Assembly: GCA_017411385.1 (NCBI GenBank)
Contig: JAFQQF010000016.1
Location: forward strand, 141,448 to 205,447
Origin: Ruminococcus sp.
Lineage (GTDB): Bacteria > Bacillota > Clostridia > Oscillospirales > Acutalibacteraceae
Direction of reading: 5' to 3'
DNA length: 64,000 nucleotides
The position numbers and the translations under genes were made by a program. Positions 1-64,000 of this stretch are shown here, piece after piece (position 1 is the first letter of the stretch; every line of letters begins with the position of its first letter). The notes under the pieces were generated by a model. It saw only the letters and a program-made list of their open reading frames with translations, did not search any database and had not been told where the DNA came from.

Positions 1-295
1 CGCAAACAGCTACACAATTCATCCCGAAAGATTTGCAGGTGCTCTGCACACAGGCTTTATGGAGCAGAAGTTAGTTTCCATCGAACGTAATCAGGACAAA
101 TGCATCCTGTGCGGTCTTTGTGTACGTGCTTGTGACGAAGTAGCACAAAAGGGAATTTTAGGCTTTGTGGGCAGAGGCTTTGATACAGTAATCAAGCCCG
201 AATTCAACAATCCTGACACAATTGCAAACTGCAGAAACTGCCGCAAGTGTGCAGAGGTTTGCCCCACAGGTGCTCTCAGAATCCTTGATAAATAA
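1..295 (+). CDS. C-terminal part of a 2x[4Fe-4S] ferredoxin-domain oxidoreductase (partial)
   Basis: The reading frame is open from the window edge to the stop at 293-295, so only the last 97 or so residues of a longer protein are present. It carries two cysteine clusters, CILCGLCVRAC and CRNCRKCAEVC followed by PTGAL, the arrangement of a bacterial two-[4Fe-4S] ferredoxin domain of the kind found in NuoG, [FeFe] hydrogenase and formate dehydrogenase electron-input modules. The segment VGRGFDT between the clusters is also typical of that group. The catalytic part lies outside the window, so substrate cannot be named. An internal ATG at 59 exists but the upstream frame encodes plausible protein (IHPERFAGALHTGF), so this is read as a continuation, not a start. 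Confidence 0.75.
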   Translation, partial: ANSYTIHPERFAGALHTGFMEQKLVSIERNQDKCILCGLCVRACDEVAQKGILGFVGRGFDTVIKPEFNNPDTIANCRNCRKCAEVCPTGALRILDK

Positions 296-319
296 TATTT
301 AAATCTATAAGTTAATACA

Positions 320-359
320 CAAAAGCCACAGAAGACGCCTTAGTCCTCTGTGGCTTTTT
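320..359 (+). terminator. Hairpin terminator after the ferredoxin-domain gene (copy 1 of a duplicated hairpin)
   Basis: Arms aaaagccacaga and tctgtggctttt enclose a short loop and are followed by T residues. It lies 26 bases after the stop codon. A nearly identical copy is at 723-761. Confidence 0.75.
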
Positions 360-696
360 CATTCAATATAGTATTTATCCTCACACCACCGTGCAGGATT
401 ATTCTCAATATAATTCCACCTTACAGCATAATCTTTGTAATCGCGGATAATGTGGTCGTAGAAGGAACTCTGAAAAACTGTGTCACAAGAATATACCGCC
501 TTGCACTTGCGAGTTGTTAACGACTTATAGGCGCACATCACATCCGACAGCGCAGGGCAGGGGCTTGCCCCTGCCCTACGGAAATCCGCGACAGAATCTG
601 TCTTCTGTCCTTTGTGCATATCGTTACAAAGTACGCTCCGTGGGTGCTGTAATCAAAATCCTTAAGTCGGGTTGATTTTCTTTTTGGTAAATCCAT
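359..696 (-). pseudogene. Internally deleted REP-associated tyrosine transposase (RAYT / IS200-like Y1)
   Basis: Reading the minus strand from an ATG at 696 gives MDLPKRKSTRLKDFDYSTHG and then AYFVTICTKDRR, the characteristic N-terminus of Clostridia RAYT proteins. A second frame, open from 619 to the stop at 359-361, encodes the characteristic C-terminus (SLTTRKC, FQSSFYDHIIRDYKDY, WNYIENNPARW). The two pieces are in different frames and meet at a GC-rich palindrome near 554-577. The central part with the HUH (His-hydrophobic-His) metal site and the rest of the Y1 domain is absent, so the product cannot be an active transposase. Full-length members are about 150-250 residues; only about 110 residues are represented here. 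Confidence 0.8.
554..577. repeat. REP-like GC-rich palindrome inside the transposase remnant
   Basis: Perfect 11-base arms agggcaggggc and gcccctgccct separated by two bases. REP palindromes are the usual partners of RAYT transposases. Here the palindrome sits exactly where the N- and C-terminal frames of the remnant transposase meet, so it may mark the deletion junction. Confidence 0.7.
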
Positions 697-722
697 TTTT
701 ATCACCATAAGTAAACTGTCAC

Positions 723-761
723 AAAAGCCACAGAAGACGCCTTAGTCCTTTGTGGCTTTTA
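723..761. repeat. Second copy of the terminator-like hairpin flanking the transposase remnant
   Basis: The segment from acaaaagccacag to tgtggctttt repeats the hairpin of 320-359 with one base changed (cctt for cctc). The two copies are direct repeats about 400 bases apart and bracket the RAYT remnant, which suggests the hairpin was duplicated when the element arrived, or that the element carries it. Confidence 0.7.
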
Positions 762-784
762 GTTTTAATAATATTAATATGTAA

Positions 785-1003
785 TCAAGCGATGTCAACC
801 TTGCCGAATTTGAAGATATCCTCAACCTTCGCTTTGAGTGCATTGGAAATATCCATTGCAAGCTTCAGAGAAGGGTTATACTTGCCTTTTTCAAGTCTGC
901 CGATGGTTTCACGGCGAACACCAACCAGTTTGGCGAGCTCAGCTTGACTCATTTTGCACTTTTTGCGGTATTCTTTGATAAGCGTTGTCATTTTCTCAAC
1001 CAT
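785..1003 (-). CDS. Small XRE-family helix-turn-helix regulator
   Basis: The 72-residue product is almost wholly one XRE/Cro-type HTH domain: CKMSQAELAKLVGVRRETIGRLEKGKYNPSLKLAMDISNAL, with the usual Q-x-ELA and E-x-GKYNPSL signatures. Proteins of this size act as dimeric repressors, often of their own promoter. The ATG at 1003 is preceded by gagagga at good spacing; an internal ATG four codons on would give the more usual MTTLIKEYRKK start. A strong promoter and a 16-base perfect palindrome lie just upstream (1043-1086), which fits autoregulation. The gene ends just before the hairpin at 723-761. Target genes are unknown. Confidence 0.85.
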   Translation of the reverse strand: MVEKMTTLIKEYRKKCKMSQAELAKLVGVRRETIGRLEKGKYNPSLKLAMDISNALKAKVEDIFKFGKVDIA

Positions 1004-1042
1004 AAACCATACTCCTCTCTTGTTTTTTCAAATCCATATACC

Positions 1043-1086
1043 TATACATCTATGTATATTATATCTGAGAAAAGTTCAGATGTCAA
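1043..1086 (-). promoter_or_regulatory. Sigma-70 type promoter with overlapping palindromic operator for the XRE gene
   Basis: On the minus strand, TTGACA (1086-1081), a 17-base spacer and TATAAT (1063-1058) form a near-perfect promoter. The perfect palindrome TATACATCTATGTATA (1043-1058) starts inside the -10 box and covers the start point, where an XRE repressor would block transcription. Confidence 0.75.
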
Positions 1087-1104
1087 CGTGAGAGTTTGCT
1101 GTAG

Positions 1105-1236
1105 CTATTTTTTCCTTTTCATTTTTTTATAAATGTTGTATGGTAAAGTTATCAATTTCCAAATACCTAAAAAAATTGAAGCAATAAGATAAAAAGGGAA
1201 CAAAAGACCCTCTTTAACTTGCCAAAACTCCGGCAT
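1105..1236 (-). CDS. Predicted 43-residue single-pass membrane peptide
   Basis: An ATG at 1236-1234 preceded by aaagggtgat (a strong ribosome binding site, 4 bases away) opens a frame of 43 codons ending TAG at 1107-1105. The product starts MPEFWQVKEG, has a hydrophobic stretch of about 20 residues (LLFPFYLIASIFLGIWKLI) and ends in a basic tail (YKKMKRKK), so it is expected to sit in the membrane with a positively charged cytoplasmic end. No family is recognised. It is divergent from the ribbon-helix-helix gene at 1347 and the two probably share a control region (1265-1335). Confidence 0.55.
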   Translation of the reverse strand: MPEFWQVKEGLLFPFYLIASIFLGIWKLITLPYNIYKKMKRKK

Positions 1237-1264
1237 ACTAATCACCCTTTATTAGTATAGCACT

Positions 1265-1335
1265 TATGCATTGCAAGTGCAATGCATATTTTTACTATTT
1301 GAAATTGTACACTAAAAGCAATACAAATGTATTGC
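1265..1335. promoter_or_regulatory. Two inverted repeats in the divergent promoter region of the RHH gene
   Basis: The first inverted repeat has arms tatgcattgc and gcaatgcata around aagt (1265-1288). The second has arms gcaatac and gtattgc around aaat (1318-1335). The first overlaps a plausible plus-strand promoter (TTGCAA 1271-1276, 16-base spacer, TACTAT 1293-1298) and lies upstream of a minus-strand TATACT (1259-1254) for the small membrane peptide. The second lies just before the ribosome binding site of the RHH gene. Both arms share the core GCAAT, as expected for operators of one protein. Confidence 0.6.
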
Positions 1336-1346
1336 GAGGTAAATTT

Positions 1347-1514
1347 ATGGGCAAGTTTAAAATACCGTCTGTTCCGCCAACCACCAACAAAACCATTCGT
1401 TTTCCTAATGATGTTATTGAACAAATAGAAAAAGCAATTCAAGGCAAGGACTGTACTTTTTCAGCCTTTGTAATTGCGGCAGTCCGCTCTGCACTTGAAG
1501 ACATCGATGAATAA
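1347..1514 (+). CDS. Small ribbon-helix-helix (CopG/Arc-like) DNA-binding protein
   Basis: The start is the ATG at 1347, placed by gaggt 7 bases upstream; the longer frame from 1266 runs through the operator region and lacks a binding site. The 55-residue product has a polar N-terminus, then NKTIRFPNDVIEQIEKAIQG and a second helix (CTFSAFVIAAVRSALED), matching the beta-strand plus two-helix layout of dimeric RHH repressors. Proteins like this are annotated in Firmicutes as YlcI/YnfO-type small proteins. Inverted repeats directly upstream suggest it binds its own promoter and that of the divergent membrane peptide. Whether the pair forms a toxin-antitoxin unit is not shown. Confidence 0.7.
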   Translation: MGKFKIPSVPPTTNKTIRFPNDVIEQIEKAIQGKDCTFSAFVIAAVRSALEDIDE

Positions 1515-1517
1515 ACC

Positions 1518-1550
1518 ACACCCTGCAGAAATTTTCTCTGCAGGGTGTTT
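1518..1550. terminator. Bidirectional terminator between the RHH gene and the 2-hydroxyacid dehydrogenase
   Basis: Arms acaccctgcag and ctgcagggtgt with a T-rich loop; T residues follow on the plus strand. The genes on either side are convergent. Confidence 0.8.
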
Positions 1551-1554
1551 GTAT

Positions 1555-2502
1555 TTACACTATTCTGTTGTGGATTTCACCACTAAAAAATCTTGTGATA
1601 TTCTCTGCCATCATTCTCACACAACGGGCACGCGCCTCGGCACTGCCCCAACCCATATGAGGTGTCAGGCAGACATTGTCATAGTCCTTGATTTCATAGA
1701 AAGGATGGTCCTCACCGAAGGGCTCAACTGAATATACATCTACACCCAAAGCTCCTATTTTGCCTGCCTTTATGGCATCGGCAAGAGCCTTTTCGTCAGT
1801 AACTGCACCGCGTGCTGTGTTTACAACCACAGCGGTCTTCTTCATACTCTCGATTCTTTCCTTTGTAAGTATACCTCTTGTGGAGTCTGACAAGGGAAGA
1901 TGGATTGAAAGTATATCCGCCTCCCTGCACAGAGTGTCGATATCTGCAAGAGGGAAGTCACCCTCCTGCTTTCTTCTGCATACAAGCACCTTGCAACCCA
2001 AAGCCTGTGCCACCTTTGCAACCGCTGTGCCGATTGCACCGCCGCCCAGCACTCCCCAGGTCATAGAGGAAACCTCGTGATACACAGGGCTTAATTTATT
2101 TGCAACCCCGCTTTTAGAGTATTCACCCGAGCGAACAAACTCTCGGTAAACATTCAGGTGAGTTACTAAAGAAAGTGCCATGGAAACCGTAACCTGAGCA
2201 ACACTGTCCGTAGAATATCCCGGCACGTTGCAAAGTGCAATTCCTTTTTTCTGTAAATATGCAGTATCAATGTTATCATAGCCTGTAGCGGCAACGCAGA
2301 TAAGCTTTAGGCGTTCTGCTCCGGCAAGGGTTACCTCGTTAAGCTTTATTTTGTTTGTAACTATAACCTCTGCATCCCTTACTCTTTCATAAACCAACTC
2401 CAAAGGGGTAGTGGGATACTCGGCACACTCGCCAAGATTGTATATGGGGGTAAGGTCTATGTCATCACCCAGAGTACTTTTGTCAAGGATTACTATTTTC
2501 AT
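1555..2502 (-). CDS. D-isomer-specific 2-hydroxyacid dehydrogenase (hydroxypyruvate/glycerate dehydrogenase-like)
   Basis: The 315-residue protein has the full two-domain layout of the D-2-hydroxyacid dehydrogenases, which reduce 2-oxoacids with NAD(P)H in the cytoplasm. The Rossmann motif is WGVLGGGAIGTAVAKVAQALG (about 148-168). The catalytic residues are in their usual contexts: Arg in VVNTARGAVTDE, Glu in VDVYSVEPF, and His in LTPHMGWGS. The ATG is preceded by aaaggagtg. Length is normal. The closest described group by eye is glycerate/hydroxypyruvate reductase, but lactate or other 2-oxoacid substrates cannot be excluded. It is a single-gene unit between terminators. Confidence 0.88.
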   Translation of the reverse strand: MKIVILDKSTLGDDIDLTPIYNLGECAEYPTTPLELVYERVRDAEVIVTNKIKLNEVTLAGAERLKLICVAATGYDNIDTAYLQKKGIALCNVPGYSTDSVAQVTVSMALSLVTHLNVYREFVRSGEYSKSGVANKLSPVYHEVSSMTWGVLGGGAIGTAVAKVAQALGCKVLVCRRKQEGDFPLADIDTLCREADILSIHLPLSDSTRGILTKERIESMKKTAVVVNTARGAVTDEKALADAIKAGKIGALGVDVYSVEPFGEDHPFYEIKDYDNVCLTPHMGWGSAEARARCVRMMAENITRFFSGEIHNRIV

Positions 2503-2571
2503 AAGCTACACTCCTTTTGCTTCTTTCATTATAGTGTATCTTTTCTCTCTCGGCAACTATTTTATCAAAAA

Positions 2572-2602
2572 ACAGCGCTCGTTTACATCAAACGAACGCT
2601 GT
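2572..2602 (-). terminator. Terminator downstream of serS
   Basis: Inverted arms of 13 bases with one mismatch (acagcgctcgttt / aaacgaacgctgt); on the minus strand the stem is followed by a T run. Confidence 0.8.
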
Positions 2603-2619
2603 AGTTTTTGTTATGGGAA

Positions 2620-3909
2620 TTAGTTTTTAGGGAGCATTTTCTCCATACCGCCCATATAAGGACGCAGAGCCTCGGGAATGTTCACAGAGCCGTCAGCATT
2701 AAGGTTGTTCTCAAGGAATGCAATGAGCATTCTGGGAGGAGCAACAACTGTGTTGTTGAGGGTGTGTGCAAAGTACTTGCCGTTTTCCTTGGAGTTAACG
2801 CGGATTCTCAGTCTTCTTGCCTGTGCGTCGCCAAGATTTGAGCAGCTGCCTACCTCAAAGTACTTCTGCTGTCTGGGGGACCAAGCCTCAACGTCAATGG
2901 ACTTCACCTTAAGGTCTGCAAGGTCGCCTGAGCAACACTCAAGTGTTCTTACGGGGATATCCAAGCTTCTGAACAAATCAACTGTGTTCTGCCAGAGCTT
3001 ATCAAACCACATCATAGAATCCTCGGGCTTACAAACAACAATCATTTCCTGCTTTTCGAACTGATGAATTCTGTATACGCCACGTTCCTCAATGCCATGA
3101 GCACCCTTTTCCTTACGGAAGCAGGGGGAATAGCTTGTGAGTGTGTAGGGGAGCTCTTCCTCTTTGTTCATGGTATCAATGAACTTACCAATCATGGAAT
3201 GCTCGCTGGTACCGATAAGGTAAAGGTCCTCGCCTTCAATCTTATACATCATAGAGTCCATCTCTGCAAAGCTCATAACACCTGTAACAACGTCAGAGCG
3301 AATCATAAAGGGAGGCACGCAATAGGTAAAGCCTCTGTCAATCATAAAGTCGCGTGCATAGGAAATAACTGCAGAGTGAAGTCTTGCAATATCACCCATA
3401 AGATAGTAGAAGCCGTTGCCTGCTACCTTTCTTGCACTGTCAAGGTCGATTCCGCAGAATCTCTCCATAATATCTGTGTGGTAGGGAACCTCAAAATCAG
3501 GTGTGAAGGCTTCGCCGTAACGCTGAACCTCAACGTTTTCGGAGTCGTCTTTTCCAATGGGAACTGACTCATCAATGATGTTTGGGATAGTCATCATAAT
3601 TGTCTTGACCTTCTCGGAAAGCTCTGCCTCCTGTGCTTCGAGCTCTGCAAGTCGCTCGCCCTGAGAAGTAACAAGAACCTTCATAGCCTCTGCTTCTTCT
3701 CTGAGTCCCTTGCCCATCAGAGCACCGATTTCCTTAGAGTGCTTGTTTCTCTGCGCTCTCAGCTCGTCTGCTTCTTTCTTAGCAGCACGGCTTAACTTAT
3801 CAAGCTCGATAACCTCGTCAACAAGGGGAAGCTTGCTGTCCTGAAACTTTTTGCGGATATTTTCCTTTACAACATCGGGATTTTCTCTCAAAAATTTAAT
3901 GTCTAACAT
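2620..3909 (-). CDS. serS: Seryl-tRNA synthetase
   Basis: This class II synthetase charges tRNA-Ser (and tRNA-Sec where present) with serine. The N-terminal part (about 1-105) is the long antiparallel coiled coil that binds the tRNA variable arm, rich in Lys/Glu (KAAKKEADELRAQRNKHSKEI). The catalytic domain shows motif 2 (SPCFRKEKGAHGIEERGVYRIHQFEKQE) and motif 3 (LNNTVVAPPRMLIAFLENN). At 429 residues the length is normal. The ATG follows gaggag at 9 bases. It lies 63 bases downstream of parB in the same direction; no T-box leader fits in that space, so it is probably transcribed with or just after the par genes. Confidence 0.97.
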   Translation of the reverse strand: MLDIKFLRENPDVVKENIRKKFQDSKLPLVDEVIELDKLSRAAKKEADELRAQRNKHSKEIGALMGKGLREEAEAMKVLVTSQGERLAELEAQEAELSEKVKTIMMTIPNIIDESVPIGKDDSENVEVQRYGEAFTPDFEVPYHTDIMERFCGIDLDSARKVAGNGFYYLMGDIARLHSAVISYARDFMIDRGFTYCVPPFMIRSDVVTGVMSFAEMDSMMYKIEGEDLYLIGTSEHSMIGKFIDTMNKEEELPYTLTSYSPCFRKEKGAHGIEERGVYRIHQFEKQEMIVVCKPEDSMMWFDKLWQNTVDLFRSLDIPVRTLECCSGDLADLKVKSIDVEAWSPRQQKYFEVGSCSNLGDAQARRLRIRVNSKENGKYFAHTLNNTVVAPPRMLIAFLENNLNADGSVNIPEALRPYMGGMEKMLPKN

Positions 3910-3972
3910 TTTTATTACTCCTCGTTTTAATATATTAGAACAACTGTTTGCTGTATTATTACTTCATTTTCT

Positions 3973-4830
3973 TTAATCTTTATTTCCAAAGATATTTGCA
4001 AAGCTTGTAAGCTCTTCATCGGAGTAGAATTCTATGGTCAGAACTCCGCCCTTACCGCTTTTAGACTTGGAAACCGTAACCTTTCTGCCAAGGTTTTCGG
4101 TCATTGCCATTTCAACCTCTGTGTAATAATGAGGTTTTGTAACCTTGACTGCGGATTTCTTCTTTTTCTCACTCTGAGGCTTGCAGAGCTTTTCGGTTTC
4201 TCTCACCGAAAGCCCTCTTTCCACAATTTCCTCTGCAAAAGAACAAATAACGTCAGGGTCTTCCAATGCCGCCAAGGCTCTTGCATGGCCTGCTGAAAGC
4301 TTACCCTCAGAAACAAGTGCCTGCACATACTCGGGAAGCTTCAATATTCTCAGAGCATTTGCCACTACGGGTCGGGATTTGCCAACAGCAGTTGCAACCT
4401 CCTCCTGAGTAAGTCCGTGGGTTTCCATAAGTGTACGATAGCCCTGTGCTTCTTCTATCGCATTCAGATTTTCTCTCTGCAGATTTTCAATGAGAGCTAT
4501 CTCCATTGTCTGCAAATCATCCAAATCGCGGATAATTGCAGGAATTTCCGTGAGTCCTGCTATTCTGGAGGCTCTGTATCTTCTCTCTCCGGCTACAATC
4601 TGATACCCGCCGCCAAACACAGGGCGAACCAGTATGGGCTGGAGCACACCGTGCTCGCGGATACTGTCAGAAAGCTGTAAAAGAGCTTCTTCGTCAAACT
4701 CTGTACGGGGCTGTTCACGGTTAGGCTCCACGTCTTCAATCTTGAGAGAAACCGCACCCGAGCCTGATTCGCTTTCGTTTTCAAGGTAAATTGCGTCAAG
4801 ACGCTTACCGAGTCCGCCTTTTTTTGCCAT
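3973..4830 (-). CDS. parB: Chromosome-partitioning protein ParB (Spo0J), CTPase DNA clamp
   Basis: ParB loads at parS sites near the origin, closes as a CTP-dependent clamp, spreads, and recruits SMC/ParA. The 285-residue product has the N-terminal CTP-binding motifs GERRYRAS (81-88) and ENLQREN (115-121), a central HTH (TQEEVATAVGKSRPVVANALRIL, about 141-163) for parS recognition, and a C-terminal dimerisation domain. It overlaps nothing but follows parA by one base, so the pair is translationally coupled. Three perfect parS sites are in this window (6053, 8221, 9746). A second ParB-family gene (Noc-like) is 1.2 kb upstream. Confidence 0.95.
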   Translation of the reverse strand: MAKKGGLGKRLDAIYLENESESGSGAVSLKIEDVEPNREQPRTEFDEEALLQLSDSIREHGVLQPILVRPVFGGGYQIVAGERRYRASRIAGLTEIPAIIRDLDDLQTMEIALIENLQRENLNAIEEAQGYRTLMETHGLTQEEVATAVGKSRPVVANALRILKLPEYVQALVSEGKLSAGHARALAALEDPDVICSFAEEIVERGLSVRETEKLCKPQSEKKKKSAVKVTKPHYYTEVEMAMTENLGRKVTVSKSKSGKGGVLTIEFYSDEELTSFANIFGNKD

Positions 4831-4831
4831 A

Positions 4832-5599
4832 TCAAGCCCTCTCTTTCTTCATTATCTCTTTTGCAAGGTTAAGATACGCTTCTGAACCCTTGCATGTAAT
4901 ATCGTAGTAAATAACAGGATAACCGTAGCTTGGTGCCTCTGAAATTCGCACACCTCTTGGAATAGGAGTGGAGTAAACCTTGCGGGGGAAGTACTTCTTA
5001 ACCTCATTTACAACCTGCTGAGTCAAATTGAGTCTGCCGTCATACATAGTGAGTATAACTCCCTCAACATCAAGGTATGGGTTGTAAACCCTCTTGACTC
5101 TGCGGATGGTGTTCATAAGCTGTGCAAGACCCTCCAATGCGTAGTATTCACATTGAATAGGGATAAGCACCGTATCTGTGCAGGTCAGCGCATTGACAGT
5201 CACAAGTCCCAAAGAGGGAGGGCAGTCAATAAAAATGTAGTCGTAATCAGCCTTTACTGGCAGTACCGCATTTTTGAGTATAGCCTCGCGCTTCTCTCTG
5301 TCTGCAATCTCAAGCTCTGCCGCCGCTAAATCGAGGCTTGAAGGAATCACCGAAAGATTCTTGAATTTTGTTTCAATAATGCATTCAGATGCCTTTTTAT
5401 CGTTAACAAGAATGTCGTATGTAGAATATTTTGCACTTCTTCTGTCAATGCCCACACCGCTTGTTGCATTGCCCTGAGGATCAATGTCAATAAGCAGAGT
5501 TTTCTTGCCAAAATATCCGAACGCCGCCGCCAGATTAACAGCAGAGGTAGTTTTTCCGACTCCGCCTTTCTGGTTGGAAACTGCAATTATCTTAGCCAA
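4832..5599 (-). CDS. parA: ParA/Soj chromosome-partitioning ATPase
   Basis: A deviant Walker A motif KGGVGKTT (11-18), the LLIDIDPQGNAT segment and the Walker B-like FIDCPPSLG identify a ParA-type ATPase, which works with ParB in origin segregation and, in Bacillus, tunes DnaA. I place the start at the TTG at 5599-5597 (MAKIIAVSNQKGG). It is preceded at 5 bases by aaaggtgat, a full match to the 16S anti-Shine-Dalgarno. An in-frame GTG at 5608 lies inside that binding site, so the three-codon-longer reading is unlikely. The gene is one base from parB. A Noc-site-like palindrome (5609-5622) lies immediately upstream. Confidence 0.95.
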   Translation of the reverse strand: MAKIIAVSNQKGGVGKTTSAVNLAAAFGYFGKKTLLIDIDPQGNATSGVGIDRRSAKYSTYDILVNDKKASECIIETKFKNLSVIPSSLDLAAAELEIADREKREAILKNAVLPVKADYDYIFIDCPPSLGLVTVNALTCTDTVLIPIQCEYYALEGLAQLMNTIRRVKRVYNPYLDVEGVILTMYDGRLNLTQQVVNEVKKYFPRKVYSTPIPRGVRISEAPSYGYPVIYYDITCKGSEAYLNLAKEIMKKERA

Positions 5600-5608
5600 A
5601 TATATCAC

Positions 5609-5622
5609 CTTTCCAAGGAAAT
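5609..5622. promoter_or_regulatory. Palindrome resembling a Noc-binding site, upstream of parA
   Basis: CTTTCCAAGGAAAT matches 11 of 14 bases of the Bacillus Noc site ATTTCCCGGGAAAT, differing at the first base and the two central positions; the flanking TTTCC/GGAAA arms are intact. The same palindrome, with its first base also matching, recurs at 15671-15684. Assignment as a Noc site is inference. Confidence 0.4.
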
Positions 5623-6052
5623 AGTAGTAAAAAGTAAATCTAAAGTTAATTTTACCACAGTTACGACCAAAATAAAAGTATTTTTGCAGAAAAACCTATA
5701 AATGTTTATGAGAAAGTGTTTGTTAACTGTTATAAATCAATGGATTTACACAGCTGCGTCCGTATGCGCTTCTGTGTCACGCACACTATGGACTCCGCTA
5801 TCCCTAAAAAATGCTCACAGTCCTCTGATTTGTCTGTACGGATTTATGCATAATAAAATCCGTACTTTTCGGCAAATCCGCCGTCCCATGGCATTTTTTA
5901 TGGCTGTGTCCGTGTGCGCTTCTGATAAAATGCCAAAAGACGCACGGTATTTCTACCGCACGCCTTTTGGCAAGGGGTTCAGATAAGGAAATGGGTATGA
6001 GTGGACGGATGCTTTCGCATCCTAAGGGGAAAGCTCTTTTAATAAACACTTA
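5623..6052. other. Non-coding stretch between parA and noc with repeats and hairpins
   Basis: No convincing gene is present; the two open frames here (plus 5702-5986, minus 5804-6049) have no ribosome binding site or recognisable protein features. The stretch holds an imperfect direct repeat, gctgcgtccgtatgcgcttc near 5751 and gctgtgtccgtgtgcgcttc near 5901, a hairpin with 10-base arms gtacggattt/aaatccgtac (5836-5865), and an imperfect 18-base-arm hairpin gccaaaag...cttttggc (about 5931-5971). In most relatives noc and parA are close neighbours, so this looks like inserted or decayed sequence. Confidence 0.4.
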
Positions 6053-6068
6053 TGTTTCACGTGAAACA
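6053..6068. promoter_or_regulatory. parS centromere site (ParB-binding)
   Basis: TGTTTCACGTGAAACA, a perfect 16-base match to the conserved parS sequence. It is 15 bases downstream of the noc stop codon. Confidence 0.95.
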
Positions 6069-6083
6069 TTCAGAAGCACCGAG

Positions 6084-6932
6084 TTATGCAGTCTTAGGCT
6101 TGCTTCTGTGTGCCTGCATCTGTTTGGTAGCTTCGCTTTTGGGGATTTTTACTGTGTATTCTATGTATTCTTCGGTTTCAGACTTCTTTGCTACTGCATT
6201 TATGCCCGAAAGCCTCATAGTATCTACTGCTTTATTAATTGTATTTACAAATATCCGAACATCGCGGACAATGAACTTTTTATCCTGAGAGGGAGAGGCT
6301 GTCACCGTTTCCCGACAAAGGAGCTTAACTACTATGTCCTCCGTGTCCTTGGCACTCAGGTTTTCTGCCACAATTCTGCTGAGTACTTCTTTGCGAATTT
6401 CTTCATCATCTATTCTCAGTAGTGCTCTTGCGTGCCTTTCGGAAAGACCTGCCTGCAAAATCCAGTCCTGTTCTTCCATAGAAAGCTTTAGAAGCCTTAG
6501 TTTGTTTGCCACTGTGGACTGCTTTTTGCCGAGGCGGATTGCCGCTTCTTCTTGAGTAAGTCCGTATTTTCTGATAAGTCGGCTGATTCCTCTTGCTTCT
6601 TCAAACATGTTAAGGTCAGCGCGCTGGATATTTTCAAGAAGGGCGAATATTGCGGATTCCTTATCGGTGCACCTTATAAGCACACAGGGAACCTTTGTAA
6701 GCCCTGCAAGCACCGCGGCACGCAATCTGCGTTCACCTGCAACAAGCTCATATTCTGTCTGACTGAGCTTTCTCACCGTCAAAGGTTGCAATATTCCGTT
6801 TGTGGAGATTGACTGAGATAAAAGCCTCAGTTCATCCTCGTCAAAGGATTTTCTCGGTTGGGTTTTATTAGGACGTATTTGTATTGTAGGTATCTCAAGA
6901 ACTCTGTTTTCTTCTTTTGAGAGGAATTTCAT
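6084..6932 (-). CDS. noc: Nucleoid occlusion protein Noc-like ParB paralogue
   Basis: This 282-residue protein has the ParB fold layout: N-terminal CTP motifs GERRLRA (66-72) and ENIQRADLN (100-108), and an HTH (TQEEAAIRLGKKQSTVANKLRLL, about 126-148). The recognition helix sequence KKQSTVANKLR differs from that of the parB product (KSRPVVANALR); QSTVANKLR is typical of Noc, which binds its own palindromic sites (NBS) and blocks division over the nucleoid. Its position next to rsmG and upstream of parA/parB is the Bacillus gene order gidB-noc-soj-spo0J. I choose the ATG at 6932 (MKFLSKEENR) with ggggtga upstream; an in-frame GTG at 6947 is an alternative. Confidence 0.85.
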   Translation of the reverse strand: MKFLSKEENRVLEIPTIQIRPNKTQPRKSFDEDELRLLSQSISTNGILQPLTVRKLSQTEYELVAGERRLRAAVLAGLTKVPCVLIRCTDKESAIFALLENIQRADLNMFEEARGISRLIRKYGLTQEEAAIRLGKKQSTVANKLRLLKLSMEEQDWILQAGLSERHARALLRIDDEEIRKEVLSRIVAENLSAKDTEDIVVKLLCRETVTASPSQDKKFIVRDVRIFVNTINKAVDTMRLSGINAVAKKSETEEYIEYTVKIPKSEATKQMQAHRSKPKTA

Positions 6933-7084
6933 TCTTTCACCCCACACATCCTGTTTGAGTCCCGAGGTTGTTCCCCTGACTGTGAATATATTCTAACACA
7001 GTGCTGGCTTGTTATTCTGTCGTTATTTGAGCAAGTTTTTGGGGATTTTCTCGCATTTTCAATGCAAAAATGTCGATATAAATA

Positions 7085-7114
7085 CAAAAACACCTCTCAA
7101 AACGAGAGGTGTCG
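7085..7114 (-). terminator. Terminator downstream of rsmG
   Basis: Arms acacctctc and gagaggtgt; on the minus strand the stem is followed by TTTTTG. It separates rsmG from noc, so noc probably has its own promoter in 6948-7084, though I cannot pick one with confidence. Confidence 0.8.
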
Positions 7115-7123
7115 GCTTATAAG

Positions 7124-7834
7124 TTATAAAGGTTGTTTCTTAATCTTTGAGTTGTGCCTTGGATATTTCTGGGGAGTAAGAGAAGTTTTGGATACAACAA
7201 GTATTGTACGGTTGCTTTCATCAGAAAGGCAGTATTCCTGAACATCAGTTATTGTGCCACCCAATAGCTTTAAAGCATTTTTTGCCTCTTCGGCTTCTTC
7301 AAATGCGGCAGGGCCTTTAAGGGATACAAACAATCCGCCTTTCTTTACATAGGGCAGACAATACTCGGAAAGTACATTAAGTCTTGCAACGGCTCGGGAG
7401 GTTGCAATATCAAATTTTTCTCTGTACTTTTTATCCTGTGCACCTTCTTCAGCTCTTGCGTGAACAATTTCTGCAGAAAGTCCTGTTTTTTCCAATACAT
7501 CTGCAAGGAAAACAAGTCTTTTGTTAAGCCCATCCAGAAGTGTAAGCTTCAAATCAGGTCTGGCAATAAGCAGGGGAAGCCCCGGAAAACCGGCACCCGT
7601 GCCTACATCAATTATACTTGCTCCTTCTTTGATATTGCATTTTGAGAGAAGATACAGGCTATCACAGAAATGCTTTACTATAACCTCTTTTTCTTCAGTT
7701 ATGGCTGTGAGGTTCATTCTTGTGTTATAATCCACAAGCATCTCATAATAAATCCGGAAGCGTTCAAGAGCAAGGTCATCAAGCTCGATGCCAATACTTT
7801 TTACTTCTTCAAATAATGCTTCTTTGAAGCTCAT
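7124..7834 (-). CDS. rsmG: 16S rRNA (guanine-N7) methyltransferase RsmG (GidB)
   Basis: RsmG methylates N7 of G527 (E. coli numbering) in the 530 loop of 16S rRNA using SAM; loss gives low-level streptomycin resistance in many bacteria. The SAM-binding motif is IIDVGTGAGFPGLPLLIARP (about 74-93), followed by LTLLDGLNKRLVFL and ATSRAVARLNVLSEY, all characteristic of the family. The 236-residue length is normal. The ATG overlaps the stop of mnmG by four bases (ATGA), so the two are translationally coupled. Confidence 0.96.
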   Translation of the reverse strand: MSFKEALFEEVKSIGIELDDLALERFRIYYEMLVDYNTRMNLTAITEEKEVIVKHFCDSLYLLSKCNIKEGASIIDVGTGAGFPGLPLLIARPDLKLTLLDGLNKRLVFLADVLEKTGLSAEIVHARAEEGAQDKKYREKFDIATSRAVARLNVLSEYCLPYVKKGGLFVSLKGPAAFEEAEEAKNALKLLGGTITDVQEYCLSDESNRTILVVSKTSLTPQKYPRHNSKIKKQPL

Positions 7835-9735
7835 CCCTGTGCACCGCCTTTTTTCTGATTTCTTGTAAGCCAGATAATAAGTACGCTTATGTCAGCAGGA
7901 GAAACTCCGGATATTCTGCTTGCCTGTGCAATATTTCTGGGTTTTATCAGGTTAAGCTTTTCCTGTGCTTCAAGTCTTAGTCCTGTTATTTCCTTGTAAT
8001 CAATGTCACTGGGCAAGTCTTTTTCTTGCATTCTTTCCATCTGCTCAACTCGGTCAAGCTGTTTTTTGATGTAGCCTGCATATTTCACTTCAATCTCAAC
8101 TTGCTCAAACACACTTCTGTGCAAATCTGGTCGGTTTTTATCAACAGGAGATAAATCCTTGTAGGAAATCTGCGGCCTGCGAAGCAAATCAGCAATAGTA
8201 ACCCCTGTGCTAACCTTTGATGTTTCACGTGAAACAAGAATATCGTTAAGCTCATCAGTAGGAGAAAGGGTAGTGTGCTGAACTCTGTAAAGCTCGTTTT
8301 CAATCTCCTCCTGCTTTCTGAGGAAGTTATTCCATCTTATGTCGTCTACAAGACCGATTCTTCTGCCTGTAGGAGTAAGTCTTTTATCTGCATTATCCTG
8401 TCTGAGCACAAGGCGATATTCACTTCGGGAAGTCATCATTCTGTATGGCTCATTGGCACCCTTTGTAATAAGGTCGTCAATAAGGGTTCCTATATATGAA
8501 CCCGAACGCTCTAAAATCATAGGCTCCTGACCTTTGACAGAAAGTGCCGCGTTAACGCCTGCAACCAAACCTTGGGCGGCGGCTTCTTCATAACCGCTGC
8601 TGCCGTTGAACTGACCCGCACCGTAAAGACCTGCAAAATCCTTAAACTGCAGGGTAGCATCTAAAGAAAGAGGGTCTACGCAATCGTACTCAATAGCGTA
8701 GGCAGGGCGCATAACAACCGCATTTTCAAGACCTTTGATTGTGTGGTAAAACTGAAGCTGAACTTCTTCAGGAAGTGAGGAAGACATTCCCTGCAGATAC
8801 ATCTCTTCTGTATTTTCTCCGCATGGCTCAATGAAAAGCTGATGTCTTTCCTTGTCGGCAAAGCGCATAATCTTATCTTCAAGGCTTGGACAGTAACGGG
8901 GACCAATACCCTCAATCATTCCGCCGTAAAGGGGACTGCGGTGGATATTATCAAGAATAATCTTCTTTGTTTTCTCGTTGGTCCAGCTGATGTGGCAAAC
9001 AACTTTGTTTTCACCCAAATTCTCTGTTTCAAAAGAGAAAGGCTCAGGTGGCTCATCACCGCACTGAACATCAAGCTCTGAGAAATCTATACTTGAACGC
9101 AGGACTCTTGCAGGAGTACCTGTTTTGAAGCGTCTGATAGAAAGCCCCAAATCACGCAAGCTTTTGCCAAATCTTGTTGCTGCAAAGGTACCGTCGGGGC
9201 CTCCTTCGTAGCTAACCTCTCCCACAAAGATTCTTCCGCCTAAGTAGGTTCCTGTAGCGATGATAACTTTTTTAAAGGTGAAAACAGCACCCATCTGGGT
9301 GGTAAGCTCCCAAGGATAATCGCTGTCGTCAGTTCTTCTTATATCTGTAATCTCTGCTTGTCTTAGTTCAAGGTTCTGTTGAAGCTCCAGCTTGTGTTTC
9401 ATTATAGCGGCATATTTAAGGCGGTCTATCTGTCCTCGCAAAGAGTGCACAGCAGGGCCTTTGCCTCGGTTGAGCATTCTCATTTGCAGAAAAGCTTCGT
9501 CAGCAGTTTTGCCCATTTCACCGCCCAAGGCGTCAATTTCTCTAACTAAATGACCTTTTGCGGTGCCTCCAATGGAAGGATTACAGGGACAGTTGCCTAC
9601 AGCATCCATATTAATTGTAAAAATAGCAGTCTTACACCCAAGGCGGGCAGATGCCAGTGCTGCCTCAATTCCTGCGTGGCCTGCACCGATAACTGCAATA
9701 TCATATTTTCCTGCATGGTATGTTTGCATATACAT
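7831..9735 (-). CDS. mnmG: tRNA uridine-5-carboxymethylaminomethyl modification enzyme MnmG (GidA)
   Basis: MnmG is the FAD/NADH partner of MnmE in making cmnm5U34 at the wobble position of tRNAs reading NNA/NNG codons. The FAD motif VIGAGHAGIEAALASARLG is at about 15-33, and the Cys motif GNCPCNPSIGGTAKGHLVREIDALGG follows; the C-terminal helical tRNA-binding domain ends at residue 634. The N-terminus MYMQTYHAGKYDIAV has two nearby ATGs. The gene contains a perfect parS site at 8221-8236 and another lies just upstream at 9746-9761. It is followed by rsmG with a four-base overlap and preceded by mnmE. Confidence 0.97.
   Translation of the reverse strand: MYMQTYHAGKYDIAVIGAGHAGIEAALASARLGCKTAIFTINMDAVGNCPCNPSIGGTAKGHLVREIDALGGEMGKTADEAFLQMRMLNRGKGPAVHSLRGQIDRLKYAAIMKHKLELQQNLELRQAEITDIRRTDDSDYPWELTTQMGAVFTFKKVIIATGTYLGGRIFVGEVSYEGGPDGTFAATRFGKSLRDLGLSIRRFKTGTPARVLRSSIDFSELDVQCGDEPPEPFSFETENLGENKVVCHISWTNEKTKKIILDNIHRSPLYGGMIEGIGPRYCPSLEDKIMRFADKERHQLFIEPCGENTEEMYLQGMSSSLPEEVQLQFYHTIKGLENAVVMRPAYAIEYDCVDPLSLDATLQFKDFAGLYGAGQFNGSSGYEEAAAQGLVAGVNAALSVKGQEPMILERSGSYIGTLIDDLITKGANEPYRMMTSRSEYRLVLRQDNADKRLTPTGRRIGLVDDIRWNNFLRKQEEIENELYRVQHTTLSPTDELNDILVSRETSKVSTGVTIADLLRRPQISYKDLSPVDKNRPDLHRSVFEQVEIEVKYAGYIKKQLDRVEQMERMQEKDLPSDIDYKEITGLRLEAQEKLNLIKPRNIAQASRISGVSPADISVLIIWLTRNQKKGGAQG
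8221..8236. promoter_or_regulatory. parS site inside mnmG
   Basis: TGTTTCACGTGAAACA, perfect match, embedded in the coding sequence where it encodes LFHVKH on one reading and VSRET in the mnmG frame. Confidence 0.95.
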
Positions 9736-9745
9736 TACCTCTTAT

Positions 9746-9761
9746 TGTTTCACGTGAAACA
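9746..9761. promoter_or_regulatory. parS site between mnmE and mnmG
   Basis: TGTTTCACGTGAAACA, perfect match, ending on the base before the mnmE stop codon and 10 bases upstream of the mnmG start. Confidence 0.95.
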
Positions 9762-11129
9762 TTATTTTCCTACGCAAAAACTGTGGAACACATCGTCCAC
9801 AACTGCATCGGATACATTTTCACCTGTGAGCTCTAAAAGTGCATCAATAGCATCCTCAACACAAACAGTAACAGCATCAAAAGAATAACCTGAACTGAGT
9901 GTGTTGTGTGCTTCAATCACGCTGTTCTGTGCTTTTTGAGCCGCTGCACGCTGGCGCTCACCTGAAAGTATTCCTGCACAAGGGTCAAAGTTCTTTGTAC
10001 CTGAAACCTCCGCAATAGCATCTGTTAACTCCTGCTTACCATCACCATTTATAGCACTTATATAAACAATATGTTTTATTTTTTTACTAATAGTATTTAT
10101 ATCTAACTTGCGTTCAAGGTCTGTTTTATTAATAATTGCAATAGAAGGAACATCCTCAAGACTTTCGATAAGCTTAATATCTTCGTCGGTTAGCTCCTGA
10201 CTGCTGTCAAAAACAGCGAGCACCAAAGAACAGGTTGAAAGTCTTTCTTTTGTTCTGTCAACACCGATTTTTTCTACAGGATTATCTGTGTCGCGGATAC
10301 CAGCCGTGTCGCAAAGTCTGAGGGTTACATCGCCAACGATAACAGTTTCCTCCACTACATCACGGGTAGTTCCTGCAATTTCTGTGACAATACTCTTATC
10401 AAAGCCCGAAAGCAGATTCATCAAGGTTGATTTTCCTACATTAGGTCTGCCTGCAATAACTGTATCAATTCCGTGAATAACAGCCTGTCCTGTTTCGTAT
10501 TCACTCAGAAGCTTTGTGATTTTCTCTTTTGCAGTTTCAAGAATTTCTGTGATTGCGTCTTCTGTAACCTCGGGAATATCCTCCTCAGGAAAATCAGCCC
10601 ATGCACACAAGTGTCCTGCTAATGAAACAAGGTCGTTTTTTATATCGTCAATTCGTTTTTTGAGTGCACCCGTGCGGGTACTTACAGCACATCTCACAGC
10701 CTGTCTGCTCTGAGCAGAGATAATATCCATAACCGCCTGTGCTTCGCTCAAATCCATTTTTCCGTTTAAGAAAGCACGTTTAGTAAATTCTCCCGGCTCG
10801 GCAAGTACTGCTCCGTTTTCAAGTACTACTCTGAGAACACTTCTGGTAACGTAAAGACCGCCGTGACAGCAAAGCTCCACAACATCCTCGCCTGTGAAGC
10901 TCTTTGGTGCACGATAAACAATAGCCACAACCTCATCCAGCATCTCATTGTTCTCCATAACTTTTCCGTAGGATGCTCTGTAGCCTTCCAAGGCTTCAAG
11001 CCTTTTACCGCTTGCAGCTACAAATACCTTATCTGCAATTTCAATGGCTTTTTCGCCTGATATTCTGATGATGCCAATTCCGCCTTGTCCCTGTGCAGTG
11101 CTTATAGCGGCTATTGTTTTTTCACTCAT
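9762..11129 (-). CDS. mnmE: tRNA modification GTPase MnmE (TrmE)
   Basis: MnmE is the GTPase and formyl-THF-binding partner of MnmG in cmnm5U34 synthesis. The N-terminal folate-binding domain begins TIAAISTAQGQGGIGIIRISG. The G domain has G1 GRPNVGKS, the K-loop/G2 region IAGTTRDVVEE, G3 DTAG and G4 NKTD. The protein ends in CVGK, the conserved CxGK motif that supplies the modification cysteine. At 455 residues it is full length. The neighbours mnmG and rsmG are in the same direction, and jag lies upstream beyond a terminator. Confidence 0.97.
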   Translation of the reverse strand: MSEKTIAAISTAQGQGGIGIIRISGEKAIEIADKVFVAASGKRLEALEGYRASYGKVMENNEMLDEVVAIVYRAPKSFTGEDVVELCCHGGLYVTRSVLRVVLENGAVLAEPGEFTKRAFLNGKMDLSEAQAVMDIISAQSRQAVRCAVSTRTGALKKRIDDIKNDLVSLAGHLCAWADFPEEDIPEVTEDAITEILETAKEKITKLLSEYETGQAVIHGIDTVIAGRPNVGKSTLMNLLSGFDKSIVTEIAGTTRDVVEETVIVGDVTLRLCDTAGIRDTDNPVEKIGVDRTKERLSTCSLVLAVFDSSQELTDEDIKLIESLEDVPSIAIINKTDLERKLDINTISKKIKHIVYISAINGDGKQELTDAIAEVSGTKNFDPCAGILSGERQRAAAQKAQNSVIEAHNTLSSGYSFDAVTVCVEDAIDALLELTGENVSDAVVDDVFHSFCVGK

Positions 11130-11177
11130 TATATCACCATCCGACCTTTATATTGTTTATATAAAAGTTATCTAAAA

Positions 11178-11205
11178 AAACAGGGCAGCTTATGCCGCCC
11201 TGTTT
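11178..11205 (-). terminator. Terminator between jag and mnmE
   Basis: Arms of 12 bases (aaacagggcagc / gccgccctgttt, one mismatch) followed on the minus strand by seven T residues. It splits the long minus-strand chain into an rpmH-jag part and an mnmE-rsmG part. Confidence 0.8.
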
Positions 11206-11232
11206 AGTATCGGCGAGCTTTTCCGCCGTTAA

Positions 11233-12024
11233 TTACTTGTCAATTCTGCCGTAAAGTGCAGCGCCTTCACCTTCATTGATAGGTGCACGCTTAGGTGCAT
11301 TATCAGAAACTGAAGTGTTATTACCAAAATTACGTCTGGGACGTCTGTCGTATCTGCCCTTTGAGCCTCTGCCGCCTCTTGATTGTCTGGGAGCATTAGG
11401 GTCGGGACCGATTACAACGTGTCTGTTCATATTTTCGCCTTCGCTCCAAGATGTAGCGCCATTGACCTTCTGAACAGCTGTGTGAATGATTCTTCTCTCG
11501 TAAGGATTCATAGGCTCAAGGCTGGTTTTGTAACCTGTCTTTACTGCCTTGAAAGCAAGCTTTCTGCCGAGAATTTCAAGAGTCTTCTCTCTCTTCTCGC
11601 GATAATCGCCTGTGTTGATTGTAACTTTATAGTAAGAATTCTCAACGTGATTTGCAACAAGACCTGTAAGGTACTGCAAAGCATCCAGTGTTTCACCGCG
11701 TCTGCCGATAACAGAACCTACATCCTCGCCCTCAAGGTCGATTATAACTCCGTTTTCTTCAGATTCTGTTGCATTGAGAGTAATACCCTCAAGTCCCATT
11801 GCATCAAGAACATTCTTAAGGAAATCCTGTGCAACATCTGCAGGAGATGATTTGATAAAAGCTCTAACCTTTGCGGGACAACCGCCAAATAAACCGAGAA
11901 TCTTCTTTTCTGCTCTCTGAATAATTTCAAATTCTGCTTCGTAGGTTTCTACTCCAAGCTGTCTGCAAGCATCTTCCTGTGCAGCAACCTCGGTTTCACC
12001 AACGCCGATAGCTTCTCTAATCAA
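11233..12024 (-). CDS. khpB: RNA-binding protein Jag/KhpB (Jag_N, KH and R3H domains)
   Basis: The 263-residue protein has the three-part Jag layout: a Jag N-domain (about 1-50, REAIGVGETEVAAQEDACRQLG), a KH domain with GSVIGRRGETLDALQYL (about 103-119), and an R3H motif in MNPYERRIIHTAVQ (about 171-184). An extra basic Arg/Gly-rich tail (RQSRGGRGSKGRYDRRPRR) follows. KhpB binds RNA together with KhpA and affects cell elongation in streptococci. It starts at TTG (12024-12022) with aaggtgac 4 bases upstream. It is downstream of yidC, the usual association. Confidence 0.93.
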   Translation of the reverse strand: MIREAIGVGETEVAAQEDACRQLGVETYEAEFEIIQRAEKKILGLFGGCPAKVRAFIKSSPADVAQDFLKNVLDAMGLEGITLNATESEENGVIIDLEGEDVGSVIGRRGETLDALQYLTGLVANHVENSYYKVTINTGDYREKREKTLEILGRKLAFKAVKTGYKTSLEPMNPYERRIIHTAVQKVNGATSWSEGENMNRHVVIGPDPNAPRQSRGGRGSKGRYDRRPRRNFGNNTSVSDNAPKRAPINEGEGAALYGRIDK

Positions 12025-12100
12025 GATGTCACCTTCTTGTATTCTTTTGTGTTATAAAAAATGTAGTTATTTTCATTTTTACGTTGTAAAACATCAAAAA

Positions 12101-13015
12101 TTACAGATGCTTTACAGTAGCTTCCCTTTTTTCGAGCAGGGCAACTCTTGCCGCTTCCGAACGAGCGACCATCATACCGGGTCCGAAGAAATAATGAAGG
12201 ACCAGGGACTGCACAAAACCCAGTACAGTAGAACAAATCCAGTAGAAACCTACAGCTGCGGGAACAGTATAAGCCAGATATGCTGAGAAGAGGGGTAGTA
12301 AGAAAATCATTGCATTCATACAACCCTGCTGCTGACCGCCGCCTGTGCCGTTTAATTTCTGCATAATAACTGTAGACAATACAGAGGTACCAAAACAAAG
12401 GAAAGGAATTAAGAGATACCAAGAAAAACCAAGTTTTGATGGTGTTTCCAGAAGATTAATTCCTGAGAAATTAAAGGATGCACAGAACTGTGAGATTTCG
12501 GGTATGGAAACCTTTGCACCTTCAAAACAAGCCTGAATACACTCAAAGCTGTTAAAATACTTCATAATATCAATCTGACCGCCATACATAGCAGAAGTGC
12601 TGATGTTAAGTCCCGGAATGGAAACAAGAACATTCTTTGCGTTTTCTACCATTACCTTGTCCAGATGAAGTGTATTTGTAAGGGGATAAGCAACGCTGTA
12701 AAAAACACCAAGCATAATAAACATAGGAATAATTGATGTCAGACAGCCTGCCGAAGGGTTAATACCCTCTTTTTCGTAGAGTTTCTGGGTTTCTTCGTTA
12801 AGCTTTTCTCTGTTATTACCGTATTTTTCGCGAAGCTCTGCTTGTTTTGCCTGCATTCTGGCATTACCCGCCATAGTCTTCTGCTGTTTGATAGAAGAAG
12901 GAAACAAAATGAGCTTTGCGATAATTGTAAAAATTAAGATAGCAAATGCGTAGTTATGAACTAACTGATAAGCAAACCAGAGAATATAACCGAATAAGCT
13001 TCCGATAAATTCCAT
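12101..13015 (-). CDS. yidC: Membrane protein insertase YidC (Oxa1/SpoIIIJ family)
   Basis: YidC inserts and folds membrane proteins with or without Sec. The start is the ATG at 13015 (MEFIGSLFGYILWFAYQLV), with gaaaggt 7 bases upstream; the frame extends further upstream only through yidD sequence. The first hydrophobic helix is followed by the conserved FAILIFTIIAKLILFPSSIKQQK, where the groove residue is Lys rather than the Arg of Bacillus SpoIIIJ. A Lys/Glu-rich cytoplasmic loop (ELREKYGNNREKLNEETQKLYEKEG) and three more membrane segments follow, ending with the GFYWICSTVLGFVQ signature. The 304-residue length is usual for Gram-positive forms. A second YidC domain occurs in the fusion at 48647. 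Confidence 0.93.
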   Translation of the reverse strand: MEFIGSLFGYILWFAYQLVHNYAFAILIFTIIAKLILFPSSIKQQKTMAGNARMQAKQAELREKYGNNREKLNEETQKLYEKEGINPSAGCLTSIIPMFIMLGVFYSVAYPLTNTLHLDKVMVENAKNVLVSIPGLNISTSAMYGGQIDIMKYFNSFECIQACFEGAKVSIPEISQFCASFNFSGINLLETPSKLGFSWYLLIPFLCFGTSVLSTVIMQKLNGTGGGQQQGCMNAMIFLLPLFSAYLAYTVPAAVGFYWICSTVLGFVQSLVLHYFFGPGMMVARSEAARVALLEKREATVKHL

Positions 13016-13031
13016 AAGCTTAACCTTTCTT

Positions 13032-13259
13032 TCATATCTTGTGTTTTTTCTGCGGGACGGGGTCATACCCGCCTTTGGAGAAGGGGTTACACCGCAGTAT
13101 TCTCCATAATGCAAGGGCCGAGCCCTTTATTACTCCGAAGCGCTCTATTGCTTCGTATCCGTACTGAGAACAAGTAGGATAATACTTGCACTTAGGAGGA
13201 CTAAGAGGAGAAATCTTTTTTTGATAAAAACGTATTATTTTGAGAAATATTTTTTTCAT
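13032..13259 (-). CDS. yidD: Membrane protein insertion efficiency factor YidD
   Basis: The ATG at 13259 is one base from the rnpA stop and is preceded by ggagg, so the 75-residue reading [21 protein letters not shown] is chosen over the longer frame from 13283. The signature [24 protein letters not shown] and [12 protein letters not shown] is characteristic of YidD, a small amphipathic protein that sits at the membrane and helps YidC-dependent insertion. It lies between rnpA and yidC, the standard position. Confidence 0.95.
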
Positions 13260-13260
13260 C

Positions 13261-13599
13261 TTATTCCTCCAGTATTCCTGCATCCTTAAAATGCTTTTTC
13301 ATACTGACAAGAATATGAGTGCTTTTTCTGAAAGGAGTTCTGCCCCTTGCTACAAATACAATATCGTAGCCCGAACGCAAAGAACCTTTAAGCTCTGAAA
13401 AAGCTGCTCTTATAATACGTCTGGAGCGGTTTCGCTGTACAGCCTTGCCGACCTTTTTTCCTGTGGTGATTCCGATACGCAGGTTATTTGTATTATTTTT
13501 TACGATATAAGTAACAAGGTCAGGAGAAACATACGACCTTCCTTTGGTGTATGCTCGCCTGAATTCCCTGTTTTCCTTCAAAGTGATTGTATCACTCAT
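13261..13599 (-). CDS. rnpA: Ribonuclease P protein component
   Basis: RnpA binds RNase P RNA and assists 5' maturation of tRNAs. The 112-residue protein contains the conserved [17 protein letters not shown] segment and the RNR helix ([20 protein letters not shown]), the family signature. It is downstream of rpmH and upstream of yidD. Confidence 0.96.
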
Positions 13600-13618
13600 T
13601 TAAACCACCTGTTAACCT

Positions 13619-13627
13619 TGTGGATAA
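13619..13627. promoter_or_regulatory. DnaA box between rpmH and rnpA
   Basis: TGTGGATAA, the exact complement of the DnaA box TTATCCACA, in the rpmH-rnpA gap. Confidence 0.65.
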
Positions 13628-13655
13628 AAGCCGTCTATCGACTGATAAAAAGAAA

Positions 13656-13674
13656 GACCACTTAAACCGTGGTC
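13656..13674 (-). terminator. Weak hairpin between rpmH and rnpA
   Basis: Arms gaccac/gtggtc followed on the minus strand by TTTCTTTTT. It may partly attenuate readthrough from rpmH into rnpA, making less RnpA than L34. Confidence 0.5.
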
Positions 13675-13707
13675 CTCACTTTTCTTAAGCTAAGAACTTT
13701 TCTAAAA

Positions 13708-13842
13708 TTAGTAAGAAAGTCTCTTTCTGCCTTTTGCTCTTCTGCGAGCAAGAACCTTACGTCCGTTCTTATCGGACATTCTCTTTCTGAAGCCGTGCTC
13801 CTTCTTTCTGTGGAGCTTCTTGGGTTGATATGTTCTGAGCAT
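13708..13842 (-). CDS. rpmH: 50S ribosomal protein L34
   Basis: A 44-codon frame on the minus strand from ATG at 13842 to TAA at 13710-13708 encodes [20 protein letters not shown] and continues [24 protein letters not shown], a clear L34. The ATG is preceded by aaaggagg at 6 bases. A strong promoter lies 40 bases upstream. L34 is the usual first gene on the rnpA side of the origin. Confidence 0.98.
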
Positions 13843-13881
13843 ATTAATCCTCCTTTCGGATACATAACCTTGCAATTTAGC

Positions 13882-13910
13882 ATTATACTTGAAATTTTCC
13901 TTTTCGTCAA
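13882..13910 (-). promoter_or_regulatory. Sigma-70 type promoter of rpmH-rnpA-yidD-yidC-jag
   Basis: On the minus strand TTGACG (13910-13905), a 17-base spacer and TATAAT (13887-13882). Confidence 0.8.
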
Positions 13911-14297
13911 TAAAAATTTTCGATTTTTTCTGACTTTTTGGAAAATAAATTTTTATTTGTATTTAAGCTTTGATAACCCCCACAATATATTGTATTTACG
14001 CAGAAAAGCAAACACAAATTACAGAAATAAAAAATGCTGTCTTAAAGAGATATAATATAAATAGTAATAAATACATTATAAGTGTAAAAAAAGCATTGCA
14101 TTTACGCCTTGTTTTTGGTAAAATAAAATGGTAAATGTGAAAGATTGTCTTTATAGTTTTGTGTCCTGTTTTTACATACAACTCTGTTTTGATTGAGAAT
14201 ACAGCAAAAAACTGATTTTTATTATTTTGCAGTACATTTTTTTAAAAGGACACAAGGGAAAATCAGAAATAAAAGGAAATTTCAGGAGGTAAAAAAT
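13911..14297. other. AT-rich rpmH-dnaA intergenic region (left part of the origin)
   Basis: This strongly AT-rich gap between divergent rpmH and dnaA has no gene. I found no perfect DnaA box inside it. It must hold the dnaA promoter, but no -35/-10 pair stands out. AT-rich runs such as those around 14041-14080 would melt easily. The dnaA ribosome binding site caggaggt is at 14284-14291. Confidence 0.5.
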
Positions 14298-15614
14298 ATG
14301 GAATCTTTCAGCGATGCCTGGGGCGTCATTTGCGAATATTGCAAAACTAAAATTACCGATGTAGCTTACAAAATGTGGATAAGCCGTATCGAGCCTGTGG
14401 ACCTTGACTTCAAAACCGGAAAAGCAACCTTGCTTGTTCCTAACGATTTTCACAAGGACACTATTGAGCGATGCTACATAACTCTTTTAGATGATGCCTT
14501 TAAGGAGATTTTCGGTACATCATTTGAGCTGTGTTTAATTACACCTGAGGATAAAAAATCCACAACTCAGGAAGAAACAATTCAGGATGCAGGCGCTATC
14601 TATGATTACACCTTTGCAAACTTTATCGTAGGTCCTTCAAACACCTTTGCTCATGCTGCTGCTATGGCAGTTGCGGCAAAGCCTGCAGATGCTTACAATC
14701 CCTTGCTTATCTACGGTAGCTCAGGACTTGGCAAAACCCACCTTCTTTATGCAATAGGCAATCAGATTAAAAAGAATAATCCCGATATGCGAATTCAGTA
14801 TGTAAAGGGTGACGAATTCATCAATGAGCTGGTACAAGCTATCAGTAACGCCACCACTGCCGAATTTAAACAGAAGTACAGACATGCTGACGTTCTTCTG
14901 GTTGACGACGTTCAGTTTATTGCAGGTAAAAACAGTACTCAGGAGGAATTCTTCCACACATTCAACGCTCTTTACGAGGACCACAAGCAGATTGTTCTTA
15001 TTTCTGACCGTCCCCCCAAGGATATGAAAATTCTTGATGAGCGTTTGCGTTCAAGATTTGAGTCAGGTCTTATTGCAGATTTGCAGGCACCTGATATTGA
15101 AACCAGAATTGCTATTATCAAAAAGAAAGCTGATATTCTTCAGGTACCTGTAAGCGACGAGCTTATTCTTTTTATTGCACAGAAAATCAAAACAAACGTG
15201 CGTCAGCTTGAAGGTGTCGTAAAGAAGCTCAAAGCAAGATACCTTCTTAATAACGAAAAAATCACTCAGGCTGTAGTTGTAGAGGCTATTTCAGATATTC
15301 TCAACAATGACAATACACCTGAGCAAACAGTAGAAAAAATCATTGACGAGGTTGCCAGAACCTTCGGTGTTTCTGCTGAAGATATCAAATCAAAGAAAAG
15401 CCGTAAGGCTTCCATCAATAATCCTCGTCACATTGCTATTTACATAATCCGCGAAATGACAGGTATGTCTATGGCAGAAATCGGCAAGGTTTTCGGAAAC
15501 CTTCATCACTCCACTATTGTTTACACAACTCAGCAGGTAGATAAAAGAATGCAGTCTGAACCCAATCTGAGAGAAACAGTAGAAGATATTATGAAGAATA
15601 TCAGAGATAACTGA
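14298..15614 (+). CDS. dnaA: Chromosomal replication initiator DnaA
   Basis: DnaA binds DnaA boxes, oligomerises with ATP and melts the origin. The start is the ATG at 14298 (MESFSDAWGVICEYCK) with aggaggt 6 bases upstream. Domain I (1-80), a short linker, then the AAA+ domain with Walker A GSSGLGKTHLL, Walker B VLLVDDVQF and the arginine finger region DERLRSRFESGL. Domain IV shows IREMTGMSMAEIGKVFGNLHHSTIVY. The DNA-binding signature here reads GNLHHST where most bacteria have G-R-D-H-[ST]-T, so the Asp that contacts the box is His. The 438-residue length is normal. A DnaA box (14374-14382) lies early in the gene. Confidence 0.97.
   Translation: MESFSDAWGVICEYCKTKITDVAYKMWISRIEPVDLDFKTGKATLLVPNDFHKDTIERCYITLLDDAFKEIFGTSFELCLITPEDKKSTTQEETIQDAGAIYDYTFANFIVGPSNTFAHAAAMAVAAKPADAYNPLLIYGSSGLGKTHLLYAIGNQIKKNNPDMRIQYVKGDEFINELVQAISNATTAEFKQKYRHADVLLVDDVQFIAGKNSTQEEFFHTFNALYEDHKQIVLISDRPPKDMKILDERLRSRFESGLIADLQAPDIETRIAIIKKKADILQVPVSDELILFIAQKIKTNVRQLEGVVKKLKARYLLNNEKITQAVVVEAISDILNNDNTPEQTVEKIIDEVARTFGVSAEDIKSKKSRKASINNPRHIAIYIIREMTGMSMAEIGKVFGNLHHSTIVYTTQQVDKRMQSEPNLRETVEDIMKNIRDN
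14374..14382. promoter_or_regulatory. DnaA box inside dnaA
   Basis: TGTGGATAA, exact complement of TTATCCACA, in the coding sequence (codons for MWIS). It may be coincidental. Confidence 0.45.
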
Positions 15615-15846
15615 GTTTTCCACAAATTAACCAACATTAACATTTCGTTTTTCCACATTTCATAAAATTAATTTCCTTGGAAATAAAAATGTGGAAACCT
15701 CAAAAGTTTTCATCAATCCCTATTCGGAGAAATATTTCCCATTATTTCTCAGGATAATTGGCTTTTAAACAAATTCACAGCCCCAATAACTTACAACAAT
15801 TTATTATTACTTTTCTTTTTATTTTCTTTCAGAAAGGATTTTTATA
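15615..15846. other. Putative oriC unwinding region between dnaA and dnaN
   Basis: This 232-base AT-rich gap has three DnaA-box-like nonamers: TTTTCCACA at 15616-15624 and 15649-15657, and the reverse orientation TGTGGAAAC at 15690-15698, each one or two bases from TTATCCACA. Between the last two lies a 14-base palindrome (15671-15684). The 3' part (15790-15835) is almost pure A+T. The strand switch at dnaA and the presence of this cluster make it the best candidate for the initiation site; a role also as dnaA terminator is possible because the inverted TTCCACATTT/AAATGTGGAA arms can form a stem. Confidence 0.6.
15671..15684. promoter_or_regulatory. Noc-site-like palindrome in the dnaA-dnaN gap
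   Basis: ATTTCCTTGGAAAT is a palindrome except for its two central bases and matches 12 of 14 bases of the Bacillus Noc site ATTTCCCGGGAAAT. Its reverse complement shares 13 bases with 5609-5622. Noc binding is inferred. Confidence 0.4.
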
Positions 15847-16953
15847 ATGAAATTTACAGTAATGAGGTCTGATATTGTTCAGGCAGTACAGAATGTTTCA
15901 AGAGCTGTTTCAACAAAAGCAACTCTTCCTGCCCTTGAGGGTATTCTTATAAAAGCATACAACAATACACTTACTCTTTCAGGTTACGATTTAGAGCTTG
16001 CTATTACAACCTCTATTGAAGCAACAGTTTCAAACGAAGGCGAAATTGTAGTAGGAGCAAAGCTTTTTTCTGATATTGTAAGAAAGCTTCCTGAAGAAAT
16101 CGTTACCTTTGAAACTGACGAAAGAATGATTATCTATATTCAGAGCGGTAATGCTTCTTATCAGATTGTTGGTATTTCTTCTATGGATTATCCCGAAATG
16201 CCTAAGTTTGATGCAATGGATGAAATCAAAATCAATGCAGGCGTGCTTAAAAATATGATTAAGCAGACATTGTATGCTGTTTCTGATAATATAAACAAAC
16301 CCATTTACACAGGTTCACTTTTTGAAATCAAAGATAAGGTAATGAGAATTATCTCTATTGACGGCTACAGAATGGCAATAAGACGAGAGGACATTGACTG
16401 CGAGTCTGATAATAAATTCATTGTTCCCGGCAAAATGCAGAGTGAGATTTTGAAGCTCATCACCGACGATGAAAAGGAAATAACAATTATTGTAGGTCAG
16501 CGTCATGTTACCTTTAATGTTGATACCTATTCAATCGTTTCAAGAATTATTGAAGGTAATTTCCTTGATTATCGTACTACTGTGCCTAAGACTGAAGAAA
16601 CTGTAATCAGAATTAACACAAGACATCTGATTAATGCAGTTGACCGTATGGCTCTTATTACAAGTGAAAGAGTTCAGAGTCCTGTTCGTTTCACAATTAC
16701 ACAGAATGAAATCAAGCTTTCCTGCCGCACAGCTGTAGGCAGAGCTTCTGATGAAATTCCTGTTTCCACAATCGGCAAGGATGTTGTAATCGGCTTTAAC
16801 AACAGATATTTACTTGATGCTTTGAGAAATACCGAATGTGACGAGGTTATGCTGGTGCTTAACGGCAGCCTTTCACCTATGATTATAAAACCCGTTCAGG
16901 GAGAAGCCTTCCTGTTCTTAGTAGTTCCTATGAGGCTTAACGATGAAATCTGA
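15847..16953 (+). CDS. dnaN: DNA polymerase III beta subunit (sliding clamp)
   Basis: DnaN is the ring-shaped processivity clamp for DNA polymerase III. The 368-residue protein begins MKFTVMRSDIVQAVQNVSRAV and contains the three-domain repeat typical of the clamp, with LPALEGILIKA, YPEMPKFD and the C-terminal VVPMRLNDEI, close to the usual PMR-L end that forms the partner-binding pocket. The ATG follows agaaagga. The next gene starts 11 bases before its stop. Confidence 0.97.
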   Translation: MKFTVMRSDIVQAVQNVSRAVSTKATLPALEGILIKAYNNTLTLSGYDLELAITTSIEATVSNEGEIVVGAKLFSDIVRKLPEEIVTFETDERMIIYIQSGNASYQIVGISSMDYPEMPKFDAMDEIKINAGVLKNMIKQTLYAVSDNINKPIYTGSLFEIKDKVMRIISIDGYRMAIRREDIDCESDNKFIVPGKMQSEILKLITDDEKEITIIVGQRHVTFNVDTYSIVSRIIEGNFLDYRTTVPKTEETVIRINTRHLINAVDRMALITSERVQSPVRFTITQNEIKLSCRTAVGRASDEIPVSTIGKDVVIGFNNRYLLDALRNTECDEVMLVLNGSLSPMIIKPVQGEAFLFLVVPMRLNDEI

Positions 16954-17161
16954 GATTATAAAAATTAATGATGAATATATAAAGCTTGATTCTCTTTTGA
17001 AATTTTCAGGACTTGCTCAAACAGGCGGAGAAGCTAAAGTGCTTATTCAGAGCGGACAAGTGCTTGTAAACGGTGAGGTTTGCACAATGCGAGGCAAGAA
17101 AATGAGAAACGGCGACAAAGCTCAGTACGGTGACAGAATTGTAGAGGTGTCTGTTGTTTGA
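16943..17161 (+). CDS. yaaA: S4-domain RNA-binding protein YaaA (RlbA family)
   Basis: A 72-residue S4-domain protein between dnaN and recF, as in Bacillus (yaaA). The S4 core KLDSLLKFSGLAQTGGEAKVLIQSGQVLVNGEVC is complete. It probably binds structured RNA such as rRNA. The start overlaps dnaN by 11 bases and the stop overlaps the recF start by four, so translation of dnaN-yaaA-recF is coupled. Confidence 0.93.
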   Translation: MKSEIIKINDEYIKLDSLLKFSGLAQTGGEAKVLIQSGQVLVNGEVCTMRGKKMRNGDKAQYGDRIVEVSVV

Positions 17162-18252
17162 TAGTTAAATCTCTTGAATTTACATCTTTTCGCAATCTTC
17201 AGGACAATAAAATATATCCCGTAGAGGGAGTCAACGTAATTTACGGTGACAATGCTCAGGGAAAGACAAATCTTCTTGAAGCTGTGTGGATGTTTTCGGG
17301 AGGTCACTCTTTCCGCGGAGCAAAGGAATCCGAGCTTATAAACTTTGAAAGCAAAAATTCTGAGATTAAAATGGAATTTTTCAGTCAGGAAAGAGAGCAG
17401 ACAGCTTCAATAAAATTTACCGGTAATAAAAAAGAAGTAAGAATTAATGATGTGGTAAAGCCTTCATCGGCTTATTTATCCCAGTGTTTTTCAGCGGTAG
17501 TTTTTTCTCCTGAGCATCTTTCTCTTGTAAAAAACGGCCCGTCACTCAGAAGAAAATTTATTGACGGAGCAATTTGTCAGCAGGATGTAAAATTTGCAGT
17601 TCTGCTTTCAAAGTACAACAGAACGGTTTTTCAGCGTAATGCCTTGCTAAAAGAGATTTATAAGCATCCGGAGCTTGAAGAAACAATTTGTATCTGGGAT
17701 GATTCGCTGATTATGCTGGGTGCAAAAATTATTTCAAAACGTCTTTGCTATCTCAGAAAGCTTCAAGAGTCTGCACAGGAATTTCACAAAGGAATTTCTA
17801 ACGGAAAAGAAGAGCTTTTGATTGAATATGTAAGCTCTGCAGGAATTGAAATTTCAGACAATGAAGCTGAAATTGCAGAAAAACTGAGAGTTGGATTTGA
17901 AAAATGTAAGCGTGAAGATATAAAGCTCAGTTGCACAAATTGCGGTGCACACAGAGATGATTTGGATTTTCTCATAAACGGTATCAAAGCAAAAACCTTT
18001 GCATCTCAAGGCCAGCAGAGAAGTATCATTCTTTCTTTAAAGCTTGCAGAAGCACAGATGCTGTGGAAGTATTTTGATGAGCCTCCCGTGGTGCTTCTTG
18101 ACGATGTACTTTCTGAGATTGACAGAAGCCGTCAGGAGTTTTTGCTGAGCAATACAAAAGGCTGTCAAACCTTTATTACAGGCTGTGAGGTTCCTGTAGA
18201 AAATAAAGAAAACACAAAAATTTTTACTATCCGTATGGGAGAGGTAATCTGA
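17158..18252 (+). CDS. recF: DNA replication and repair protein RecF
   Basis: RecF is an SMC-like ATPase that loads RecA at gaps with RecO/RecR. It starts at TTG 17158 (ttga overlap with yaaA). Walker A is VNVIYGDNAQGKTNLLEAVWM, the signature region FASQGQQRSIILSLKLAEAQML, and Walker B PPVVLLDDVLSEID, all in order over 364 residues. The C-terminal end continues directly to remB with no gap. Confidence 0.95.
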   Translation: MIVKSLEFTSFRNLQDNKIYPVEGVNVIYGDNAQGKTNLLEAVWMFSGGHSFRGAKESELINFESKNSEIKMEFFSQEREQTASIKFTGNKKEVRINDVVKPSSAYLSQCFSAVVFSPEHLSLVKNGPSLRRKFIDGAICQQDVKFAVLLSKYNRTVFQRNALLKEIYKHPELEETICIWDDSLIMLGAKIISKRLCYLRKLQESAQEFHKGISNGKEELLIEYVSSAGIEISDNEAEIAEKLRVGFEKCKREDIKLSCTNCGAHRDDLDFLINGIKAKTFASQGQQRSIILSLKLAEAQMLWKYFDEPPVVLLDDVLSEIDRSRQEFLLSNTKGCQTFITGCEVPVENKENTKIFTIRMGEVI

Positions 18253-18528
18253 ATGTATTTACATCTTGGTCAGGAAACTGTTGTTGACAGCAAAGATATT
18301 ATCGGTATTTATGATATGGATACTTCTACGGTTTCAAAATGGTCAAGGGAGTTTCTGAAAAATGCAGAAAAAGAAGGCAGAGTGGTAAATGTATCCTTTG
18401 AGCTTCCGAAATCCTTCATAGTCTGCAGAGAAAAAAAAGACGGAAAAGAAACAGAAATAGTATATATAAGTCCTTTGAGCTCTCAGACATTGCTCAGAAG
18501 AACTCAGAGTAAACAGCTTATTACTTAA
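18253..18528 (+). CDS. remB: DUF370/RemB-family protein (extracellular matrix regulator RemB)
   Basis: The first residues MYLHLGQETVVDSKDIIGIYDMDTSTVSK are the conserved DUF370 start found in the gene that follows recF in many Firmicutes (YaaB/RemB in Bacillus). RemA/RemB-type proteins bind DNA and activate biofilm matrix genes in Bacillus; here the role is untested. The C-terminal part (VCREKKDGKETEIVYISPLSSQTLLRR) is longer and includes the SPLS-TL motif. The ATG is directly after the recF stop, so the two are coupled. Confidence 0.88.
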   Translation: MYLHLGQETVVDSKDIIGIYDMDTSTVSKWSREFLKNAEKEGRVVNVSFELPKSFIVCREKKDGKETEIVYISPLSSQTLLRRTQSKQLIT

Positions 18529-18560
18529 TAAATATTTATTCAGAAAACAGGAGGGTTTAT

Positions 18561-19358
18561 ATGAATAAAGAAAAACAAAAATGTCCTTACTGTTCCAGAA
18601 AGATTGAATATAAAACAAGACTTCTGGAGCATGGAAATGCAGAACACGATTGTCCTAATTGCAATAAAACTTCAAAGATAAGTCAGAATCCAAATATATG
18701 GATATTGCTTATTCTTTGCAGCATGGTTGCTCTATTTATTATGATTTTCTATTTTTCAGCAGCAAAATCTATACAAAGTATTTATGATGATGAGGGCAGA
18801 TTTGCATTTCTTGTTGCTTTATTCTTTGGAAAAGCTAAAGAGATTAAATGGATGATTTGGGAGCTTATTCCCTTTACAATATTTTTCTTTGTATCTCCTG
18901 CTTTTATTGAGTTTACACCTCTTAAAAGATTTATGGAGCAAACTCCTTCAAAGATTGATTTATCTGTTCCTGTGCGTACTTCTTCTGCAAAGGGGGATAA
19001 ACCCACAGGCAGAACAAGGAATATTCCAAAAACTCAGACAGGTTCATTTAACGGTGTTTATGAGGATATTTCTTCTTCCTCCGGCTCAGTTGACAGAACA
19101 AGAGCTTTTAAAATGTCGGATATAGAAGCTGAGGATAAAACATCGGAAAAAATGACAGATGTTTCTGCTTATTCTCAATCAAGGTCAGATTCATATTCAA
19201 GCGATGTACCGCTTAAAAAAGTTCAGCATCACGAGCAAGTGAGAGAATACACTCCAAAAGCAGAAAGAACTCAGAGAGAAGGAGTACCTCAGAAAACTGC
19301 TGTGCAAAATAAAAAGCCTGCACAAACTGCTAATTACTCAGGAAACAGAAAATTCTGA
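18561..19358 (+). CDS. Membrane protein with N-terminal zinc ribbon and long polar tail, unknown function
   Basis: I do not recognise a named family. Residues 8-33 carry CPYC...CPNC, a two-knuckle zinc ribbon. Two hydrophobic segments follow (about 48-68 and 96-115), then about 130 residues rich in Ser, Thr, Lys and Gln that look disordered (SSSGSVDRTRAFKMSD, RTQREGVPQKTAVQNKK). The ribbon and the tail would both face the cytoplasm. The gene is in the recF-remB-gyrB run, preceded by caggagg, so it is cotranscribed with replication genes; a role in sensing or tethering is only a guess. Confidence 0.7.
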   Translation: MNKEKQKCPYCSRKIEYKTRLLEHGNAEHDCPNCNKTSKISQNPNIWILLILCSMVALFIMIFYFSAAKSIQSIYDDEGRFAFLVALFFGKAKEIKWMIWELIPFTIFFFVSPAFIEFTPLKRFMEQTPSKIDLSVPVRTSSAKGDKPTGRTRNIPKTQTGSFNGVYEDISSSSGSVDRTRAFKMSDIEAEDKTSEKMTDVSAYSQSRSDSYSSDVPLKKVQHHEQVREYTPKAERTQREGVPQKTAVQNKKPAQTANYSGNRKF

Positions 19359-19425
19359 TTAAAGCTATTACAGGCAAATGCCTTAATATAAAAGTACGAA
19401 TAAGAAATATTAAGCCTTATAATAG

Positions 19426-21405
<1,980 letters not shown>

Positions 21406-21429
21406 AGCAAGGGAAAGGAGAGAAACTAA

Positions 21430-24015
21430 ATGGCTAAAAAAGAAAAGACCTATAATATTGACGAAAGTGCTTTTGCCAATACCAAAATTATAGACGTTGA
21501 TGTAAACCGCGAAATGCGTCAGTCATTCCTTGATTACTCAATGTCAGTTATCGTTTCCCGTGCTTTGCCTGATGTTCGTGACGGATTGAAGCCTGTTCAC
21601 AGAAGAATTCTCTATACAATGTATGAGAAGGGACTTGCACCCGAAAAGCCTTACAGAAAGTGTGCGGATACAGTCGGTTCCGTGCTGGGTTCCTATCATC
21701 CCCACGGTGACGCTTCCGTATACGATGCAATGGTTCGTCTTGCACAGGATTTCTCTATGAGATATATGCTGGTTGACGGCCACGGTAACTTCGGTTCCAT
21801 TGACGGCGACCCTCCTGCTGCATACCGATACACAGAGTCAAAAATGAGCAAGATTTCCACAGAAATGCTTGCTGATATTGATAAAGATACAGTTGACTTT
21901 ATGCCCAACTTCGACGACCGTCTGGAGGAGCCTACAGTTCTTCCTTCACGTTTTCCAAACCTTCTGGTAAACGGCTCAAACGGTATTGCTGTAGGTATGG
22001 CAACTAACATTCCTCCTCACAATCTGGGCGAGGTTATTGATGCAATGTGTATGCTCATTGATAACCCCGATACCGAGATTTGCGAGCTTATGGAGTGTAT
22101 GCCCGGACCGGATTTTCCCACAGGCGCTATGATTATGGGCAGAAGCGGTATCCGTGCAGCTTATATGACAGGTCGCGGTAAGATTACAGTCCGTGCCAGA
22201 GCAGAGATTGTAGAGGAAAAGAACGGAAGATTCAAAATTATTGTTACCGAGCTTCCTTATCAGGTTAACAAAGCAAGACTCATTGAGCATATTGCAGAGC
22301 TTGTTAACGAGAAGCGTCTGGAGGGTATCTCAAACATTGAGGACCACTCCGACAGAAACGGTATGCATATTGAAATTGACGTAAAGCGAGATGCATCCGC
22401 ACAGGTTGTACTCAATCAGCTTTACACATATACTCAGCTTCAGTCCACCTTCGGCGTAATTATGCTGGCTATTGTAAACGGCGAGCCTAAGATTCTCAAT
22501 CTTAAGGAAATGCTTGAAAATTACATTGATTTTCAGGAAGAAGTAATTACAAGACGTACAGCCTTTGATTTGAAGAAGGCTGAGGAGAGAATGCACATCT
22601 TAGAGGGATTGAAGATTGCTCTTGATAATATTGATGAGGTTATTGCAACAATTCGTGCAAGTAAGGATACACCTACTGCAGTTAATAACCTTATGGAAAA
22701 ATTCTCTCTCTCAGAGCTTCAGGCTCAGGCTATTGTTCAGATGCGTCTGCGTCAGCTCACAGGACTTGAGCGTGAGAAGATTGAAGACGAAATCCGCGAG
22801 CTTGGTATTAAGATTGCAGATTTCAAGGAAATTCTTGCAAGCAAGGAAAGACGTCTGCAGATTGTAAAGAACGAAGCAATCGAAATCAGAAACAAATATT
22901 CTGACGACAGAAGAACAGAGATTTGCTCTATAAGCGGTGAGGTTGATATTGAAGACCTTATCCCCGAGGAGCAGTGTGTTGTTACATATACACGTTTTGG
23001 TTACATCAAACGTCAGACTACAGATACCTACAAGCTCCAAAACCGCGGAGGAAGAGGCGTTGCAGGTATGACCAGACGTGAAGAAGACGTAGCAACAGAG
23101 CTTATGATTACTTCAAGCCACGACTACATTCTCTTCTTCTCCGACAAGGGCAGGGTTTACAGACTCAAGTGCTACGAAATTCCCGAGGGAAGCCGTCAGT
23201 CAAAGGGTATGAATATTGCAAACCTTCTGCCTATTACTGCAGAAGAAAAGATTACATCTATGATTCGTGTGCCCGAGTTCTCTGAGGATAAATACCTTAT
23301 TATGGTTACACGTCAGGGTGTTATCAAGAGAATTTCTCTGGAAGCATACAATACAAACCGTAAGGGCGGTTTGATTGCTCTTGAGCTAAACGAGGGCGAC
23401 GAGCTTGCATGGGTTCGTATGACAGACGGCAATGATTCAATCATTATTGCCACAAAGAAGGGCTTTGCAATCCGCTTTATGGAAACCGACGTAAGACCTA
23501 TGGGCAGACTTGCCCGCGGTGTGCGTGCAATAAGACTGCGTGAAGGTGACGAGGTTGTAGGAATGTCAGTTGCCCGCGAAGGCGGTAAGGTGCTCACCGT
23601 TTCCGAAACAGGCTACGGCAGACTTTCTGAGATTGATAACTACAGACTCCAGTCCAGAGGCGGTAAGGGTATCATCAACTATCATGTTGCAAAATACGGC
23701 GACGTTGCCGCAATCAAGGTGGTTGACCTTGAGGACGATATTATCCTTGTTTCCGAAGACGGTATCATCATCAGAATTCTTGCAAGCTCTATAAGAGTTT
23801 GTGCAAGACCTTCAAAGGGTGTTACGGTAATGCGTATCAAGGAAGGCAACAAGGTAGTTGCCGCAGCACGTGCTCCTCACGAAGAGGACGCGGTAGCTCT
23901 TGAAGCAGAAGAGGTAGACCCCGAAGAAGAAGCCGCAGACGCAGTAATCGACGAGGTTGAAGAGGTTATAGAACCCGACGACAACGAAGAAGAAACTGCA
24001 GAAGCAGAAGAATAA
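21430..24015 (+). CDS. gyrA: DNA gyrase subunit A
   Basis: GyrA carries the DNA cleavage-rejoining tyrosine, here in [12 protein letters not shown] (about residue 132). The quinolone-contact segment is [19 protein letters not shown]; position 95, equivalent to E. coli Ser83, is Ala. The C-terminal beta-pinwheel contains the GyrA-box-like [10 protein letters not shown] (QRGGRG group). The protein ends in a strongly acidic tail of about 45 residues ([20 protein letters not shown] onward). 861 residues, start ATG with aaaggaga upstream, 24 bases after gyrB. Confidence 0.97.
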
Positions 24016-24022
24016 AAAATAT

Positions 24023-24058
24023 AAACAGGGATAGTTTCAGTTACTATCCCTGTTTTTT
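24023..24058. terminator. Terminator after gyrA
   Basis: Arms aaacagggatagt and actatccctgttt followed by a T run; the convergent SLOG gene ends inside it, so it serves both directions. Confidence 0.85.
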
Positions 24059-24384
24059 CGTCTGATTATATAAATTGTTTTATGACGTTCCTTAAAAACA
24101 TTTATAAATAATTTTGTTTCTATATCTTCTCCGTCCCAAAAGACAATTGCAAAATCCACATATTCCGCAATAAGATAATTTCTGATAAGCAGAGCTTTAT
24201 CAGAATATCTATTATATTGAGGAATAATTTCATTGTATTTTATATTATTTTTTAAAGCGAATTCTTTCACACATTTATCAAAGCCGTTGTTACCTGTGGA
24301 TATAATTTCCGTTATTTCATCAGAAATATATTTTTCAAGATTATATTCAGAAAGCTTTTGGGAGCCTGTTATTGCAATTCTCAT
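24037..24384 (-). CDS. SLOG-type (DUF2493/YpsA-like) nucleotide-binding small protein
   Basis: The 115-residue product begins MRIAITGSQKLSEYNLEKYI and has EIISTGNNGFDKCVKEFALKNNI, ADFAIVFWDGED-like and IYIIRRK segments, the order of a single Rossmann-like SLOG domain of the DUF2493 kind (G-S-R first loop, GG/GNNG second loop, xWDG third loop). SLOG proteins bind nucleotides or nucleotide-derived ligands; some act in conflict or phage systems, others in sporulation. It has a poor ribosome binding site and is divergent from the small RHH gene at 24484. Ligand unknown. Confidence 0.65.
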   Translation of the reverse strand: MRIAITGSQKLSEYNLEKYISDEITEIISTGNNGFDKCVKEFALKNNIKYNEIIPQYNRYSDKALLIRNYLIAEYVDFAIVFWDGEDIETKLFINVFKERHKTIYIIRRKNRDSN

Positions 24385-24483
24385 ATTATAAATATATTTT
24401 AGATATATTATGTGCCTACAATTAACATATTAACATATTATAAGTATAAAGTAAATATAAAATATATTTATTATGAGGTTAAT

Positions 24484-24654
24484 ATGGCTACTAAAAGTTT
24501 ATCAATCAGAATTCAGGAAGAAATGCTGGATAAATTGCACGTGGTTGCAGATTATGAAGGCAGAAGTGCAAACAGTCAGATTCTTATTTTAATCAGAGAT
24601 TGTATTGAAGCTTATGAAGAAAAGCACGGGGAAATCAAAATAGGAAATAAATAA
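24484..24654 (+). CDS. Arc/CopG-type ribbon-helix-helix DNA-binding protein
   Basis: The start is ATG 24484, with gaggt 6 bases upstream; the longer frame from 24412 reads through promoter-like AT-rich DNA. The 56-residue product MATKSLSIRIQEEMLDKLHV VADYEGRSANSQILILIRDC matches the Arc layout: a strand (SLSIRI), helix A (EEMLDKLHVVADYE) and helix B (SANSQILILIRDCIEAYEEKHG). Such proteins act as dimeric repressors. It is divergent from the SLOG gene, so it may control that gene. Confidence 0.75.
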   Translation: MATKSLSIRIQEEMLDKLHVVADYEGRSANSQILILIRDCIEAYEEKHGEIKIGNK

Positions 24655-24655
24655 G

Positions 24656-24696
24656 AAAACCGCTGTATGAAAAAATTAATCATACAGCGGTTTTTA
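24656..24696. terminator. Bidirectional terminator between the RHH gene and the YfhO-family gene
   Basis: Arms aaaaccgctgtatg and catacagcggtttt, perfect over 14 bases, followed by T on the plus strand and preceded by A on the same strand. Confidence 0.85.
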
Positions 24697-24706
24697 AGTT
24701 TAATAA

Positions 24707-27700
24707 TTATTCTTCGGTTGTGTTTTCGGAAGAGTTTTCTCCTTCAATATTATCAACTTCAGGAGTTTCTTCAACAGCTTCTTCAGCGATTTTTTCAGTT
24801 TCCTCTTCAGTTGCAACAATTTCTGAACTTTCTGAAATCTGCTCTGATTCAGAAGCTTCTGTTTTTTCTGCACTCTCTGTGTTTTCTGCAATATCGGCTT
24901 CAATTACCTTCTTCTTTTTCTCATAAAGCTTGATTGTAAAGAGCCATACAACAGGAGATGCATAGGCTTTATCTCTGAACTTGTTGCTTGTGAGCAGGCA
25001 CATAGCCGCAAAGAGAAGAACAGCAATAACAAAGGCAACGACACCAAGCACAAAGCCGTCGGGTGTGTAGGAGAATTTAACTGTATGATGTCCCTGTCTG
25101 AGCTTCACAGCGCAAACACCGTCGCCAACAACCACCATTTCAGCTTTTTCGCCGTCAACTGTTACAGTCCAACCCTTTTCGTAAGGAATAGAGGTGTAAA
25201 GCAGACCGTCGCGGTTTGTGTTTATTATTCCTTCCAGAACTGTATCAGATGCCTTGGTTGCCTTTAAAGTGCTTTCACCCAGAATTTTCATACCTTCTTC
25301 AAAAACATCCTTGTTGAGAGCATAGCAGAATGCACGCACGGAAGAAGATGCATCGGGCTTGAGTGTGCAGTAAAGAGAAACCTTTTCGCCGCCCTTGATT
25401 TCGCCGATTGAGAACAGGCAAGGCTGTTTTACGTTCATAGAGCTTCTGTTTGCATCATTCAGATAAACATTGCCCTTTCCTTCTGCACCGCTTACATAGA
25501 AGTATCCGAACAGAAGAGAATCTTCCTCGGGATAGTAATTGAACTTAACGTGCTTTTCAGCGGTTTTATCCTTGGGAGAGAAGGTGTAGGTGCCTTCTGA
25601 CGATTTGCTGTATGTGAGCAAATCGCTGTTTGAGTGGCCTACGTCTTTTACAAAAAGCTGTGTGTAAACAGGCTCTTCAATGCCTGTAGCCAACTGCCAG
25701 AACTTAATCTGATTTTCGAAGGGATTTGTGGTGTTGTCTTCAACCACAAAATTTTGAAGCTCAGAGTTGGTCATATAGCCCATAGGCAGATATGCTGTGT
25801 TTTCATAAACAACTGTGTTGCCTGAGCGGTCGGCTTCTTCCAGATAAGAGTTGTATACAGCACTGCCGCTGCGGGCGATTATATATTTAAGGTTCAAGAG
25901 AACATTGGTAACAGGGGAGCTTTCATAGTAGGTGTAGCGGTTGCCTGCCTTCCAGCCTGAGCAACCCAAGTATTCTGTGTATTTGGTGATGCTCACATTT
26001 GCCATGGAGTTAAACACAGATATGCCGTTATAAGAGTTGAGAGCACCGTCGTTGAGTGTCTGGGTGTCAGAAACCTCTGTGCGGAAAATATCGGGGTCGC
26101 CTTCTTCTGCCCATTTATCAATATGGCTTACAACTCTGTCCACATTGACAACATCCTTGGGATAGCCTGAGGTTGTGGTGGTGCCTACAGTGCCAACGCC
26201 TATAATGGCAGTTGCACACATTTCGCCTACCACTAAAAGGCAAAGCAACAGGCACATTGCTTTTTTAGGCAGAAGCTTGAAGGTGTAGAGAAGCAGGACA
26301 ACAAGCATCAGTCCGCCCACAGCAATGGATGCAATAGCGGTTGCTTTGTTAAACTTTTCTTCTTCTCTGAGGTAATAACCCACAATAAGCAGAGCAAACA
26401 CCAAAGCAGAAATAAGCACGTCAAGATAGGAGCTTTTTTCAATAAGGGTAAACGCCCTGAATGCCATATATATCAGCAGGAAGCTTACAAGGAAGCTGAA
26501 GCGATAGGGAAGCATATTGGGATAATGGAAGCCGTGCCAGATATAATCCAGATGACGGAAGATAAAGCTTACAAACATAAACAGCAGAGAGGAAAGACAG
26601 AAGATTCTCTCTGAAAGCTTAATCTTTCTTGCACAGAAGAACACGCCCAGAAGTGCTATGCACAGAAGACCGCAGGCTACATTGGGGAGTCCTTCTTTGC
26701 TTGTGGGCTCAATGAAGGAGGTTAGGTTTGAAACAATCAGATGAAGTGCCTCAAACACACCCTCGGCATCGTCTGTGCCTATGTTAATATCAAATCTCTT
26801 GGGGAAGGTGTTTGTTGATTTGTAGCAATTCTGCAATGCAAGGAAGGCAGGAATAGTGACAGGAGCTGTCATGAGCAGAGCTGTCACAGAGCAAATAATT
26901 GTTCTGAGCAAATCTTTGAAAGATTTTTTGAAGCTGTTCCAGCAGGAAACGGTGTAACCGATAGCTGTAAAAAGAACTGCGGCACAAATAAACAAACCGA
27001 TGTAGTAGTTAAAAACTACCGCAAGAGCCAGCGAAATTGTGAAGAGCTTAAACTTGCCGTCACGAAGCAGACATATTGTTCCTGCAACCACAAGAGGAAG
27101 CATTGCCACAGAGTCAAGCCAGATTGTGCACCAGTAATATCCCATATTAAAGGAGCAAAGTGCAAACATCACAGAGAATATTACAAGCGAAATATCGTTT
27201 CTCTTAAAAATAATTCTGAAAGCGATAGCTGTAAACATTCCTGCACAGGAGATTTTGATAACTGTCGCAACTGCAAGGTAGCCCACAAGTGCATCCTTTG
27301 GAATAAATACAGAAAGGAAGTTTAGGGGGCTTAAGAGGTAGTAGGACATCATAGCAATGAAGTTAGAGCCAAGACCTACGCTCCAAGTCCAGAAAAGAGA
27401 GCCGCCGGACTGAAGCTTGTCCTGTAAATCCACAAGGAAGGGGTAGTATTGATGCCACAAATCTACAACCAGCATCTGCTTGTCGCCCCAAGGATTGGCT
27501 GTGTTGGGGTTAGCGTTAATTCCCCATGAAGGGAAAAGCTGTCCCAGATGATAACCTACTGATTCCACCATAGTTGCAAAAATTCCGAAAGGTGCTATCT
27601 TGTAAACAGCAAAGGCTACTGTCATAAGACAGAAAGGCACAAGGAAAGCAAGAATAATGTAAACATTATTGCTGAAAAAGCCCTCCGCCCTTTTACCTGT

Positions 27701-27739
27701 AAGCTTTTTTGCCTTGGGGGTATCGGCTGTTTTAACCAT
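24707..27739 (-). CDS. YfhO-family multi-pass membrane glycosyltransferase (GT-C type)
   Basis: The 1010-residue protein has a cytoplasmic N-terminus, then about a dozen hydrophobic helices (from YIILAFLVPFCLMTVAF on), a large extracellular part (about 520-860) and a final helix (DGFVLGVVAFVIAVLLFAAM). The loop WGDKQMLVVDLWHQYYPFLVDLQDKLQSGGSLFWTWSVGLGSNF is the YfhO signature with the Asp that is catalytic in GT-C enzymes. YfhO proteins transfer a sugar from undecaprenyl phosphate to wall or lipid acceptors outside the membrane, working with a CsbB-type transferase and a GtrA-type flippase. Both partners are encoded divergently at 28021 and 28961. A very acidic C-terminal tail of about 60 residues (EETEKIAEEAVEETPEVDNI) is added. 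Confidence 0.85.
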   Translation of the reverse strand: MVKTADTPKAKKLTGKRAEGFFSNNVYIILAFLVPFCLMTVAFAVYKIAPFGIFATMVESVGYHLGQLFPSWGINANPNTANPWGDKQMLVVDLWHQYYPFLVDLQDKLQSGGSLFWTWSVGLGSNFIAMMSYYLLSPLNFLSVFIPKDALVGYLAVATVIKISCAGMFTAIAFRIIFKRNDISLVIFSVMFALCSFNMGYYWCTIWLDSVAMLPLVVAGTICLLRDGKFKLFTISLALAVVFNYYIGLFICAAVLFTAIGYTVSCWNSFKKSFKDLLRTIICSVTALLMTAPVTIPAFLALQNCYKSTNTFPKRFDINIGTDDAEGVFEALHLIVSNLTSFIEPTSKEGLPNVACGLLCIALLGVFFCARKIKLSERIFCLSSLLFMFVSFIFRHLDYIWHGFHYPNMLPYRFSFLVSFLLIYMAFRAFTLIEKSSYLDVLISALVFALLIVGYYLREEEKFNKATAIASIAVGGLMLVVLLLYTFKLLPKKAMCLLLCLLVVGEMCATAIIGVGTVGTTTTSGYPKDVVNVDRVVSHIDKWAEEGDPDIFRTEVSDTQTLNDGALNSYNGISVFNSMANVSITKYTEYLGCSGWKAGNRYTYYESSPVTNVLLNLKYIIARSGSAVYNSYLEEADRSGNTVVYENTAYLPMGYMTNSELQNFVVEDNTTNPFENQIKFWQLATGIEEPVYTQLFVKDVGHSNSDLLTYSKSSEGTYTFSPKDKTAEKHVKFNYYPEEDSLLFGYFYVSGAEGKGNVYLNDANRSSMNVKQPCLFSIGEIKGGEKVSLYCTLKPDASSSVRAFCYALNKDVFEEGMKILGESTLKATKASDTVLEGIINTNRDGLLYTSIPYEKGWTVTVDGEKAEMVVVGDGVCAVKLRQGHHTVKFSYTPDGFVLGVVAFVIAVLLFAAMCLLTSNKFRDKAYASPVVWLFTIKLYEKKKKVIEADIAENTESAEKTEASESEQISESSEIVATEEETEKIAEEAVEETPEVDNIEGENSSENTTEE

Positions 27740-27822
27740 TTATTTATTCCTCCCAATATTAGAATAAAGCTTGTGCCGAGAAGAAAAGCTCCTCTTGACA
27801 CGGACACATAAATATACAGATT

Positions 27823-27851
27823 AATTATACCATTAAATTTGTATAAGGTAA
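27823..27851 (-). promoter_or_regulatory. Predicted promoter of the YfhO-family gene
   Basis: Minus strand TTTACC (27851-27846), 17-base spacer, TATAAT (27828-27823). Confidence 0.5.
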
Positions 27852-27906
27852 ACTGCTTTTTATAAAAATATCAGAAAATAAATTATTATTACTTTGTTTT
27901 GCTGTG

Positions 27907-27935
27907 TAGACTTTTTTAGATATACGTGATATAAT
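27907..27935 (+). promoter_or_regulatory. Predicted promoter of the CsbB-like/GtrA-like pair
   Basis: TAGACT (27907-27912), 17-base spacer, TATAAT (27930-27935). It is divergent from the YfhO promoter, with about 55 bases between the two. Confidence 0.55.
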
Positions 27936-28020
27936 ATATCCGTATATGTATGTTTTTTTGAAAATGTACTGAAATTCAAGAAAAAACTCAGAATTCATAA
28001 GGTATTATGAGGTGAAGAAT

Positions 28021-28959
28021 ATGAAAACCGTAGACATAGTAGTGCCTTGCTTTAACGAAGAAGAGGTGCTTCCCGAGTTTATAAGAGTTACAAACGAGGT
28101 TATTGCCACATTGCCCCAGTACAGCTTCCGCTATATTCTGGTAAATGACGGCAGCCGCGACAAAACCCTGCTTGTTATGATGAAGCTTGCCGAGCAGTTT
28201 AGTAATGTAAAATACATTTCTTTTTCCAGAAACTTCGGCAAGGAGTCTGCAATGTATGCAGGACTTGAGCACACAACTGCAGATTATGTAATTGTAATGG
28301 ATGCAGACTTGCAGCATCCGCCCATAATGTTCCCCAAGATGCTGGAAGAGATTGAAAACGGCCACGATTGCTGTGCACTCTACCGTGAGGAGAAGGAGCG
28401 TAAAGACGGCTTTATCCGCACAGCTTTTTCAAACCTTTTCTTCAATCTTCAGAACTCAATGACAGATGTTAAGATGCCCAAGGGTGCAGTTGACTACCGC
28501 GTTATGTCCCGTCAGATGATTGATGCAATCCTCTCTATGTCTGAGGTGCAGAGATTTTCCAAGGGTATTTTCTGCTGGGTAGGTTTTGATACAAAATGGA
28601 TTCCTTATGAGAACGTAGAGCGTACCATCGGCACATCAAGCTGGAATTTCTTTGGACTTTTCCGCTATGCAATTGACGGTATTGTGTGCTTCTCCGTTTC
28701 TCCTTTAAGATGGCTTATCATCATCGGTATTCTGATGCTTGTTGCCGCCTTTGGCTTGGGAATTGCTATGATATTTATGGCAATTTTTGCAAGTGTGGGT
28801 GTGTTTATGCCTGTGCTGTGTGCACTCTTTGCAGTTGGCGGAATACTTGAGCTTTCTATGGGAGTGCTTGGTGAATACGTAGGCAGAACCTATATTCAGG
28901 CAAAGGACAGACCTATTTACATTGCAAAAGTTAAAAACATAGAAAAGGCAGAAAGATAA
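28021..28959 (+). CDS. GT2 undecaprenyl-phosphate glycosyltransferase (CsbB/DPM1-like)
   Basis: A GT-A family 2 domain (about 1-225) starts MKTVDIVVPCFNEEEVLPEF and carries YILVNDGSRDKT, SFSRNFGKESAMYAGLEH and the metal-binding VMDADLQHPP (DxD). The later QRFSKGIFCWVGFDTKWIPY region has the Q-R-x-x-R-W-like catalytic segment of polyprenyl-phosphate transferases. Two membrane helices follow (about 230-255 and 262-287). Such enzymes charge undecaprenyl phosphate with a sugar at the inner face. Start ATG 28021, gaggtga 6 bases upstream, preferred to the GTG at 28012. One base separates it from the GtrA-like gene. Confidence 0.9.
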   Translation: MKTVDIVVPCFNEEEVLPEFIRVTNEVIATLPQYSFRYILVNDGSRDKTLLVMMKLAEQFSNVKYISFSRNFGKESAMYAGLEHTTADYVIVMDADLQHPPIMFPKMLEEIENGHDCCALYREEKERKDGFIRTAFSNLFFNLQNSMTDVKMPKGAVDYRVMSRQMIDAILSMSEVQRFSKGIFCWVGFDTKWIPYENVERTIGTSSWNFFGLFRYAIDGIVCFSVSPLRWLIIIGILMLVAAFGLGIAMIFMAIFASVGVFMPVLCALFAVGGILELSMGVLGEYVGRTYIQAKDRPIYIAKVKNIEKAER

Positions 28960-28960
28960 A

Positions 28961-29419
28961 ATGGCAAAAATTAAAGAACTCTTCCTTAAATATAAGGAAA
29001 TTATAATGTACCTTGTTTTCGGAGTGCTCACTACCTTGGTAAGCTGGGGAAGCTACGCTTTGTTTGAGATTGCCTTCGGATTTTTCATTAAGAACACAAT
29101 AGTGCTTTCCTCTGTGGCAAACGTGCTTTCTTGGATTGTTGCCGTGCTCTTTGCATTTATTACCAATAAGCTCTGGGTGTTTGAAAGCAAAAGCTTCAAG
29201 GGTGCAACGGTTGTGAAGGAGCTGGGTGCTTTTGTAGGCTCAAGACTTCTCACAGGTGTGCTTGAATGGTTCGGAGTACCCCTGCTGATGCTTATAGGAC
29301 TTGACCAGTCAATCCTCGGCATTGAGGGTATGCTTGCAAAGATTCTTATCAGTGTGATTGTGGTTATCCTCAACTACATTCTCAGCAAGCTCCTTGTTTT
29401 CAGAAATAAAAAGAAATAA
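28961..29419 (+). CDS. GtrA/GtcA-family membrane protein (predicted lipid-linked sugar flippase)
   Basis: The 152-residue protein has four hydrophobic helices, with YLVFGVLTTLVSWGSYALF (about 17-35), NVLSWIVAVLFAFITNKLWVFES (about 54-76) and the closing ILISVIVVILNYILSKLLVFRNK. The NKLWVF and NY-SK--VFR motifs are GtrA family signatures. GtrA/GtcA proteins move undecaprenyl-phosphate-sugar across the membrane. It immediately follows the CsbB-like gene, and with the divergent YfhO gene completes the known three-part arrangement. Confidence 0.9.
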   Translation: MAKIKELFLKYKEIIMYLVFGVLTTLVSWGSYALFEIAFGFFIKNTIVLSSVANVLSWIVAVLFAFITNKLWVFESKSFKGATVVKELGAFVGSRLLTGVLEWFGVPLLMLIGLDQSILGIEGMLAKILISVIVVILNYILSKLLVFRNKKK

Positions 29420-29432
29420 CATAAAAAAGATA

Positions 29433-29468
29433 AAACCGATGTGATTTTTGAAGTCACATCGGTTTTTT
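29433..29468 (+). terminator. Terminator after the GtrA-like gene
   Basis: Arms aaaccgatgtga and tcacatcggttt followed by TTTT. Confidence 0.85.
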
Positions 29469-29475
29469 GTTGCTA

Positions 29476-30336
29476 TTAATTCTCTGCTTTCAGGCCTGTG
29501 AGTTCTTCAAACACAGGCAGTTCATAACAAGGAAAGAAAAGTCCCCACTGTTCGTCATTGTGAGTGAAATGAAGAATGTAGTAAGAATCTATGAGTAATT
29601 CGTTTCCCTCTACGGAAATATTATATGACTCATATTTTTTGGAATTAAAGGGTTCGGGTTTTATCCAATAAGGAATTTTTATGTACTCGTTTACTTTTGT
29701 GATTTTCGTGAAAGAATCCAGACTGACAGCGAATTTATCAAGAGCAGTGGCAATGCACAAAAAATTATCCTCAATATAGAAGTAATAACTTGCATTGATG
29801 TAGGGGGATTTTCTTTTGTCTTCCGGAATAGGGATTCTTATTCCGTTTTTTTCTTTATAATGGCAAAAGAGCATATCCGCAAGAATTGCATTTTCGGGAA
29901 TCTTTAATTCCTTTCGGATTTTGTCTTCAAGTAAGTTTACTCTCTTAGTTAATTCTTTGAACTCTTTGCTTTCTGTAACGTTTTTTCTTCTGTCGGTAAT
30001 AACTTTTTTAAGAATAAAAAATCCTGCCAGACCTGTTGCAAAAAGTAAAAAAGCAACGAAAATTCCAAATGCATTCTCTTCAGTTATGTTTACAGGTTTA
30101 AAAACATAGGGAGCAATATACATAACTGTGCTGAATGCAAGCACAAGACAAAAAGTGTTAAGAATCAAAAGAACTTTTGGAATGCGGAGTTTCTTTTCGT
30201 ATTCCATTTGTTCTCTTGAAAGAGCATTGCGTTCTTCAAATGTTTCCTGACTTACGTCTGCAGTATTAAACTCCGCACCGTTGGGGTAGCGGTTACTGTC
30301 GTCCAAGGTTCGGTCTATCTGCAAAAAAGGTTTCAC
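29476..30336 (-). CDS. Two-helix membrane protein of unknown function
   Basis: No family recognised. The 286-residue product has a polar N-terminal 50 residues, two membrane helices (about 54-76, LLILNTFCLVLAFSTVMYIAP, and 89-109, IFVAFLLFATGLAGFFILKK), a short Lys/Glu coiled-coil-like piece (KEFKELTKRVNLLEDKIRKEL) and a C-terminal soluble domain rich in aromatic residues. Start is GTG 30336 with aaagggtgg upstream. It follows lepA by 21 bases and is probably cotranscribed with it. Confidence 0.65.
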   Translation of the reverse strand: MKPFLQIDRTLDDSNRYPNGAEFNTADVSQETFEERNALSREQMEYEKKLRIPKVLLILNTFCLVLAFSTVMYIAPYVFKPVNITEENAFGIFVAFLLFATGLAGFFILKKVITDRRKNVTESKEFKELTKRVNLLEDKIRKELKIPENAILADMLFCHYKEKNGIRIPIPEDKRKSPYINASYYFYIEDNFLCIATALDKFAVSLDSFTKITKVNEYIKIPYWIKPEPFNSKKYESYNISVEGNELLIDSYYILHFTHNDEQWGLFFPCYELPVFEELTGLKAEN

Positions 30337-30357
30337 AAAACCACCCTTTCGAACAAA

Positions 30358-32169
30358 TCAATCCGTATCCAGCTTGAGAACTGCCATAAAAGCTTCCTGA
30401 GGCACTTCAACTGTGCCCAGCTGACGCATACGCTTTTTACCCTCTTTCTGCTTTTCAAGGAGCTTCTTCTTTCGGGTAATGTCACCGCCGTAGCACTTTG
30501 CAAGAACGTCTTTACGCATTGCCTTAACGGTTTCGCGTGCAATAATCTTACCGCCGATGCAAGCCTGAATGGGCACCTCGAAGAGCTGTCTGGGGATTTT
30601 CTCCTTGAGCTTTTCTGCCATTTTTCTGGCTCTGGGGTAGGCCTTTTCTGAATGGATAATAAACGAAAGTGCATCAACAATATCGCCGTTGAGCATAATG
30701 TCAAGCTTAACAAGCTGGCTCTGGCGATACTCTTTCAGCTCATAGTCAAAGGAAGCGTAGCCTCTTGTTCTTGATTTCAGAGTGTCGAAGAAGTCGTAAA
30801 CAATCTCTGCCAAGGGAAGCTCGTAGTGAATGTCAACTCGGTCGGAGTCGATGTAGGTCATACCGATAAACACGCCTCTGCGTTCCTGACAAAGCTCCAT
30901 AATGTTGCCTACATAGTCAGAGGGTGCGTAAATGTGTGCATCGGTAAAAGGCTCCTCGGCAGAAGCGATGTGTGCAGGGTCGGGATAGTTTGTGGGGTTG
31001 TCAATCATCTGCACCGTGCCGTCTGTGAGAGTTATGCGGTAACTTACGGAAGGTGCTGTGGTGATAAGGTCAAGGTTAAACTCACGTTCGAGTCGCTCCT
31101 GAATAATCTCCATGTGCAAAAGTCCCAAAAATCCGCAACGGAAGCCAAAGCCCAGAGCAACGGAGGTTTCTGCCTCGTAGGTGAGAGAAGCATCGTTGAG
31201 CTTGAGTTTCTCAAGAGCATCACGCAAATCGCCGTAGCGTGCGCCGTCTGCAGGATAAACACCGCAGTAAACCATCGACTGGATTTCGCGGTAGCCGGGC
31301 AGGGGATTTTCTGCAGGGTTTTCTTTGAGAGTAACCGTGTCGCCAACCTTTGCATCGCCTAATGTTTTGATGGAAGCTGTGATGTAGCCTACCTCACCTG
31401 CATGGAGAGTGTCCTTGGGCACAAGAGAAACCGCACCCATGGTACCAAGCTCTACAACTGCGAAGGTGGAGCCTGTCTGCATAAGCTTGAACTCATCTCC
31501 TACGCTTATCTTACCCTCTTTTACTCGCACGTAAATAATAACGCCTTTGTAGGAGTCGTAAACGCTGTCAAAAATCATAGCTCTGAGAGGTGCATTGATG
31601 TCGCCCTCGGGAGCAGGCACATCCTGAACAATACGCTCCATAACTGCGTGGATGTTGATGCCGTTCTTTGCAGAGATTTCGGGTGCATCCTGTGCAGGAA
31701 TACCGATAATATCCTCAATCTCGTTTTTTATTCTGGCAGGGTCCGCGCTGATAAGGTCGATTTTGTTCACGACGGGTACGATTTCAAGTCCCGAGTCAAC
31801 TGCAAGGTAGGTGTTTGCAAGGGTCTGAGCCTCAATACCTTGAGTAGCATCAACAACCAGCACCGCGCCCTCACAAGCCGCAAGGCTTCTGGATACCTCG
31901 TAGTTAAAGTCAACGTGGCCTGGGGTGTCGATGAGGTTGAAGATGTAATCTTCTCCGTCATCTGCCTTGTATTTAAGGGTTACGGCACGTGCCTTAATGG
32001 TAATGCCTCTCTCCTTTTCAAGCTCCATATCGTCAAGAATCTGGTCCTGCATCTGACGCTCTGTAACCGAGCTTGTTTCCTCAAGAATTCGGTCTGCCAG
32101 AGTGGATTTGCCGTGGTCAATATGTGCGATAATACTGAAATTTCTAATTTTACTTTGCTCAAATGCCAA
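30358..32169 (-). CDS. lepA: Elongation factor 4 (LepA, ribosome back-translocase)
   Basis: LepA is a translational GTPase related to EF-G that acts in ribosome assembly and back-translocation. G1 is [10 protein letters not shown]3 DTPGHVDF and G4 NKIDL; the LepA-specific C-terminal domain includes [22 protein letters not shown] place the start at TTG 32169 ([14 protein letters not shown]): gaggtgat is 5 bases upstream, whereas the GTG at 32178 lies inside that binding site. 603 residues. A strong promoter is upstream; the divergent neighbour is the Rieske-FAD gene. Confidence 0.97.
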
Positions 32170-32202
32170 GAGTATCACCTCAAAACATAAAAATACATAA
32201 TA

Positions 32203-32231
32203 ATTATAGCATAATGTTTTTTTGCTGACAA
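32203..32231 (-). promoter_or_regulatory. Predicted promoter of lepA
   Basis: Minus strand TTGTCA (32231-32226), 17-base spacer, TATAAT (32208-32203). Confidence 0.65.
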
Positions 32232-32288
32232 TAAGCTTTGCGATTATTTGGAGGAAAAGTTGTCAAAAATACCAAAGAGGTGATTATC

Positions 32289-33617
32289 TTGAAAAGCTTA
32301 TGGCAAGAGATTGAATTTGAAAAGCGTGGCAGATTATACGGAACACAGGTGGCGGACTGCACGGTTATTGGCGCAGGAATGGCAGGACTGCTCACAGCTT
32401 ACGAGCTTCAGAAAAGAGGCTTCGGGGTAATTGTACTGGAGGCAGACAGGGTGTGCTCGGGTGCAACCGCCAACACAACGGCAAAGCTTACGGCTCAGCA
32501 CGGACTGAAATATGATAAGTTAATCAGAAAGCACGGACTTGGTGTTGCAAAGGCATATTACGAGAGTAACACAAGAGGAATTAATAAATACGAAAAGCTC
32601 ACAAGAGAGCTCAATGTAGAGTGCGATTTCTCTGCGTTGCCTGCATATATCTACGGCAGGTACTCTCTTTATGAGGTGGAAAAAGAAGCCTTGGCGGCAG
32701 ATAAAATCGGTGCTATGTATAGGTTAACAAAGGATACCTCTCTGCCTTTTCAGGTTAAGGGGGCACTTCGATTTGAAAATCAGGCTCAGTTTCACCCGTT
32801 GAAGTTTGCACAAGCAATAGCCAAAAACCTTGTGATTTACGAGAACACACCTGTGATTGACATAGAAGACGGCAAGGTGACAACTATGGAGGGTGAGGTG
32901 CGTACTCAATATATAGTAAACACTACCCACTATCCCATAATAAATCTGCCCGGGCTTTATTTTCTCAGACAGCATCAGGAGAAATCCTATTGCATCAGCT
33001 TGAAAACATACAGGACTCTTGACGGAGTGTACTTGGGAGCAGACGAGGACAGAAGCTTTCGAAGCTTTCCTGAGGGTGTTATTATTGGCGGAGAAAGCCA
33101 CCGCACAGGCGAAAACCGCAAGGGCGGATGCTTGTGCCGACTCAAAGAAAAGGCACAGGAGTATTATCCCGAGGGGGAAATTACTGCTGTGTGGTCCAAT
33201 CAGGATGCTATGACTCACGACTCTTTGCCCTTTATTGGCAGATACAGTGCCTTTGCACCCAGAATGTTTGTAGCTACAGGCTTTGGCAAGTGGGGAATGA
33301 GCCTGTCCGCTGTGGCAAGCGAGCTGATTTCTGACCTTATTTGTGACAGAAAAAATGAATATGAAAGGCTGTATTCGCCTCGGAGGGTGAAGCTCAAAGC
33401 AGCTTTTGCTTCCTTTGCCGTGGATGCGGGTTATTCTGTGAAGGGCTTGGCAGAGGGAGTTTTCAGCAGTAAGGAAAAGCGATGCACACATCTTGGGTGC
33501 AGACTTCTGGAAAACAAAGACGAAGGGGTGCTGGAGTGCCCTTGTCACGGTTCTCAGTTTGATAAAACGGGAAAAGTTCGATTTTCTCCTGCAAAAAAGA
33601 ATATAAAGCAAAGCTAA
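32289..33617 (+). CDS. FAD-dependent oxidoreductase with C-terminal Rieske [2Fe-2S] domain
   Basis: The N-terminal part is a DAO/glycine-oxidase-like flavoprotein: CTVIGAGMAGLLTAYELQKRG and VIVLEADRVCSGATANTTAKLT, with the closing MFVATGFGKWGMSLSAVASELI. The last 45 residues hold a Rieske motif, CTHLGC...CPCHGSQFD, whose two Cys and two His bind a [2Fe-2S] cluster. The same fusion is common in Firmicutes and Bacillus and is thought to oxidise amines or amino acids with electrons passed to the cluster; substrate unknown. Start is TTG 32289, with agaggtgat 4 bases upstream. 442 residues. Confidence 0.88.
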   Translation: MKSLWQEIEFEKRGRLYGTQVADCTVIGAGMAGLLTAYELQKRGFGVIVLEADRVCSGATANTTAKLTAQHGLKYDKLIRKHGLGVAKAYYESNTRGINKYEKLTRELNVECDFSALPAYIYGRYSLYEVEKEALAADKIGAMYRLTKDTSLPFQVKGALRFENQAQFHPLKFAQAIAKNLVIYENTPVIDIEDGKVTTMEGEVRTQYIVNTTHYPIINLPGLYFLRQHQEKSYCISLKTYRTLDGVYLGADEDRSFRSFPEGVIIGGESHRTGENRKGGCLCRLKEKAQEYYPEGEITAVWSNQDAMTHDSLPFIGRYSAFAPRMFVATGFGKWGMSLSAVASELISDLICDRKNEYERLYSPRRVKLKAAFASFAVDAGYSVKGLAEGVFSSKEKRCTHLGCRLLENKDEGVLECPCHGSQFDKTGKVRFSPAKKNIKQS

Positions 33618-33647
33618 GACTTGAAGCCTTTATTGTCATTTACACTC

Positions 33648-33676
33648 TTGTAAAAAGTGCTTTTTTGTGATATAAA
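33648..33676 (+). promoter_or_regulatory. Predicted promoter of the C_GCAxxG_C_C gene
   Basis: TTGTAA (33648-33653), 17-base spacer, TATAAA (33671-33676). Confidence 0.45.
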
Positions 33677-33713
33677 GAACACAGAGTTTTTTACAGAAAA
33701 AGAGGCGTTCATT

Positions 33714-34166
33714 ATGGCAACAAAGGCAGAAATCGCAAAGGAGCTTTTTCTTAAAGGCTACAACTGCTCCCAGTCGGTGTTTGGTGCATTTTGCGAGGAT
33801 TTCGGAATAGATATTCAGACAGGGCTTATGCTTTCCTCAGGCTTTGGCGGCGGATTTGCAAGAAAACGCGAGGTTTGCGGAGCAGTAAGCGGTGCGGTTA
33901 TGGTGCTGTCTTTAATTCACGGCTACAGTACAACAGATGATGCGCAGGCAAAAATACAGCTTTACGAAGAAGTGCGAAAGGTGCTCAAAGCCTTTGAGGA
34001 TGAAACAGGCAGTATAATCTGCCGTGAGCTTTTAGGTCTTGAGGAAAAGGAGTCGGTACCCACTCCCGAGGCTCGCACAAAGGAGTATTACAAAAAACGT
34101 CCCTGTGCAGAGCTTGTATATCTTGCGGCACAATGTGTTGAAAATCACATTGAAGGTCTGAAATAA
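33714..34166 (+). CDS. C_GCAxxG_C_C family redox-type protein
   Basis: The start is ATG 33714 after agagg. The 150-residue product contains GYNCSQSVFGAF, LSSGFGGGFARKREVCGAVSGAVMVLSL, a Cys in IICRELLG and another in KRPCAELV: the spaced-cysteine pattern that names the C_GCAxxG_C_C family. The family is widespread in anaerobes and is suspected to bind a metal or act in redox chemistry, but its function is not established. The neighbours (Rieske flavoprotein before, M14 peptidase after) are in the same direction. Confidence 0.85.
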   Translation: MATKAEIAKELFLKGYNCSQSVFGAFCEDFGIDIQTGLMLSSGFGGGFARKREVCGAVSGAVMVLSLIHGYSTTDDAQAKIQLYEEVRKVLKAFEDETGSIICRELLGLEEKESVPTPEARTKEYYKKRPCAELVYLAAQCVENHIEGLK

Positions 34167-34233
34167 TCAAAAATCGGGTGATTATTGCTTTTGATTTTTC
34201 ATAGTCTTTACTACTAAAATTTGGAGTGAGGCT

Positions 34234-35115
34234 ATGAAAAACTGCAAAATCATCAATCCCATTTATCCTTATAATTACCAGAGGATGTGCCTTAGTATTG
34301 CACGCCTTGTAAGGCAATATGGGGAAATACTCTGCACAGAGCAGGGTGGGCGGAGCACGCAAGGCAGATGCATACCACTTGTATCCTTGGGAAAAGGAAA
34401 AAAGAAAGTACTCGCAGTAGGGGCAATACACGGCAGAGAATATGTAAGTGCAGGGTATCTTCTTATGTGCATGGAGGAATATGCCAAGGCTTTTTGCAGC
34501 AAGGAGCTTTACTGCGGCTTTGATTTAAGAAAGCTTATTTCGGAGTATACTCTTCATTTTGTTCCCGTTGCAAACCCCGATTCCGTGGAGATTGCATTGG
34601 GAAGGGCAAGACCGTCGGTACAGGTACAGGATTTTAACAGCTATTTTTACAAGAACAATGCAAACGATGTTAATATAAATGCAAATTTTCCCTTTGAGTG
34701 GCAAAGTGTTCCCAAAAGCCGTCAGGGTGGCGAGAGTGCAGGCAGTGAGGCGGAAACAAAGTTATTGATGAAGCTTTGCGAAACACACAGATATGAAAAA
34801 ATGTTTTCTTTTCATTCAAGAGGGGATTGCATTTACTGGAGAGATGAGAAAAACGGAGAAATCCAAAAGGACAAAGAGCTTTCGGAAAAGCTAAGTGCTG
34901 GGTGTGGCTTTTCTCTTTGCCCTGTTACAGAGAACGCTGAGGACTACTCAGGCGGTTTTGAAAACTGGTTCAGATACAGGTTCGCAAGGCCTGCATTGTG
35001 TATAGAGCTTGTGCGTGACGAGAATGCCCCCTTTGACCTTTGCTGCCGTGAATTTTTCACTCTTACAAGGTGGAAGCAGACAAGGTATGCTCTGCTTTTG
35101 TCAGTTGACGATTAA
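34234..35115 (+). CDS. M14-family zinc carboxypeptidase, cytoplasmic
   Basis: The zinc ligands are in place: HGRE (His66, Glu69) and the later His194 in FSFHSRGD; the catalytic Glu258 is in LCIELV. The middle ANPDSVEI and NDVNINANFPFEW segments match the gamma-D-glutamyl-(L)-meso-diaminopimelate peptidase I branch (ENP1-like), which trims peptidoglycan peptides. No signal peptide is present, so it should act on imported wall peptides in the cytoplasm. 293 residues. Confidence 0.85.
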   Translation: MKNCKIINPIYPYNYQRMCLSIARLVRQYGEILCTEQGGRSTQGRCIPLVSLGKGKKKVLAVGAIHGREYVSAGYLLMCMEEYAKAFCSKELYCGFDLRKLISEYTLHFVPVANPDSVEIALGRARPSVQVQDFNSYFYKNNANDVNINANFPFEWQSVPKSRQGGESAGSEAETKLLMKLCETHRYEKMFSFHSRGDCIYWRDEKNGEIQKDKELSEKLSAGCGFSLCPVTENAEDYSGGFENWFRYRFARPALCIELVRDENAPFDLCCREFFTLTRWKQTRYALLLSVDD

Positions 35116-35200
35116 ACTCTTTACAATTAGTTTTTATATATACACAAAGCCGTCACATTCATAGTATATGCTGATTGCAGAAAGCTAAGAGGTGAAAGGA

Positions 35201-35872
35201 ATGTCAAAGCTTCTTATTGTTGACGATGAATTCAGAATTAGAGAAATAATCAAGAAATATGCCGAGTTTGAGGGACACACCTGCACAGAGGCGAAAAATG
35301 GTATGGAGGCTGTGGAGAAAGCCCGAGCAGAGGATTTTGACCTTATTATTATGGATATTATGATGCCTGAGCTTGACGGCTTCTCTGCCTGCAGAGAAAT
35401 CCGCAAACACAGCACAACTCCCATAATTGTTCTCTCTGCAAGAGGTGAGGAGTACGACAGAATCCACGGCTTTGAGCTTGGCATTGACGATTATGTTGTT
35501 AAGCCCTTTTCGCCCAAGGAGCTGATGATGAGGGTTTCTGCGGTTATCAAGCGTGCAAAGGGTAATATGCAGGAAAAGGACATCTTTGTTTATGAAAGCT
35601 TGTGTGTGGATTTCAGCGCCCGTATTGTAACCATTGACGGAGAAAGAGTTGAGATGACACCCAAGGAATACGACCTTTTCTTCTATATGGTAAAGAATAA
35701 GGGCATAGCCCTGACAAGAGAAAAGCTCATAAACAAGGTGTGGGGTTATGATTTCTTCGGTGATGACCGTACCCTTGATACTCATATCAAGCTTCTGAGG
35801 AAAAGCCTCCAAAAATACAGTACCTTGATTGTGACTCTGAGAGGAGTTGGCTATCGCTTTGAAGCACAGTGA
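35201..35872 (+). CDS. OmpR-family response regulator
   Basis: The receiver domain (1-115) has the acidic pair Asp8-Asp9, phosphoacceptor Asp52 (LIIMDIMMPELDG), the Ser/Thr in VLSAR and Lys in VVKPFSPKEL. A winged-helix DNA-binding domain follows (MTPKEYDLFFYMVKNKGIALTREKLINKVWGYDFFGDDRTLDTHI). The ATG at 35201 is preceded by agaggtgaaagg. It overlaps the kinase gene that follows, so the two form a two-component pair. The signal is unknown. Confidence 0.93.
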   Translation: MSKLLIVDDEFRIREIIKKYAEFEGHTCTEAKNGMEAVEKARAEDFDLIIMDIMMPELDGFSACREIRKHSTTPIIVLSARGEEYDRIHGFELGIDDYVVKPFSPKELMMRVSAVIKRAKGNMQEKDIFVYESLCVDFSARIVTIDGERVEMTPKEYDLFFYMVKNKGIALTREKLINKVWGYDFFGDDRTLDTHIKLLRKSLQKYSTLIVTLRGVGYRFEAQ

Positions 35873-37394
35873 GTATAATAAAAAGAACAGTAAAAGCAGA
35901 AAAGGCTGGTCAAGGCTTCCCCTGAAGGTGAAGCTTATCGGCTTTTTTCTGCTTTTTGCTTTTTTGCTTCTTATTTTTTTGTGGCTCTTTCAGATAGTTT
36001 TTCTTGATGATTTTTATAAGCTGATAAAGACATATCAGCTAAAAACAAGTACAAGCTACATAAGTCAGAATGTAGAGGAAGAGCGGATTGACGAGCTTAT
36101 AGAAAGCATACACACAGGAAACGGGATGTCGGTGGCGGTGTATGATACAGACAGCGACTTTTTCTCTTTGATTTATGAAAGCCGTGCAGACAGGGATATG
36201 GGGCTTGATATTATGCCTCATCAGGCGTATTCCTACTATAACGCGGCAAAGGAATCGGGGGGCAAAATCACCCTTGAATCAGAGAGCTTTACGGAGGCTT
36301 TCTTTGGTGAGGGAGGCGCATTTAGAGAGGATTTTCGCGGAGAACCTCCAAAGATGGACAGGGAAGCATCAAAAATTCTTGTTTGTGCACAGATAACAGA
36401 GAATTCAGAGGGAGAGTATCTGATTGTGCTGAAAACAAGGATTACACCTGTTACCAGTACAGTTGATACCTTGAGAATTCAGCTTGTTATTATTACTGCC
36501 TTGCTTGTAGTATTTGCTGTTGTTTTTGCCATAGGTGTTTCTTCTAAGATTTCAAAGCCTATTGCAAAAACCAACGAGGGAGCCAAGGAGCTTGCACGGC
36601 AGAATTATCACGTGCACTTTGAGGCAGAGGGCTGTAAGGAAATATGTGAGCTTTCTGAAACTTTGAATGTAGCGGCTTCTGAGCTTTCGACTGTGGATAA
36701 TTTAAGACGAGAGCTTATTGCAAATATATCTCACGATTTGCGTACACCTCTTACTATGATAAGCGGATACGCTGAGGTTATGAGGGATATTCCCGGAGAG
36801 AACACACCCGAAAATCTGCAGGTGGTTATTGACGAAAGCCGCCGTCTTTCTGAGCTTGTGACGGATTTGCTGGACCTTTCGAAGTTAGAGGCACAGAATG
36901 TACCCCTTAATATAGAGGCGTTCTGCCTGACTGATTGTATCAGAGAGATTTTTACCCGATATGCAAAGCTTATTTCTCAGCAAAATTTTGTGCTGGAGTT
37001 TGCAAGTGACGAGGATGTGTGGGTAAGCGGTGACAAACTAAGATTGAGTCAAGTGATTTATAACTTAATTAACAATGCCATAAACTACGCAGGCGATGAC
37101 AAAACCGTTATTGTCCGTCAAATAGTGAACGATGACAAGGTGAGAATAGAGGTTGAGGACCACGGCAAGGGCATTGATAAAGAAGACTTGCAGTATATAT
37201 GGGACAGATACTACCGGGTTGACAAGGAACACCGCAGTGCGGTTATCGGCTCGGGACTGGGACTTTCCATTGTAAAAAATGTTCTCTTGCTTCACAAAGC
37301 CCGCTTCGGAGTTAGAAGTGCCTTGGGAAAGGGCAGTACCTTCTGGTTTGAGCTGGAAGCGTCCGAGGTGCGAAGCCTTAAAGGCTCCCTCTAA
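35847..37394 (+). CDS. Sensor histidine kinase (HAMP, HisKA, HATPase)
   Basis: Two membrane helices (about 27-52 and 211-232) bracket a 150-residue extracellular sensor. HAMP follows (SSKISKPIAKTNEGAKELA), then HisKA with the phosphorylated His296 in NISHDLRTPLTMISGYAE, and the HATPase domain with NLINNAINYA, DHGKGIDKED and GSGLGLSIVK. The frame opens at TTG 35847, 26 bases inside the regulator gene; a second TTG at 35859 is an alternative, and neither has ideal spacing. The last residues (RSLKGSL) are encoded by a REP-like element (37383-37426), so the natural C-terminus may have been altered. Confidence 0.93.
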   Translation: MAIALKHSEYNKKNSKSRKGWSRLPLKVKLIGFFLLFAFLLLIFLWLFQIVFLDDFYKLIKTYQLKTSTSYISQNVEEERIDELIESIHTGNGMSVAVYDTDSDFFSLIYESRADRDMGLDIMPHQAYSYYNAAKESGGKITLESESFTEAFFGEGGAFREDFRGEPPKMDREASKILVCAQITENSEGEYLIVLKTRITPVTSTVDTLRIQLVIITALLVVFAVVFAIGVSSKISKPIAKTNEGAKELARQNYHVHFEAEGCKEICELSETLNVAASELSTVDNLRRELIANISHDLRTPLTMISGYAEVMRDIPGENTPENLQVVIDESRRLSELVTDLLDLSKLEAQNVPLNIEAFCLTDCIREIFTRYAKLISQQNFVLEFASDEDVWVSGDKLRLSQVIYNLINNAINYAGDDKTVIVRQIVNDDKVRIEVEDHGKGIDKEDLQYIWDRYYRVDKEHRSAVIGSGLGLSIVKNVLLLHKARFGVRSALGKGSTFWFELEASEVRSLKGSL

Positions 37395-37426
37395 GAGGGA
37401 GCTGTCAGCAAAGCTGACTGAGGGAG
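37383..37426. repeat. Composite REP-like element A (end of histidine kinase gene)
   Basis: A hairpin gctccctct/agagggagc, then a second hairpin gtcagc/gctgac, then a third copy of the G-rich arm (gagggag). Elements B (40437-40494) and C (45223-45273) have the same three-part plan. The kinase stop codon is inside the first hairpin. Confidence 0.7.
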
Positions 37427-37427
37427 T

Positions 37428-37467
37428 AAAAAACCGTTGAGTTTTGACAAAAAACTCAACGGTTTTG
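37428..37467. terminator. Bidirectional terminator between the kinase and thpR
   Basis: Arms aaaccgttgagtttt and aaaactcaacggttt with A/T flanks on both sides; the genes converge here. Confidence 0.85.
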
Positions 37468-37469
37468 GT

Positions 37470-37994
37470 TTATCCAAGTGTTCTTTTAAAAACTTCGGTG
37501 TAGGTGAGTCTGCCGTTTATACGGTCGGAACGCAACAAAGAAATTTCTTTCACCTCTACAGTATTTGTACCGAGTGCCTTCTCAATTTCGCTTTTGTCAA
37601 AATGTGGCAAAGCTTCAAACTGACGGGCAAGGGTGATGTGAGGCTTAAAGGGTTTAGTGTCTATGCTTACTCCGTTGCATCTGAGGCTGTTTCTTACATT
37701 ATCTGCAAGTATTGACAGCTCGTGGCATCTTTTGGTTTTTGCAAAGCATACAGAGCCCTTACCAAATTCTCCATAACCCTCAACAGTAAGCTCAAAGGGT
37801 GAAGCGTTCACTCTTTGCAGAGCATCAATTGCCCTTTTTGCCGAGGGTACCTCGCCGATGAAAGCCAAGGTAAGGTGTAGGTTTTCTCTGTGGGACACAT
37901 TGGCACTAATGCTGTTTGCCTTGATGATTTGTCCACAGCTGTAAAGCTTATCCACCGTAGCCTTGTCAAAATTAACCGCTACAAAAAGTCGCAT
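37470..37994 (-). CDS. thpR: RNA 2',3'-cyclic phosphodiesterase (2H phosphoesterase, LigT/ThpR)
   Basis: The two catalytic HxT motifs are HLT (40-42, in NLHLTLAFIGEV) and HIT (119-121, in FKPHITLAR), with the N-terminal MRLFVAVNF typical of the family. The enzyme opens 2',3'-cyclic phosphates on RNA ends to 2'-phosphates. 174 residues is normal. It follows metH by 14 bases in the same direction, so it may be the last gene of the methionine operon. Confidence 0.92.
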   Translation of the reverse strand: MRLFVAVNFDKATVDKLYSCGQIIKANSISANVSHRENLHLTLAFIGEVPSAKRAIDALQRVNASPFELTVEGYGEFGKGSVCFAKTKRCHELSILADNVRNSLRCNGVSIDTKPFKPHITLARQFEALPHFDKSEIEKALGTNTVEVKEISLLRSDRINGRLTYTEVFKRTLG

Positions 37995-38008
37995 AATATC
38001 AGTCCTTT

Positions 38009-40408
38009 TTATTTGCTGAAATGCTTTTCGGCAACTCTTACCGCTCCCATCGCATCCTTTGCGTAGTAGTCGGCACCAATCATATCAGCATATTCCTGTG
38101 AGAGCACAGCACCGCCGACAGCTACCTTTGCCTGAGGGCACTTTTCTCTGAGAAGCTTTATGGTTTTTTCCATAGAGGGCACGGTGGTGGTCATCAGAGC
38201 GGACAGAGCAACCAAGGTTACATCCTCTTTTTGTGCGGTTTCAAGGATTGTTTCTTCTTTGACGTCCTTGCCCAAGTCAATTACCTTGTAGCCGTAGTTC
38301 TGAAGAAGGATTTTTACGATATTTTTGCCGATGTCGTGAATGTCACCCTTGACGGTGGCAACGATGATTTTTTCCTTTTTATCTGAGCTTTCGCCCAAAG
38401 CGGAAAGCTTTTCTTTCACAACGTCGGCGCAAGCCTTGGCACTTTCAGCACTCATCAGAAGCTGAGGCAGGTATATTTTGCCACTTTCAAAGCCCGCACC
38501 TACAGTATTGAGGGCAGGAACAATGTGGTTGTTGATTATATCAAGAGGGGCTGTGTCTTCAAGGAGAGTTTTTGTGAGGGTGATGCTCTCCTCAGTAAGA
38601 CCTGAGATAACAGCATCCTTGAGGGTGAGGCTTCCTGTGTTGATAACGGGGGCAGAAGCATCTTCGTTTAAAGCCATTGCTTCTTTGATGATTTGGGGAG
38701 CAAAGGCAGAAAGCTCTTCTGCCGAAACAGGATTAACACCAAAACCTGCAAAGTCCTTTCGGCACACATTTACCATAAGCTCTGAGTGAGGATTCATAAT
38801 AGCTGAGGAAAGACCGCATCTTAATGCAAGGGCAAAAAACTCAGAGTTTACAAAATCTCTGTGGGGCAGTCCGAAGGAAACATTAGAAACACCCAACACG
38901 GTTCTGACTCCCATATCGGTAATGGCTTTTATTGCATCAAGGGTAACACGGGCGGCGTTTTCGTCTGCACTTATTGCCATAGTCAGGGTATCTACCACAA
39001 TGTTCTTTTTGTCAATGCCAAAGCTTTCTGCAGTTTTGATAATTCTTTTTGCAATTTCAACCCTGCCCTCGGCGGTTTCGGGAATTCCTTTTTCGTCAAG
39101 GGTGAGAGCAACCACAACTCCGCCGTATTTTTTTGCTAAGGGGAAAACTGCCTCCATAGACTCTTTTTTGCCGTTGACGGAGTTAATCATAGGCTTGCCG
39201 TTGTAAGCTCTAAGGGCATTTTCCAAAGCAATAGGGTCGGAGGTGTCAATTTGTAGGGGTGCGTCGGTGACACTCTGTAAGGCTTCAATAACCTGCTTCA
39301 TAACCTTTGCCTCGTCAATTTCGGGCAGACCGCAGTTTACGTCAAGAATCTGTGCACCCTTCTGCACCTGACTTACACCCTCGCGCAGGATAAATGCCAT
39401 ATCCCCCTCGCGCAGAGCTTCCTTTACCTTCTTTTTGCCTGTGGGGTTGATACGCTCACCGATGATAACGGGTGTGTCGGCAAACTCCACAGCGTGAGTG
39501 TAGGAGGAAACAAGGCAATGGTTTTTCTTTGTGATTTCTACGGGCTTTGTGCTTTCAAGTGCGGACACAACAGCCTTGATATATTCGGGTGAGGTTCCGC
39601 AACAACCGCCTATAATGCGTGCACCAAGCTGAGCAGAGCGCACCATCTCTTTTGCAAACTCCTCAGCACTTACGTCGTACACAACCTGACCTGCTTCACT
39701 TCTGGGCAGACCTGCGTTGGGGCTTATCATAAGGGGAGTAGAGCTGTACTTGGAGAAGGTTTCAAGGATTTCGTTCATTTTGTGAGGGCCTAAAGAGCAG
39801 TTCATACCCAAAGCATCAACAGAAAGCCCCTCCAAAAGTGCAATCATAGATAGGGCATCTGCACCTGTCATGAGCTTTTCTTTTTCGTCGTAAACATTGG
39901 TGACGAATATGGGCAAATCTGAGTTTTCCTTAGCCGCAAGGACAGCCGCCTTGGTTTCATAGGCATCGTTCATGGTTTCTATAAGAATTAGGTCTGCCTT
40001 GTCCTTTGCAAGCTTTACCACCTTTGAGAAAGCTTCTACAGCTTCCTCAAAAGGCAAATCGCCGAAAGGCTTTAACAGTCTGCCCAAAGGGCCCATGTCA
40101 AGGGCGACGTAGCGTTCTTTGCCCCCTGCTTTCTTGATTGCTTTTTCTGCACAGTCAAAAGCGGCAGATATAACCTCTTCAAGCTCGCTTTCTGAAAATT
40201 TCAGAGGATTTGCGCCGAAGGTGTTGGTGGAGATTACGTCACAGCCTGCCAAGAGGTATGAAAGGTGGATTTCCTCTATAACCTCGGGGTGGGTTATGTT
40301 GAGTCTTTCAGGAAGCTCGCCTGTTTTGAGTCCTCTTTTCTGAAGCTCGGTGCCCATTGCACCGTCAAAGAAAACAAGAGAGCTTTTAAGTTTTTCCTTA
40401 ATATTCAC
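38009..40408 (-). CDS. metH: Cobalamin-dependent methionine synthase, catalytic part (lacks reactivation domain)
   Basis: The enzyme moves a methyl group from methyl-THF through cobalamin to homocysteine. Domain order: homocysteine S-methyltransferase (1-about 285; Cys zinc ligands in GMNCSLGP and GGCCGTSPEYI), pterin-binding domain (about 305-560; IGERINPTGKKKVKEAL), B12 cap helices (about 570-660; QLLMSAESAKACADVV) and B12-binding domain with GDIHDIGKNIV (His is the lower axial ligand) to residue 799. The C-terminal SAM-dependent reactivation domain of E. coli MetH (1227 residues) is missing but is encoded separately just upstream at 40472-41071. Confidence 0.95.
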   Translation of the reverse strand: MNIKEKLKSSLVFFDGAMGTELQKRGLKTGELPERLNITHPEVIEEIHLSYLLAGCDVISTNTFGANPLKFSESELEEVISAAFDCAEKAIKKAGGKERYVALDMGPLGRLLKPFGDLPFEEAVEAFSKVVKLAKDKADLILIETMNDAYETKAAVLAAKENSDLPIFVTNVYDEKEKLMTGADALSMIALLEGLSVDALGMNCSLGPHKMNEILETFSKYSSTPLMISPNAGLPRSEAGQVVYDVSAEEFAKEMVRSAQLGARIIGGCCGTSPEYIKAVVSALESTKPVEITKKNHCLVSSYTHAVEFADTPVIIGERINPTGKKKVKEALREGDMAFILREGVSQVQKGAQILDVNCGLPEIDEAKVMKQVIEALQSVTDAPLQIDTSDPIALENALRAYNGKPMINSVNGKKESMEAVFPLAKKYGGVVVALTLDEKGIPETAEGRVEIAKRIIKTAESFGIDKKNIVVDTLTMAISADENAARVTLDAIKAITDMGVRTVLGVSNVSFGLPHRDFVNSEFFALALRCGLSSAIMNPHSELMVNVCRKDFAGFGVNPVSAEELSAFAPQIIKEAMALNEDASAPVINTGSLTLKDAVISGLTEESITLTKTLLEDTAPLDIINNHIVPALNTVGAGFESGKIYLPQLLMSAESAKACADVVKEKLSALGESSDKKEKIIVATVKGDIHDIGKNIVKILLQNYGYKVIDLGKDVKEETILETAQKEDVTLVALSALMTTTVPSMEKTIKLLREKCPQAKVAVGGAVLSQEYADMIGADYYAKDAMGAVRVAEKHFSK

Positions 40409-40436
40409 ATTATCAGTCCTTTTTTGAGAGCAGTAC

Positions 40437-40494
40437 GTAAAAGTCCCCCTTGCCTAAAGGGGGATGTCAGTCTAAGACTGACAGGGGGATTTTA
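40437..40494. repeat. Composite REP-like element B between the reactivation-domain gene and metH
   Basis: A hairpin tccccct/aggggga, then gtcagtc/gactgac, then another agggggat. The stop codon and last residues (KSPCQS) of the gene at 40472 are inside it. Same plan as elements A and C. Confidence 0.7.
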
Positions 40495-41071
40495 CAATCG
40501 CCGTTACGGATTTGGTGGGAGTTAAAAGGTAGGAGTCTGTCATAGAAAGTCCGATGTTAAGATTTGCGTTGAGAAGTGAGAGTATGTCCTTCTGCATCTC
40601 CAAGGGTAAATCTCCGTAGCCGGGAGAAAACCTTGCCTGAGCCTGAGTTTTGAAAACTTCTGTGCAGATATAATCACAGAAACACTCAATGGCGGCAGTT
40701 GCACAGCCGTCGGTGATAACCGCTCGGCTTGGCAGAATGGGAGAGTACCGTGCAATCAGTCTGTCAGCACCTACGCCAACTGTTGCGGCGAATATATATG
40801 CTGTGCAATCACCGCCTAAAAATGTTCTGAGGGAACGGCTTTTGTATTTGCCAAAGCCGAAATCTGCCGTGTCTTCCGTAAATTTCACAGGCACTTCGGC
40901 AAAAACCGCTCTGGGGGTAATTGCTTCTTTAAGTTCAGTGAGTGCCTCATCACACAAAGCGCACAGCTTTTCGTCTTTAGTTTGTTTGCAGCCTGAATAA
41001 CGGATGATGTCGCTTGTAGGGACACACAGCTTTCCTGCATCAAGATTTATAATATTAACGAGAGGTGTCAT
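40472..41071 (-). CDS. Stand-alone methionine synthase activation (B12 reactivation) domain protein
   Basis: The 199-residue protein matches the C-terminal domain of MetH: ARFSPGYGDLPLEMQKDIL and the closing SMTDSYLLTPTKSVTAIV are the SAM-binding signatures of that domain. In E. coli this part uses SAM and an electron donor to rescue cob(II)alamin. It lies between metF and metH in one direction, so MetH is split into two chains here. The last residues come from REP-like element B. Confidence 0.9.
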   Translation of the reverse strand: MTPLVNIINLDAGKLCVPTSDIIRYSGCKQTKDEKLCALCDEALTELKEAITPRAVFAEVPVKFTEDTADFGFGKYKSRSLRTFLGGDCTAYIFAATVGVGADRLIARYSPILPSRAVITDGCATAAIECFCDYICTEVFKTQAQARFSPGYGDLPLEMQKDILSLLNANLNIGLSMTDSYLLTPTKSVTAIVKSPCQS

Positions 41072-41074
41072 AGC

Positions 41075-41938
41075 TTACCCCTTAATAATCTCAGAAAGGT
41101 TATCCTTGATTTTCTGTGCCACATCGGGCTTGTTCATAGAGTAAACGTGGACATTCTTTATGCCCGATGCGTACAAATCAATAATCTGCTCGGTGGCATA
41201 GGCAATGCCAGCCTGCTTCATAGCATCGGGGTTATCTCCGTAACGCTCGGCAATGCGTATGAAACGCTTGGGGAGCACGGTGCCCGAAAGCTCACAGGAG
41301 CGGTAAATCTGCTTTGCGTTTGTAATGGGCATAATACCTGCTACAATGGGAACAAAAATACCCTTTTTGCGGAGCTTGTCTATGTAGGAATAGAGAATAT
41401 CGTTATTAAAAAACATCTGGGTTGTCAGAAAGGCACAGCCTGCCTCAACCTTTTTGCCGATGTTTACAATGTCGTCTTCAAGGCTTTTGCTTTCAAGGTG
41501 ACCTTCGGGATAGCAGGCTCCGCCGATACAGAAATCTCCTGCCAGAGTGATTTCACGAATAAGCTCAGAGGCATATTGGTAGTCGTTTGCAAGTCTGCCT
41601 TCTTTGGGAATGTCGCCTCGAAGTGCCAGTATGTTCTCAATGCCCGCTTTTTTGAGTGCTTCAAGCTGAGTGTGCACAGCCTCCCTTGTAGAAGAAACAC
41701 AGGTAAGATGTGCAAGTGTGGGCACAGAATATTTTTTCTCTATATTTTCGGCAATAGAAACGGTGTACTGACTTGTGCCGCCGCCTGCTCCGTAGGTTAC
41801 ACTCATATAGTCGGGAGAAAGTGCTGCTATGGAAAGTGCCGCTTCTTCAACCTTTTCATATAAATCGTAGGTTTTGGGCGGAAAAACCTCAAAGGAGAGG
41901 GTTGGCTTTTCCTTTGCAAAAAGTGATGACAGCTTCAT
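41075..41938 (-). CDS. metF: 5,10-methylenetetrahydrofolate reductase
   Basis: MetF makes the methyl-THF used by MetH. The TIM-barrel flavoprotein signatures are present: LSFEVFPPK with the catalytic Glu, SVTYGAGGGT, AHLTCVSSTR, NILALRGDIPKEG and a CIGGACYPEGH segment. I choose ATG 41938 (MKLSSLFAKEK), 9 bases after aagga; ATG 41944 and TTG 41947 are alternatives. 287 residues. It is first in a metF-reactivation domain-metH-thpR run. No SAM riboswitch or T-box fits in the short leader. Confidence 0.95.
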   Translation of the reverse strand: MKLSSLFAKEKPTLSFEVFPPKTYDLYEKVEEAALSIAALSPDYMSVTYGAGGGTSQYTVSIAENIEKKYSVPTLAHLTCVSSTREAVHTQLEALKKAGIENILALRGDIPKEGRLANDYQYASELIREITLAGDFCIGGACYPEGHLESKSLEDDIVNIGKKVEAGCAFLTTQMFFNNDILYSYIDKLRKKGIFVPIVAGIMPITNAKQIYRSCELSGTVLPKRFIRIAERYGDNPDAMKQAGIAYATEQIIDLYASGIKNVHVYSMNKPDVAQKIKDNLSEIIKG

Positions 41939-41963
41939 AAACATCAATCCTTAATATGTTTTA

Positions 41964-42001
41964 AGAGAAACCCCGAACAGGGCATAAGGCTTGTTCGGGG
42001 A
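41964..42001 (-). terminator. Terminator downstream of aspS
   Basis: Arms ccccgaaca and tgttcgggg, followed on the minus strand by TTTCTCTT. Confidence 0.7.
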
Positions 42002-42011
42002 TAATTTATAA

Positions 42012-43799
42012 TTATTCTTCCTCGGTGTTATTTACAACAGCAAGTCCCAGAACGTCTAAGTTTTCCTTTTCAACGGGAGAAGGACACTGGGACATAAGCT
42101 CGGAAGCATTCTGAACCTTGGGGAATGCAGTAACATCACGCAGAGAGTCGGCATTACAGAGAATCATTGTGATTCTGTCAAGACCGATACCCATACCGCC
42201 GTGAGGAGGAGCACCGTATTTGTAGGCATCTACAAGGAAGCCGAACTTGAGGGCGATTTCCTCGTCGGTCATCTTAAGCGCTCTGAACATCTTCTGCTGA
42301 AGCTCAGGGTTAGAGATACGGATAGAGCCTGAGGAAAGCTCAACGCCGTTGAGTGTTAAGTCGTATGCCTTTGCAATAACCTTTGAGGGGTCGGTGTCAA
42401 GGTATTCAAGGCATTCTTCCTTGGGCATAGTGAAGGGATGGTGCATTGCAACCCACTCGCCTGTTTCTTCGTCTTTTTCGAAGAAGGGGAAGTCTACAAT
42501 CCAAAGGAACTTGAACTCGTCGGGGATGATGTCAAGACGCTTTGCAACCATACCTCTGAGTGCTCCAAGTACAGGCAGGGTTACAGAGTCTTTGTCAGCT
42601 ACGATGAGAACAACGTCGCCCTTTTCTGCACCGAGGCGGGAAAGGATTGCTTCCAATTCGCCCTCTGCCATAAATTTTGCGAAGGGGCAGGAGGGAGCAT
42701 CCTCAACCCATCTTACAAAGGCAAGTCCCTTTGCACCGATGCCTCTTACATATTCTGTGAGCTTGTCGATTTCTTTGCGTGTGTAGGTAGAAGCCGCGTT
42801 CTTTGCAACAATTGCACGCACAGAGCCGCCTGCTTCAATAGCAGAGGTGAACACACCGAAGCCGCAATTTGCAACCATATCAGAGATGTTCTGAATTTCC
42901 ATGCCAAAGCGGATATCGGGCTTGTCAGAGCCGAAACGCTCCATTGCCTCCTTGTAGCTCATACGCTCAAAGGGAGTCACAAGGTCTTTGCCCAGAACGT
43001 CCTTGAAAATACGCTTCATAAGTCCCTCGTTGATTTCGAGGATATCCTCAACGTCAACAAAGGAAAGCTCCATATCAATCTGTGTGAACTCAGGCTGACG
43101 GTCAGCACGCAGGTCTTCGTCACGGAAGCATCTTGCCAGCTGAATGTAGCGGTCAAAGCCTGAAAGCATCAAAAGCTGTTTGTAAATCTGGGGTGACTGT
43201 GGCAGAGCATAGAAACATCCCTTGTGAATTCTGGAGGGAATGAGGTAGTCGCGTGCACCCTCGGGGGTGGACTTCATCATCATGGGAGTTTCAATCTCTA
43301 CAAAGCCGTTCTCGTAGAAATAGTCACGTGCAGACTTGCAGATTTCGCTTCTCATCATAATGTTCTTCTGCAAGGGTCTGCGTCTTAAATCAAGGTATCT
43401 GTAGCGAAGACGGAGTTCTTCGTTTGTGTTCAGGTCGTCGAGAATTTCAAAGGGAGTGGTTTCTGCCTTTGAAAGAAGTCTTAAATCGCACACGTCGATT
43501 TCGATGTTTCCTGTGGGGATTTCACTGTTTTTGGAGCTTCTTTCGCGAACCTTGCCCTTTGCGCAAACAACGTACTCACTGCGCAAAGACTGTGCTTTCT
43601 CAAAGATTTCTCTGTCTGTTGTATCGTCAAAAGCAAGCTGAACAATACCGGTGCGGTCGCGAAGGTCTACAAACACAAGCTGACCTAAATCACGCTGTTT
43701 CTGAACCCAACCGCAAACGGTAACCTCCTGTCCGATATTTGCGTCGCGAAGGTCGCCGCAGTATGTGCTTCTTTTAAGTCCTGTCATAAAATCTGCCAT
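42012..43799 (-). CDS. aspS: Aspartyl-tRNA synthetase
   Basis: AspRS charges tRNA-Asp (and in many anaerobes also tRNA-Asn, to be amidated later). The N-terminal OB-fold (VTVCGWVQKQRDLGQLVFVDLRDRTG), class II motif 2 (QLARCFRDEDLRADRQPEFTQIDMELSF), a bacterial GAD insertion domain (about 290-420) and motif 3 (PPHGGMGIGLDRI) are complete in 595 residues. The residues around the anticodon-binding fold do not let me decide discriminating versus non-discriminating. It follows hisS by 32 bases, the usual hisS-aspS pair. Confidence 0.97.
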   Translation of the reverse strand: MADFMTGLKRSTYCGDLRDANIGQEVTVCGWVQKQRDLGQLVFVDLRDRTGIVQLAFDDTTDREIFEKAQSLRSEYVVCAKGKVRERSSKNSEIPTGNIEIDVCDLRLLSKAETTPFEILDDLNTNEELRLRYRYLDLRRRPLQKNIMMRSEICKSARDYFYENGFVEIETPMMMKSTPEGARDYLIPSRIHKGCFYALPQSPQIYKQLLMLSGFDRYIQLARCFRDEDLRADRQPEFTQIDMELSFVDVEDILEINEGLMKRIFKDVLGKDLVTPFERMSYKEAMERFGSDKPDIRFGMEIQNISDMVANCGFGVFTSAIEAGGSVRAIVAKNAASTYTRKEIDKLTEYVRGIGAKGLAFVRWVEDAPSCPFAKFMAEGELEAILSRLGAEKGDVVLIVADKDSVTLPVLGALRGMVAKRLDIIPDEFKFLWIVDFPFFEKDEETGEWVAMHHPFTMPKEECLEYLDTDPSKVIAKAYDLTLNGVELSSGSIRISNPELQQKMFRALKMTDEEIALKFGFLVDAYKYGAPPHGGMGIGLDRITMILCNADSLRDVTAFPKVQNASELMSQCPSPVEKENLDVLGLAVVNNTEEE

Positions 43800-43831
43800 A
43801 ATATATCTCTCCTTATAAAGGGTTATTTTGC

Positions 43832-45124
43832 TTAGTTCATTTCTGATGCAAGGTCTGCAGAAAGCAGGTTTTCGATGAAGATGTGTGCATCATTAATGGA
43901 AACCTCGGTCTGCTCGCCGTTTTCCATATTTTTAAGAATAGCTTTTCCGTTTTCAATCTCGTTATCACCGAGCACGAGAGAGAACTTTGCACCGATTTTG
44001 TTTGCGTACTTCATCTGAGCTTTGAGTCCCCTGCCCACAATGTCAAACTGAGCACCCAAGCCTGTTTCGCGAACCTCTCTTACAAGCTCAAAGGCTTTAA
44101 GCTGAGCTTTGTCGCCCAGAGCGGCAATGTAAAGCATATCGTACTCGGGCTTGGGGATTTCCACGCCTTCGGCTTCAAGCACCATCAGAAGTCTTTCAAG
44201 TCCGATGGCAAAGCCCAGAGAGGGCAGAGCGCTTCCGCCAAGCTCCTCAATGAGTCCGTTGTATCTTCCGCCGCCGCAAACTGTGGACTGAGCACCGATG
44301 CTGTCGGAGATAAACTCAAAAACAGTGTTGGTGTAGTAGTCAAGTCCGCGTACAATGGAAGGGTTAACTGTAAAGTCTATATCAGCGGCAGTAAGGTACT
44401 GCTGAACTTTCTTGAAGTGTTCGTCACAGCTTTCGCACAAAAAGTCAGTAATCTTGGGAGCATTTGCGGCAATTTCCTTGCACACGGGGCTCTTGCAGTC
44501 AAGAATACGCATGGGGTTTTTCTCGAGTCTTGACATACAGGTTGCACAGAGAGTGTCTGTAAACTGAGCAAAGTACTCTTTTAAAGCGGCGTGGTAATTC
44601 TTTCTGCATTCGGGACAGCCGATGGAGTTAATCTCAAGCCTTACATCAAAAAGCTGGAGCCTTTCGAAAATTGACTTTGCACAGCAGATAAGTTCAGCAT
44701 CAGAGATAGGGTCATTGGCACCATAAACTTCCATACCGAACTGGTGAAACTCACGCTGTCTGCCTGCCTGGGGCTTTTCGTAGCGGTAGCAGGTTGTGAA
44801 GTAGTGAGCTTTAATAGGCAGACCGTCGTTATAAAGGCCGTGCTCCAGAAGTGCTCTTGCGGCACCTGCTGTACCCTCGGGACGCAGAGTTAAAGACTCA
44901 CCACCCTTGGTTTCGAAGGTGTACATCTCCTTCTGAACAACGTCTGTGCCTTCGCCTACACCGCGCTGAAAAAGTTTTGTCTGCTCAAAAACAGGAGTAC
45001 GGATTTCAGAGAAGCCGTAAACTCTTGCTTCGTCAGAGAGGATTTTTTCAATAAACTGCCATTTATAACTGTCGCGGGGGAGAATATCCTCCGTTCCTTT
45101 GATTTTCTTAGCAATAAGAGCCAT
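43832..45124 (-). CDS. hisS: Histidyl-tRNA synthetase
   Basis: HisRS is a class II synthetase: motif 1 region (IEKILSDEARVYGFSEIRTPVFE), motif 2 (TCYRYEKPQAGRQREFHQFGMEVYG), the HisA motif GLDYYTNTVFEF and motif 3 (SLGFAIGLERLLM), then the C-terminal anticodon-binding domain. The 430-residue length is usual. Upstream is a predicted promoter and the REP-like element C. No T-box leader is visible. Confidence 0.97.
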   Translation of the reverse strand: MALIAKKIKGTEDILPRDSYKWQFIEKILSDEARVYGFSEIRTPVFEQTKLFQRGVGEGTDVVQKEMYTFETKGGESLTLRPEGTAGAARALLEHGLYNDGLPIKAHYFTTCYRYEKPQAGRQREFHQFGMEVYGANDPISDAELICCAKSIFERLQLFDVRLEINSIGCPECRKNYHAALKEYFAQFTDTLCATCMSRLEKNPMRILDCKSPVCKEIAANAPKITDFLCESCDEHFKKVQQYLTAADIDFTVNPSIVRGLDYYTNTVFEFISDSIGAQSTVCGGGRYNGLIEELGGSALPSLGFAIGLERLLMVLEAEGVEIPKPEYDMLYIAALGDKAQLKAFELVREVRETGLGAQFDIVGRGLKAQMKYANKIGAKFSLVLGDNEIENGKAILKNMENGEQTEVSINDAHIFIENLLSADLASEMN

Positions 45125-45175
45125 CTCATATCACCCTTTCCAAATAAGTGAAAACAAAATATTTATACATTATAT

Positions 45176-45204
45176 ATAGTATCACAATCGGCACGGATTT
45201 TCAA
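45176..45204 (-). promoter_or_regulatory. Predicted promoter of hisS-aspS
   Basis: Minus strand TTGAAA (45204-45199), 17-base spacer, TACTAT (45181-45176). Confidence 0.45.
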
Positions 45205-45222
45205 CAAAAAGAACAAAAAAAT

Positions 45223-45273
45223 AGCCCTCCTCTGAGAGGAGGGTGGATTTTCTGAAAGCAAAGACAGGAGGAG
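45223..45273. repeat. Composite REP-like element C upstream of hisS
   Basis: A perfect hairpin ccctcctct/agaggaggg, then a degenerate middle, then aggaggag. Plan as in elements A and B. Confidence 0.6.
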
Positions 45274-45289
45274 TTTTGCAGGATACTGT

Positions 45290-45832
45290 TTATTTCAAGA
45301 ACTTTTCTTTAAGCTTTGTTTTTCTTAAAAGCTCTGTAAGTAATGTGCCTGCCACAATACCTGCCAAGCCCTGCATACAGTTGCCAAGAACCGAGGCAAA
45401 GGCGCCTACACCGTACTGAAGAATTACCGCTTCAAACAAAAGGTAACCCGACACCATAACAATTTCCGCAAAAAGTGCTCCCAATGCGGTAAACAGAACA
45501 GAAAGCTTTAGCTTTTTGTCAGCAGTTTTGCTAAAAAGGTGAAGTACAAACCATACACAAACTGCCATAAGAGCTTTGATGATAAAGGTTGCAGGGGCAT
45601 ACTGCACGTAGCCTGCAAATATATCTGCCAAAGCAGAGCCGAGTCCTGCCGCAAGAGCACCATACACAGGGCCTAACATCCACGCAGACAGTATAACCAC
45701 TGCATCGCCTAAATTTAGGAAGCCCCCTGTGGGAGTGGGAATCTGAATAACCATTGTTGCCACACAGCAAAGAGATGCAAAAAGTGCCCCGAGGACGGTT
45801 TTTACAAGAGCGTTTGATTTACCTGCTTTCAT
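45290..45832 (-). CDS. ECF transporter S component
   Basis: The 180-residue protein has five or six hydrophobic helices and the early IPTPTGGFLNLGDAVVILSAWMLGPVYGALAAGLGSALAD segment typical of ECF S components, with the N-terminal ALFASL that would carry the A-x-x-x-A docking motif. S components bind a vitamin or cofactor precursor and share ATPase/T modules encoded elsewhere. No riboswitch is seen in the roughly 35-base leader, so the substrate cannot be named; similarity to the pyridoxine/HMP group is only an impression. Confidence 0.85.
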   Translation of the reverse strand: MKAGKSNALVKTVLGALFASLCCVATMVIQIPTPTGGFLNLGDAVVILSAWMLGPVYGALAAGLGSALADIFAGYVQYAPATFIIKALMAVCVWFVLHLFSKTADKKLKLSVLFTALGALFAEIVMVSGYLLFEAVILQYGVGAFASVLGNCMQGLAGIVAGTLLTELLRKTKLKEKFLK

Positions 45833-45866
45833 ATTGATACCTTCTTCACTTGGTGAGTTTTTTTGT

Positions 45867-45895
45867 ATTATACTACAGAGAATTCATTTTTTCAA
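45867..45895 (-). promoter_or_regulatory. Predicted promoter of the ECF S-component gene
   Basis: Minus strand TTGAAA (45895-45890), 17-base spacer, TATAAT (45872-45867). Confidence 0.65.
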
Positions 45896-46038
45896 TAAAT
45901 CAAGAGAAAATTTGCAATTTATACCAAGAGGTATGCAAGTTATTCCGATTTGTTGATTTTTGATTTTTGAAATGTTAATGTATACTCGTAAAAGGATTTC
46001 GAAGTCATATTTACATTTTTTCTGAAAGGAGAATATGA

Positions 46039-46485
46039 GTGAAGATAAGTTTATCAGTCAGTGAAGAAAGCTACAAGGATATAGAAAAGAAGCTTTTAGC
46101 ACTGGGATTTATTATTGATGATGACGCACCCTTTGTGCTTACAGAAAGAAACCGTTATGCAGAGTTTATCTGCGGAAAGGACGAGGATGTGTCCTGTCAT
46201 ATACCGGTAAGTGAGGTTGTGTATATCGAGAGTATGGGGCACGATATTTTTGTACACACAAAGGATAAAACCTACAGGTGTACAGATAGGTTGTGGCAGC
46301 TTGAAAAAGCCCTTGACCCTGCTTTCTTTCTGCGTATAAGCAATTCGGTGATAATTGCAAAGAAGCAGGTGAGGGGTATACGCTCAGCACTTTCTCAGAA
46401 ATTTATTCTGACACTTTCTGATGGAAACAGGGTAGATGTAACCCGCAGTTACTACTATATTTTTAAGAGTGAATTTGGTATTTAA
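46039..46485 (+). CDS. LytTR-domain DNA-binding protein
   Basis: The C-terminal 100 residues (IPVSEVVYIESMGHDIFVHTKDKTYRCTDRLWQLEKALDPAFFLRISNSVIIAKKQVRGI) are a LytTR domain. The N-terminal 45 residues are short and hold no receiver domain, so this is a stand-alone LytTR regulator. Such genes are usually followed by a membrane protein that holds the regulator at the membrane; the next gene, 12 bases on, encodes a two-helix membrane protein. Starts at GTG/ATG near 46039 after gaaaggag. Confidence 0.88.
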   Translation: MKISLSVSEESYKDIEKKLLALGFIIDDDAPFVLTERNRYAEFICGKDEDVSCHIPVSEVVYIESMGHDIFVHTKDKTYRCTDRLWQLEKALDPAFFLRISNSVIIAKKQVRGIRSALSQKFILTLSDGNRVDVTRSYYYIFKSEFGI

Positions 46486-46497
46486 GGGGGGTTTAGT

Positions 46498-47223
46498 ATG
46501 TTTATACCTTTGTTAGCGTTGATGATACTGACTTTTGCATTTTTTATTGGATTAATCCTGATTCTATACAATGTAATTTACAATTACAGAATAAAGAAGA
46601 GAATGGAGCGAGGCGAAACAGGCGGCAGACAATGGCCTACGCCCAGGAATGTACTCTTTGTTGTGCTGATTATTGCGGTGATTATTGCTCTGACTATTAC
46701 TGCTATAAGTGTACTGACGTCAAATCAGGAGGGTCCCCATGTTTCTTCAAGTCATTATGAGTCTGTAGTAAGCAAGGCTTGTTTTTCACAGTTTTACCGC
46801 AGTGAAGATCTACTGCAGTCAGATATGAGTGTTTACGCAGGGATATATCCTGACGGCAACCTTTCGGAATATGAAAAGAATGAATATACAGAGGGTGAAT
46901 TCAGGTGTGTTGTGTACACAAATAAGAGCTCTATTTCTCCTATGCCCGACTTCGTTGCTTTTGTAGAATATGCAGGTGACGGGGAGTTTGAAAAGGTTGT
47001 GGAATATACCCGTATGGAGCAGGGACATCCCCAAGTGGTAAATTCTGCAGGAAGTTGTGAGAATGTGTCCGAGTACTACTTTATGGCAGGAAATTTCTCT
47101 GATTATACTACAGGCTGTACTCAGTCAATTGGACTTTATAAGGATGCAAAAAAAGCACAGCACGATATAGAGAGTGACAGCCTTGAAAACGCAGACGTAT
47201 TCATTGATATCAGAATCAAATAA
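46498..47223 (+). CDS. Membrane protein partner of the LytTR regulator, unknown family
   Basis: The 241-residue product has two N-terminal membrane helices (about 2-26 and 52-72), with a short basic loop between them, and an extracellular C-terminal domain of about 165 residues with four Cys that could form disulfides. It is not DUF3021, the common partner of LytTR regulators. It probably shares a transcript with the LytTR gene. The RBS is aagggggg at 46486-46494. Confidence 0.65.
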   Translation: MFIPLLALMILTFAFFIGLILILYNVIYNYRIKKRMERGETGGRQWPTPRNVLFVVLIIAVIIALTITAISVLTSNQEGPHVSSSHYESVVSKACFSQFYRSEDLLQSDMSVYAGIYPDGNLSEYEKNEYTEGEFRCVVYTNKSSISPMPDFVAFVEYAGDGEFEKVVEYTRMEQGHPQVVNSAGSCENVSEYYFMAGNFSDYTTGCTQSIGLYKDAKKAQHDIESDSLENADVFIDIRIK

Positions 47224-47276
47224 TGTGACGGGTCTGGTTTCACTTTAACTGTATTTACAATTCTATAAAGCAAAAC

Positions 47277-47312
47277 AGAAAGCCTTCCTCGTTATGAGGA
47301 AGGCTTTCTGTA
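47277..47312. terminator. Bidirectional terminator
   Basis: Perfect 14-base arms agaaagccttcctc and gaggaaggctttct between convergent genes. Confidence 0.85.
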
Positions 47313-47322
47313 TATCAAAATA

Positions 47323-48213
47323 TTATACGTCGTAGGTTTTGTCCAGCTGTTTGAGCTCGTTGTAGGTGTCGATTTCGATGATATCGTCAAAGGTGCATTC
47401 TCTTACGTGAATCTTGTATTCATCCTTGAAATACTCAAGCGCAACCTGATCCCAGTATCTTTCTTTACCGCCGGGTGCCTGAAATACCTGCTTGATGTGG
47501 TTTACAAGGCGGGAGCCGTCTTGTTCATCCCAATAGGAGATGCCGAACATATGGTGGCAGTTTACTCCGCCGACAAGAAGCTTTTTGATAACACCGCTCT
47601 CAGAGGTTTCAAAGCACCAGTCGTCGGTCTTTTCAACAGGAACTGCAAGGTAGTTTGAGTGGTACTGATACTTGGTAATAAGCTTGGGGTTGTAGAGGTA
47701 AAGGTCTGCCTCAAGAACATAAGCATTCTTCAGAAGATAGCTTGCGCACACAGCGGATGAGATGTTGTTTGCTTCGTTGTACTGGGGATTTTCGATAAAC
47801 TTAATCATAGGATAATCGTACAGAAGCTGGTCAAACTGCTCTGCAAGGTAGCCTCTTACTATGTAAATCTCGGGAATGCCTGCGGCAACAACTGCATCAA
47901 GCAGAGTGGTGATAATTCTTTTGCCGTTAACGCGGATAAGGGGCTTGGGGGTATTGAGTGTAACGGGTACCATACGGGAGCCGAAGCCTGCCGCAATGAA
48001 AACAGCACGCTTTACTCTGTAAGGCTCAAGGGCATCAAGACCAGCAGGTGTAATAACACCGTCGGAAATGTATCCCATATTTGAGAGCTCTGCAATGCAC
48101 TTGTTAACTGTGCCCACGGACATTTTTGTTTCAAGAGCTATTTCACGCTGAGGATGTGCTTCGTGCTTGTCAGAAAGAAAAACAAGAACATCAAACTGCT
48201 TTTTTGTAATCAT
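47323..48213 (-). CDS. Winged-helix fused to LicC-like nucleotidyltransferase (CTP:phosphocholine cytidylyltransferase-like)
   Basis: Residues 1-62 form a winged-helix DNA-binding domain (KKQFDVLVFLSDKHEAHPQREIALETKMSVGTVNKCIAEL). Residues 68-290 are a sugar-nucleotidyltransferase fold: FIAAGFGSRMVPVTLNTPKPLIRVNGKR with the G-x-G-x-R and PKPL signature, YIVRGYLAEQFD, NPQYNEANNISS and LEADLYLY. The sequence resembles LicC, which makes CDP-choline for teichoic acid or lipooligosaccharide decoration. The substrate may be phosphocholine or another phospho-headgroup. It shares the operon with the small membrane protein and the YidC-glycerophosphotransferase fusion. Confidence 0.82.
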   Translation of the reverse strand: MITKKQFDVLVFLSDKHEAHPQREIALETKMSVGTVNKCIAELSNMGYISDGVITPAGLDALEPYRVKRAVFIAAGFGSRMVPVTLNTPKPLIRVNGKRIITTLLDAVVAAGIPEIYIVRGYLAEQFDQLLYDYPMIKFIENPQYNEANNISSAVCASYLLKNAYVLEADLYLYNPKLITKYQYHSNYLAVPVEKTDDWCFETSESGVIKKLLVGGVNCHHMFGISYWDEQDGSRLVNHIKQVFQAPGGKERYWDQVALEYFKDEYKIHVRECTFDDIIEIDTYNELKQLDKTYDV

Positions 48214-48293
48214 AATATCACCGCTTAATTTTAGTTAAAACTTTTGTATATTGAACAGACTTTAAGGGAAAAAACCTGTTTTTTAAGCATAAG

Positions 48294-48329
48294 AAACCCT
48301 CTGTCGGATTTCCTTACAGAGGGTTTTAT
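48294..48329 (-). terminator. Hairpin between the small membrane gene and the HTH-LicC gene
   Basis: Arms aaaccctctgt and acagagggttt. The minus-strand T run is weak, so it may only reduce readthrough. Confidence 0.55.
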
Positions 48330-48359
48330 TTGTTTGCTGAAAATGAACAAGGAGGCTTA

Positions 48360-48563
48360 TTAGTTCTCACCGAAAGAACCTGTTACATCCTCTTCAACTT
48401 CTTTTCTTTGGTTCTCGTCAATACCAAGCTTGTCGCTGATTTTCTTCTTTGCACGGCGGAAGTAAACCGCAACAACTGTGCCGATGGTAACAGCAACGCC
48501 TGCAACAGCGGCAAAAACCATTGACATACTTGCAGCATCAATATAACCTGTAAAAATCTGCAT
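48360..48563 (-). CDS. Small single-pass membrane protein
   Basis: The 67-residue product MQIFTGYIDAASMSMVFAAV has one membrane helix (about 13-36) followed by a positively charged then mixed tail (YFRRAKKKISDKLGIDENQR). The ATG follows ggaggaatt. No family is recognised. It sits between the YidC-fusion gene and the HTH-LicC gene, in the same direction, suggesting it is part of the same envelope complex. Confidence 0.65.
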   Translation of the reverse strand: MQIFTGYIDAASMSMVFAAVAGVAVTIGTVVAVYFRRAKKKISDKLGIDENQRKEVEEDVTGSFGEN

Positions 48564-48646
48564 TTTAATTCCTCCGATATGATTGTATCGTTTTGTCGTT
48601 TTTTACACAAACACATTATAGTGTAGTGCACATAAAAAGTCAATTA

Positions 48647-50770
48647 TTATTTAGAGGTTTCTTTATTTGCCTGCTGACGCTTTACAATCTGATTGTAGAT
48701 GTACTTTGCACCTGCAAGTCCGCTTTCGCCTACGTTGTAGATGTTGCGGTGCAGAGCCTCGTCAATCTGTGCTTCGTACTTCTTGGGATTTGTAAGAAGT
48801 TCAGCCACAACATCGGGTACGGTTGAAAGCTTGTCTGTATCAATGGAAATACCAACCTGATCCTTCCAACTGATTTCTGTGGGAACAAAGGGGATTTTCT
48901 CGTAGTTGGGATTTAAGACCTTCATAGGTGTATTGATGAACATAGAAGGCTTCTTGGTGGCATAGGAGAATTCATAGGCAATACCTGACCAGTCGGTAAT
49001 GAGCAGGTCGGACTCCCAGATTGTGCGGTTGGAGGAGAAGTCCATCTCGATAACAAAGTCGTCGCCGTCACAGCCCTCGTACTTTTTGATGATAGCATCC
49101 ATCTTTGCAGGAAAACGCTTGATGTACTCAGGGTGAGGTCTGAGGATTATCTTGTTGCCCTTGTGCAAAAGTCCCTCCATCAGCTCATCAAGGCAGTATT
49201 CGAGGATGTTATCCTCCTGCCATGAGGGAGCAAGGAGAATCTGCTTTTTGCTGTGCTCAACCTTCTCCATTTCTGCGTACATCTTGCACAGGTTGTCAAT
49301 TAGTCCGAAGCCTACAGGCACCAGAGTTTTTTCGGGGAGATTGTAGAGCTTTTCGGTAGCTCTTATTTCGTCTACCTGATGGGGACCAACGCAGAAGATG
49401 GTGTCGAAGTGGTCGTAGGCACCCTCACGCACGCACATGGTAGTACTTGTGGGGCCGTGGAAGGTGTATATATATTCAATGTCTTTTCTTACATAGGAAC
49501 GCTTGATGTAGTATTTTTCAAGGTCGGGGGTAGTCATCAGCACAATATCGGCATCCATCTTCATCATAAAGGTGATGATTTTCTTGGGGCCGATGTAGTA
49601 TGCCTTGATGCGGTTATTTTCCTCGGCTTTTTTGAAGATAGCATCCTTGGGGTCGTTGGTTACGTAGTGAATGGTGATGCTTGTGTTTTTGAGAAGCTCG
49701 TTTATGATGTTCTCAAAATACTTATAGAAACCGCTTTTCTCAGAGTAAATAACAAGATGCTTGTTAGCGATTGAGAAGAAACGCCTGTAGTCTGCACGCT
49801 CACGCTTGGCGTTTTCGTCACGCTTAAAAAGACCTTTTTTCTTGCCTGTGTCCAGTGCCTCAATAGCGGCAAGCTCTTCTCGGCTTGCTTCAAGCTCTTC
49901 GTAGTCAACGTACTTTTTGGGCGAGATAAGTGCATTAAGAAGCAGAAGCTGAAGCACGGCGATAATGTTACTTACTACCCAGTACAGGGCGATACCTGCA
50001 GGAACAAAGAAGCCAAGATATAGGGACAAACCCACGGAGAATGCCATTGTGCCCCACTTGTTGCCCTTGCCCTGCTCTGCCTGCAGAACGTTGATTTTGT
50101 TCTGAATGAAACATAAAAACCAAGAGGAGAAACCTGCAATAATGGGAGCAAGCACGTAAATCCAGTTGTTGCTTATAGTCTGTGAGGGAGTTGCGGAAAG
50201 GTCAAAGCCGAAGAAATCAAGGTCAAAGCTCTGTGCGTTTTTGATTGCAAGAGCACCCTCCTCGGTTTTGGCAATTTCTGTGAAAGCCTCGGGATAGTTC
50301 TTGATAGCATACATTGCGTTGATTTCCACAGAGTTTGACTCCAAATCAATCTCCATAACAGTTGCCGCTGTTTTGTTGATTTCTTCAATTACAGGGGCGG
50401 GAGTGTGGAAGATGTATGAAAAAGGATGATAGATAACAGCCACAACGCCTAAAAGCAGAACAATCTGGATTGCAAGTGGAATAAGGCTTGCAAAGGGGTT
50501 GTACTTCTGCTCTTTATACATACGGGATTGCTCTTCGCCGATACGCTCCGCGTCGCCGTAGTATTTTGCCTTGAGTCTGTTGATAGCCGGTTGGATTTTA
50601 ACAATTTTAATGGAGTTTTTGTGCACCCAGATGCCAACAGGCAAAATGATTATCTTTGTAATCAGGGTGAACAAAGCGATAGCCAAGCCGTAGTCGGCAA
50701 CAAGTGAGTGGGTAAACTGCATTATGTAGCCCAAAGGCAAGGCAAGCCAAGAGATTATCATATCATACAT
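48647..50770 (-). CDS. YidC/Oxa1 insertase domain fused to a CDP-glycerol glycerophosphotransferase
   Basis: Residues 1-295 are a YidC/Oxa1-type membrane domain: LAIALFTLITKIIILPVGIWVHKNSIKIVKIQPAINRLKAKYYGD (Lys at the hydrophilic groove), several helices, and the closing GIALYWVVSNIIAVLQ. Residues about 340-700 are a Glyphos_transf (TagB/TagF) domain: FHGPTSTTMC, LLAPSWQEDN, ILRPHPEYIKR and LLITDWSGIAYEFSYATKKP, which binds CDP-glycerol or a similar CDP-alditol. Start ATG 50770, ggagga 7 bases upstream; a consensus promoter is 60 bases further up. The frame is continuous across the join. The two functions would place polymer synthesis at a membrane insertion machine. 707 residues. Confidence 0.88.
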   Translation of the reverse strand: MYDMIISWLALPLGYIMQFTHSLVADYGLAIALFTLITKIIILPVGIWVHKNSIKIVKIQPAINRLKAKYYGDAERIGEEQSRMYKEQKYNPFASLIPLAIQIVLLLGVVAVIYHPFSYIFHTPAPVIEEINKTAATVMEIDLESNSVEINAMYAIKNYPEAFTEIAKTEEGALAIKNAQSFDLDFFGFDLSATPSQTISNNWIYVLAPIIAGFSSWFLCFIQNKINVLQAEQGKGNKWGTMAFSVGLSLYLGFFVPAGIALYWVVSNIIAVLQLLLLNALISPKKYVDYEELEASREELAAIEALDTGKKKGLFKRDENAKRERADYRRFFSIANKHLVIYSEKSGFYKYFENIINELLKNTSITIHYVTNDPKDAIFKKAEENNRIKAYYIGPKKIITFMMKMDADIVLMTTPDLEKYYIKRSYVRKDIEYIYTFHGPTSTTMCVREGAYDHFDTIFCVGPHQVDEIRATEKLYNLPEKTLVPVGFGLIDNLCKMYAEMEKVEHSKKQILLAPSWQEDNILEYCLDELMEGLLHKGNKIILRPHPEYIKRFPAKMDAIIKKYEGCDGDDFVIEMDFSSNRTIWESDLLITDWSGIAYEFSYATKKPSMFINTPMKVLNPNYEKIPFVPTEISWKDQVGISIDTDKLSTVPDVVAELLTNPKKYEAQIDEALHRNIYNVGESGLAGAKYIYNQIVKRQQANKETSK

Positions 50771-50831
50771 TGCTTATCCTCCGTTTTTTTGGATTGCAAA
50801 AGCCATACAATCCCATAATATATCAAATTAC

Positions 50832-50861
50832 ATTATACTCCCAAGCAAGAAGGTTTGTCAA
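50832..50861 (-). promoter_or_regulatory. Promoter of the YidC-fusion operon
   Basis: Minus strand TTGACA (50861-50856), 18-base spacer, TATAAT (50837-50832). Confidence 0.75.
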
Positions 50862-50969
50862 TTGTAGTCCAACACAGTAAAACCCTTGTAAGAAACACAG
50901 GAAGATATGCATAATGACAAGAAAGAAAAGGGTTTTGTTGCAATGTGAAAATAAAATTTCAAAAAGATA

Positions 50970-50998
50970 TTGAAAAAGCAAAAACTTTGTGGTAATAT
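50970..50998 (+). promoter_or_regulatory. Promoter of tRNA-Thr
   Basis: TTGAAA (50970-50975), 17-base spacer, TAATAT (50993-50998), 36 bases before the tRNA. Confidence 0.6.
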
Positions 50999-51034
50999 AG
51001 TCGGGTAACCTTGAAGGGTACAATGTGAATAATC

Positions 51035-51110
<76 letters not shown>

Positions 51111-51141
51111 AAAAAGACAGACTTTTTAGTCTGTCTTTTTT
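51111..51141 (+). terminator. Terminator after tRNA-Thr
   Basis: Arms aaaaagacagact and agtctgtcttttt, ending in TTTTT; the run of T follows immediately. Confidence 0.85.
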
Positions 51142-51366
51142 ATTCAAGCCGAAGGTTTGATATGTAATCGCCGTAAGGCGTATGCAATCAGTTCGCATAG
51201 CGAACTGTATGTCATCAAGGGGTAAGATTTGTGTGTTTTCTTTCGGCTTGATTACATACATTTCCTAACGTAAATGATTTCATACCGCAGTATTCTGCGG
51301 ATTTCATACACGCTTCGCGTGATTGCTTTATATCGAAACTTCTGATATAATATATTTGGTGGTTAT
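51142..51366. repeat. Array of nested inverted repeats leading into the four-helix-bundle gene
   Basis: At least six short hairpins (gccgaaggt near 51148, cgcc/ggcg 51169-51180, cagttcgc/gcgaactg 51189-51207, ccgcag/ctgcgg 51285-51300, cacgc/gcgtg 51309-51321, tatatc/gatata 51330-51350) are separated by a repeated spacer. In the first half the spacer reads TATGnnATC (51161, 51181, 51208); in the second half it reads GATTnCATAC (51250, 51276, 51300), its reverse complement. Long-range arms tcaagccgaa (51144-51153) and ttcggcttga (51242-51251) close the whole. It has no gene. Confidence 0.75.
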
Positions 51367-51720
51367 ATGGGCAAGAATCTATTGTTAGAGTATTCCGAAC
51401 ATTTAGCAGTACAAATCGAACTACTTTGCAGAAAGATTAACGGTAATTCCAATATTTTATTTCAAATCAGAAAATCTTCATCAAGTGTTTTTGCCAATAT
51501 CAGCGAGGCTCAATACCCCCAAAGCCTTCCCGATATGCTTTCAAAATTCAAAATTGCCCGTAAAGAGTGTATGGAAACAGAAAGCTGGCTTAAGCTTATG
51601 TGGGCTACAAATATTATTGAAGAAGCAGATTATAAGGAATATCGCAACTTATGCGGAAGAATCAGACGATTACTTACAGTTTCCTGCATAACGATAGAAA
51701 ATAAAATTAACAATACATAA
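51367..51720 (+). CDS. Four-helix bundle protein (23S rRNA intervening-sequence protein family, S23)
   Basis: The 117-residue protein MGKNLLLEYSEHLAVQIELLC has the amphipathic helical pattern of the S23/TIGR02436 four-helix-bundle family, with QIRKSSSSVFANISEAQYPQS and RKECMETESWLKLMW. First found encoded in 23S rRNA intervening sequences, most family members stand alone with unknown function. The ATG is at 51367 with a weak ggtgg. The long hairpin array directly upstream is part of the same unit. Confidence 0.85.
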   Translation: MGKNLLLEYSEHLAVQIELLCRKINGNSNILFQIRKSSSSVFANISEAQYPQSLPDMLSKFKIARKECMETESWLKLMWATNIIEEADYKEYRNLCGRIRRLLTVSCITIENKINNT

Positions 51721-51726
51721 ACCAAC

Positions 51727-51775
51727 AGACCTTATCGTTACACATTTTTGAGTGTGCGGATAAGGTCTGTTTTTG
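51727..51775 (+). terminator. Terminator after the four-helix-bundle gene
   Basis: Arms agaccttatc and gataaggtct with an internal stem acac/gtgt, followed by TTTTTG. Confidence 0.8.
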
Positions 51776-51806
51776 TTTATCTACATTATTCTGTTTCTTA
51801 TGTGTA

Positions 51807-53789
51807 TTACATATAGTAAACGTAAGTGTTGATGCAGTCTGTGCCTGCGTCAAGGCCTGCAAGCCACTTTTGGATTGCGGTGGCATCCTTGATGTTTACA
51901 TCGTCTTCTGTGATTACATTTGCGGCAAGCTCTGCACTTACGGAAATTGCCTCAAGTCCTGCAAGATATTTCTGGATAGTGGTTGCGTCCTTGATAGTAA
52001 CTGCCTTGTCTGAGTTTGCGTCGCCCATCAGGATTCCTTCGTCAACCTCCCACTGAGCGTAGAGGTTGGTGTGTGCATCGGGCACAATTGAGGTTTCTGT
52101 TATCTTTGTACCGCCTGACTTCTGAGTATACCAACCCTTGAAGATGTAGCCTGCTTTTTCGGGTGTGGGAAGAGAGCCGTAAATCTTGCCTGCGGTGTAT
52201 GTCTTAGTTTCGAAGATGTCAAGATAATCGGGCATCAGAGGCGCATCTGCTCCTGTGTCAACAAGCACAAAATCTGTGAAGTAGAAGGTGCCTGCCTTGT
52301 CAATGTAAGGATGCATATGTGCTCCGTCATAGGGCTGTTTCGACATATCAATTGTATAGTCCTTCCACTGAGTGGAAAGGGTTACAGCCTGAGTGTCGCT
52401 GGTGTAGCCCCAGCGGAAGTACATCTTGGCACCCTCAACAGAGGATTTTGCTCTGAATGTGAGAGTGAAACCGCGGTTATCGCCTGCGTTGTAGTTGTAG
52501 CACTCACCCTTGTTTGTGTTGGTCTTGAAAAGCAAATCTGCCCCCGACTTGCCTGCGGTTATACCTTTAACTACAAGCGTGTCGCCGTTTTGAACGCTGA
52601 GCTGATATACATTTAAATCCCTGCTCTGATAGAAATCATCACAGTTTGCAGGGTCAATACCTGCCATATAGTTGGTGCCTGAGTGATTTGTGTAGAATTC
52701 GTGGGTAACAGAGGTGGGCTTCCACACAGGGTGGAGGGTAAAGGTGTCACCTGCAATACCGCCGTTTTTGGTCCATGAGTCATTCATTGTGAATTTAAGA
52801 CCTTCATTATATACTGAGAGAGTGTAACCTTTGTCGCGGATTTCCTGAAGTGTATACCAACCCTGTCCTGCGGCGTGCCATTTGCCGTCAGAGTGGCGGT
52901 ATGCAGTGTAGCCGTTACAGGTGTGTCCGTCAAAAGTGAAAGTACACTCAGGGAAGGTAACCTCATTGCCCATTGTTGCTTTGAAGGATGCCATTGTACC
53001 ATTTCCGCCGTTTGCATTGAAACCAAAGGTGCAGTCTGTGTTTACCGGGTTTGTGGGGTAGCAGATTTCTTGAAGCTTATTGCCACAGTAGGAAATCCAT
53101 GATTCCAGATTTACATAACAGCACATATAGTTTTTTTCGTTTGTTTTTAGTGATGCGGAGTCGATCATAGGTGCGTTTGCGTGATTGTTGTAATGGGTTG
53201 CGGAGTTAACCCACCAGTATCCGCCTGAGGAGGTTTTGTCCTTCTTGATTTCCATTACAGTGAAGCCTGAAGGCTGAAGAGTTGTGGTTGAGCCGTTGTA
53301 TGCAATTACAACAGAGGCATGGGTACCTGTGTATACAATAACAGGCTTACCCTGTGCAAGCTGATTGTAAATCTTCTGATAAGAACTTGCGTTTTTGCCG
53401 ATGCCGTCTACTACACGTGTCATTTTCACAGGATAGTATTTTGTCAGGTTGTCGTAGTTGTTTGCAACGCCGTTGGCGGAATCTTTGAACATCTTTGTGA
53501 TGGCGTCTGCGCGGTCAAGGTAGTTGTAGTCTGTGCCCGGCTTTCGGTAGTTTGTGGTAATGCCGCCGTAGGTGTAGGTGCCAAGGCAGTAACCCTGTAC
53601 TGTTGCCATACTGGACCAGTAGCAGAGGCCGTTGGTATCGTAGTGTGGCTGATACACACGGCTGATTTGCAGAGCAGGGATTTTAGGGTAGCTTGCAGCA
53701 GAAGCTTCAAAAAGACCTAAGCCTGTGAATACAGAGAGTGTAAGCATAAGGGTAAGTAAAAGAGAGAGAAGGGATTTGAACTTTTTCAT
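51807..53789 (-). CDS. Secreted C39-like cysteine peptidase with InlB-type repeat and C-terminal dockerin
   Basis: Signal peptide about 1-31 (cleavage after ASA). The N-terminal domain (about 33-230) is papain/C39-like: Cys56 in NGLCYWSSMATVQGYC, His157 in GTHASVVIAYNG and a later Asn195, a credible triad. A middle part (about 370-520) has the beta-sandwich look of a carbohydrate-binding module. An InlB/Flg_new repeat (FKGWYTQKSGG) follows. The last 75 residues are a type I dockerin with two calcium-loop repeats (GDANSDKAVTIKDATTIQKYLAGL; EDDVNIKDATAIQKWLAGL). Dockerins plug proteins onto cohesins of a cellulosome-like scaffold; no cohesin gene is in the window. 660 residues. Confidence 0.88.
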   Translation of the reverse strand: MKKFKSLLSLLLTLMLTLSVFTGLGLFEASAASYPKIPALQISRVYQPHYDTNGLCYWSSMATVQGYCLGTYTYGGITTNYRKPGTDYNYLDRADAITKMFKDSANGVANNYDNLTKYYPVKMTRVVDGIGKNASSYQKIYNQLAQGKPVIVYTGTHASVVIAYNGSTTTLQPSGFTVMEIKKDKTSSGGYWWVNSATHYNNHANAPMIDSASLKTNEKNYMCCYVNLESWISYCGNKLQEICYPTNPVNTDCTFGFNANGGNGTMASFKATMGNEVTFPECTFTFDGHTCNGYTAYRHSDGKWHAAGQGWYTLQEIRDKGYTLSVYNEGLKFTMNDSWTKNGGIAGDTFTLHPVWKPTSVTHEFYTNHSGTNYMAGIDPANCDDFYQSRDLNVYQLSVQNGDTLVVKGITAGKSGADLLFKTNTNKGECYNYNAGDNRGFTLTFRAKSSVEGAKMYFRWGYTSDTQAVTLSTQWKDYTIDMSKQPYDGAHMHPYIDKAGTFYFTDFVLVDTGADAPLMPDYLDIFETKTYTAGKIYGSLPTPEKAGYIFKGWYTQKSGGTKITETSIVPDAHTNLYAQWEVDEGILMGDANSDKAVTIKDATTIQKYLAGLEAISVSAELAANVITEDDVNIKDATAIQKWLAGLDAGTDCINTYVYYM

Positions 53790-53824
53790 AATAAAACCTC
53801 CATTTTTATATATGACATCAGCTT

Positions 53825-54583
53825 TTAGCCGAACAGCTTTTCTATATCGGGAAGCTCGGTGTTTGCAGGGGCTGTCACAAGGACAACGTTCATAAGCTTG
53901 CCCATTGCACGGATGTAGTAGATGCTCTGAGTTGAGGTGTTGCCTGCCTCAGTGGTGAATATTGCCTTCTGATACATCTTGCCACTTAGGTCTACTGAGG
54001 ATTTCTGCACCAGAGTTGTGCCTTTTGTGTTTTCAAAAGCACCCTCCAGCATCTCCATATATTCATCGGTTGTCATGGCTACGGAAGCGGAAACGTGCAT
54101 ATTTTCGTATGCAACAGAAATGTTGATGCCATCCTTTGAGTCGGTTGCCCACATATCGTACACAGCAGGTACTCGGTCTGCAGTAAAGGGAAAGATATCG
54201 GGAGCAAGCTCTTGTGTGCTCACACCGATTTTGAGTGCAAGCTCATCATCAGAAAGGTAGGTAAAGCTATCGGGCTTTGTAAATTTAAGTCCCGTGAAGT
54301 CGCTTGTGTATATGTTGCCGTTTATGGTGCCTTTGCTCAATTGCAGTTCTTCGTTTTGCAAAGGTGCGTTGGTTTCATCAGCTTGCGGAGGGTTTTCCGA
54401 AGAAGCTTCAGAGGATTCTGCGGTGCTTTCAGATGCTTCGGGTGCAGTTGTTTCCTCTTGGTGTATGTGGTCGTGGAAGTGAATGTGAGCATCTGTGGGG
54501 GAAGTTTGTCCTGTCTGAGGCTTGCAAGCGGTAAAGGATACTATCACCAATCCCGCAAGCAGAGTTGCAAAAAATTTTTTCAT
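53825..54583 (-). CDS. Lipoprotein with His-rich linker, unknown function
   Basis: Start ATG 54583 (MKKFFATLLAGLVIVSFTAC); an ATG two codons upstream is too close to the ggag site. Cys20 in the SFTAC lipobox is the lipidation site. A His-rich stretch (DAHIHFHDHIH) follows, then an acidic/Ser-rich linker and a soluble domain (about 90-252). The domain is paralogous to that of the next gene upstream: both contain NxYTS-x-x-TGLKFTKPDS and YL-D-ELA. Function unknown; the histidines could bind metal. Confidence 0.75.
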   Translation of the reverse strand: MKKFFATLLAGLVIVSFTACKPQTGQTSPTDAHIHFHDHIHQEETTAPEASESTAESSEASSENPPQADETNAPLQNEELQLSKGTINGNIYTSDFTGLKFTKPDSFTYLSDDELALKIGVSTQELAPDIFPFTADRVPAVYDMWATDSKDGINISVAYENMHVSASVAMTTDEYMEMLEGAFENTKGTTLVQKSSVDLSGKMYQKAIFTTEAGNTSTQSIYYIRAMGKLMNVVLVTAPANTELPDIEKLFG

Positions 54584-54597
54584 AAGCATTCTCCTCG

Positions 54598-55203
54598 TTA
54601 TGAAAACATCTTTTCGATGTTGGGGGTAGTAATGTCTGAGGTGTATGCAACGGTGATAACGTTCATATATTTGTCAATCCCGCGCAGGTAGTATTCTGTC
54701 ACGGTTACCAGTCCGTCAATTTCTACGGTGAAAACAGCGTGGCGGTATGCCTGAGAGCTGAGATAAACCGTTTCGTTTTCTTCTGTGACGGTAGCGCCCA
54801 TTGTCTGAAGATAGTTTGCCATTGTGTCAAGGTACTCGTCTTCGGAGATTACACCGCCCATAGTGACCTCGAGGTTTTCGTAGCCTATAGCCATATTGAG
54901 CCCTGTTTCATCGTTCATAAGCATCATATCAAGGAGAGTGGGGTATTCGTCAAGGGCAGACATAAAATTATTGTTGCTCAGAACTTCTTCGTTGATACTA
55001 AGTGCCTGAGCAAGCTCGGCGTCGGTAAGATATCGCCAGCTGTCGGGCTTGGTGAATTTAAGTCCTGTGGTTTTGCTTGTGTAGGTGTTGCCTTTGATTT
55101 TGCCTCTTTGTATTTCTGCTTCCTTTGCAGTGGGGTTGTTGTTGCACCCTGCAAAAGAAAACATAAGTAAAACCGCAAAAAATACGGAAAATATTTTCTT
55201 CAT
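54598..55203 (-). CDS. Lipoprotein, paralogue of the preceding one, unknown function
   Basis: The 201-residue protein has a lipobox (FSFAGC, Cys20) and a soluble domain (about 35-200) that repeats the pattern GNTYTSKTTGLKFTKPDSWRYLTDAELAQAL of its neighbour at 53825, without the His-rich linker. The stop is 15 bases from the next start, so the two are in one transcription unit and probably arose by tandem duplication. Not a recognised family. Confidence 0.75.
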   Translation of the reverse strand: MKKIFSVFFAVLLMFSFAGCNNNPTAKEAEIQRGKIKGNTYTSKTTGLKFTKPDSWRYLTDAELAQALSINEEVLSNNNFMSALDEYPTLLDMMLMNDETGLNMAIGYENLEVTMGGVISEDEYLDTMANYLQTMGATVTEENETVYLSSQAYRHAVFTVEIDGLVTVTEYYLRGIDKYMNVITVAYTSDITTPNIEKMFS

Positions 55204-55362
55204 ATTAGCCTCCGATTTTTATATATAAAAAGTATAGCATCTGCAGGTTACGGCTGTCAAATACAAACCGCTTGGGCAGATGTAAATATATAGCAATTTA
55301 CTGCACACAGTTGCATATTTTACAAACTTGGATTTTACTTTGATTTATTGTAGAAAAAACTA

Positions 55363-55391
55363 TTGAAAAATGAAGAAAAAAGCCGTATAAT
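55363..55391 (+). promoter_or_regulatory. Promoter of the scaffold/GGGtGRT operon
   Basis: TTGAAA (55363-55368), 17-base spacer, TATAAT (55386-55391), about 50 bases before the ATG. Confidence 0.75.
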
Positions 55392-55442
55392 ATCCCTGTA
55401 TGAGTTATCTCAACTTTAATTTCAGAAAGGAGTAGCAACAAA

Positions 55443-56135
55443 ATGAACTATTCACATGAAGTACAGAAAATGTGCGTTGTTGCAAAAGGACCCAAGCACG
55501 GTCCCGCACCTATCCCCGAAGAGGGCAAATGGGTAAAATCCTATCAGATTTCCGACATCTCCGGTCTTTCTCACGGTGTAGGCTGGTGTGCACCTCAGCA
55601 GGGCACATGTAAGCTCACACTCAACGTAAAGAACGGTATTGTTGAGGAGGCTCTGGTTGAAACTCTGGGTTGTTCCGGTATGACTCACTCTGCAGCTATG
55701 GCAGCTGAGATTCTCCCCGGCAAGACCCTTTTAGAGTGTCTTAACACAGACCTTGTTTGCGATGCTATCAACACTGCTATGAGAAACATCTTTGAGCAGC
55801 TTGCTTACGGCAGAAGCCAGACAGCATTCTCTGAAGACGGTCTTCCCATCGGTGCAGGTCTTGAGGACCTTGGTAAGGGCCTCCGTTCACAGGTTGGTAC
55901 AATGTTCTCCACAAAGGACAAGGGTGTTCGTTACATGGAGATGGCTGAGGGCTATGTACTCAAGACAGCTCTTGATGAGAACAACGAGGTTATCGGCTAT
56001 CAGTTCGTAAAGCTCGGCAAGATGATGGAGGATATCCGTCACGGCATGAGCCCCGACGAGGCATATAAGAACAACATCGGTCAGTACGGTCGCTTCGATG
56101 GCGCAGCTAAGTACATTGACCCTCGTGAAGAATAA
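55443..56135 (+). CDS. NifU/IscU-like iron-sulfur cluster scaffold protein
   Basis: The 230-residue protein has an IscU/NifU-N-like core: GVGWCAPQQGTCKLTLNVKNGIVEEALVETLGCSGMTHSAAMAAEILPGKTLLECLNTDLVCDAI. Its Cys residues (GWC, LGC, LEC, VC) are in scaffold-like positions, though the last is not the usual IscU cysteine. Codon use is strongly biased to C-ending codons (atc, ttc, gac), unlike most neighbours, which suggests high expression. It is followed by the GGGtGRT gene 17 bases on; this pair recurs in Clostridia. Its exact cluster client is unknown. Confidence 0.8.
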   Translation: MNYSHEVQKMCVVAKGPKHGPAPIPEEGKWVKSYQISDISGLSHGVGWCAPQQGTCKLTLNVKNGIVEEALVETLGCSGMTHSAAMAAEILPGKTLLECLNTDLVCDAINTAMRNIFEQLAYGRSQTAFSEDGLPIGAGLEDLGKGLRSQVGTMFSTKDKGVRYMEMAEGYVLKTALDENNEVIGYQFVKLGKMMEDIRHGMSPDEAYKNNIGQYGRFDGAAKYIDPREE

Positions 56136-56152
56136 TAAGGGAGGTTAACGAC

Positions 56153-57154
56153 ATGGCTGTAACATTTGAAAGTATGGACAGAAGAATGCCCAAAATCAAT
56201 GCTTGTCTTGCACAGTACGGCATCAAGGACCTTGAAGAGGCAAGAGCTATCTGTCTTGAGAAGGGCTTCGACCCCGATGAAATCGTAAAGGGCGTTCAGC
56301 CCATCGCATTTGAGAACGCTTCTTGGGCATACACACTCGGTTGCGCAGTAGCAATCAAGAAGGGATGCACAACAGCTGCTGATGCTGCTGAGGCTATCGG
56401 TGTAGGTCTTGAGGCTTTCTGTATTCCCGGCTCTGTTGCTGAGCAGAGAAACGTTGGTCTTGGCCACGGTAACCTGGGCGCAATGCTCCTTCGTGACGAA
56501 ACAAAGTGCTTTGCATTCCTTGCAGGTCACGAGTCCTTTGCAGCAGCTGAGGGTGCTATCGGTATCGCAAGAAACGCTAACAAGGCACGTAAAGAGCCCC
56601 TTCGCGTTATCCTCAACGGTCTTGGCAAGGACGCTGCTTACATCATCTCCAGAATCAACGGCTTCACATACGTTGAAACAGAGTTTGATTACTTCACAGG
56701 TGAGCTGAAGATTGTAGAAGAGAAGGCATTCTCCGACGGCGAGAGAGCAGCAGTTCGTTGCTACGGCGCTGATGACGTTCGTGAGGGCGTTGCAATCATG
56801 CAGTTCGAGAACGTTGGTGTTTCCATCACAGGTAACTCCACTAACCCCACAAGATTCCAGCACCTTGTTGCAGGTACTTACAAGAAGTGGGCTATCGAGA
56901 ACGGCGTTCAGTACTTCTCCGTTGCATCAGGCGGCGGCACAGGTCGTACACTTCACCCCGATAACATGGGTGCAGGTCCTGCTTCCTATGGTCTTACAGA
57001 CTCCATGGGCCGTATGCACGGCGACGCTCAGTTTGCAGGTTCTTCTTCCGTTCCTGCTCACGTTGAGATGATGGGCCTTATCGGTATGGGTAACAACCCC
57101 ATGGTTGGTGCAACAGTTGCTTGCGCAGTTGCAGTTTACAATGCAATGAAATAA
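56153..57154 (+). CDS. GGGtGRT protein, unknown function
   Basis: The 333-residue protein contains the name-giving GGGTGRTLHPDNMGAGP (about 275-291), with a continuing ASYGLTDSMGRMHGDAQFAG segment. The Gly-rich, highly conserved body (VGLGHGNLGAMLLRDETKCFAFLAGHE, AAEGAIGIARNANKAR) suggests a ligand- or cofactor-binding enzyme, but no catalytic class is recognised. Codon bias is as strong as in the scaffold gene before it, and the two are cotranscribed. The pair is a good candidate for a conserved unsolved system. Confidence 0.8.
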   Translation: MAVTFESMDRRMPKINACLAQYGIKDLEEARAICLEKGFDPDEIVKGVQPIAFENASWAYTLGCAVAIKKGCTTAADAAEAIGVGLEAFCIPGSVAEQRNVGLGHGNLGAMLLRDETKCFAFLAGHESFAAAEGAIGIARNANKARKEPLRVILNGLGKDAAYIISRINGFTYVETEFDYFTGELKIVEEKAFSDGERAAVRCYGADDVREGVAIMQFENVGVSITGNSTNPTRFQHLVAGTYKKWAIENGVQYFSVASGGGTGRTLHPDNMGAGPASYGLTDSMGRMHGDAQFAGSSSVPAHVEMMGLIGMGNNPMVGATVACAVAVYNAMK

Positions 57155-57176
57155 TTATTACCGCAAGGTAAATAAT

Positions 57177-57210
57177 TACACCCCGATGTTTTTAGCATCG
57201 GGGTGTTTGT
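57177..57210 (+). terminator. Terminator after the GGGtGRT gene
   Basis: Arms acaccccgatg and catcggggtgt followed by TTTG. Confidence 0.85.
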
Positions 57211-57228
57211 TTGTAAAGAAGATAACAT

Positions 57229-57291
57229 AAAAGGCTTCCGCTTTTGTACTGTCCGCACAATTTAGGGCAGTACATTTTTCGGAAGCCTTTT
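57229..57291 (-). terminator. Long hairpin terminator of the XRE gene
   Basis: Outer arms aaaaggcttccg and cggaagcctttt, with an inner stem gtactgtcc/ggcagtac; the minus-strand stop codon of the XRE gene touches it. Confidence 0.7.
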
Positions 57292-57617
57292 TACTTATTT
57301 CTTATCATATATTCGATGAGGTTCTTTATGATAGTCAGTTCGTCTGCAGACAGTGCTGTTAGGCTGTCTGAAATTGTATTTATATCATCTTTTGGTGTGT
57401 TTGAGCCTGTCAAAATATAGTCTGAGCTAATTTGCAAAGCTTTACAAATTTTTGCTAAGTTTTCAGGTCGAATTGCTTTTTTTCCTAACTCAAGATTAGA
57501 AATCATTTGAGTTGATACATCAATTTTTTCAGCAAGGGCTTCCTGAGTAAAGCATAACGCTTTTCTACGAGCCATTATTCTCTTGCCCATTTCTTTCAGA
57601 AAATCTACTTCGCTCAT
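57291..57617 (-). CDS. XRE-family helix-turn-helix regulator
   Basis: The 108-residue protein has an N-terminal XRE HTH (RRKALCFTQEALAEKIDVSTQMISNLELGKKAIRPENLAKICKAL) and a short C-terminal helical part (TALSADELTIIKNLIEYMIRNK) suited to dimerisation. It is divergent from a glycosyltransferase gene whose promoter overlaps CTATGG/CCATAG repeats, probably its operators. Confidence 0.88.
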   Translation of the reverse strand: MSEVDFLKEMGKRIMARRKALCFTQEALAEKIDVSTQMISNLELGKKAIRPENLAKICKALQISSDYILTGSNTPKDDINTISDSLTALSADELTIIKNLIEYMIRNK

Positions 57618-57650
57618 TTTAACACCCCCTGATGGTTTAGTTATAACAAA

Positions 57651-57730
57651 ATTATACTACCCATAGGCGATATAATATATGTACCATAGATATAAAAACG
57701 TTGACATATATCATCTATGGGTGATATAAT
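57651..57730. promoter_or_regulatory. Divergent promoter region with repeated CCATAG/CTATGG operators
   Basis: Plus-strand promoter TTGACA (57701-57706), 18-base spacer, TATAAT (57725-57730). A minus-strand TATAAT (57656-57651) serves the XRE gene. Three copies of the motif occur: CCATAG at 57661 and 57684, and CTATGG at 57715 (reverse), each next to gatat(aa). The 57715 copy lies inside the plus-strand spacer, where a repressor would block. Confidence 0.7.
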
Positions 57731-57783
57731 CTGCTTAAAGTTATTTCATAGGATGATTATATTCTTTGCAGGAGTGTCGGGCG

Positions 57784-58842
57784 ATGTGTACAAACAATTG
57801 TGATGGACTTTCTGTTGTTATACCAATTTATAATTGTGAGAAATATCTGAAAGAATGTATTGAAAGTATAATAAATCAAAAATACGGTAATCTGGAAATT
57901 ATTTGCATTGATGATGGCTCGACCGATTCAAGTGCTGAGATTTTAGATTATTATGCAAGCATTGATAAAAGAATTATTGTGGTACACAAAGAGAATCAAG
58001 GTGCCGCCGCGGCGAGGAATAACGGTCTTGATTTGGTAACTATGCCTTTGGTTACGTTTGTAGATGCAGATGATACCATCGAGCCGGAAATGTACGATAA
58101 TATGATAAAAACAATGCATGCAGAAAAGTTGGATTGTGTATGCTGTGGTTTCAGAAGATTTTACGAAAGCGGAAAGGTTGTTAATGTAAAATCGAGATTT
58201 GGTGACAAGGTCCTGAGAGGCACAGAAATAAAAGAGGATATTATCAAGTGCCTCATAGGATTTAGCAAAGAAGACAGTTCTTGCTTGTGTCCGCTTTGGA
58301 ATAAAATTTTTATTACCGACATAATTAAAAGAAACAGAATAAGGATAAACGAAAAAAGAACTCATGGTGAAGATTGGCTGTTTTGCATTGAGTATTATGC
58401 GGCAATTGAGTCAATTGGCTTTACGGAGAAAATATATTATAACTATAGGTATGTGCAGAATTCTTTGGTTACAAAACCCAGAAAAGAGTATTTTGAGTGG
58501 AGTGTAGAAGCAAACACCCTGTTTATTGAGCTTTTTCCTGACTTAGATGTTACGGTTTTTGTAAAAGAAAGAAATAATCTTCCTATTAATGCAGCACTAT
58601 ATTATCGTCATACCTATAAAGGCGAAGAGCGAAAACAACTTTTAGAAAAGATATTTCGTATATGCTTGGAAACAAATTACTATGAAAAACAAATCTGTAT
58701 GGATAAAAGACATATAAAATTACAGCGGTGTTTAGATGAAGATAACCCAAGGGCGTTTGTAAGGTGTTTGAAAAAAACAACAAATAAGGAGTATTATGTG
58801 ATTTTGATAAAGAGAGTTATCAAAAAACTTATCAGGCAATAA
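57784..58842 (+). CDS. Family 2 glycosyltransferase
   Basis: The GT-A domain (about 7-220) begins LSVVIPIYNCEKYLKECIESI, has CIDDGSTDSSAEIL, GAAAARNNGLDLV and the metal-binding FVDADDTIEPEMY (DxD), and later HGEDWLFCIEYYAA, which carries the catalytic ED. The final 100 residues are Lys/Tyr-rich. No membrane helices. Start is ATG 57784 after ggagtg. It is a typical capsule or surface glycan transferase, here alone with an XRE regulator. 352 residues. Confidence 0.9.
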   Translation: MCTNNCDGLSVVIPIYNCEKYLKECIESIINQKYGNLEIICIDDGSTDSSAEILDYYASIDKRIIVVHKENQGAAAARNNGLDLVTMPLVTFVDADDTIEPEMYDNMIKTMHAEKLDCVCCGFRRFYESGKVVNVKSRFGDKVLRGTEIKEDIIKCLIGFSKEDSSCLCPLWNKIFITDIIKRNRIRINEKRTHGEDWLFCIEYYAAIESIGFTEKIYYNYRYVQNSLVTKPRKEYFEWSVEANTLFIELFPDLDVTVFVKERNNLPINAALYYRHTYKGEERKQLLEKIFRICLETNYYEKQICMDKRHIKLQRCLDEDNPRAFVRCLKKTTNKEYYVILIKRVIKKLIRQ

Positions 58843-58987
58843 TTTCTGAATGCAAGCAGCGGAGTTCGTTGTAGTTGCAAAAGGCGGTATTTTGAGTGAT
58901 GTATCACGCTGTGACGAAACAAAGCTTGTTTTGTAAATATTATTAGGGCGAGCTTAATTTCGCTTTTATTTAAAAAGCTATATTGAT
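58843..58987. other. Intergenic stretch, nothing recognised
   Basis: No ribosome binding site plus ATG or known RNA is visible. A fragment near 58857-58935 may be gene debris. Confidence 0.3.
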
Positions 58988-59030
58988 TAAAAAACAGGGC
59001 TTGAAGCTAAAAACTTCAAGCCCTGTTTTT
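58988..59030. terminator. Bidirectional terminator
   Basis: Arms aaaacagggcttgaag and cttcaagccctgtttt between the glycosyltransferase and the small peptide genes. Confidence 0.85.
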
Positions 59031-59040
59031 GCAGTTGGAA

Positions 59041-59166
59041 TTAAAGGATTTCTGTTTCGTCATTTTCTCTGGAGGGTTCTGACGGAGTTGTGTCGCTTGC
59101 AACGATAGTATCGCAGGCGGAGAAAAGAATTATACTCATTTCTGCCGGTTCGTAAAACTTTTTCAT
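59041..59166 (-). CDS. Small peptide 2 (41 residues), paralogue of the neighbour, unknown
   Basis: An ATG at 59166 with gaggtgatttt upstream (AGGTGAT) opens 41 codons: MKKFYEPAEMSIILFSACDT then IVASDTTPSEPSRENDETEIL. The plan MKK-aromatic-x-PE-x-S-I-x-x-F-x-x-D-x-I-x-AS matches the peptide encoded just upstream (59191-59328). The body has no membrane helix; the conserved N-terminal half followed by a polar, variable tail is what is seen in many short leader-type peptides. The function is unknown. Confidence 0.6.
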   Translation of the reverse strand: MKKFYEPAEMSIILFSACDTIVASDTTPSEPSRENDETEIL

Positions 59167-59190
59167 ATAAAATCACCTCGTAAAATAAAT

Positions 59191-59328
59191 TTAGCCAGCC
59201 GGAACAAAGGGAAGCTCAATGGGAGCATCTTCGTCGCGTGTAGGTTTTGAGGTGCTGGCAGTGATAACTTCATCGTCGGCGAAGAATCTTATGCTAAGCT
59301 CGGGAGCAGTATAATTTAGTTTTTTCAT
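59191..59328 (-). CDS. Small peptide 1 (45 residues), paralogue of the neighbour, unknown
   Basis: Start ATG 59328 (MKKLNYTAPELSIRFFADDE), preferred over the longer frame from 59400 because agcaaaggag is at the right distance. It continues VITASTSKPTRDEDAPIELP and ends in FVPAG. The MKKxxYxAPExSIxxF N-terminal half and DxxIxAS match the 41-residue peptide next to it, 24 bases downstream. A tandem pair like this suggests a small family of exported or modified peptides, but no modifying or export gene is adjacent. Confidence 0.65.
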   Translation of the reverse strand: MKKLNYTAPELSIRFFADDEVITASTSKPTRDEDAPIELPFVPAG

Positions 59329-59502
59329 AAAGTATTCTCCTTTGCTGATTGTTAGTTGTATACATACCTTGAATAGATTATACATTCTTTTTACATACAT
59401 TTCAAGAAGTTTAGATATATTTTTTATGCTGTGGTACGTTCGTATTGCTGATGAAGTAATTGCATTTTTAGATGCAGTAAGCCTTGGTTTTGGTTCTCGC
59501 TC

Positions 59503-59530
59503 TTGACTTTGATGTTTTCGGGAGTATAAT
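59503..59530 (+). promoter_or_regulatory. Promoter of the membrane-protein gene at 59570
   Basis: TTGACT (59503-59508), 16-base spacer, TATAAT (59525-59530). Confidence 0.65.
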
Positions 59531-59569
59531 TACAATGCATCAATTTTTATGCGGATTGGAAGGGGTTTT

Positions 59570-60190
59570 ATGGAAAAGGCTTGTTTGTTTCCCAGACGGC
59601 GAATGATTACAGGGGTTATATGTATATTTCTTTGTATGGCGGGGGCTTATAATTGCCTTACCCATTTGTTTGTGTATCTGGATGTGTTGATTTTTGATTT
59701 AGGTATGCTTATTTGGGATTTGGTACTTTTTGCTGGCTATGTGCTGTTGACGGTTGGAGCCTTCAAGGTGAATTTTATTCTGTCGGGCATAGGTATTTCG
59801 GTTGTAACGCTTATGAAAATTGCAAACATAATCAAGGGTGTTTTTCTAACGGAGAATGCTAATGTATCCGAGGAAATATATGCGCTTATGGCTGTGGATG
59901 TGGCAGAAGTGCTGGGGCTTTTGATGGGTGCTCTTCTGATTTTATCTCAGCTTAAGCCTGAAGGTGCTTTGAAAAACACAATGAAAACAATTTGGTTTGC
60001 ACCTGCTGTGTTCTTTGCAATTTCGGTTGTGGGAAGCTTGTTTTCCAATGTGGGCGTGCTTTCCGACAAAACCGTGACTATGCTTTTCCTTTCCCTTGCC
60101 ACCGTAAGCTACGCTGTATGGTGTGCAAATCCCAAAGGCTTTGTACTTGAACTTGCCAACAGGCTCAAAGCAAATGAAAATGAGCTGTAA
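59570..60190 (+). CDS. Multi-pass membrane protein, unknown function
   Basis: Start ATG 59570 with ggaagggg upstream; the 59549 frame reads only seven more residues. The 206-residue product has about six hydrophobic helices (GVICIFLCMAGAYNCL, FDLGMLIWDLVLFAGYVLLTV, and more) and short loops. I recognise no family. It precedes the divergent-facing acyltransferase gene across a shared terminator. Confidence 0.6.
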   Translation: MEKACLFPRRRMITGVICIFLCMAGAYNCLTHLFVYLDVLIFDLGMLIWDLVLFAGYVLLTVGAFKVNFILSGIGISVVTLMKIANIIKGVFLTENANVSEEIYALMAVDVAEVLGLLMGALLILSQLKPEGALKNTMKTIWFAPAVFFAISVVGSLFSNVGVLSDKTVTMLFLSLATVSYAVWCANPKGFVLELANRLKANENEL

Positions 60191-60210
60191 TGGAAATTTT
60201 ATATAACATT

Positions 60211-60243
60211 AAACCGCTGATGTGTAAAAGCATCAGCGGTTTG
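60211..60243. terminator. Bidirectional terminator
   Basis: Arms aaaccgctgatg and catcagcggttt between convergent genes. Confidence 0.85.
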
Positions 60244-60246
60244 TTG

Positions 60247-61377
60247 TTATTTATCGGTATTTGACTCGAGCATTGCGCTTGCCTTGCAAAACAGCTTGTT
60301 TTGCACGAAGTCACAGAATTTGTTTATACCTGCGACCTTAAACAACAGCATCAGCAGGTAAGAGGCAACACCGCAGATAACAAATGTGGCAAGGGCAATC
60401 AGCAGAACACCCAAAATTATAAGCAAGGTTCCTTTGTCTGCAATAGCGGCGACAGGGGCTTTTAAGCCGTAGTCCCAGTACAGGTCTTGAGTGTGAAAGA
60501 TGAACACGCCGAAGGTCAGCGAAGAAACCGTACAGATAAATTTGCTACCCTTTGTTATGCTTGTGCTTGTGAAGAATTTAAGCAAACATATCGCAGCAAA
60601 CACAATGAAGGGAGAGGTGTACTTGAGAAACAGTCCGGCGTATTTGACTTCGTCGAGAATATGCTTTGTAACATCGTACACAAGCACATACCACAGCCAC
60701 ACAAAGCCCGAAGAAAGAAAATAACCTATGAGCCATCTGTGTTTTTTTGCGGGATTTGATACACCGTGCAGGCGGATGTATCCGCCCACGATATACATTG
60801 AAGCAAGCCAGAGAAGAGAATAGCCTTTGTTTGTATGGAACAGGTCGGAAATATCGGGAATTACCGAAAAGACACTGAACAGCACAAAAATTAAAGCCAG
60901 AAGATATTTGTGTTGGTTTTTGGTCATATTTTGCATCAGAAGGTTCAAAAAAGGTGAGAACAGGCTCAGACCGAAAAAGGCTGTGAAGTACCAGTTATGG
61001 TCGCTGAGAATGGGCAAAAACATATTTATGTAATCTATGGTTTCTACCTTTTCGGGGGCAATCAGTCCCAGCAAAACGGTGGAGATAACGCATATGAGCG
61101 TTACCTGAAACCACAGGTTCAGAAGACGCGAAATTTTGAACCTGCTTTTGCAGGAAACATAGCCTGATGTCATAGCAAAGCAGTTAACAGCGCAATAGCA
61201 CAGAATCTCAAAGAGCCAGAGCACAGAGCCCAGCAGGGTTCCCGTGTTTTGCTTGTGAATAGAGGAGCTTCCCAGAGTATGTAGTATAATTACCATAAAG
61301 GTTGAAATAATCCTGAGCACCTCTATGCCGAGGTTGCGGTTGGACTTCTTCAATCCTGTTTCAGATGCTTTTGCCAT
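60247..61377 (-). CDS. Membrane O-acyltransferase (Acyl_transf_3 family)
   Basis: The 376-residue protein has the family-3 acyltransferase plan: LGIEVLRIISTFMVIILHT near the N-terminus (with R and H as in the R-x(10)-H motif), about ten membrane helices and DHNWYFTAFFGLSLFSPFLN. These enzymes O-acetylate or O-succinylate sugars on surface polymers. Substrate unknown. It is read convergently with the membrane protein before it. Confidence 0.88.
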   Translation of the reverse strand: MAKASETGLKKSNRNLGIEVLRIISTFMVIILHTLGSSSIHKQNTGTLLGSVLWLFEILCYCAVNCFAMTSGYVSCKSRFKISRLLNLWFQVTLICVISTVLLGLIAPEKVETIDYINMFLPILSDHNWYFTAFFGLSLFSPFLNLLMQNMTKNQHKYLLALIFVLFSVFSVIPDISDLFHTNKGYSLLWLASMYIVGGYIRLHGVSNPAKKHRWLIGYFLSSGFVWLWYVLVYDVTKHILDEVKYAGLFLKYTSPFIVFAAICLLKFFTSTSITKGSKFICTVSSLTFGVFIFHTQDLYWDYGLKAPVAAIADKGTLLIILGVLLIALATFVICGVASYLLMLLFKVAGINKFCDFVQNKLFCKASAMLESNTDK

Positions 61378-61446
61378 AAAATACCTCTTAATGCTGATTT
61401 ATGATTTATTGTAAACCAGAACAGAGGAGAGGTGTTGTTTTTGGGA

Positions 61447-61481
61447 AAAAAACACACACTCCAAAAACGGAGTGTGTGTGG
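61447..61481 (-). terminator. Terminator of the coiled-coil gene
   Basis: Arms cacacactcc and ggagtgtgtg; followed by a T run on the minus strand. Confidence 0.8.
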
Positions 61482-61501
61482 GCATATACTTATTGTGTTA
61501 A

Positions 61502-62344
61502 TCAGAAATCGAAGCTTTCGGGAGATTCGCCGTCGGAGTCGGAGGCCTTGTCGGCGGTGGCTGCTTCTTCGGGGGCAGGCTCTTCGGCAATAACCTCGGT
61601 TTCGTCTACTTCCTTAAGAGCAAGACCAATGCTGCCGAGAATTGCGCTGATGTCAGCGGCTGCGGCTTGATCTTCTTCTGAGTATTCCTCGATGTAATTG
61701 TCATCTTCGTCCTCGTCGTCATAGGAGTATTCAAGCTCATCCAGCATATCGCGGAAATTATCCTCTTGCGAGTATTCATCCTCTGCATTAGCTTCAGCAT
61801 CGTTTCCAATGCGGGAAACAGCGGCAGAAGCTTTTGCAGCTACCTCGTCAACTGCCGCCTTTGCTTTGTCTGCGGCAACAGCGGCTTTCTTCTTGATGTT
61901 GGAGATTGTATCCTGAGCCTTATCGGGGAAGTTTTCCGCAGCAACCTTTGCCCTTGCGCCAAGGTCGCGTGCGGTATCAGCTGTTTTTGTTTTAGCCTGT
62001 TCGATGCGTGCTTCAAGCTCTTCCTTGAAGGCGGTGGTGCACTCGTCAACAGAGTGAGCTGCCTTGAGCTGCTCGTAGCGTGCCTTTGCACGCTCTTCTC
62101 TCTGATTCAGATGCTCAATAGTATCGTAGAGCATTTCAACCTTTGCTTTGTTTTTTTCGAGGGAGCCCTCCCAGTACATTCTGCCGATTTCTGCGTAGGC
62201 ATTGCGCAGACGCTTTGCATCTGCCTCCATAATCTCTGCAAGACGTGTCATCTGTGCTTTGATTCTGGTGCGTTCTATTATTTCTTTGGTAGCGTCTGCA
62301 AAGAGCTCGCTCATAACTTTGGAGGAAGAGTAATTCTTGCTCAT
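61502..62344 (-). CDS. Coiled-coil protein with acidic C-terminal region, unknown
   Basis: The 280-residue protein has an N-terminal helical, Lys/Arg/Glu-rich coiled-coil (RTRIKAQMTRLAEIMEADAKRL through EELEARIEQAK, about 15-115), an Ala/Lys repeat segment (KAAVAADKAKAAVDEVAAKASAAV) and a very acidic C-terminal half (LDELEYSYDDEDEDDNYIEE). No signal or membrane segment. It is divergent from the CpXC gene; the role is not known. Confidence 0.6.
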   Translation of the reverse strand: MSKNYSSSKVMSELFADATKEIIERTRIKAQMTRLAEIMEADAKRLRNAYAEIGRMYWEGSLEKNKAKVEMLYDTIEHLNQREERAKARYEQLKAAHSVDECTTAFKEELEARIEQAKTKTADTARDLGARAKVAAENFPDKAQDTISNIKKKAAVAADKAKAAVDEVAAKASAAVSRIGNDAEANAEDEYSQEDNFRDMLDELEYSYDDEDEDDNYIEEYSEEDQAAAADISAILGSIGLALKEVDETEVIAEEPAPEEAATADKASDSDGESPESFDF

Positions 62345-62462
62345 ATAAAAACCTCATTTCTGTGATTGCTTATAAATATCAGATATGTATTTTGGTTGCA
62401 TACATATATATCTATTATTACATTAATTAAGAAGAAAATCAATAAAAATTTGTAAAAAGACT

Positions 62463-62490
62463 TTGACTATAGAACTTGCCGTGTTATAAT
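62463..62490 (+). promoter_or_regulatory. Promoter of the CpXC gene
   Basis: TTGACT (62463-62468), 16-base spacer, TATAAT (62485-62490). Confidence 0.65.
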
Positions 62491-62537
62491 GAATTTATAA
62501 ATTAGGGCTGATGGCTTTATTTATCAGGAGGAAAACC

Positions 62538-63230
62538 GTGGCAAACGTAGTTGTTAAGAAGATTGCTTGCCCCAAGTGCTCAGAGTGCACAGAGGCAAAG
62601 CTTTATATGAGTATAAATGCTACCAACGAGCCTACACTCAGAGCAGATGTGCTTGATGAAAGGCTTTTTAAGTTTAGGTGTACTGCCTGCGGACACGAAG
62701 CAAGACTCACCTATCCTGTGCTTTACAATGATATGAAAAACCGATTTATGATATATCTTATTCCCGAGGTTGACCGCTTTCAGCTGGAGGATGTGGAGCT
62801 TGAGCAGAAATACGAAAGACTCCATGGGGTAAGAAAGCGCTTGGCTTCTGATTTTAACAGCTTCAAGGAAAAAGTGTTTATCTTTGAGTCGGGTCTTGAC
62901 GATATGGCGGTAGAGATTACAAAGCTTGTTGTTTCCGAAATGGTTGCAAAGAAGTATGCTCTGCCTTCGGTTGAGGAAGGCTACCTTTCTATGTATGACA
63001 GAGAGAAGAACACAATGGGCTTTACCTTCTTTGTTGGCAAGGAGCATGAGCCCTATGTTCAATCTGCGAGGCTTGAAATCTACGGCAAGGCGGTAACCAT
63101 TGTCAGCGAAATGGCAATTAAGGACAGAAAGCTTTCGGGCTTTATCAAGGTTGACCGCGAGTGGGCACAAAACGTGCTCTATCGCTACAAGAGAATGAAA
63201 CAGCTTGACAAAAAAGCTCTGGAGGATTAA
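62538..63230 (+). CDS. CpXC-domain zinc-ribbon protein
   Basis: The protein starts at GTG 62538 (MANVVVKKIACPKCSEC), with aggagg 6 bases upstream; the 62511 ATG reads through the promoter side. The N-terminal CPKCSEC and FRCTACGHEARLTYPVLYNDMKNRFMIYLIP are the CpXC domain: two zinc-binding Cys pairs and the conserved LYND-x-x-x-R-F-M-I-Y. The rest (about 100-230) is soluble. The domain is widespread but of unknown function. It is cotranscribed with the acetyltransferase 2 bases on. Confidence 0.85.
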   Translation: MANVVVKKIACPKCSECTEAKLYMSINATNEPTLRADVLDERLFKFRCTACGHEARLTYPVLYNDMKNRFMIYLIPEVDRFQLEDVELEQKYERLHGVRKRLASDFNSFKEKVFIFESGLDDMAVEITKLVVSEMVAKKYALPSVEEGYLSMYDREKNTMGFTFFVGKEHEPYVQSARLEIYGKAVTIVSEMAIKDRKLSGFIKVDREWAQNVLYRYKRMKQLDKKALED

Positions 63231-63232
63231 GA

Positions 63233-63835
63233 ATGACTCAGTTTGAGCGGATGATGGCAGGACTTCCTTACCACGCAGATGAGGAAACCCGAAAAAGAAT
63301 GATGAAAACAAGGTTTCTTCTGCAGGAGTATAACTCTCTTGCACCGGACAATATGGAACGTAAGAACGAGATTCTCCGTGAACTTTTAGGAAAAACATCA
63401 GAATGCTTTTACATTGAGCCTCCTTTTCATTGCGATTACGGATGTAACATTGAGCTGGGCAAACAGTTTTATGCAAACTACAATCTGACAATCCTTGATT
63501 GTAATAAGGTTGTAATCGGTGATGGGGTTCTTTTGGGCCCCAATGTTACCATTACTGCCGCAGGGCACCCCATACACCCTGAGTCGCGGAAGAAGTATGA
63601 ATACGGAATACCTGTTACAATCGGAAACAAAGTGTGGATTGGAGCAAACGTGGTAATTTGTCCGGGTGTAACAATCGGCGACGGCTCGGTTATTGGTGCA
63701 GGTTCGGTGGTTACCCGTGATGTTCCTGCAAATGTGATTGCTTTCGGAAATCCTTGCAGAGTATACAGAAGTATTACCGATGAGGACAGAGGCTTTTATT
63801 ATAAAGACAGACCTTTTGATGTAGAGGACTATTAA
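63233..63835 (+). CDS. Sugar O-acetyltransferase (maltose/galactoside acetyltransferase type, left-handed beta-helix)
   Basis: The 200-residue protein starts MTQFERMMAGLPYHADEETRKRM and carries hexapeptide repeats (IELGKQFYANYNL, IGDGVLLGPNVTI, IGNKVWIGANVVICPGVTIGDGSVIGAGSVVTRDVPANVIAFGNPCRV). The catalytic His is in TAAGHPIHPESR. It transfers acetyl from acetyl-CoA to a sugar. Its 2-base spacing to the CpXC gene suggests coupled translation. Confidence 0.92.
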   Translation: MTQFERMMAGLPYHADEETRKRMMKTRFLLQEYNSLAPDNMERKNEILRELLGKTSECFYIEPPFHCDYGCNIELGKQFYANYNLTILDCNKVVIGDGVLLGPNVTITAAGHPIHPESRKKYEYGIPVTIGNKVWIGANVVICPGVTIGDGSVIGAGSVVTRDVPANVIAFGNPCRVYRSITDEDRGFYYKDRPFDVEDY

Positions 63836-63839
63836 TAAT

Positions 63840-63939
63840 ACAGAGAACCCCCGATGAAATTGGACTATATCCCGAAAAACGGACATTGAAAGAAAACACC
63901 CCCTGTTGTAGAATAAAAACTACAACAGGGGGTTAAATC
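63840..63939. mobile_element. Left end of an insertion sequence with a 13-base-pair hairpin
   Basis: Bases 63856-63890 have the GGAC...GGACA pattern seen at ends of IS3-group elements, and a perfect hairpin ccccctgttgtag/ctacaacaggggg (63899-63932) directly precedes the transposase start. The right part is outside the window. Confidence 0.5.
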
Positions 63940-64000
63940 ATGTCAAAAAAATATACAAAGGTAAAGTGTTTAACAGAGGAAGTTTTACGCAGAAAAGAAG
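63940..64000 (+). CDS. Start of an insertion-sequence transposase subunit (partial)
   Basis: ATG 63940 opens MSKKYTKVKCLTEEVLRRKE, open to the window edge. The wording resembles the OrfA helix-turn-helix start of IS3-type elements in Clostridia, but only 20 residues are visible. No clear ribosome binding site, as is common for transposases. Confidence 0.5.
   Translation, partial: MSKKYTKVKCLTEEVLRRKE

Follow-up and report, generated by a model that had tools for sequence, protein, structure and literature searches.

A YidC/Oxa1 membrane-insertase fold fused to a teichoic-acid-transferase-type enzyme in a gut bacterium, with a possible part in membrane-spanning head-group transfer

In a 64,000-nucleotide stretch of DNA from a gut bacterium (the window), a membrane-insertase fold of the YidC/Oxa1 type and an enzyme of the teichoic-acid-transferase type are encoded as one single chain. 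We put at about even the chance that this fusion provides the cytosolic and membrane-bound portion of a membrane-spanning machine, which adds phospho- or phosphono-head-groups to a surface polymer or lipid. The domain types themselves are known, and their combination, together with a swap of modules between two kinds of loci, was absent from the literature searched and seems new; that search, which covered titles and the beginnings of abstracts and left most subscription papers outside it, returned no description of such a fusion. The features concerned lie in the window as follows:

48647..50770, minus strand: YidC-Glyphos fusion, 707 amino acids (Pfam, NCBIfam, 31-row alignment)
49934..50692, minus strand: YidC/Oxa1 domain of the fusion, residues 27-279 (PF02096, E 6e-31)
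50654-50656, minus strand: basic groove residue K39, aligned with E. coli R366
48938..49768, minus strand: Glyphos_transf domain of the fusion, residues 335-611 (PF04464, E 2e-11; TarL 8va1, E 6e-6)
inside 48938..49768, minus strand: Glyphos motifs, namely H438, RPHP at 544-547 and TDWSG at 592-596 (31-row alignment)
48360..48563, minus strand: 67-aa single-TM "YIDP" protein (profile of its relatives, E 8e-26)
47323..48213, minus strand: HTH-LicC cytidylyltransferase, 296 aa, a winged helix plus an NTP transferase (PF13412, PF12804, PF00483; 1jyk, E 2e-30)
50832..50861, minus strand: sigma-70-type promoter-like site upstream of the fusion, TTGACA-18-TATAAT, 12/12 (promoter scan)
48615..48643, minus strand: second promoter-like site, upstream of the 67-aa gene, 11/12 (promoter scan)
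47275..47311, minus strand: terminator-like hairpin of 16 pairs with a T-rich tail, just past licC (terminator scan)
12101..13114, minus strand: ordinary yidC in a dnaA/rnpA/jag/mnmE/mnmG locus, outside the system and listed for comparison only

The fusion is an uninterrupted frame of 707 codons, found exactly where the initial annotation had placed it, on the minus strand, which that annotation left unnamed, and begins with an ATG preceded by GGAGG. Both of the domains claimed for it score above their Pfam cut-offs, PF02096 with 108 bits against 35 and PF04464 with 44 bits against 22.1; the domain search thus places a YidC match in the N-terminal part, in keeping with the proposed architecture, and the RPHPEY and TDWSG motifs named at the outset are both present. 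The NCBIfam model for the YidC C-terminal region, TIGR03592, also scores above its curated cut-off (101.3 bits against 84.3); hence, automatic annotation could call the fusion a plain insertase and so hide its enzyme half. The separate, bona fide yidC of the initial annotation exists, flanked by rnpA and jag and with mnmE, mnmG and dnaA close by, though it spans 12101-13114 and not the 12101-13015 first given. On the minus strand, the fusion is followed by the gene for the 67-aa membrane protein and then by that for HTH-LicC, and the three form one apparent operon, as had been proposed. The scans returned 13 promoter-like sites where 8.6 were expected and 4 terminators where 3.8 were expected, and with counts so near expectation we place weight only on the best-matching and well-placed sites.

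A scan of genome contigs recovered 33 loci (L037-L069) with relatives of the fusion, which are 37-94% identical to it in the best segment and nearly full length in most cases; the contig of L045 ends within the fusion and that of L050 is incomplete, and absent neighbors mean little in these two. The fusion is found in Bacillota, Actinomycetota (Coriobacteriales, Eggerthellaceae) and one Treponema MAG, and one of its bearers is the named strain Bittarella massiliensis GGCC_0305 (L053). With the window's own genome included each time, it occurs in 4 of 59 close genomes (among which G028 has the gene split across two contigs), in 17 of 394 genomes of the order, and in 2 of 398 genomes of the phylum, the last sample also holding one free-standing Glyphos protein of the same subfamily (in G798). 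All 17 order-level fusions are single open frames matching both halves, and those of G214, G317 and G176 have a short TM2-TM3 loop like the fusions of L065 and L066. In 45 distinct genes (46 rows, of which L094 and L108 are the same gene) an open frame runs through the join and matches both profiles, and 6 further fusion frames bring the total to 51 distinct genes from three phyla. Because the same join recurs in these 51 genes, an assembly or sequencing error, or chance, is ruled out as its source; this check compared assemblies rather than reads. Both halves are, to judge by substitution rates against L037-L040, under purifying selection, with dN of 0.04-0.17 for the YidC part and 0.04-0.08 for the Glyphos part, each at dS of 0.8-1.4. 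Across 31 aligned fusions H438, R544-P-H-P and D593-W-S are invariant, along with many positions of the YidC half.

The YidC half resembles the YidC/Oxa1/Alb3 insertases in its above-cut-off matches to PF02096 and TIGR03592, in the lysine at the position of E. coli R366 and in its YW motif; it differs from them in forming a clade of its own, in having no free C-terminal tail and in a set of fixed residues peculiar to it. At the groove position occupied by K39, each of the 46 fusion rows has K or R, and the 25 rows of unfused YidCs, which we regard as the ordinary copies in the respective genomes, have K 20 times, R 4 times and N once. The position is Asn in all 7 rows of a further group (two of them the same gene), in which a YidC domain is joined to a PF00884 domain, suggesting that a charged groove is needless there. 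In PMC8920935, the positive residue of the groove is described as strictly conserved and as keeping the groove hydrated. In a quick tree of 78 YidC domains, the 46 rows from fusions group together as a single clade with an SH-aLRT of 100, apart from the 25 unfused rows. The same tree hinted at two independent recruitments of YidC, an idea that we have not adopted: a joint clade fits slightly better and is not rejected (p 0.77). After thinning to below 60% identity, all 17 fusions left have Q223, N224, V228, Q230 and N279, which occur in 2, 0, 0, 3 and 3, respectively, of 21 unfused YidCs, a difference that owes part to closer kinship, since the mean identity after thinning is 0.44 among the fusions versus 0.32 among the unfused YidCs. 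These residues follow either the third or the last hydrophobic stretch, a placement that would bring them to the cytosolic side.

The YidC half could be a mere five-helix anchor, which holds a TagF-like transferase at the inner leaflet and neither moves nor couples anything. TagF-like enzymes act at the membrane surface, and the C-terminus of the YidC core is cytosolic, such that a fused enzyme would sit near the CDP donors; the free-standing Glyphos protein of G798, which has no YidC in the surrounding 14.5 kb, fits this account too. We nevertheless regard anchoring alone as unlikely: one helix would suffice for it, yet the fold is retained in full, with its cytosolic hairpin and the K or R of the groove. 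Further, anchoring of the Glyphos enzyme leaves unexplained a swapped arrangement, described below, in which YidC is paired with a sulfatase-family enzyme instead.

The Glyphos half belongs to PF04464, the family of the TagF/TarF/TarL/TagB CDP-polyol phosphotransferases. When its profile was compared with PDB sequences, the sole match was TarL 8va1, over the RPHP/DWS part, where the RPHP and TDWS of the fusion line up with the matching motifs of TarL; a PDB search with the single sequence of this half returned no match at E 10. The histidines of HG/RPHP and the (T/S)D-aromatic-S residues of the Glyphos domain are ones that we take to be catalytic in TagF. The family assignment and the TarL match would also suit an ordinary teichoic-acid polymerase using CDP-glycerol or CDP-ribitol, with the YidC half as an incidental addition, and a polymerase was what the initial annotation had suggested. 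That suggestion is not borne out by the genomic context. Unlike the known members of the family, the fusion adds a YidC fold and has neighbors that point to amino-alcohol or phosphonate CMP donors and not to CDP-glycerol: nucleotidylyltransferases in 13 of the 33 loci are LicC-like or lie beside genes for PepM, Ppd, an aminotransferase or a kinase, and the CTP_transf_like domain appears only with an oxidoreductase (L048, L049) or inside PepM (L046, L054). Because of these neighbor genes, which head-group addition (tailoring) suits better, we have demoted the CDP-glycerol polymerase from the default reading to a rival that we consider quite improbable.

The LicC-type protein of the window has as its best PDB match the LicC of Streptococcus pneumoniae (1jyk, over residues 55-292), and it matches the PntC of Treponema denticola (6pd1) at E 4e-12. 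The LicC match makes a CMP-activated head group a likely donor, in support of the CDP-activated one proposed earlier. Of the pocket residue pairs given in PMC6697681 (D105 of LicC for Glu104 of PntC, and D192 for Glu196), the first corresponds to E168 and the second to D255 in the window's protein; with one position PntC-like and the other LicC-like, its substrate cannot be read off. The fusion had been expected always to lie next to a LicC-type gene, and this does not hold: 13 of the 33 fusion loci contain a LicC-type domain, and with the 2 others that have a CTP_transf_like enzyme, those with a nucleotidylyltransferase number 15. The genes of head-group metabolism vary considerably from locus to locus. 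HTH-LicC is fused to a choline/ethanolamine kinase in L066, and LicC is fused to a PLP domain in L047, L051, L052 and L068, the L047 protein being nearest to the threonine-phosphate-decarboxylase-like 6oux. L046 has PepM and Ppd, to which L054 adds a PntC-like gene, and L056 has Ppd, AEPT and LicC; L048 and L049 each encode a CTP_transf_like-oxidoreductase protein and an aminotransferase. In G798, the free-standing Glyphos gene comes directly after those for PepM, Ppd, a PntC-like protein and AEPT. PepM scores above cut-off in 8 of 19 fusion genomes versus 19 of 295 genomes of the order (Fisher p 4e-5, by a test that takes no account of kinship and on samples that overlap by at least 6 genomes).

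In the window's own genome, which is 93% complete, searches found no PEP mutase (PF13714) and no choline kinase of PF01633. AEP as a product of this genome itself is hence unsupported, and candidates for its head group are phosphocholine, phosphoethanolamine and related compounds. The genome also codes for three LicD proteins, LicD being the transferase of the Lic pathway, and these could use the LicC product instead. The fusion loci resemble the Lic and Pnt pathways (LicC, PntC; PMC6697681) in that LicC-type or PepM/Ppd/AEPT genes adjoin the fusion or its free-standing Glyphos relative; they differ in that a PF04464 enzyme, rather than LicD, stands beside the activation genes. In the passages of that paper considered here, the neighborhoods described contain LicD-like phosphotransferases or glycosyltransferases, and the step after CMP-AEP is left open; the fusion family is a candidate for this transferase step in phosphonate tailoring.

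The window's genome has two PF04464 matches and three PF02096 matches in all. The second PF04464 gene, on contig C56, overlaps by 1 base the start of a 929-aa frame, which contains PF02096 at 34-221 and PF00884 at 638-847. A Glyphos gene followed by a YidC-PF00884 gene is also seen in G006, G015, G020, G026 and G033, and the pair of a YIDP-Glyphos and a YidC-PF00884 protein is found in 6 of 59 genomes, its two genes being adjacent in all 6. Loci of the window's type are likewise linked to sulfatase-family genes: a sulfatase-profile gene is present in 16 of the 33 and adjoins the fusion in 15 of those 16, the one in L056, whose protein has no Pfam match, lying 4.3 kb from it. A sulfatase-family gene also adjoins the fusion in 5 of 6 further genomes. 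No sulfatase-family enzyme was found in the DNA around 14 of the 33 fusion loci, the window's own type of locus among them, and in L047, L054 and L062 another membrane protein resembles the same superfamily by eye only, the L047 protein having no Pfam match. In the window's genome, two tandem sulfatase-family copies (profile E about 1e-151) lie on the contig that carries the fusion, at a distance of about 70 kb.

Both tandem copies contain PF00884, as do 4 of the 5 partner enzymes tested outside the window's genome, namely those of L046 and L059, that of G819 (L107) and the more distant one of G798 (L106). The D, T, H and DH positions of the family are kept in 23-24 of 24 sequences, and on this conservation the enzymes look active. 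One partner enzyme of the window's genome returned no match in a single-sequence PDB search; we assume a tie to LtaS from resemblance of fold. With the LtaS-type PF00884 membrane phosphotransferases they share the PF00884 match, in most of the partners tested, and the conserved D, T, H and DH positions, and they differ from these in that many have a YIDP module or a YidC domain N-terminally.

The 67-aa protein, first taken for a supplier of the head group, is instead a stand-alone copy of the TM module seen N-terminally in the sulfatase-family and Glyphos proteins. Its family is a small one of single-TM proteins sharing a Y-I/L-D-P-type motif, which reads Y-I-D-A-A-S-M in the window, and the protein consists of one TM stretch with basic residues after it. 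The profile that finds it was built from its cluster-2 relatives without the protein itself, and against L037 its dN is 0.06 and its dS 1.0. A stand-alone YIDP gene is present in 16 of the 33 fusion loci, and in 12, as well as in G819, the module forms the N-terminus of the sulfatase-family enzyme; a profile search found no YIDP in five loci (L045, L046, L050, L054 and L057). In an hhalign comparison, the YIDP profile matched the N-terminus of the C56-type Glyphos proteins with a probability of 94.9, the controls, which were a reversed sequence and segments of YidC and sulfatase from beyond the module, giving at most 1.1. A value of 99.1 came from the sulfatase columns that contain the module, and 77.9 from the next segment, which overlaps it; the first sulfatase alignment columns, intended as the positive control, gave 0.0, one long row having shifted the module. 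A search with the HMM of the small module by itself missed the C56 Glyphos protein at a threshold of E 0.01, the match being one of profile-profile comparison only.

YidC and YIDP thus swap partners between the two enzymes, with YidC-Glyphos and YIDP-PF00884 in the one arrangement versus YIDP-Glyphos and YidC-PF00884 in the other. This exchange argues for one membrane-spanning complex, and by the logic of gene fusion the four modules are predicted to work together. The stand-alone YIDP copies could alternatively be clients of a dedicated insertase: the YidC half would then insert the 67-aa YIDP protein, the sulfatase-family enzyme or both, and thereby couple assembly to synthesis. Proteins like YIDP, short and with a single TM helix followed by basic residues, are YidC-type substrates, and the groove, hairpin and YW residues are all retained in the fusion. 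Such an insertase seems to us a rather remote prospect: the fusion bears an enzyme domain in place of the C-terminal tail, the genome also has an ordinary yidC, and in the swapped locus YIDP belongs to the Glyphos protein and YidC has Asn in its groove.

In the head-group-adding machine that we favor, the fusion, YIDP and the sulfatase-family enzyme would form a physical complex, and the reactions would probably run from the inside outward. A CMP-activated head group would be made in the cytosol by LicC-type enzymes, and the TagF/TarL-like domain, kept at the inner face by the YidC fold, would move it onto an acceptor that we predict to be lipid-linked. The YidC groove and the single-TM YIDP would then couple the two faces of the membrane, with the lipid-linked product either passing through or being presented; outside, an LtaS-type sulfatase-family enzyme would shift the phospho-head-group from the lipid to a surface polymer. 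E. coli YidC and other Oxa1-family insertases act as lipid scramblases in vitro (PMC10491306), and the passage step is possible on these grounds.

More tentatively, and with considerable doubt, we suggest that the YidC fold has here been turned from an insertase into a passage. Its groove, together with YIDP, would carry the lipid-linked head group from the TagF-like enzyme to the extracellular LtaS-type enzyme and could be fused to either of them, and the PF04464 enzyme would be the CMP-AEP/CDP-amino-alcohol transferase that phosphonate tailoring lacks so far. We liken this by its logic only to three-component (flippase-coupled) polymer glycosylation and to the Dlt system, in which activation takes place inside, passage on a lipid or carrier, and final transfer outside. 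Whether cells make deliberate use of lipid scrambling by insertases is, to our knowledge, an open question, and surface-polymer enzymes with a built-in YidC fold would allow such purposeful use to be tested directly. The fullest gene set seen is that of G317, where the genes for a sulfatase-family enzyme, the fusion, Ppd, a PntC-like protein, PepM and YIDP lie in a row on a single strand.

The YidC-PF00884 protein is a second kind of YidC fusion, joining the insertase domain to a sulfatase-family (LtaS-type) enzyme domain, and it lies on a second contig of the window's own genome:

L006:5780-8569 (contig C56), YidC-PF00884 fusion, 929 aa

It is present in 6 of the 59 close genomes. The groove residue of this protein, the position aligned with E. 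coli R366, is Asn.

In G798, a genome with a free-standing PF04464 (Glyphos_transf) protein, the following region is a phosphonate-tailoring locus, with the activation genes adjoined by PF04464:

L106:3694-11216, gene row for phosphonate tailoring

Its consecutive genes code for a PepM-NTP transferase, Ppd, a PntC-like protein, AEPT, the PF04464 enzyme and a PF00884 enzyme. At one locus with a relative of the window's YidC-Glyphos fusion, three domains occur in a single 683-aa protein:

L046:9037-11085, minus strand, NTP transferase, CTP_transf_like and PEP mutase

PMC6697681 puts this triple-fusion type at 2.8% of Ppm proteins.

A divergent CapA-like gene stands upstream of the YidC-Glyphos fusion in all nine loci L037-L045 and also in region L008, whose member of the cluster matched PF09587. 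No member of this cluster was seen within window positions 41001-59000, a region that includes these genes:

51367-51720, PF05635 gene
51807-53789, minus strand, 660-aa protein with a signal-like start and Flg_new repeat
53825-54589 and 54598-55203, minus strand, two related tandem lipoprotein-like proteins

The C-terminus of the 660-aa protein appears by eye to be dockerin-like and duplicated. A Pfam search of the lipoprotein-like pair gave no match; their cluster (cluster 5) is found in 5 of the 36 compared regions, the window being one of the five.
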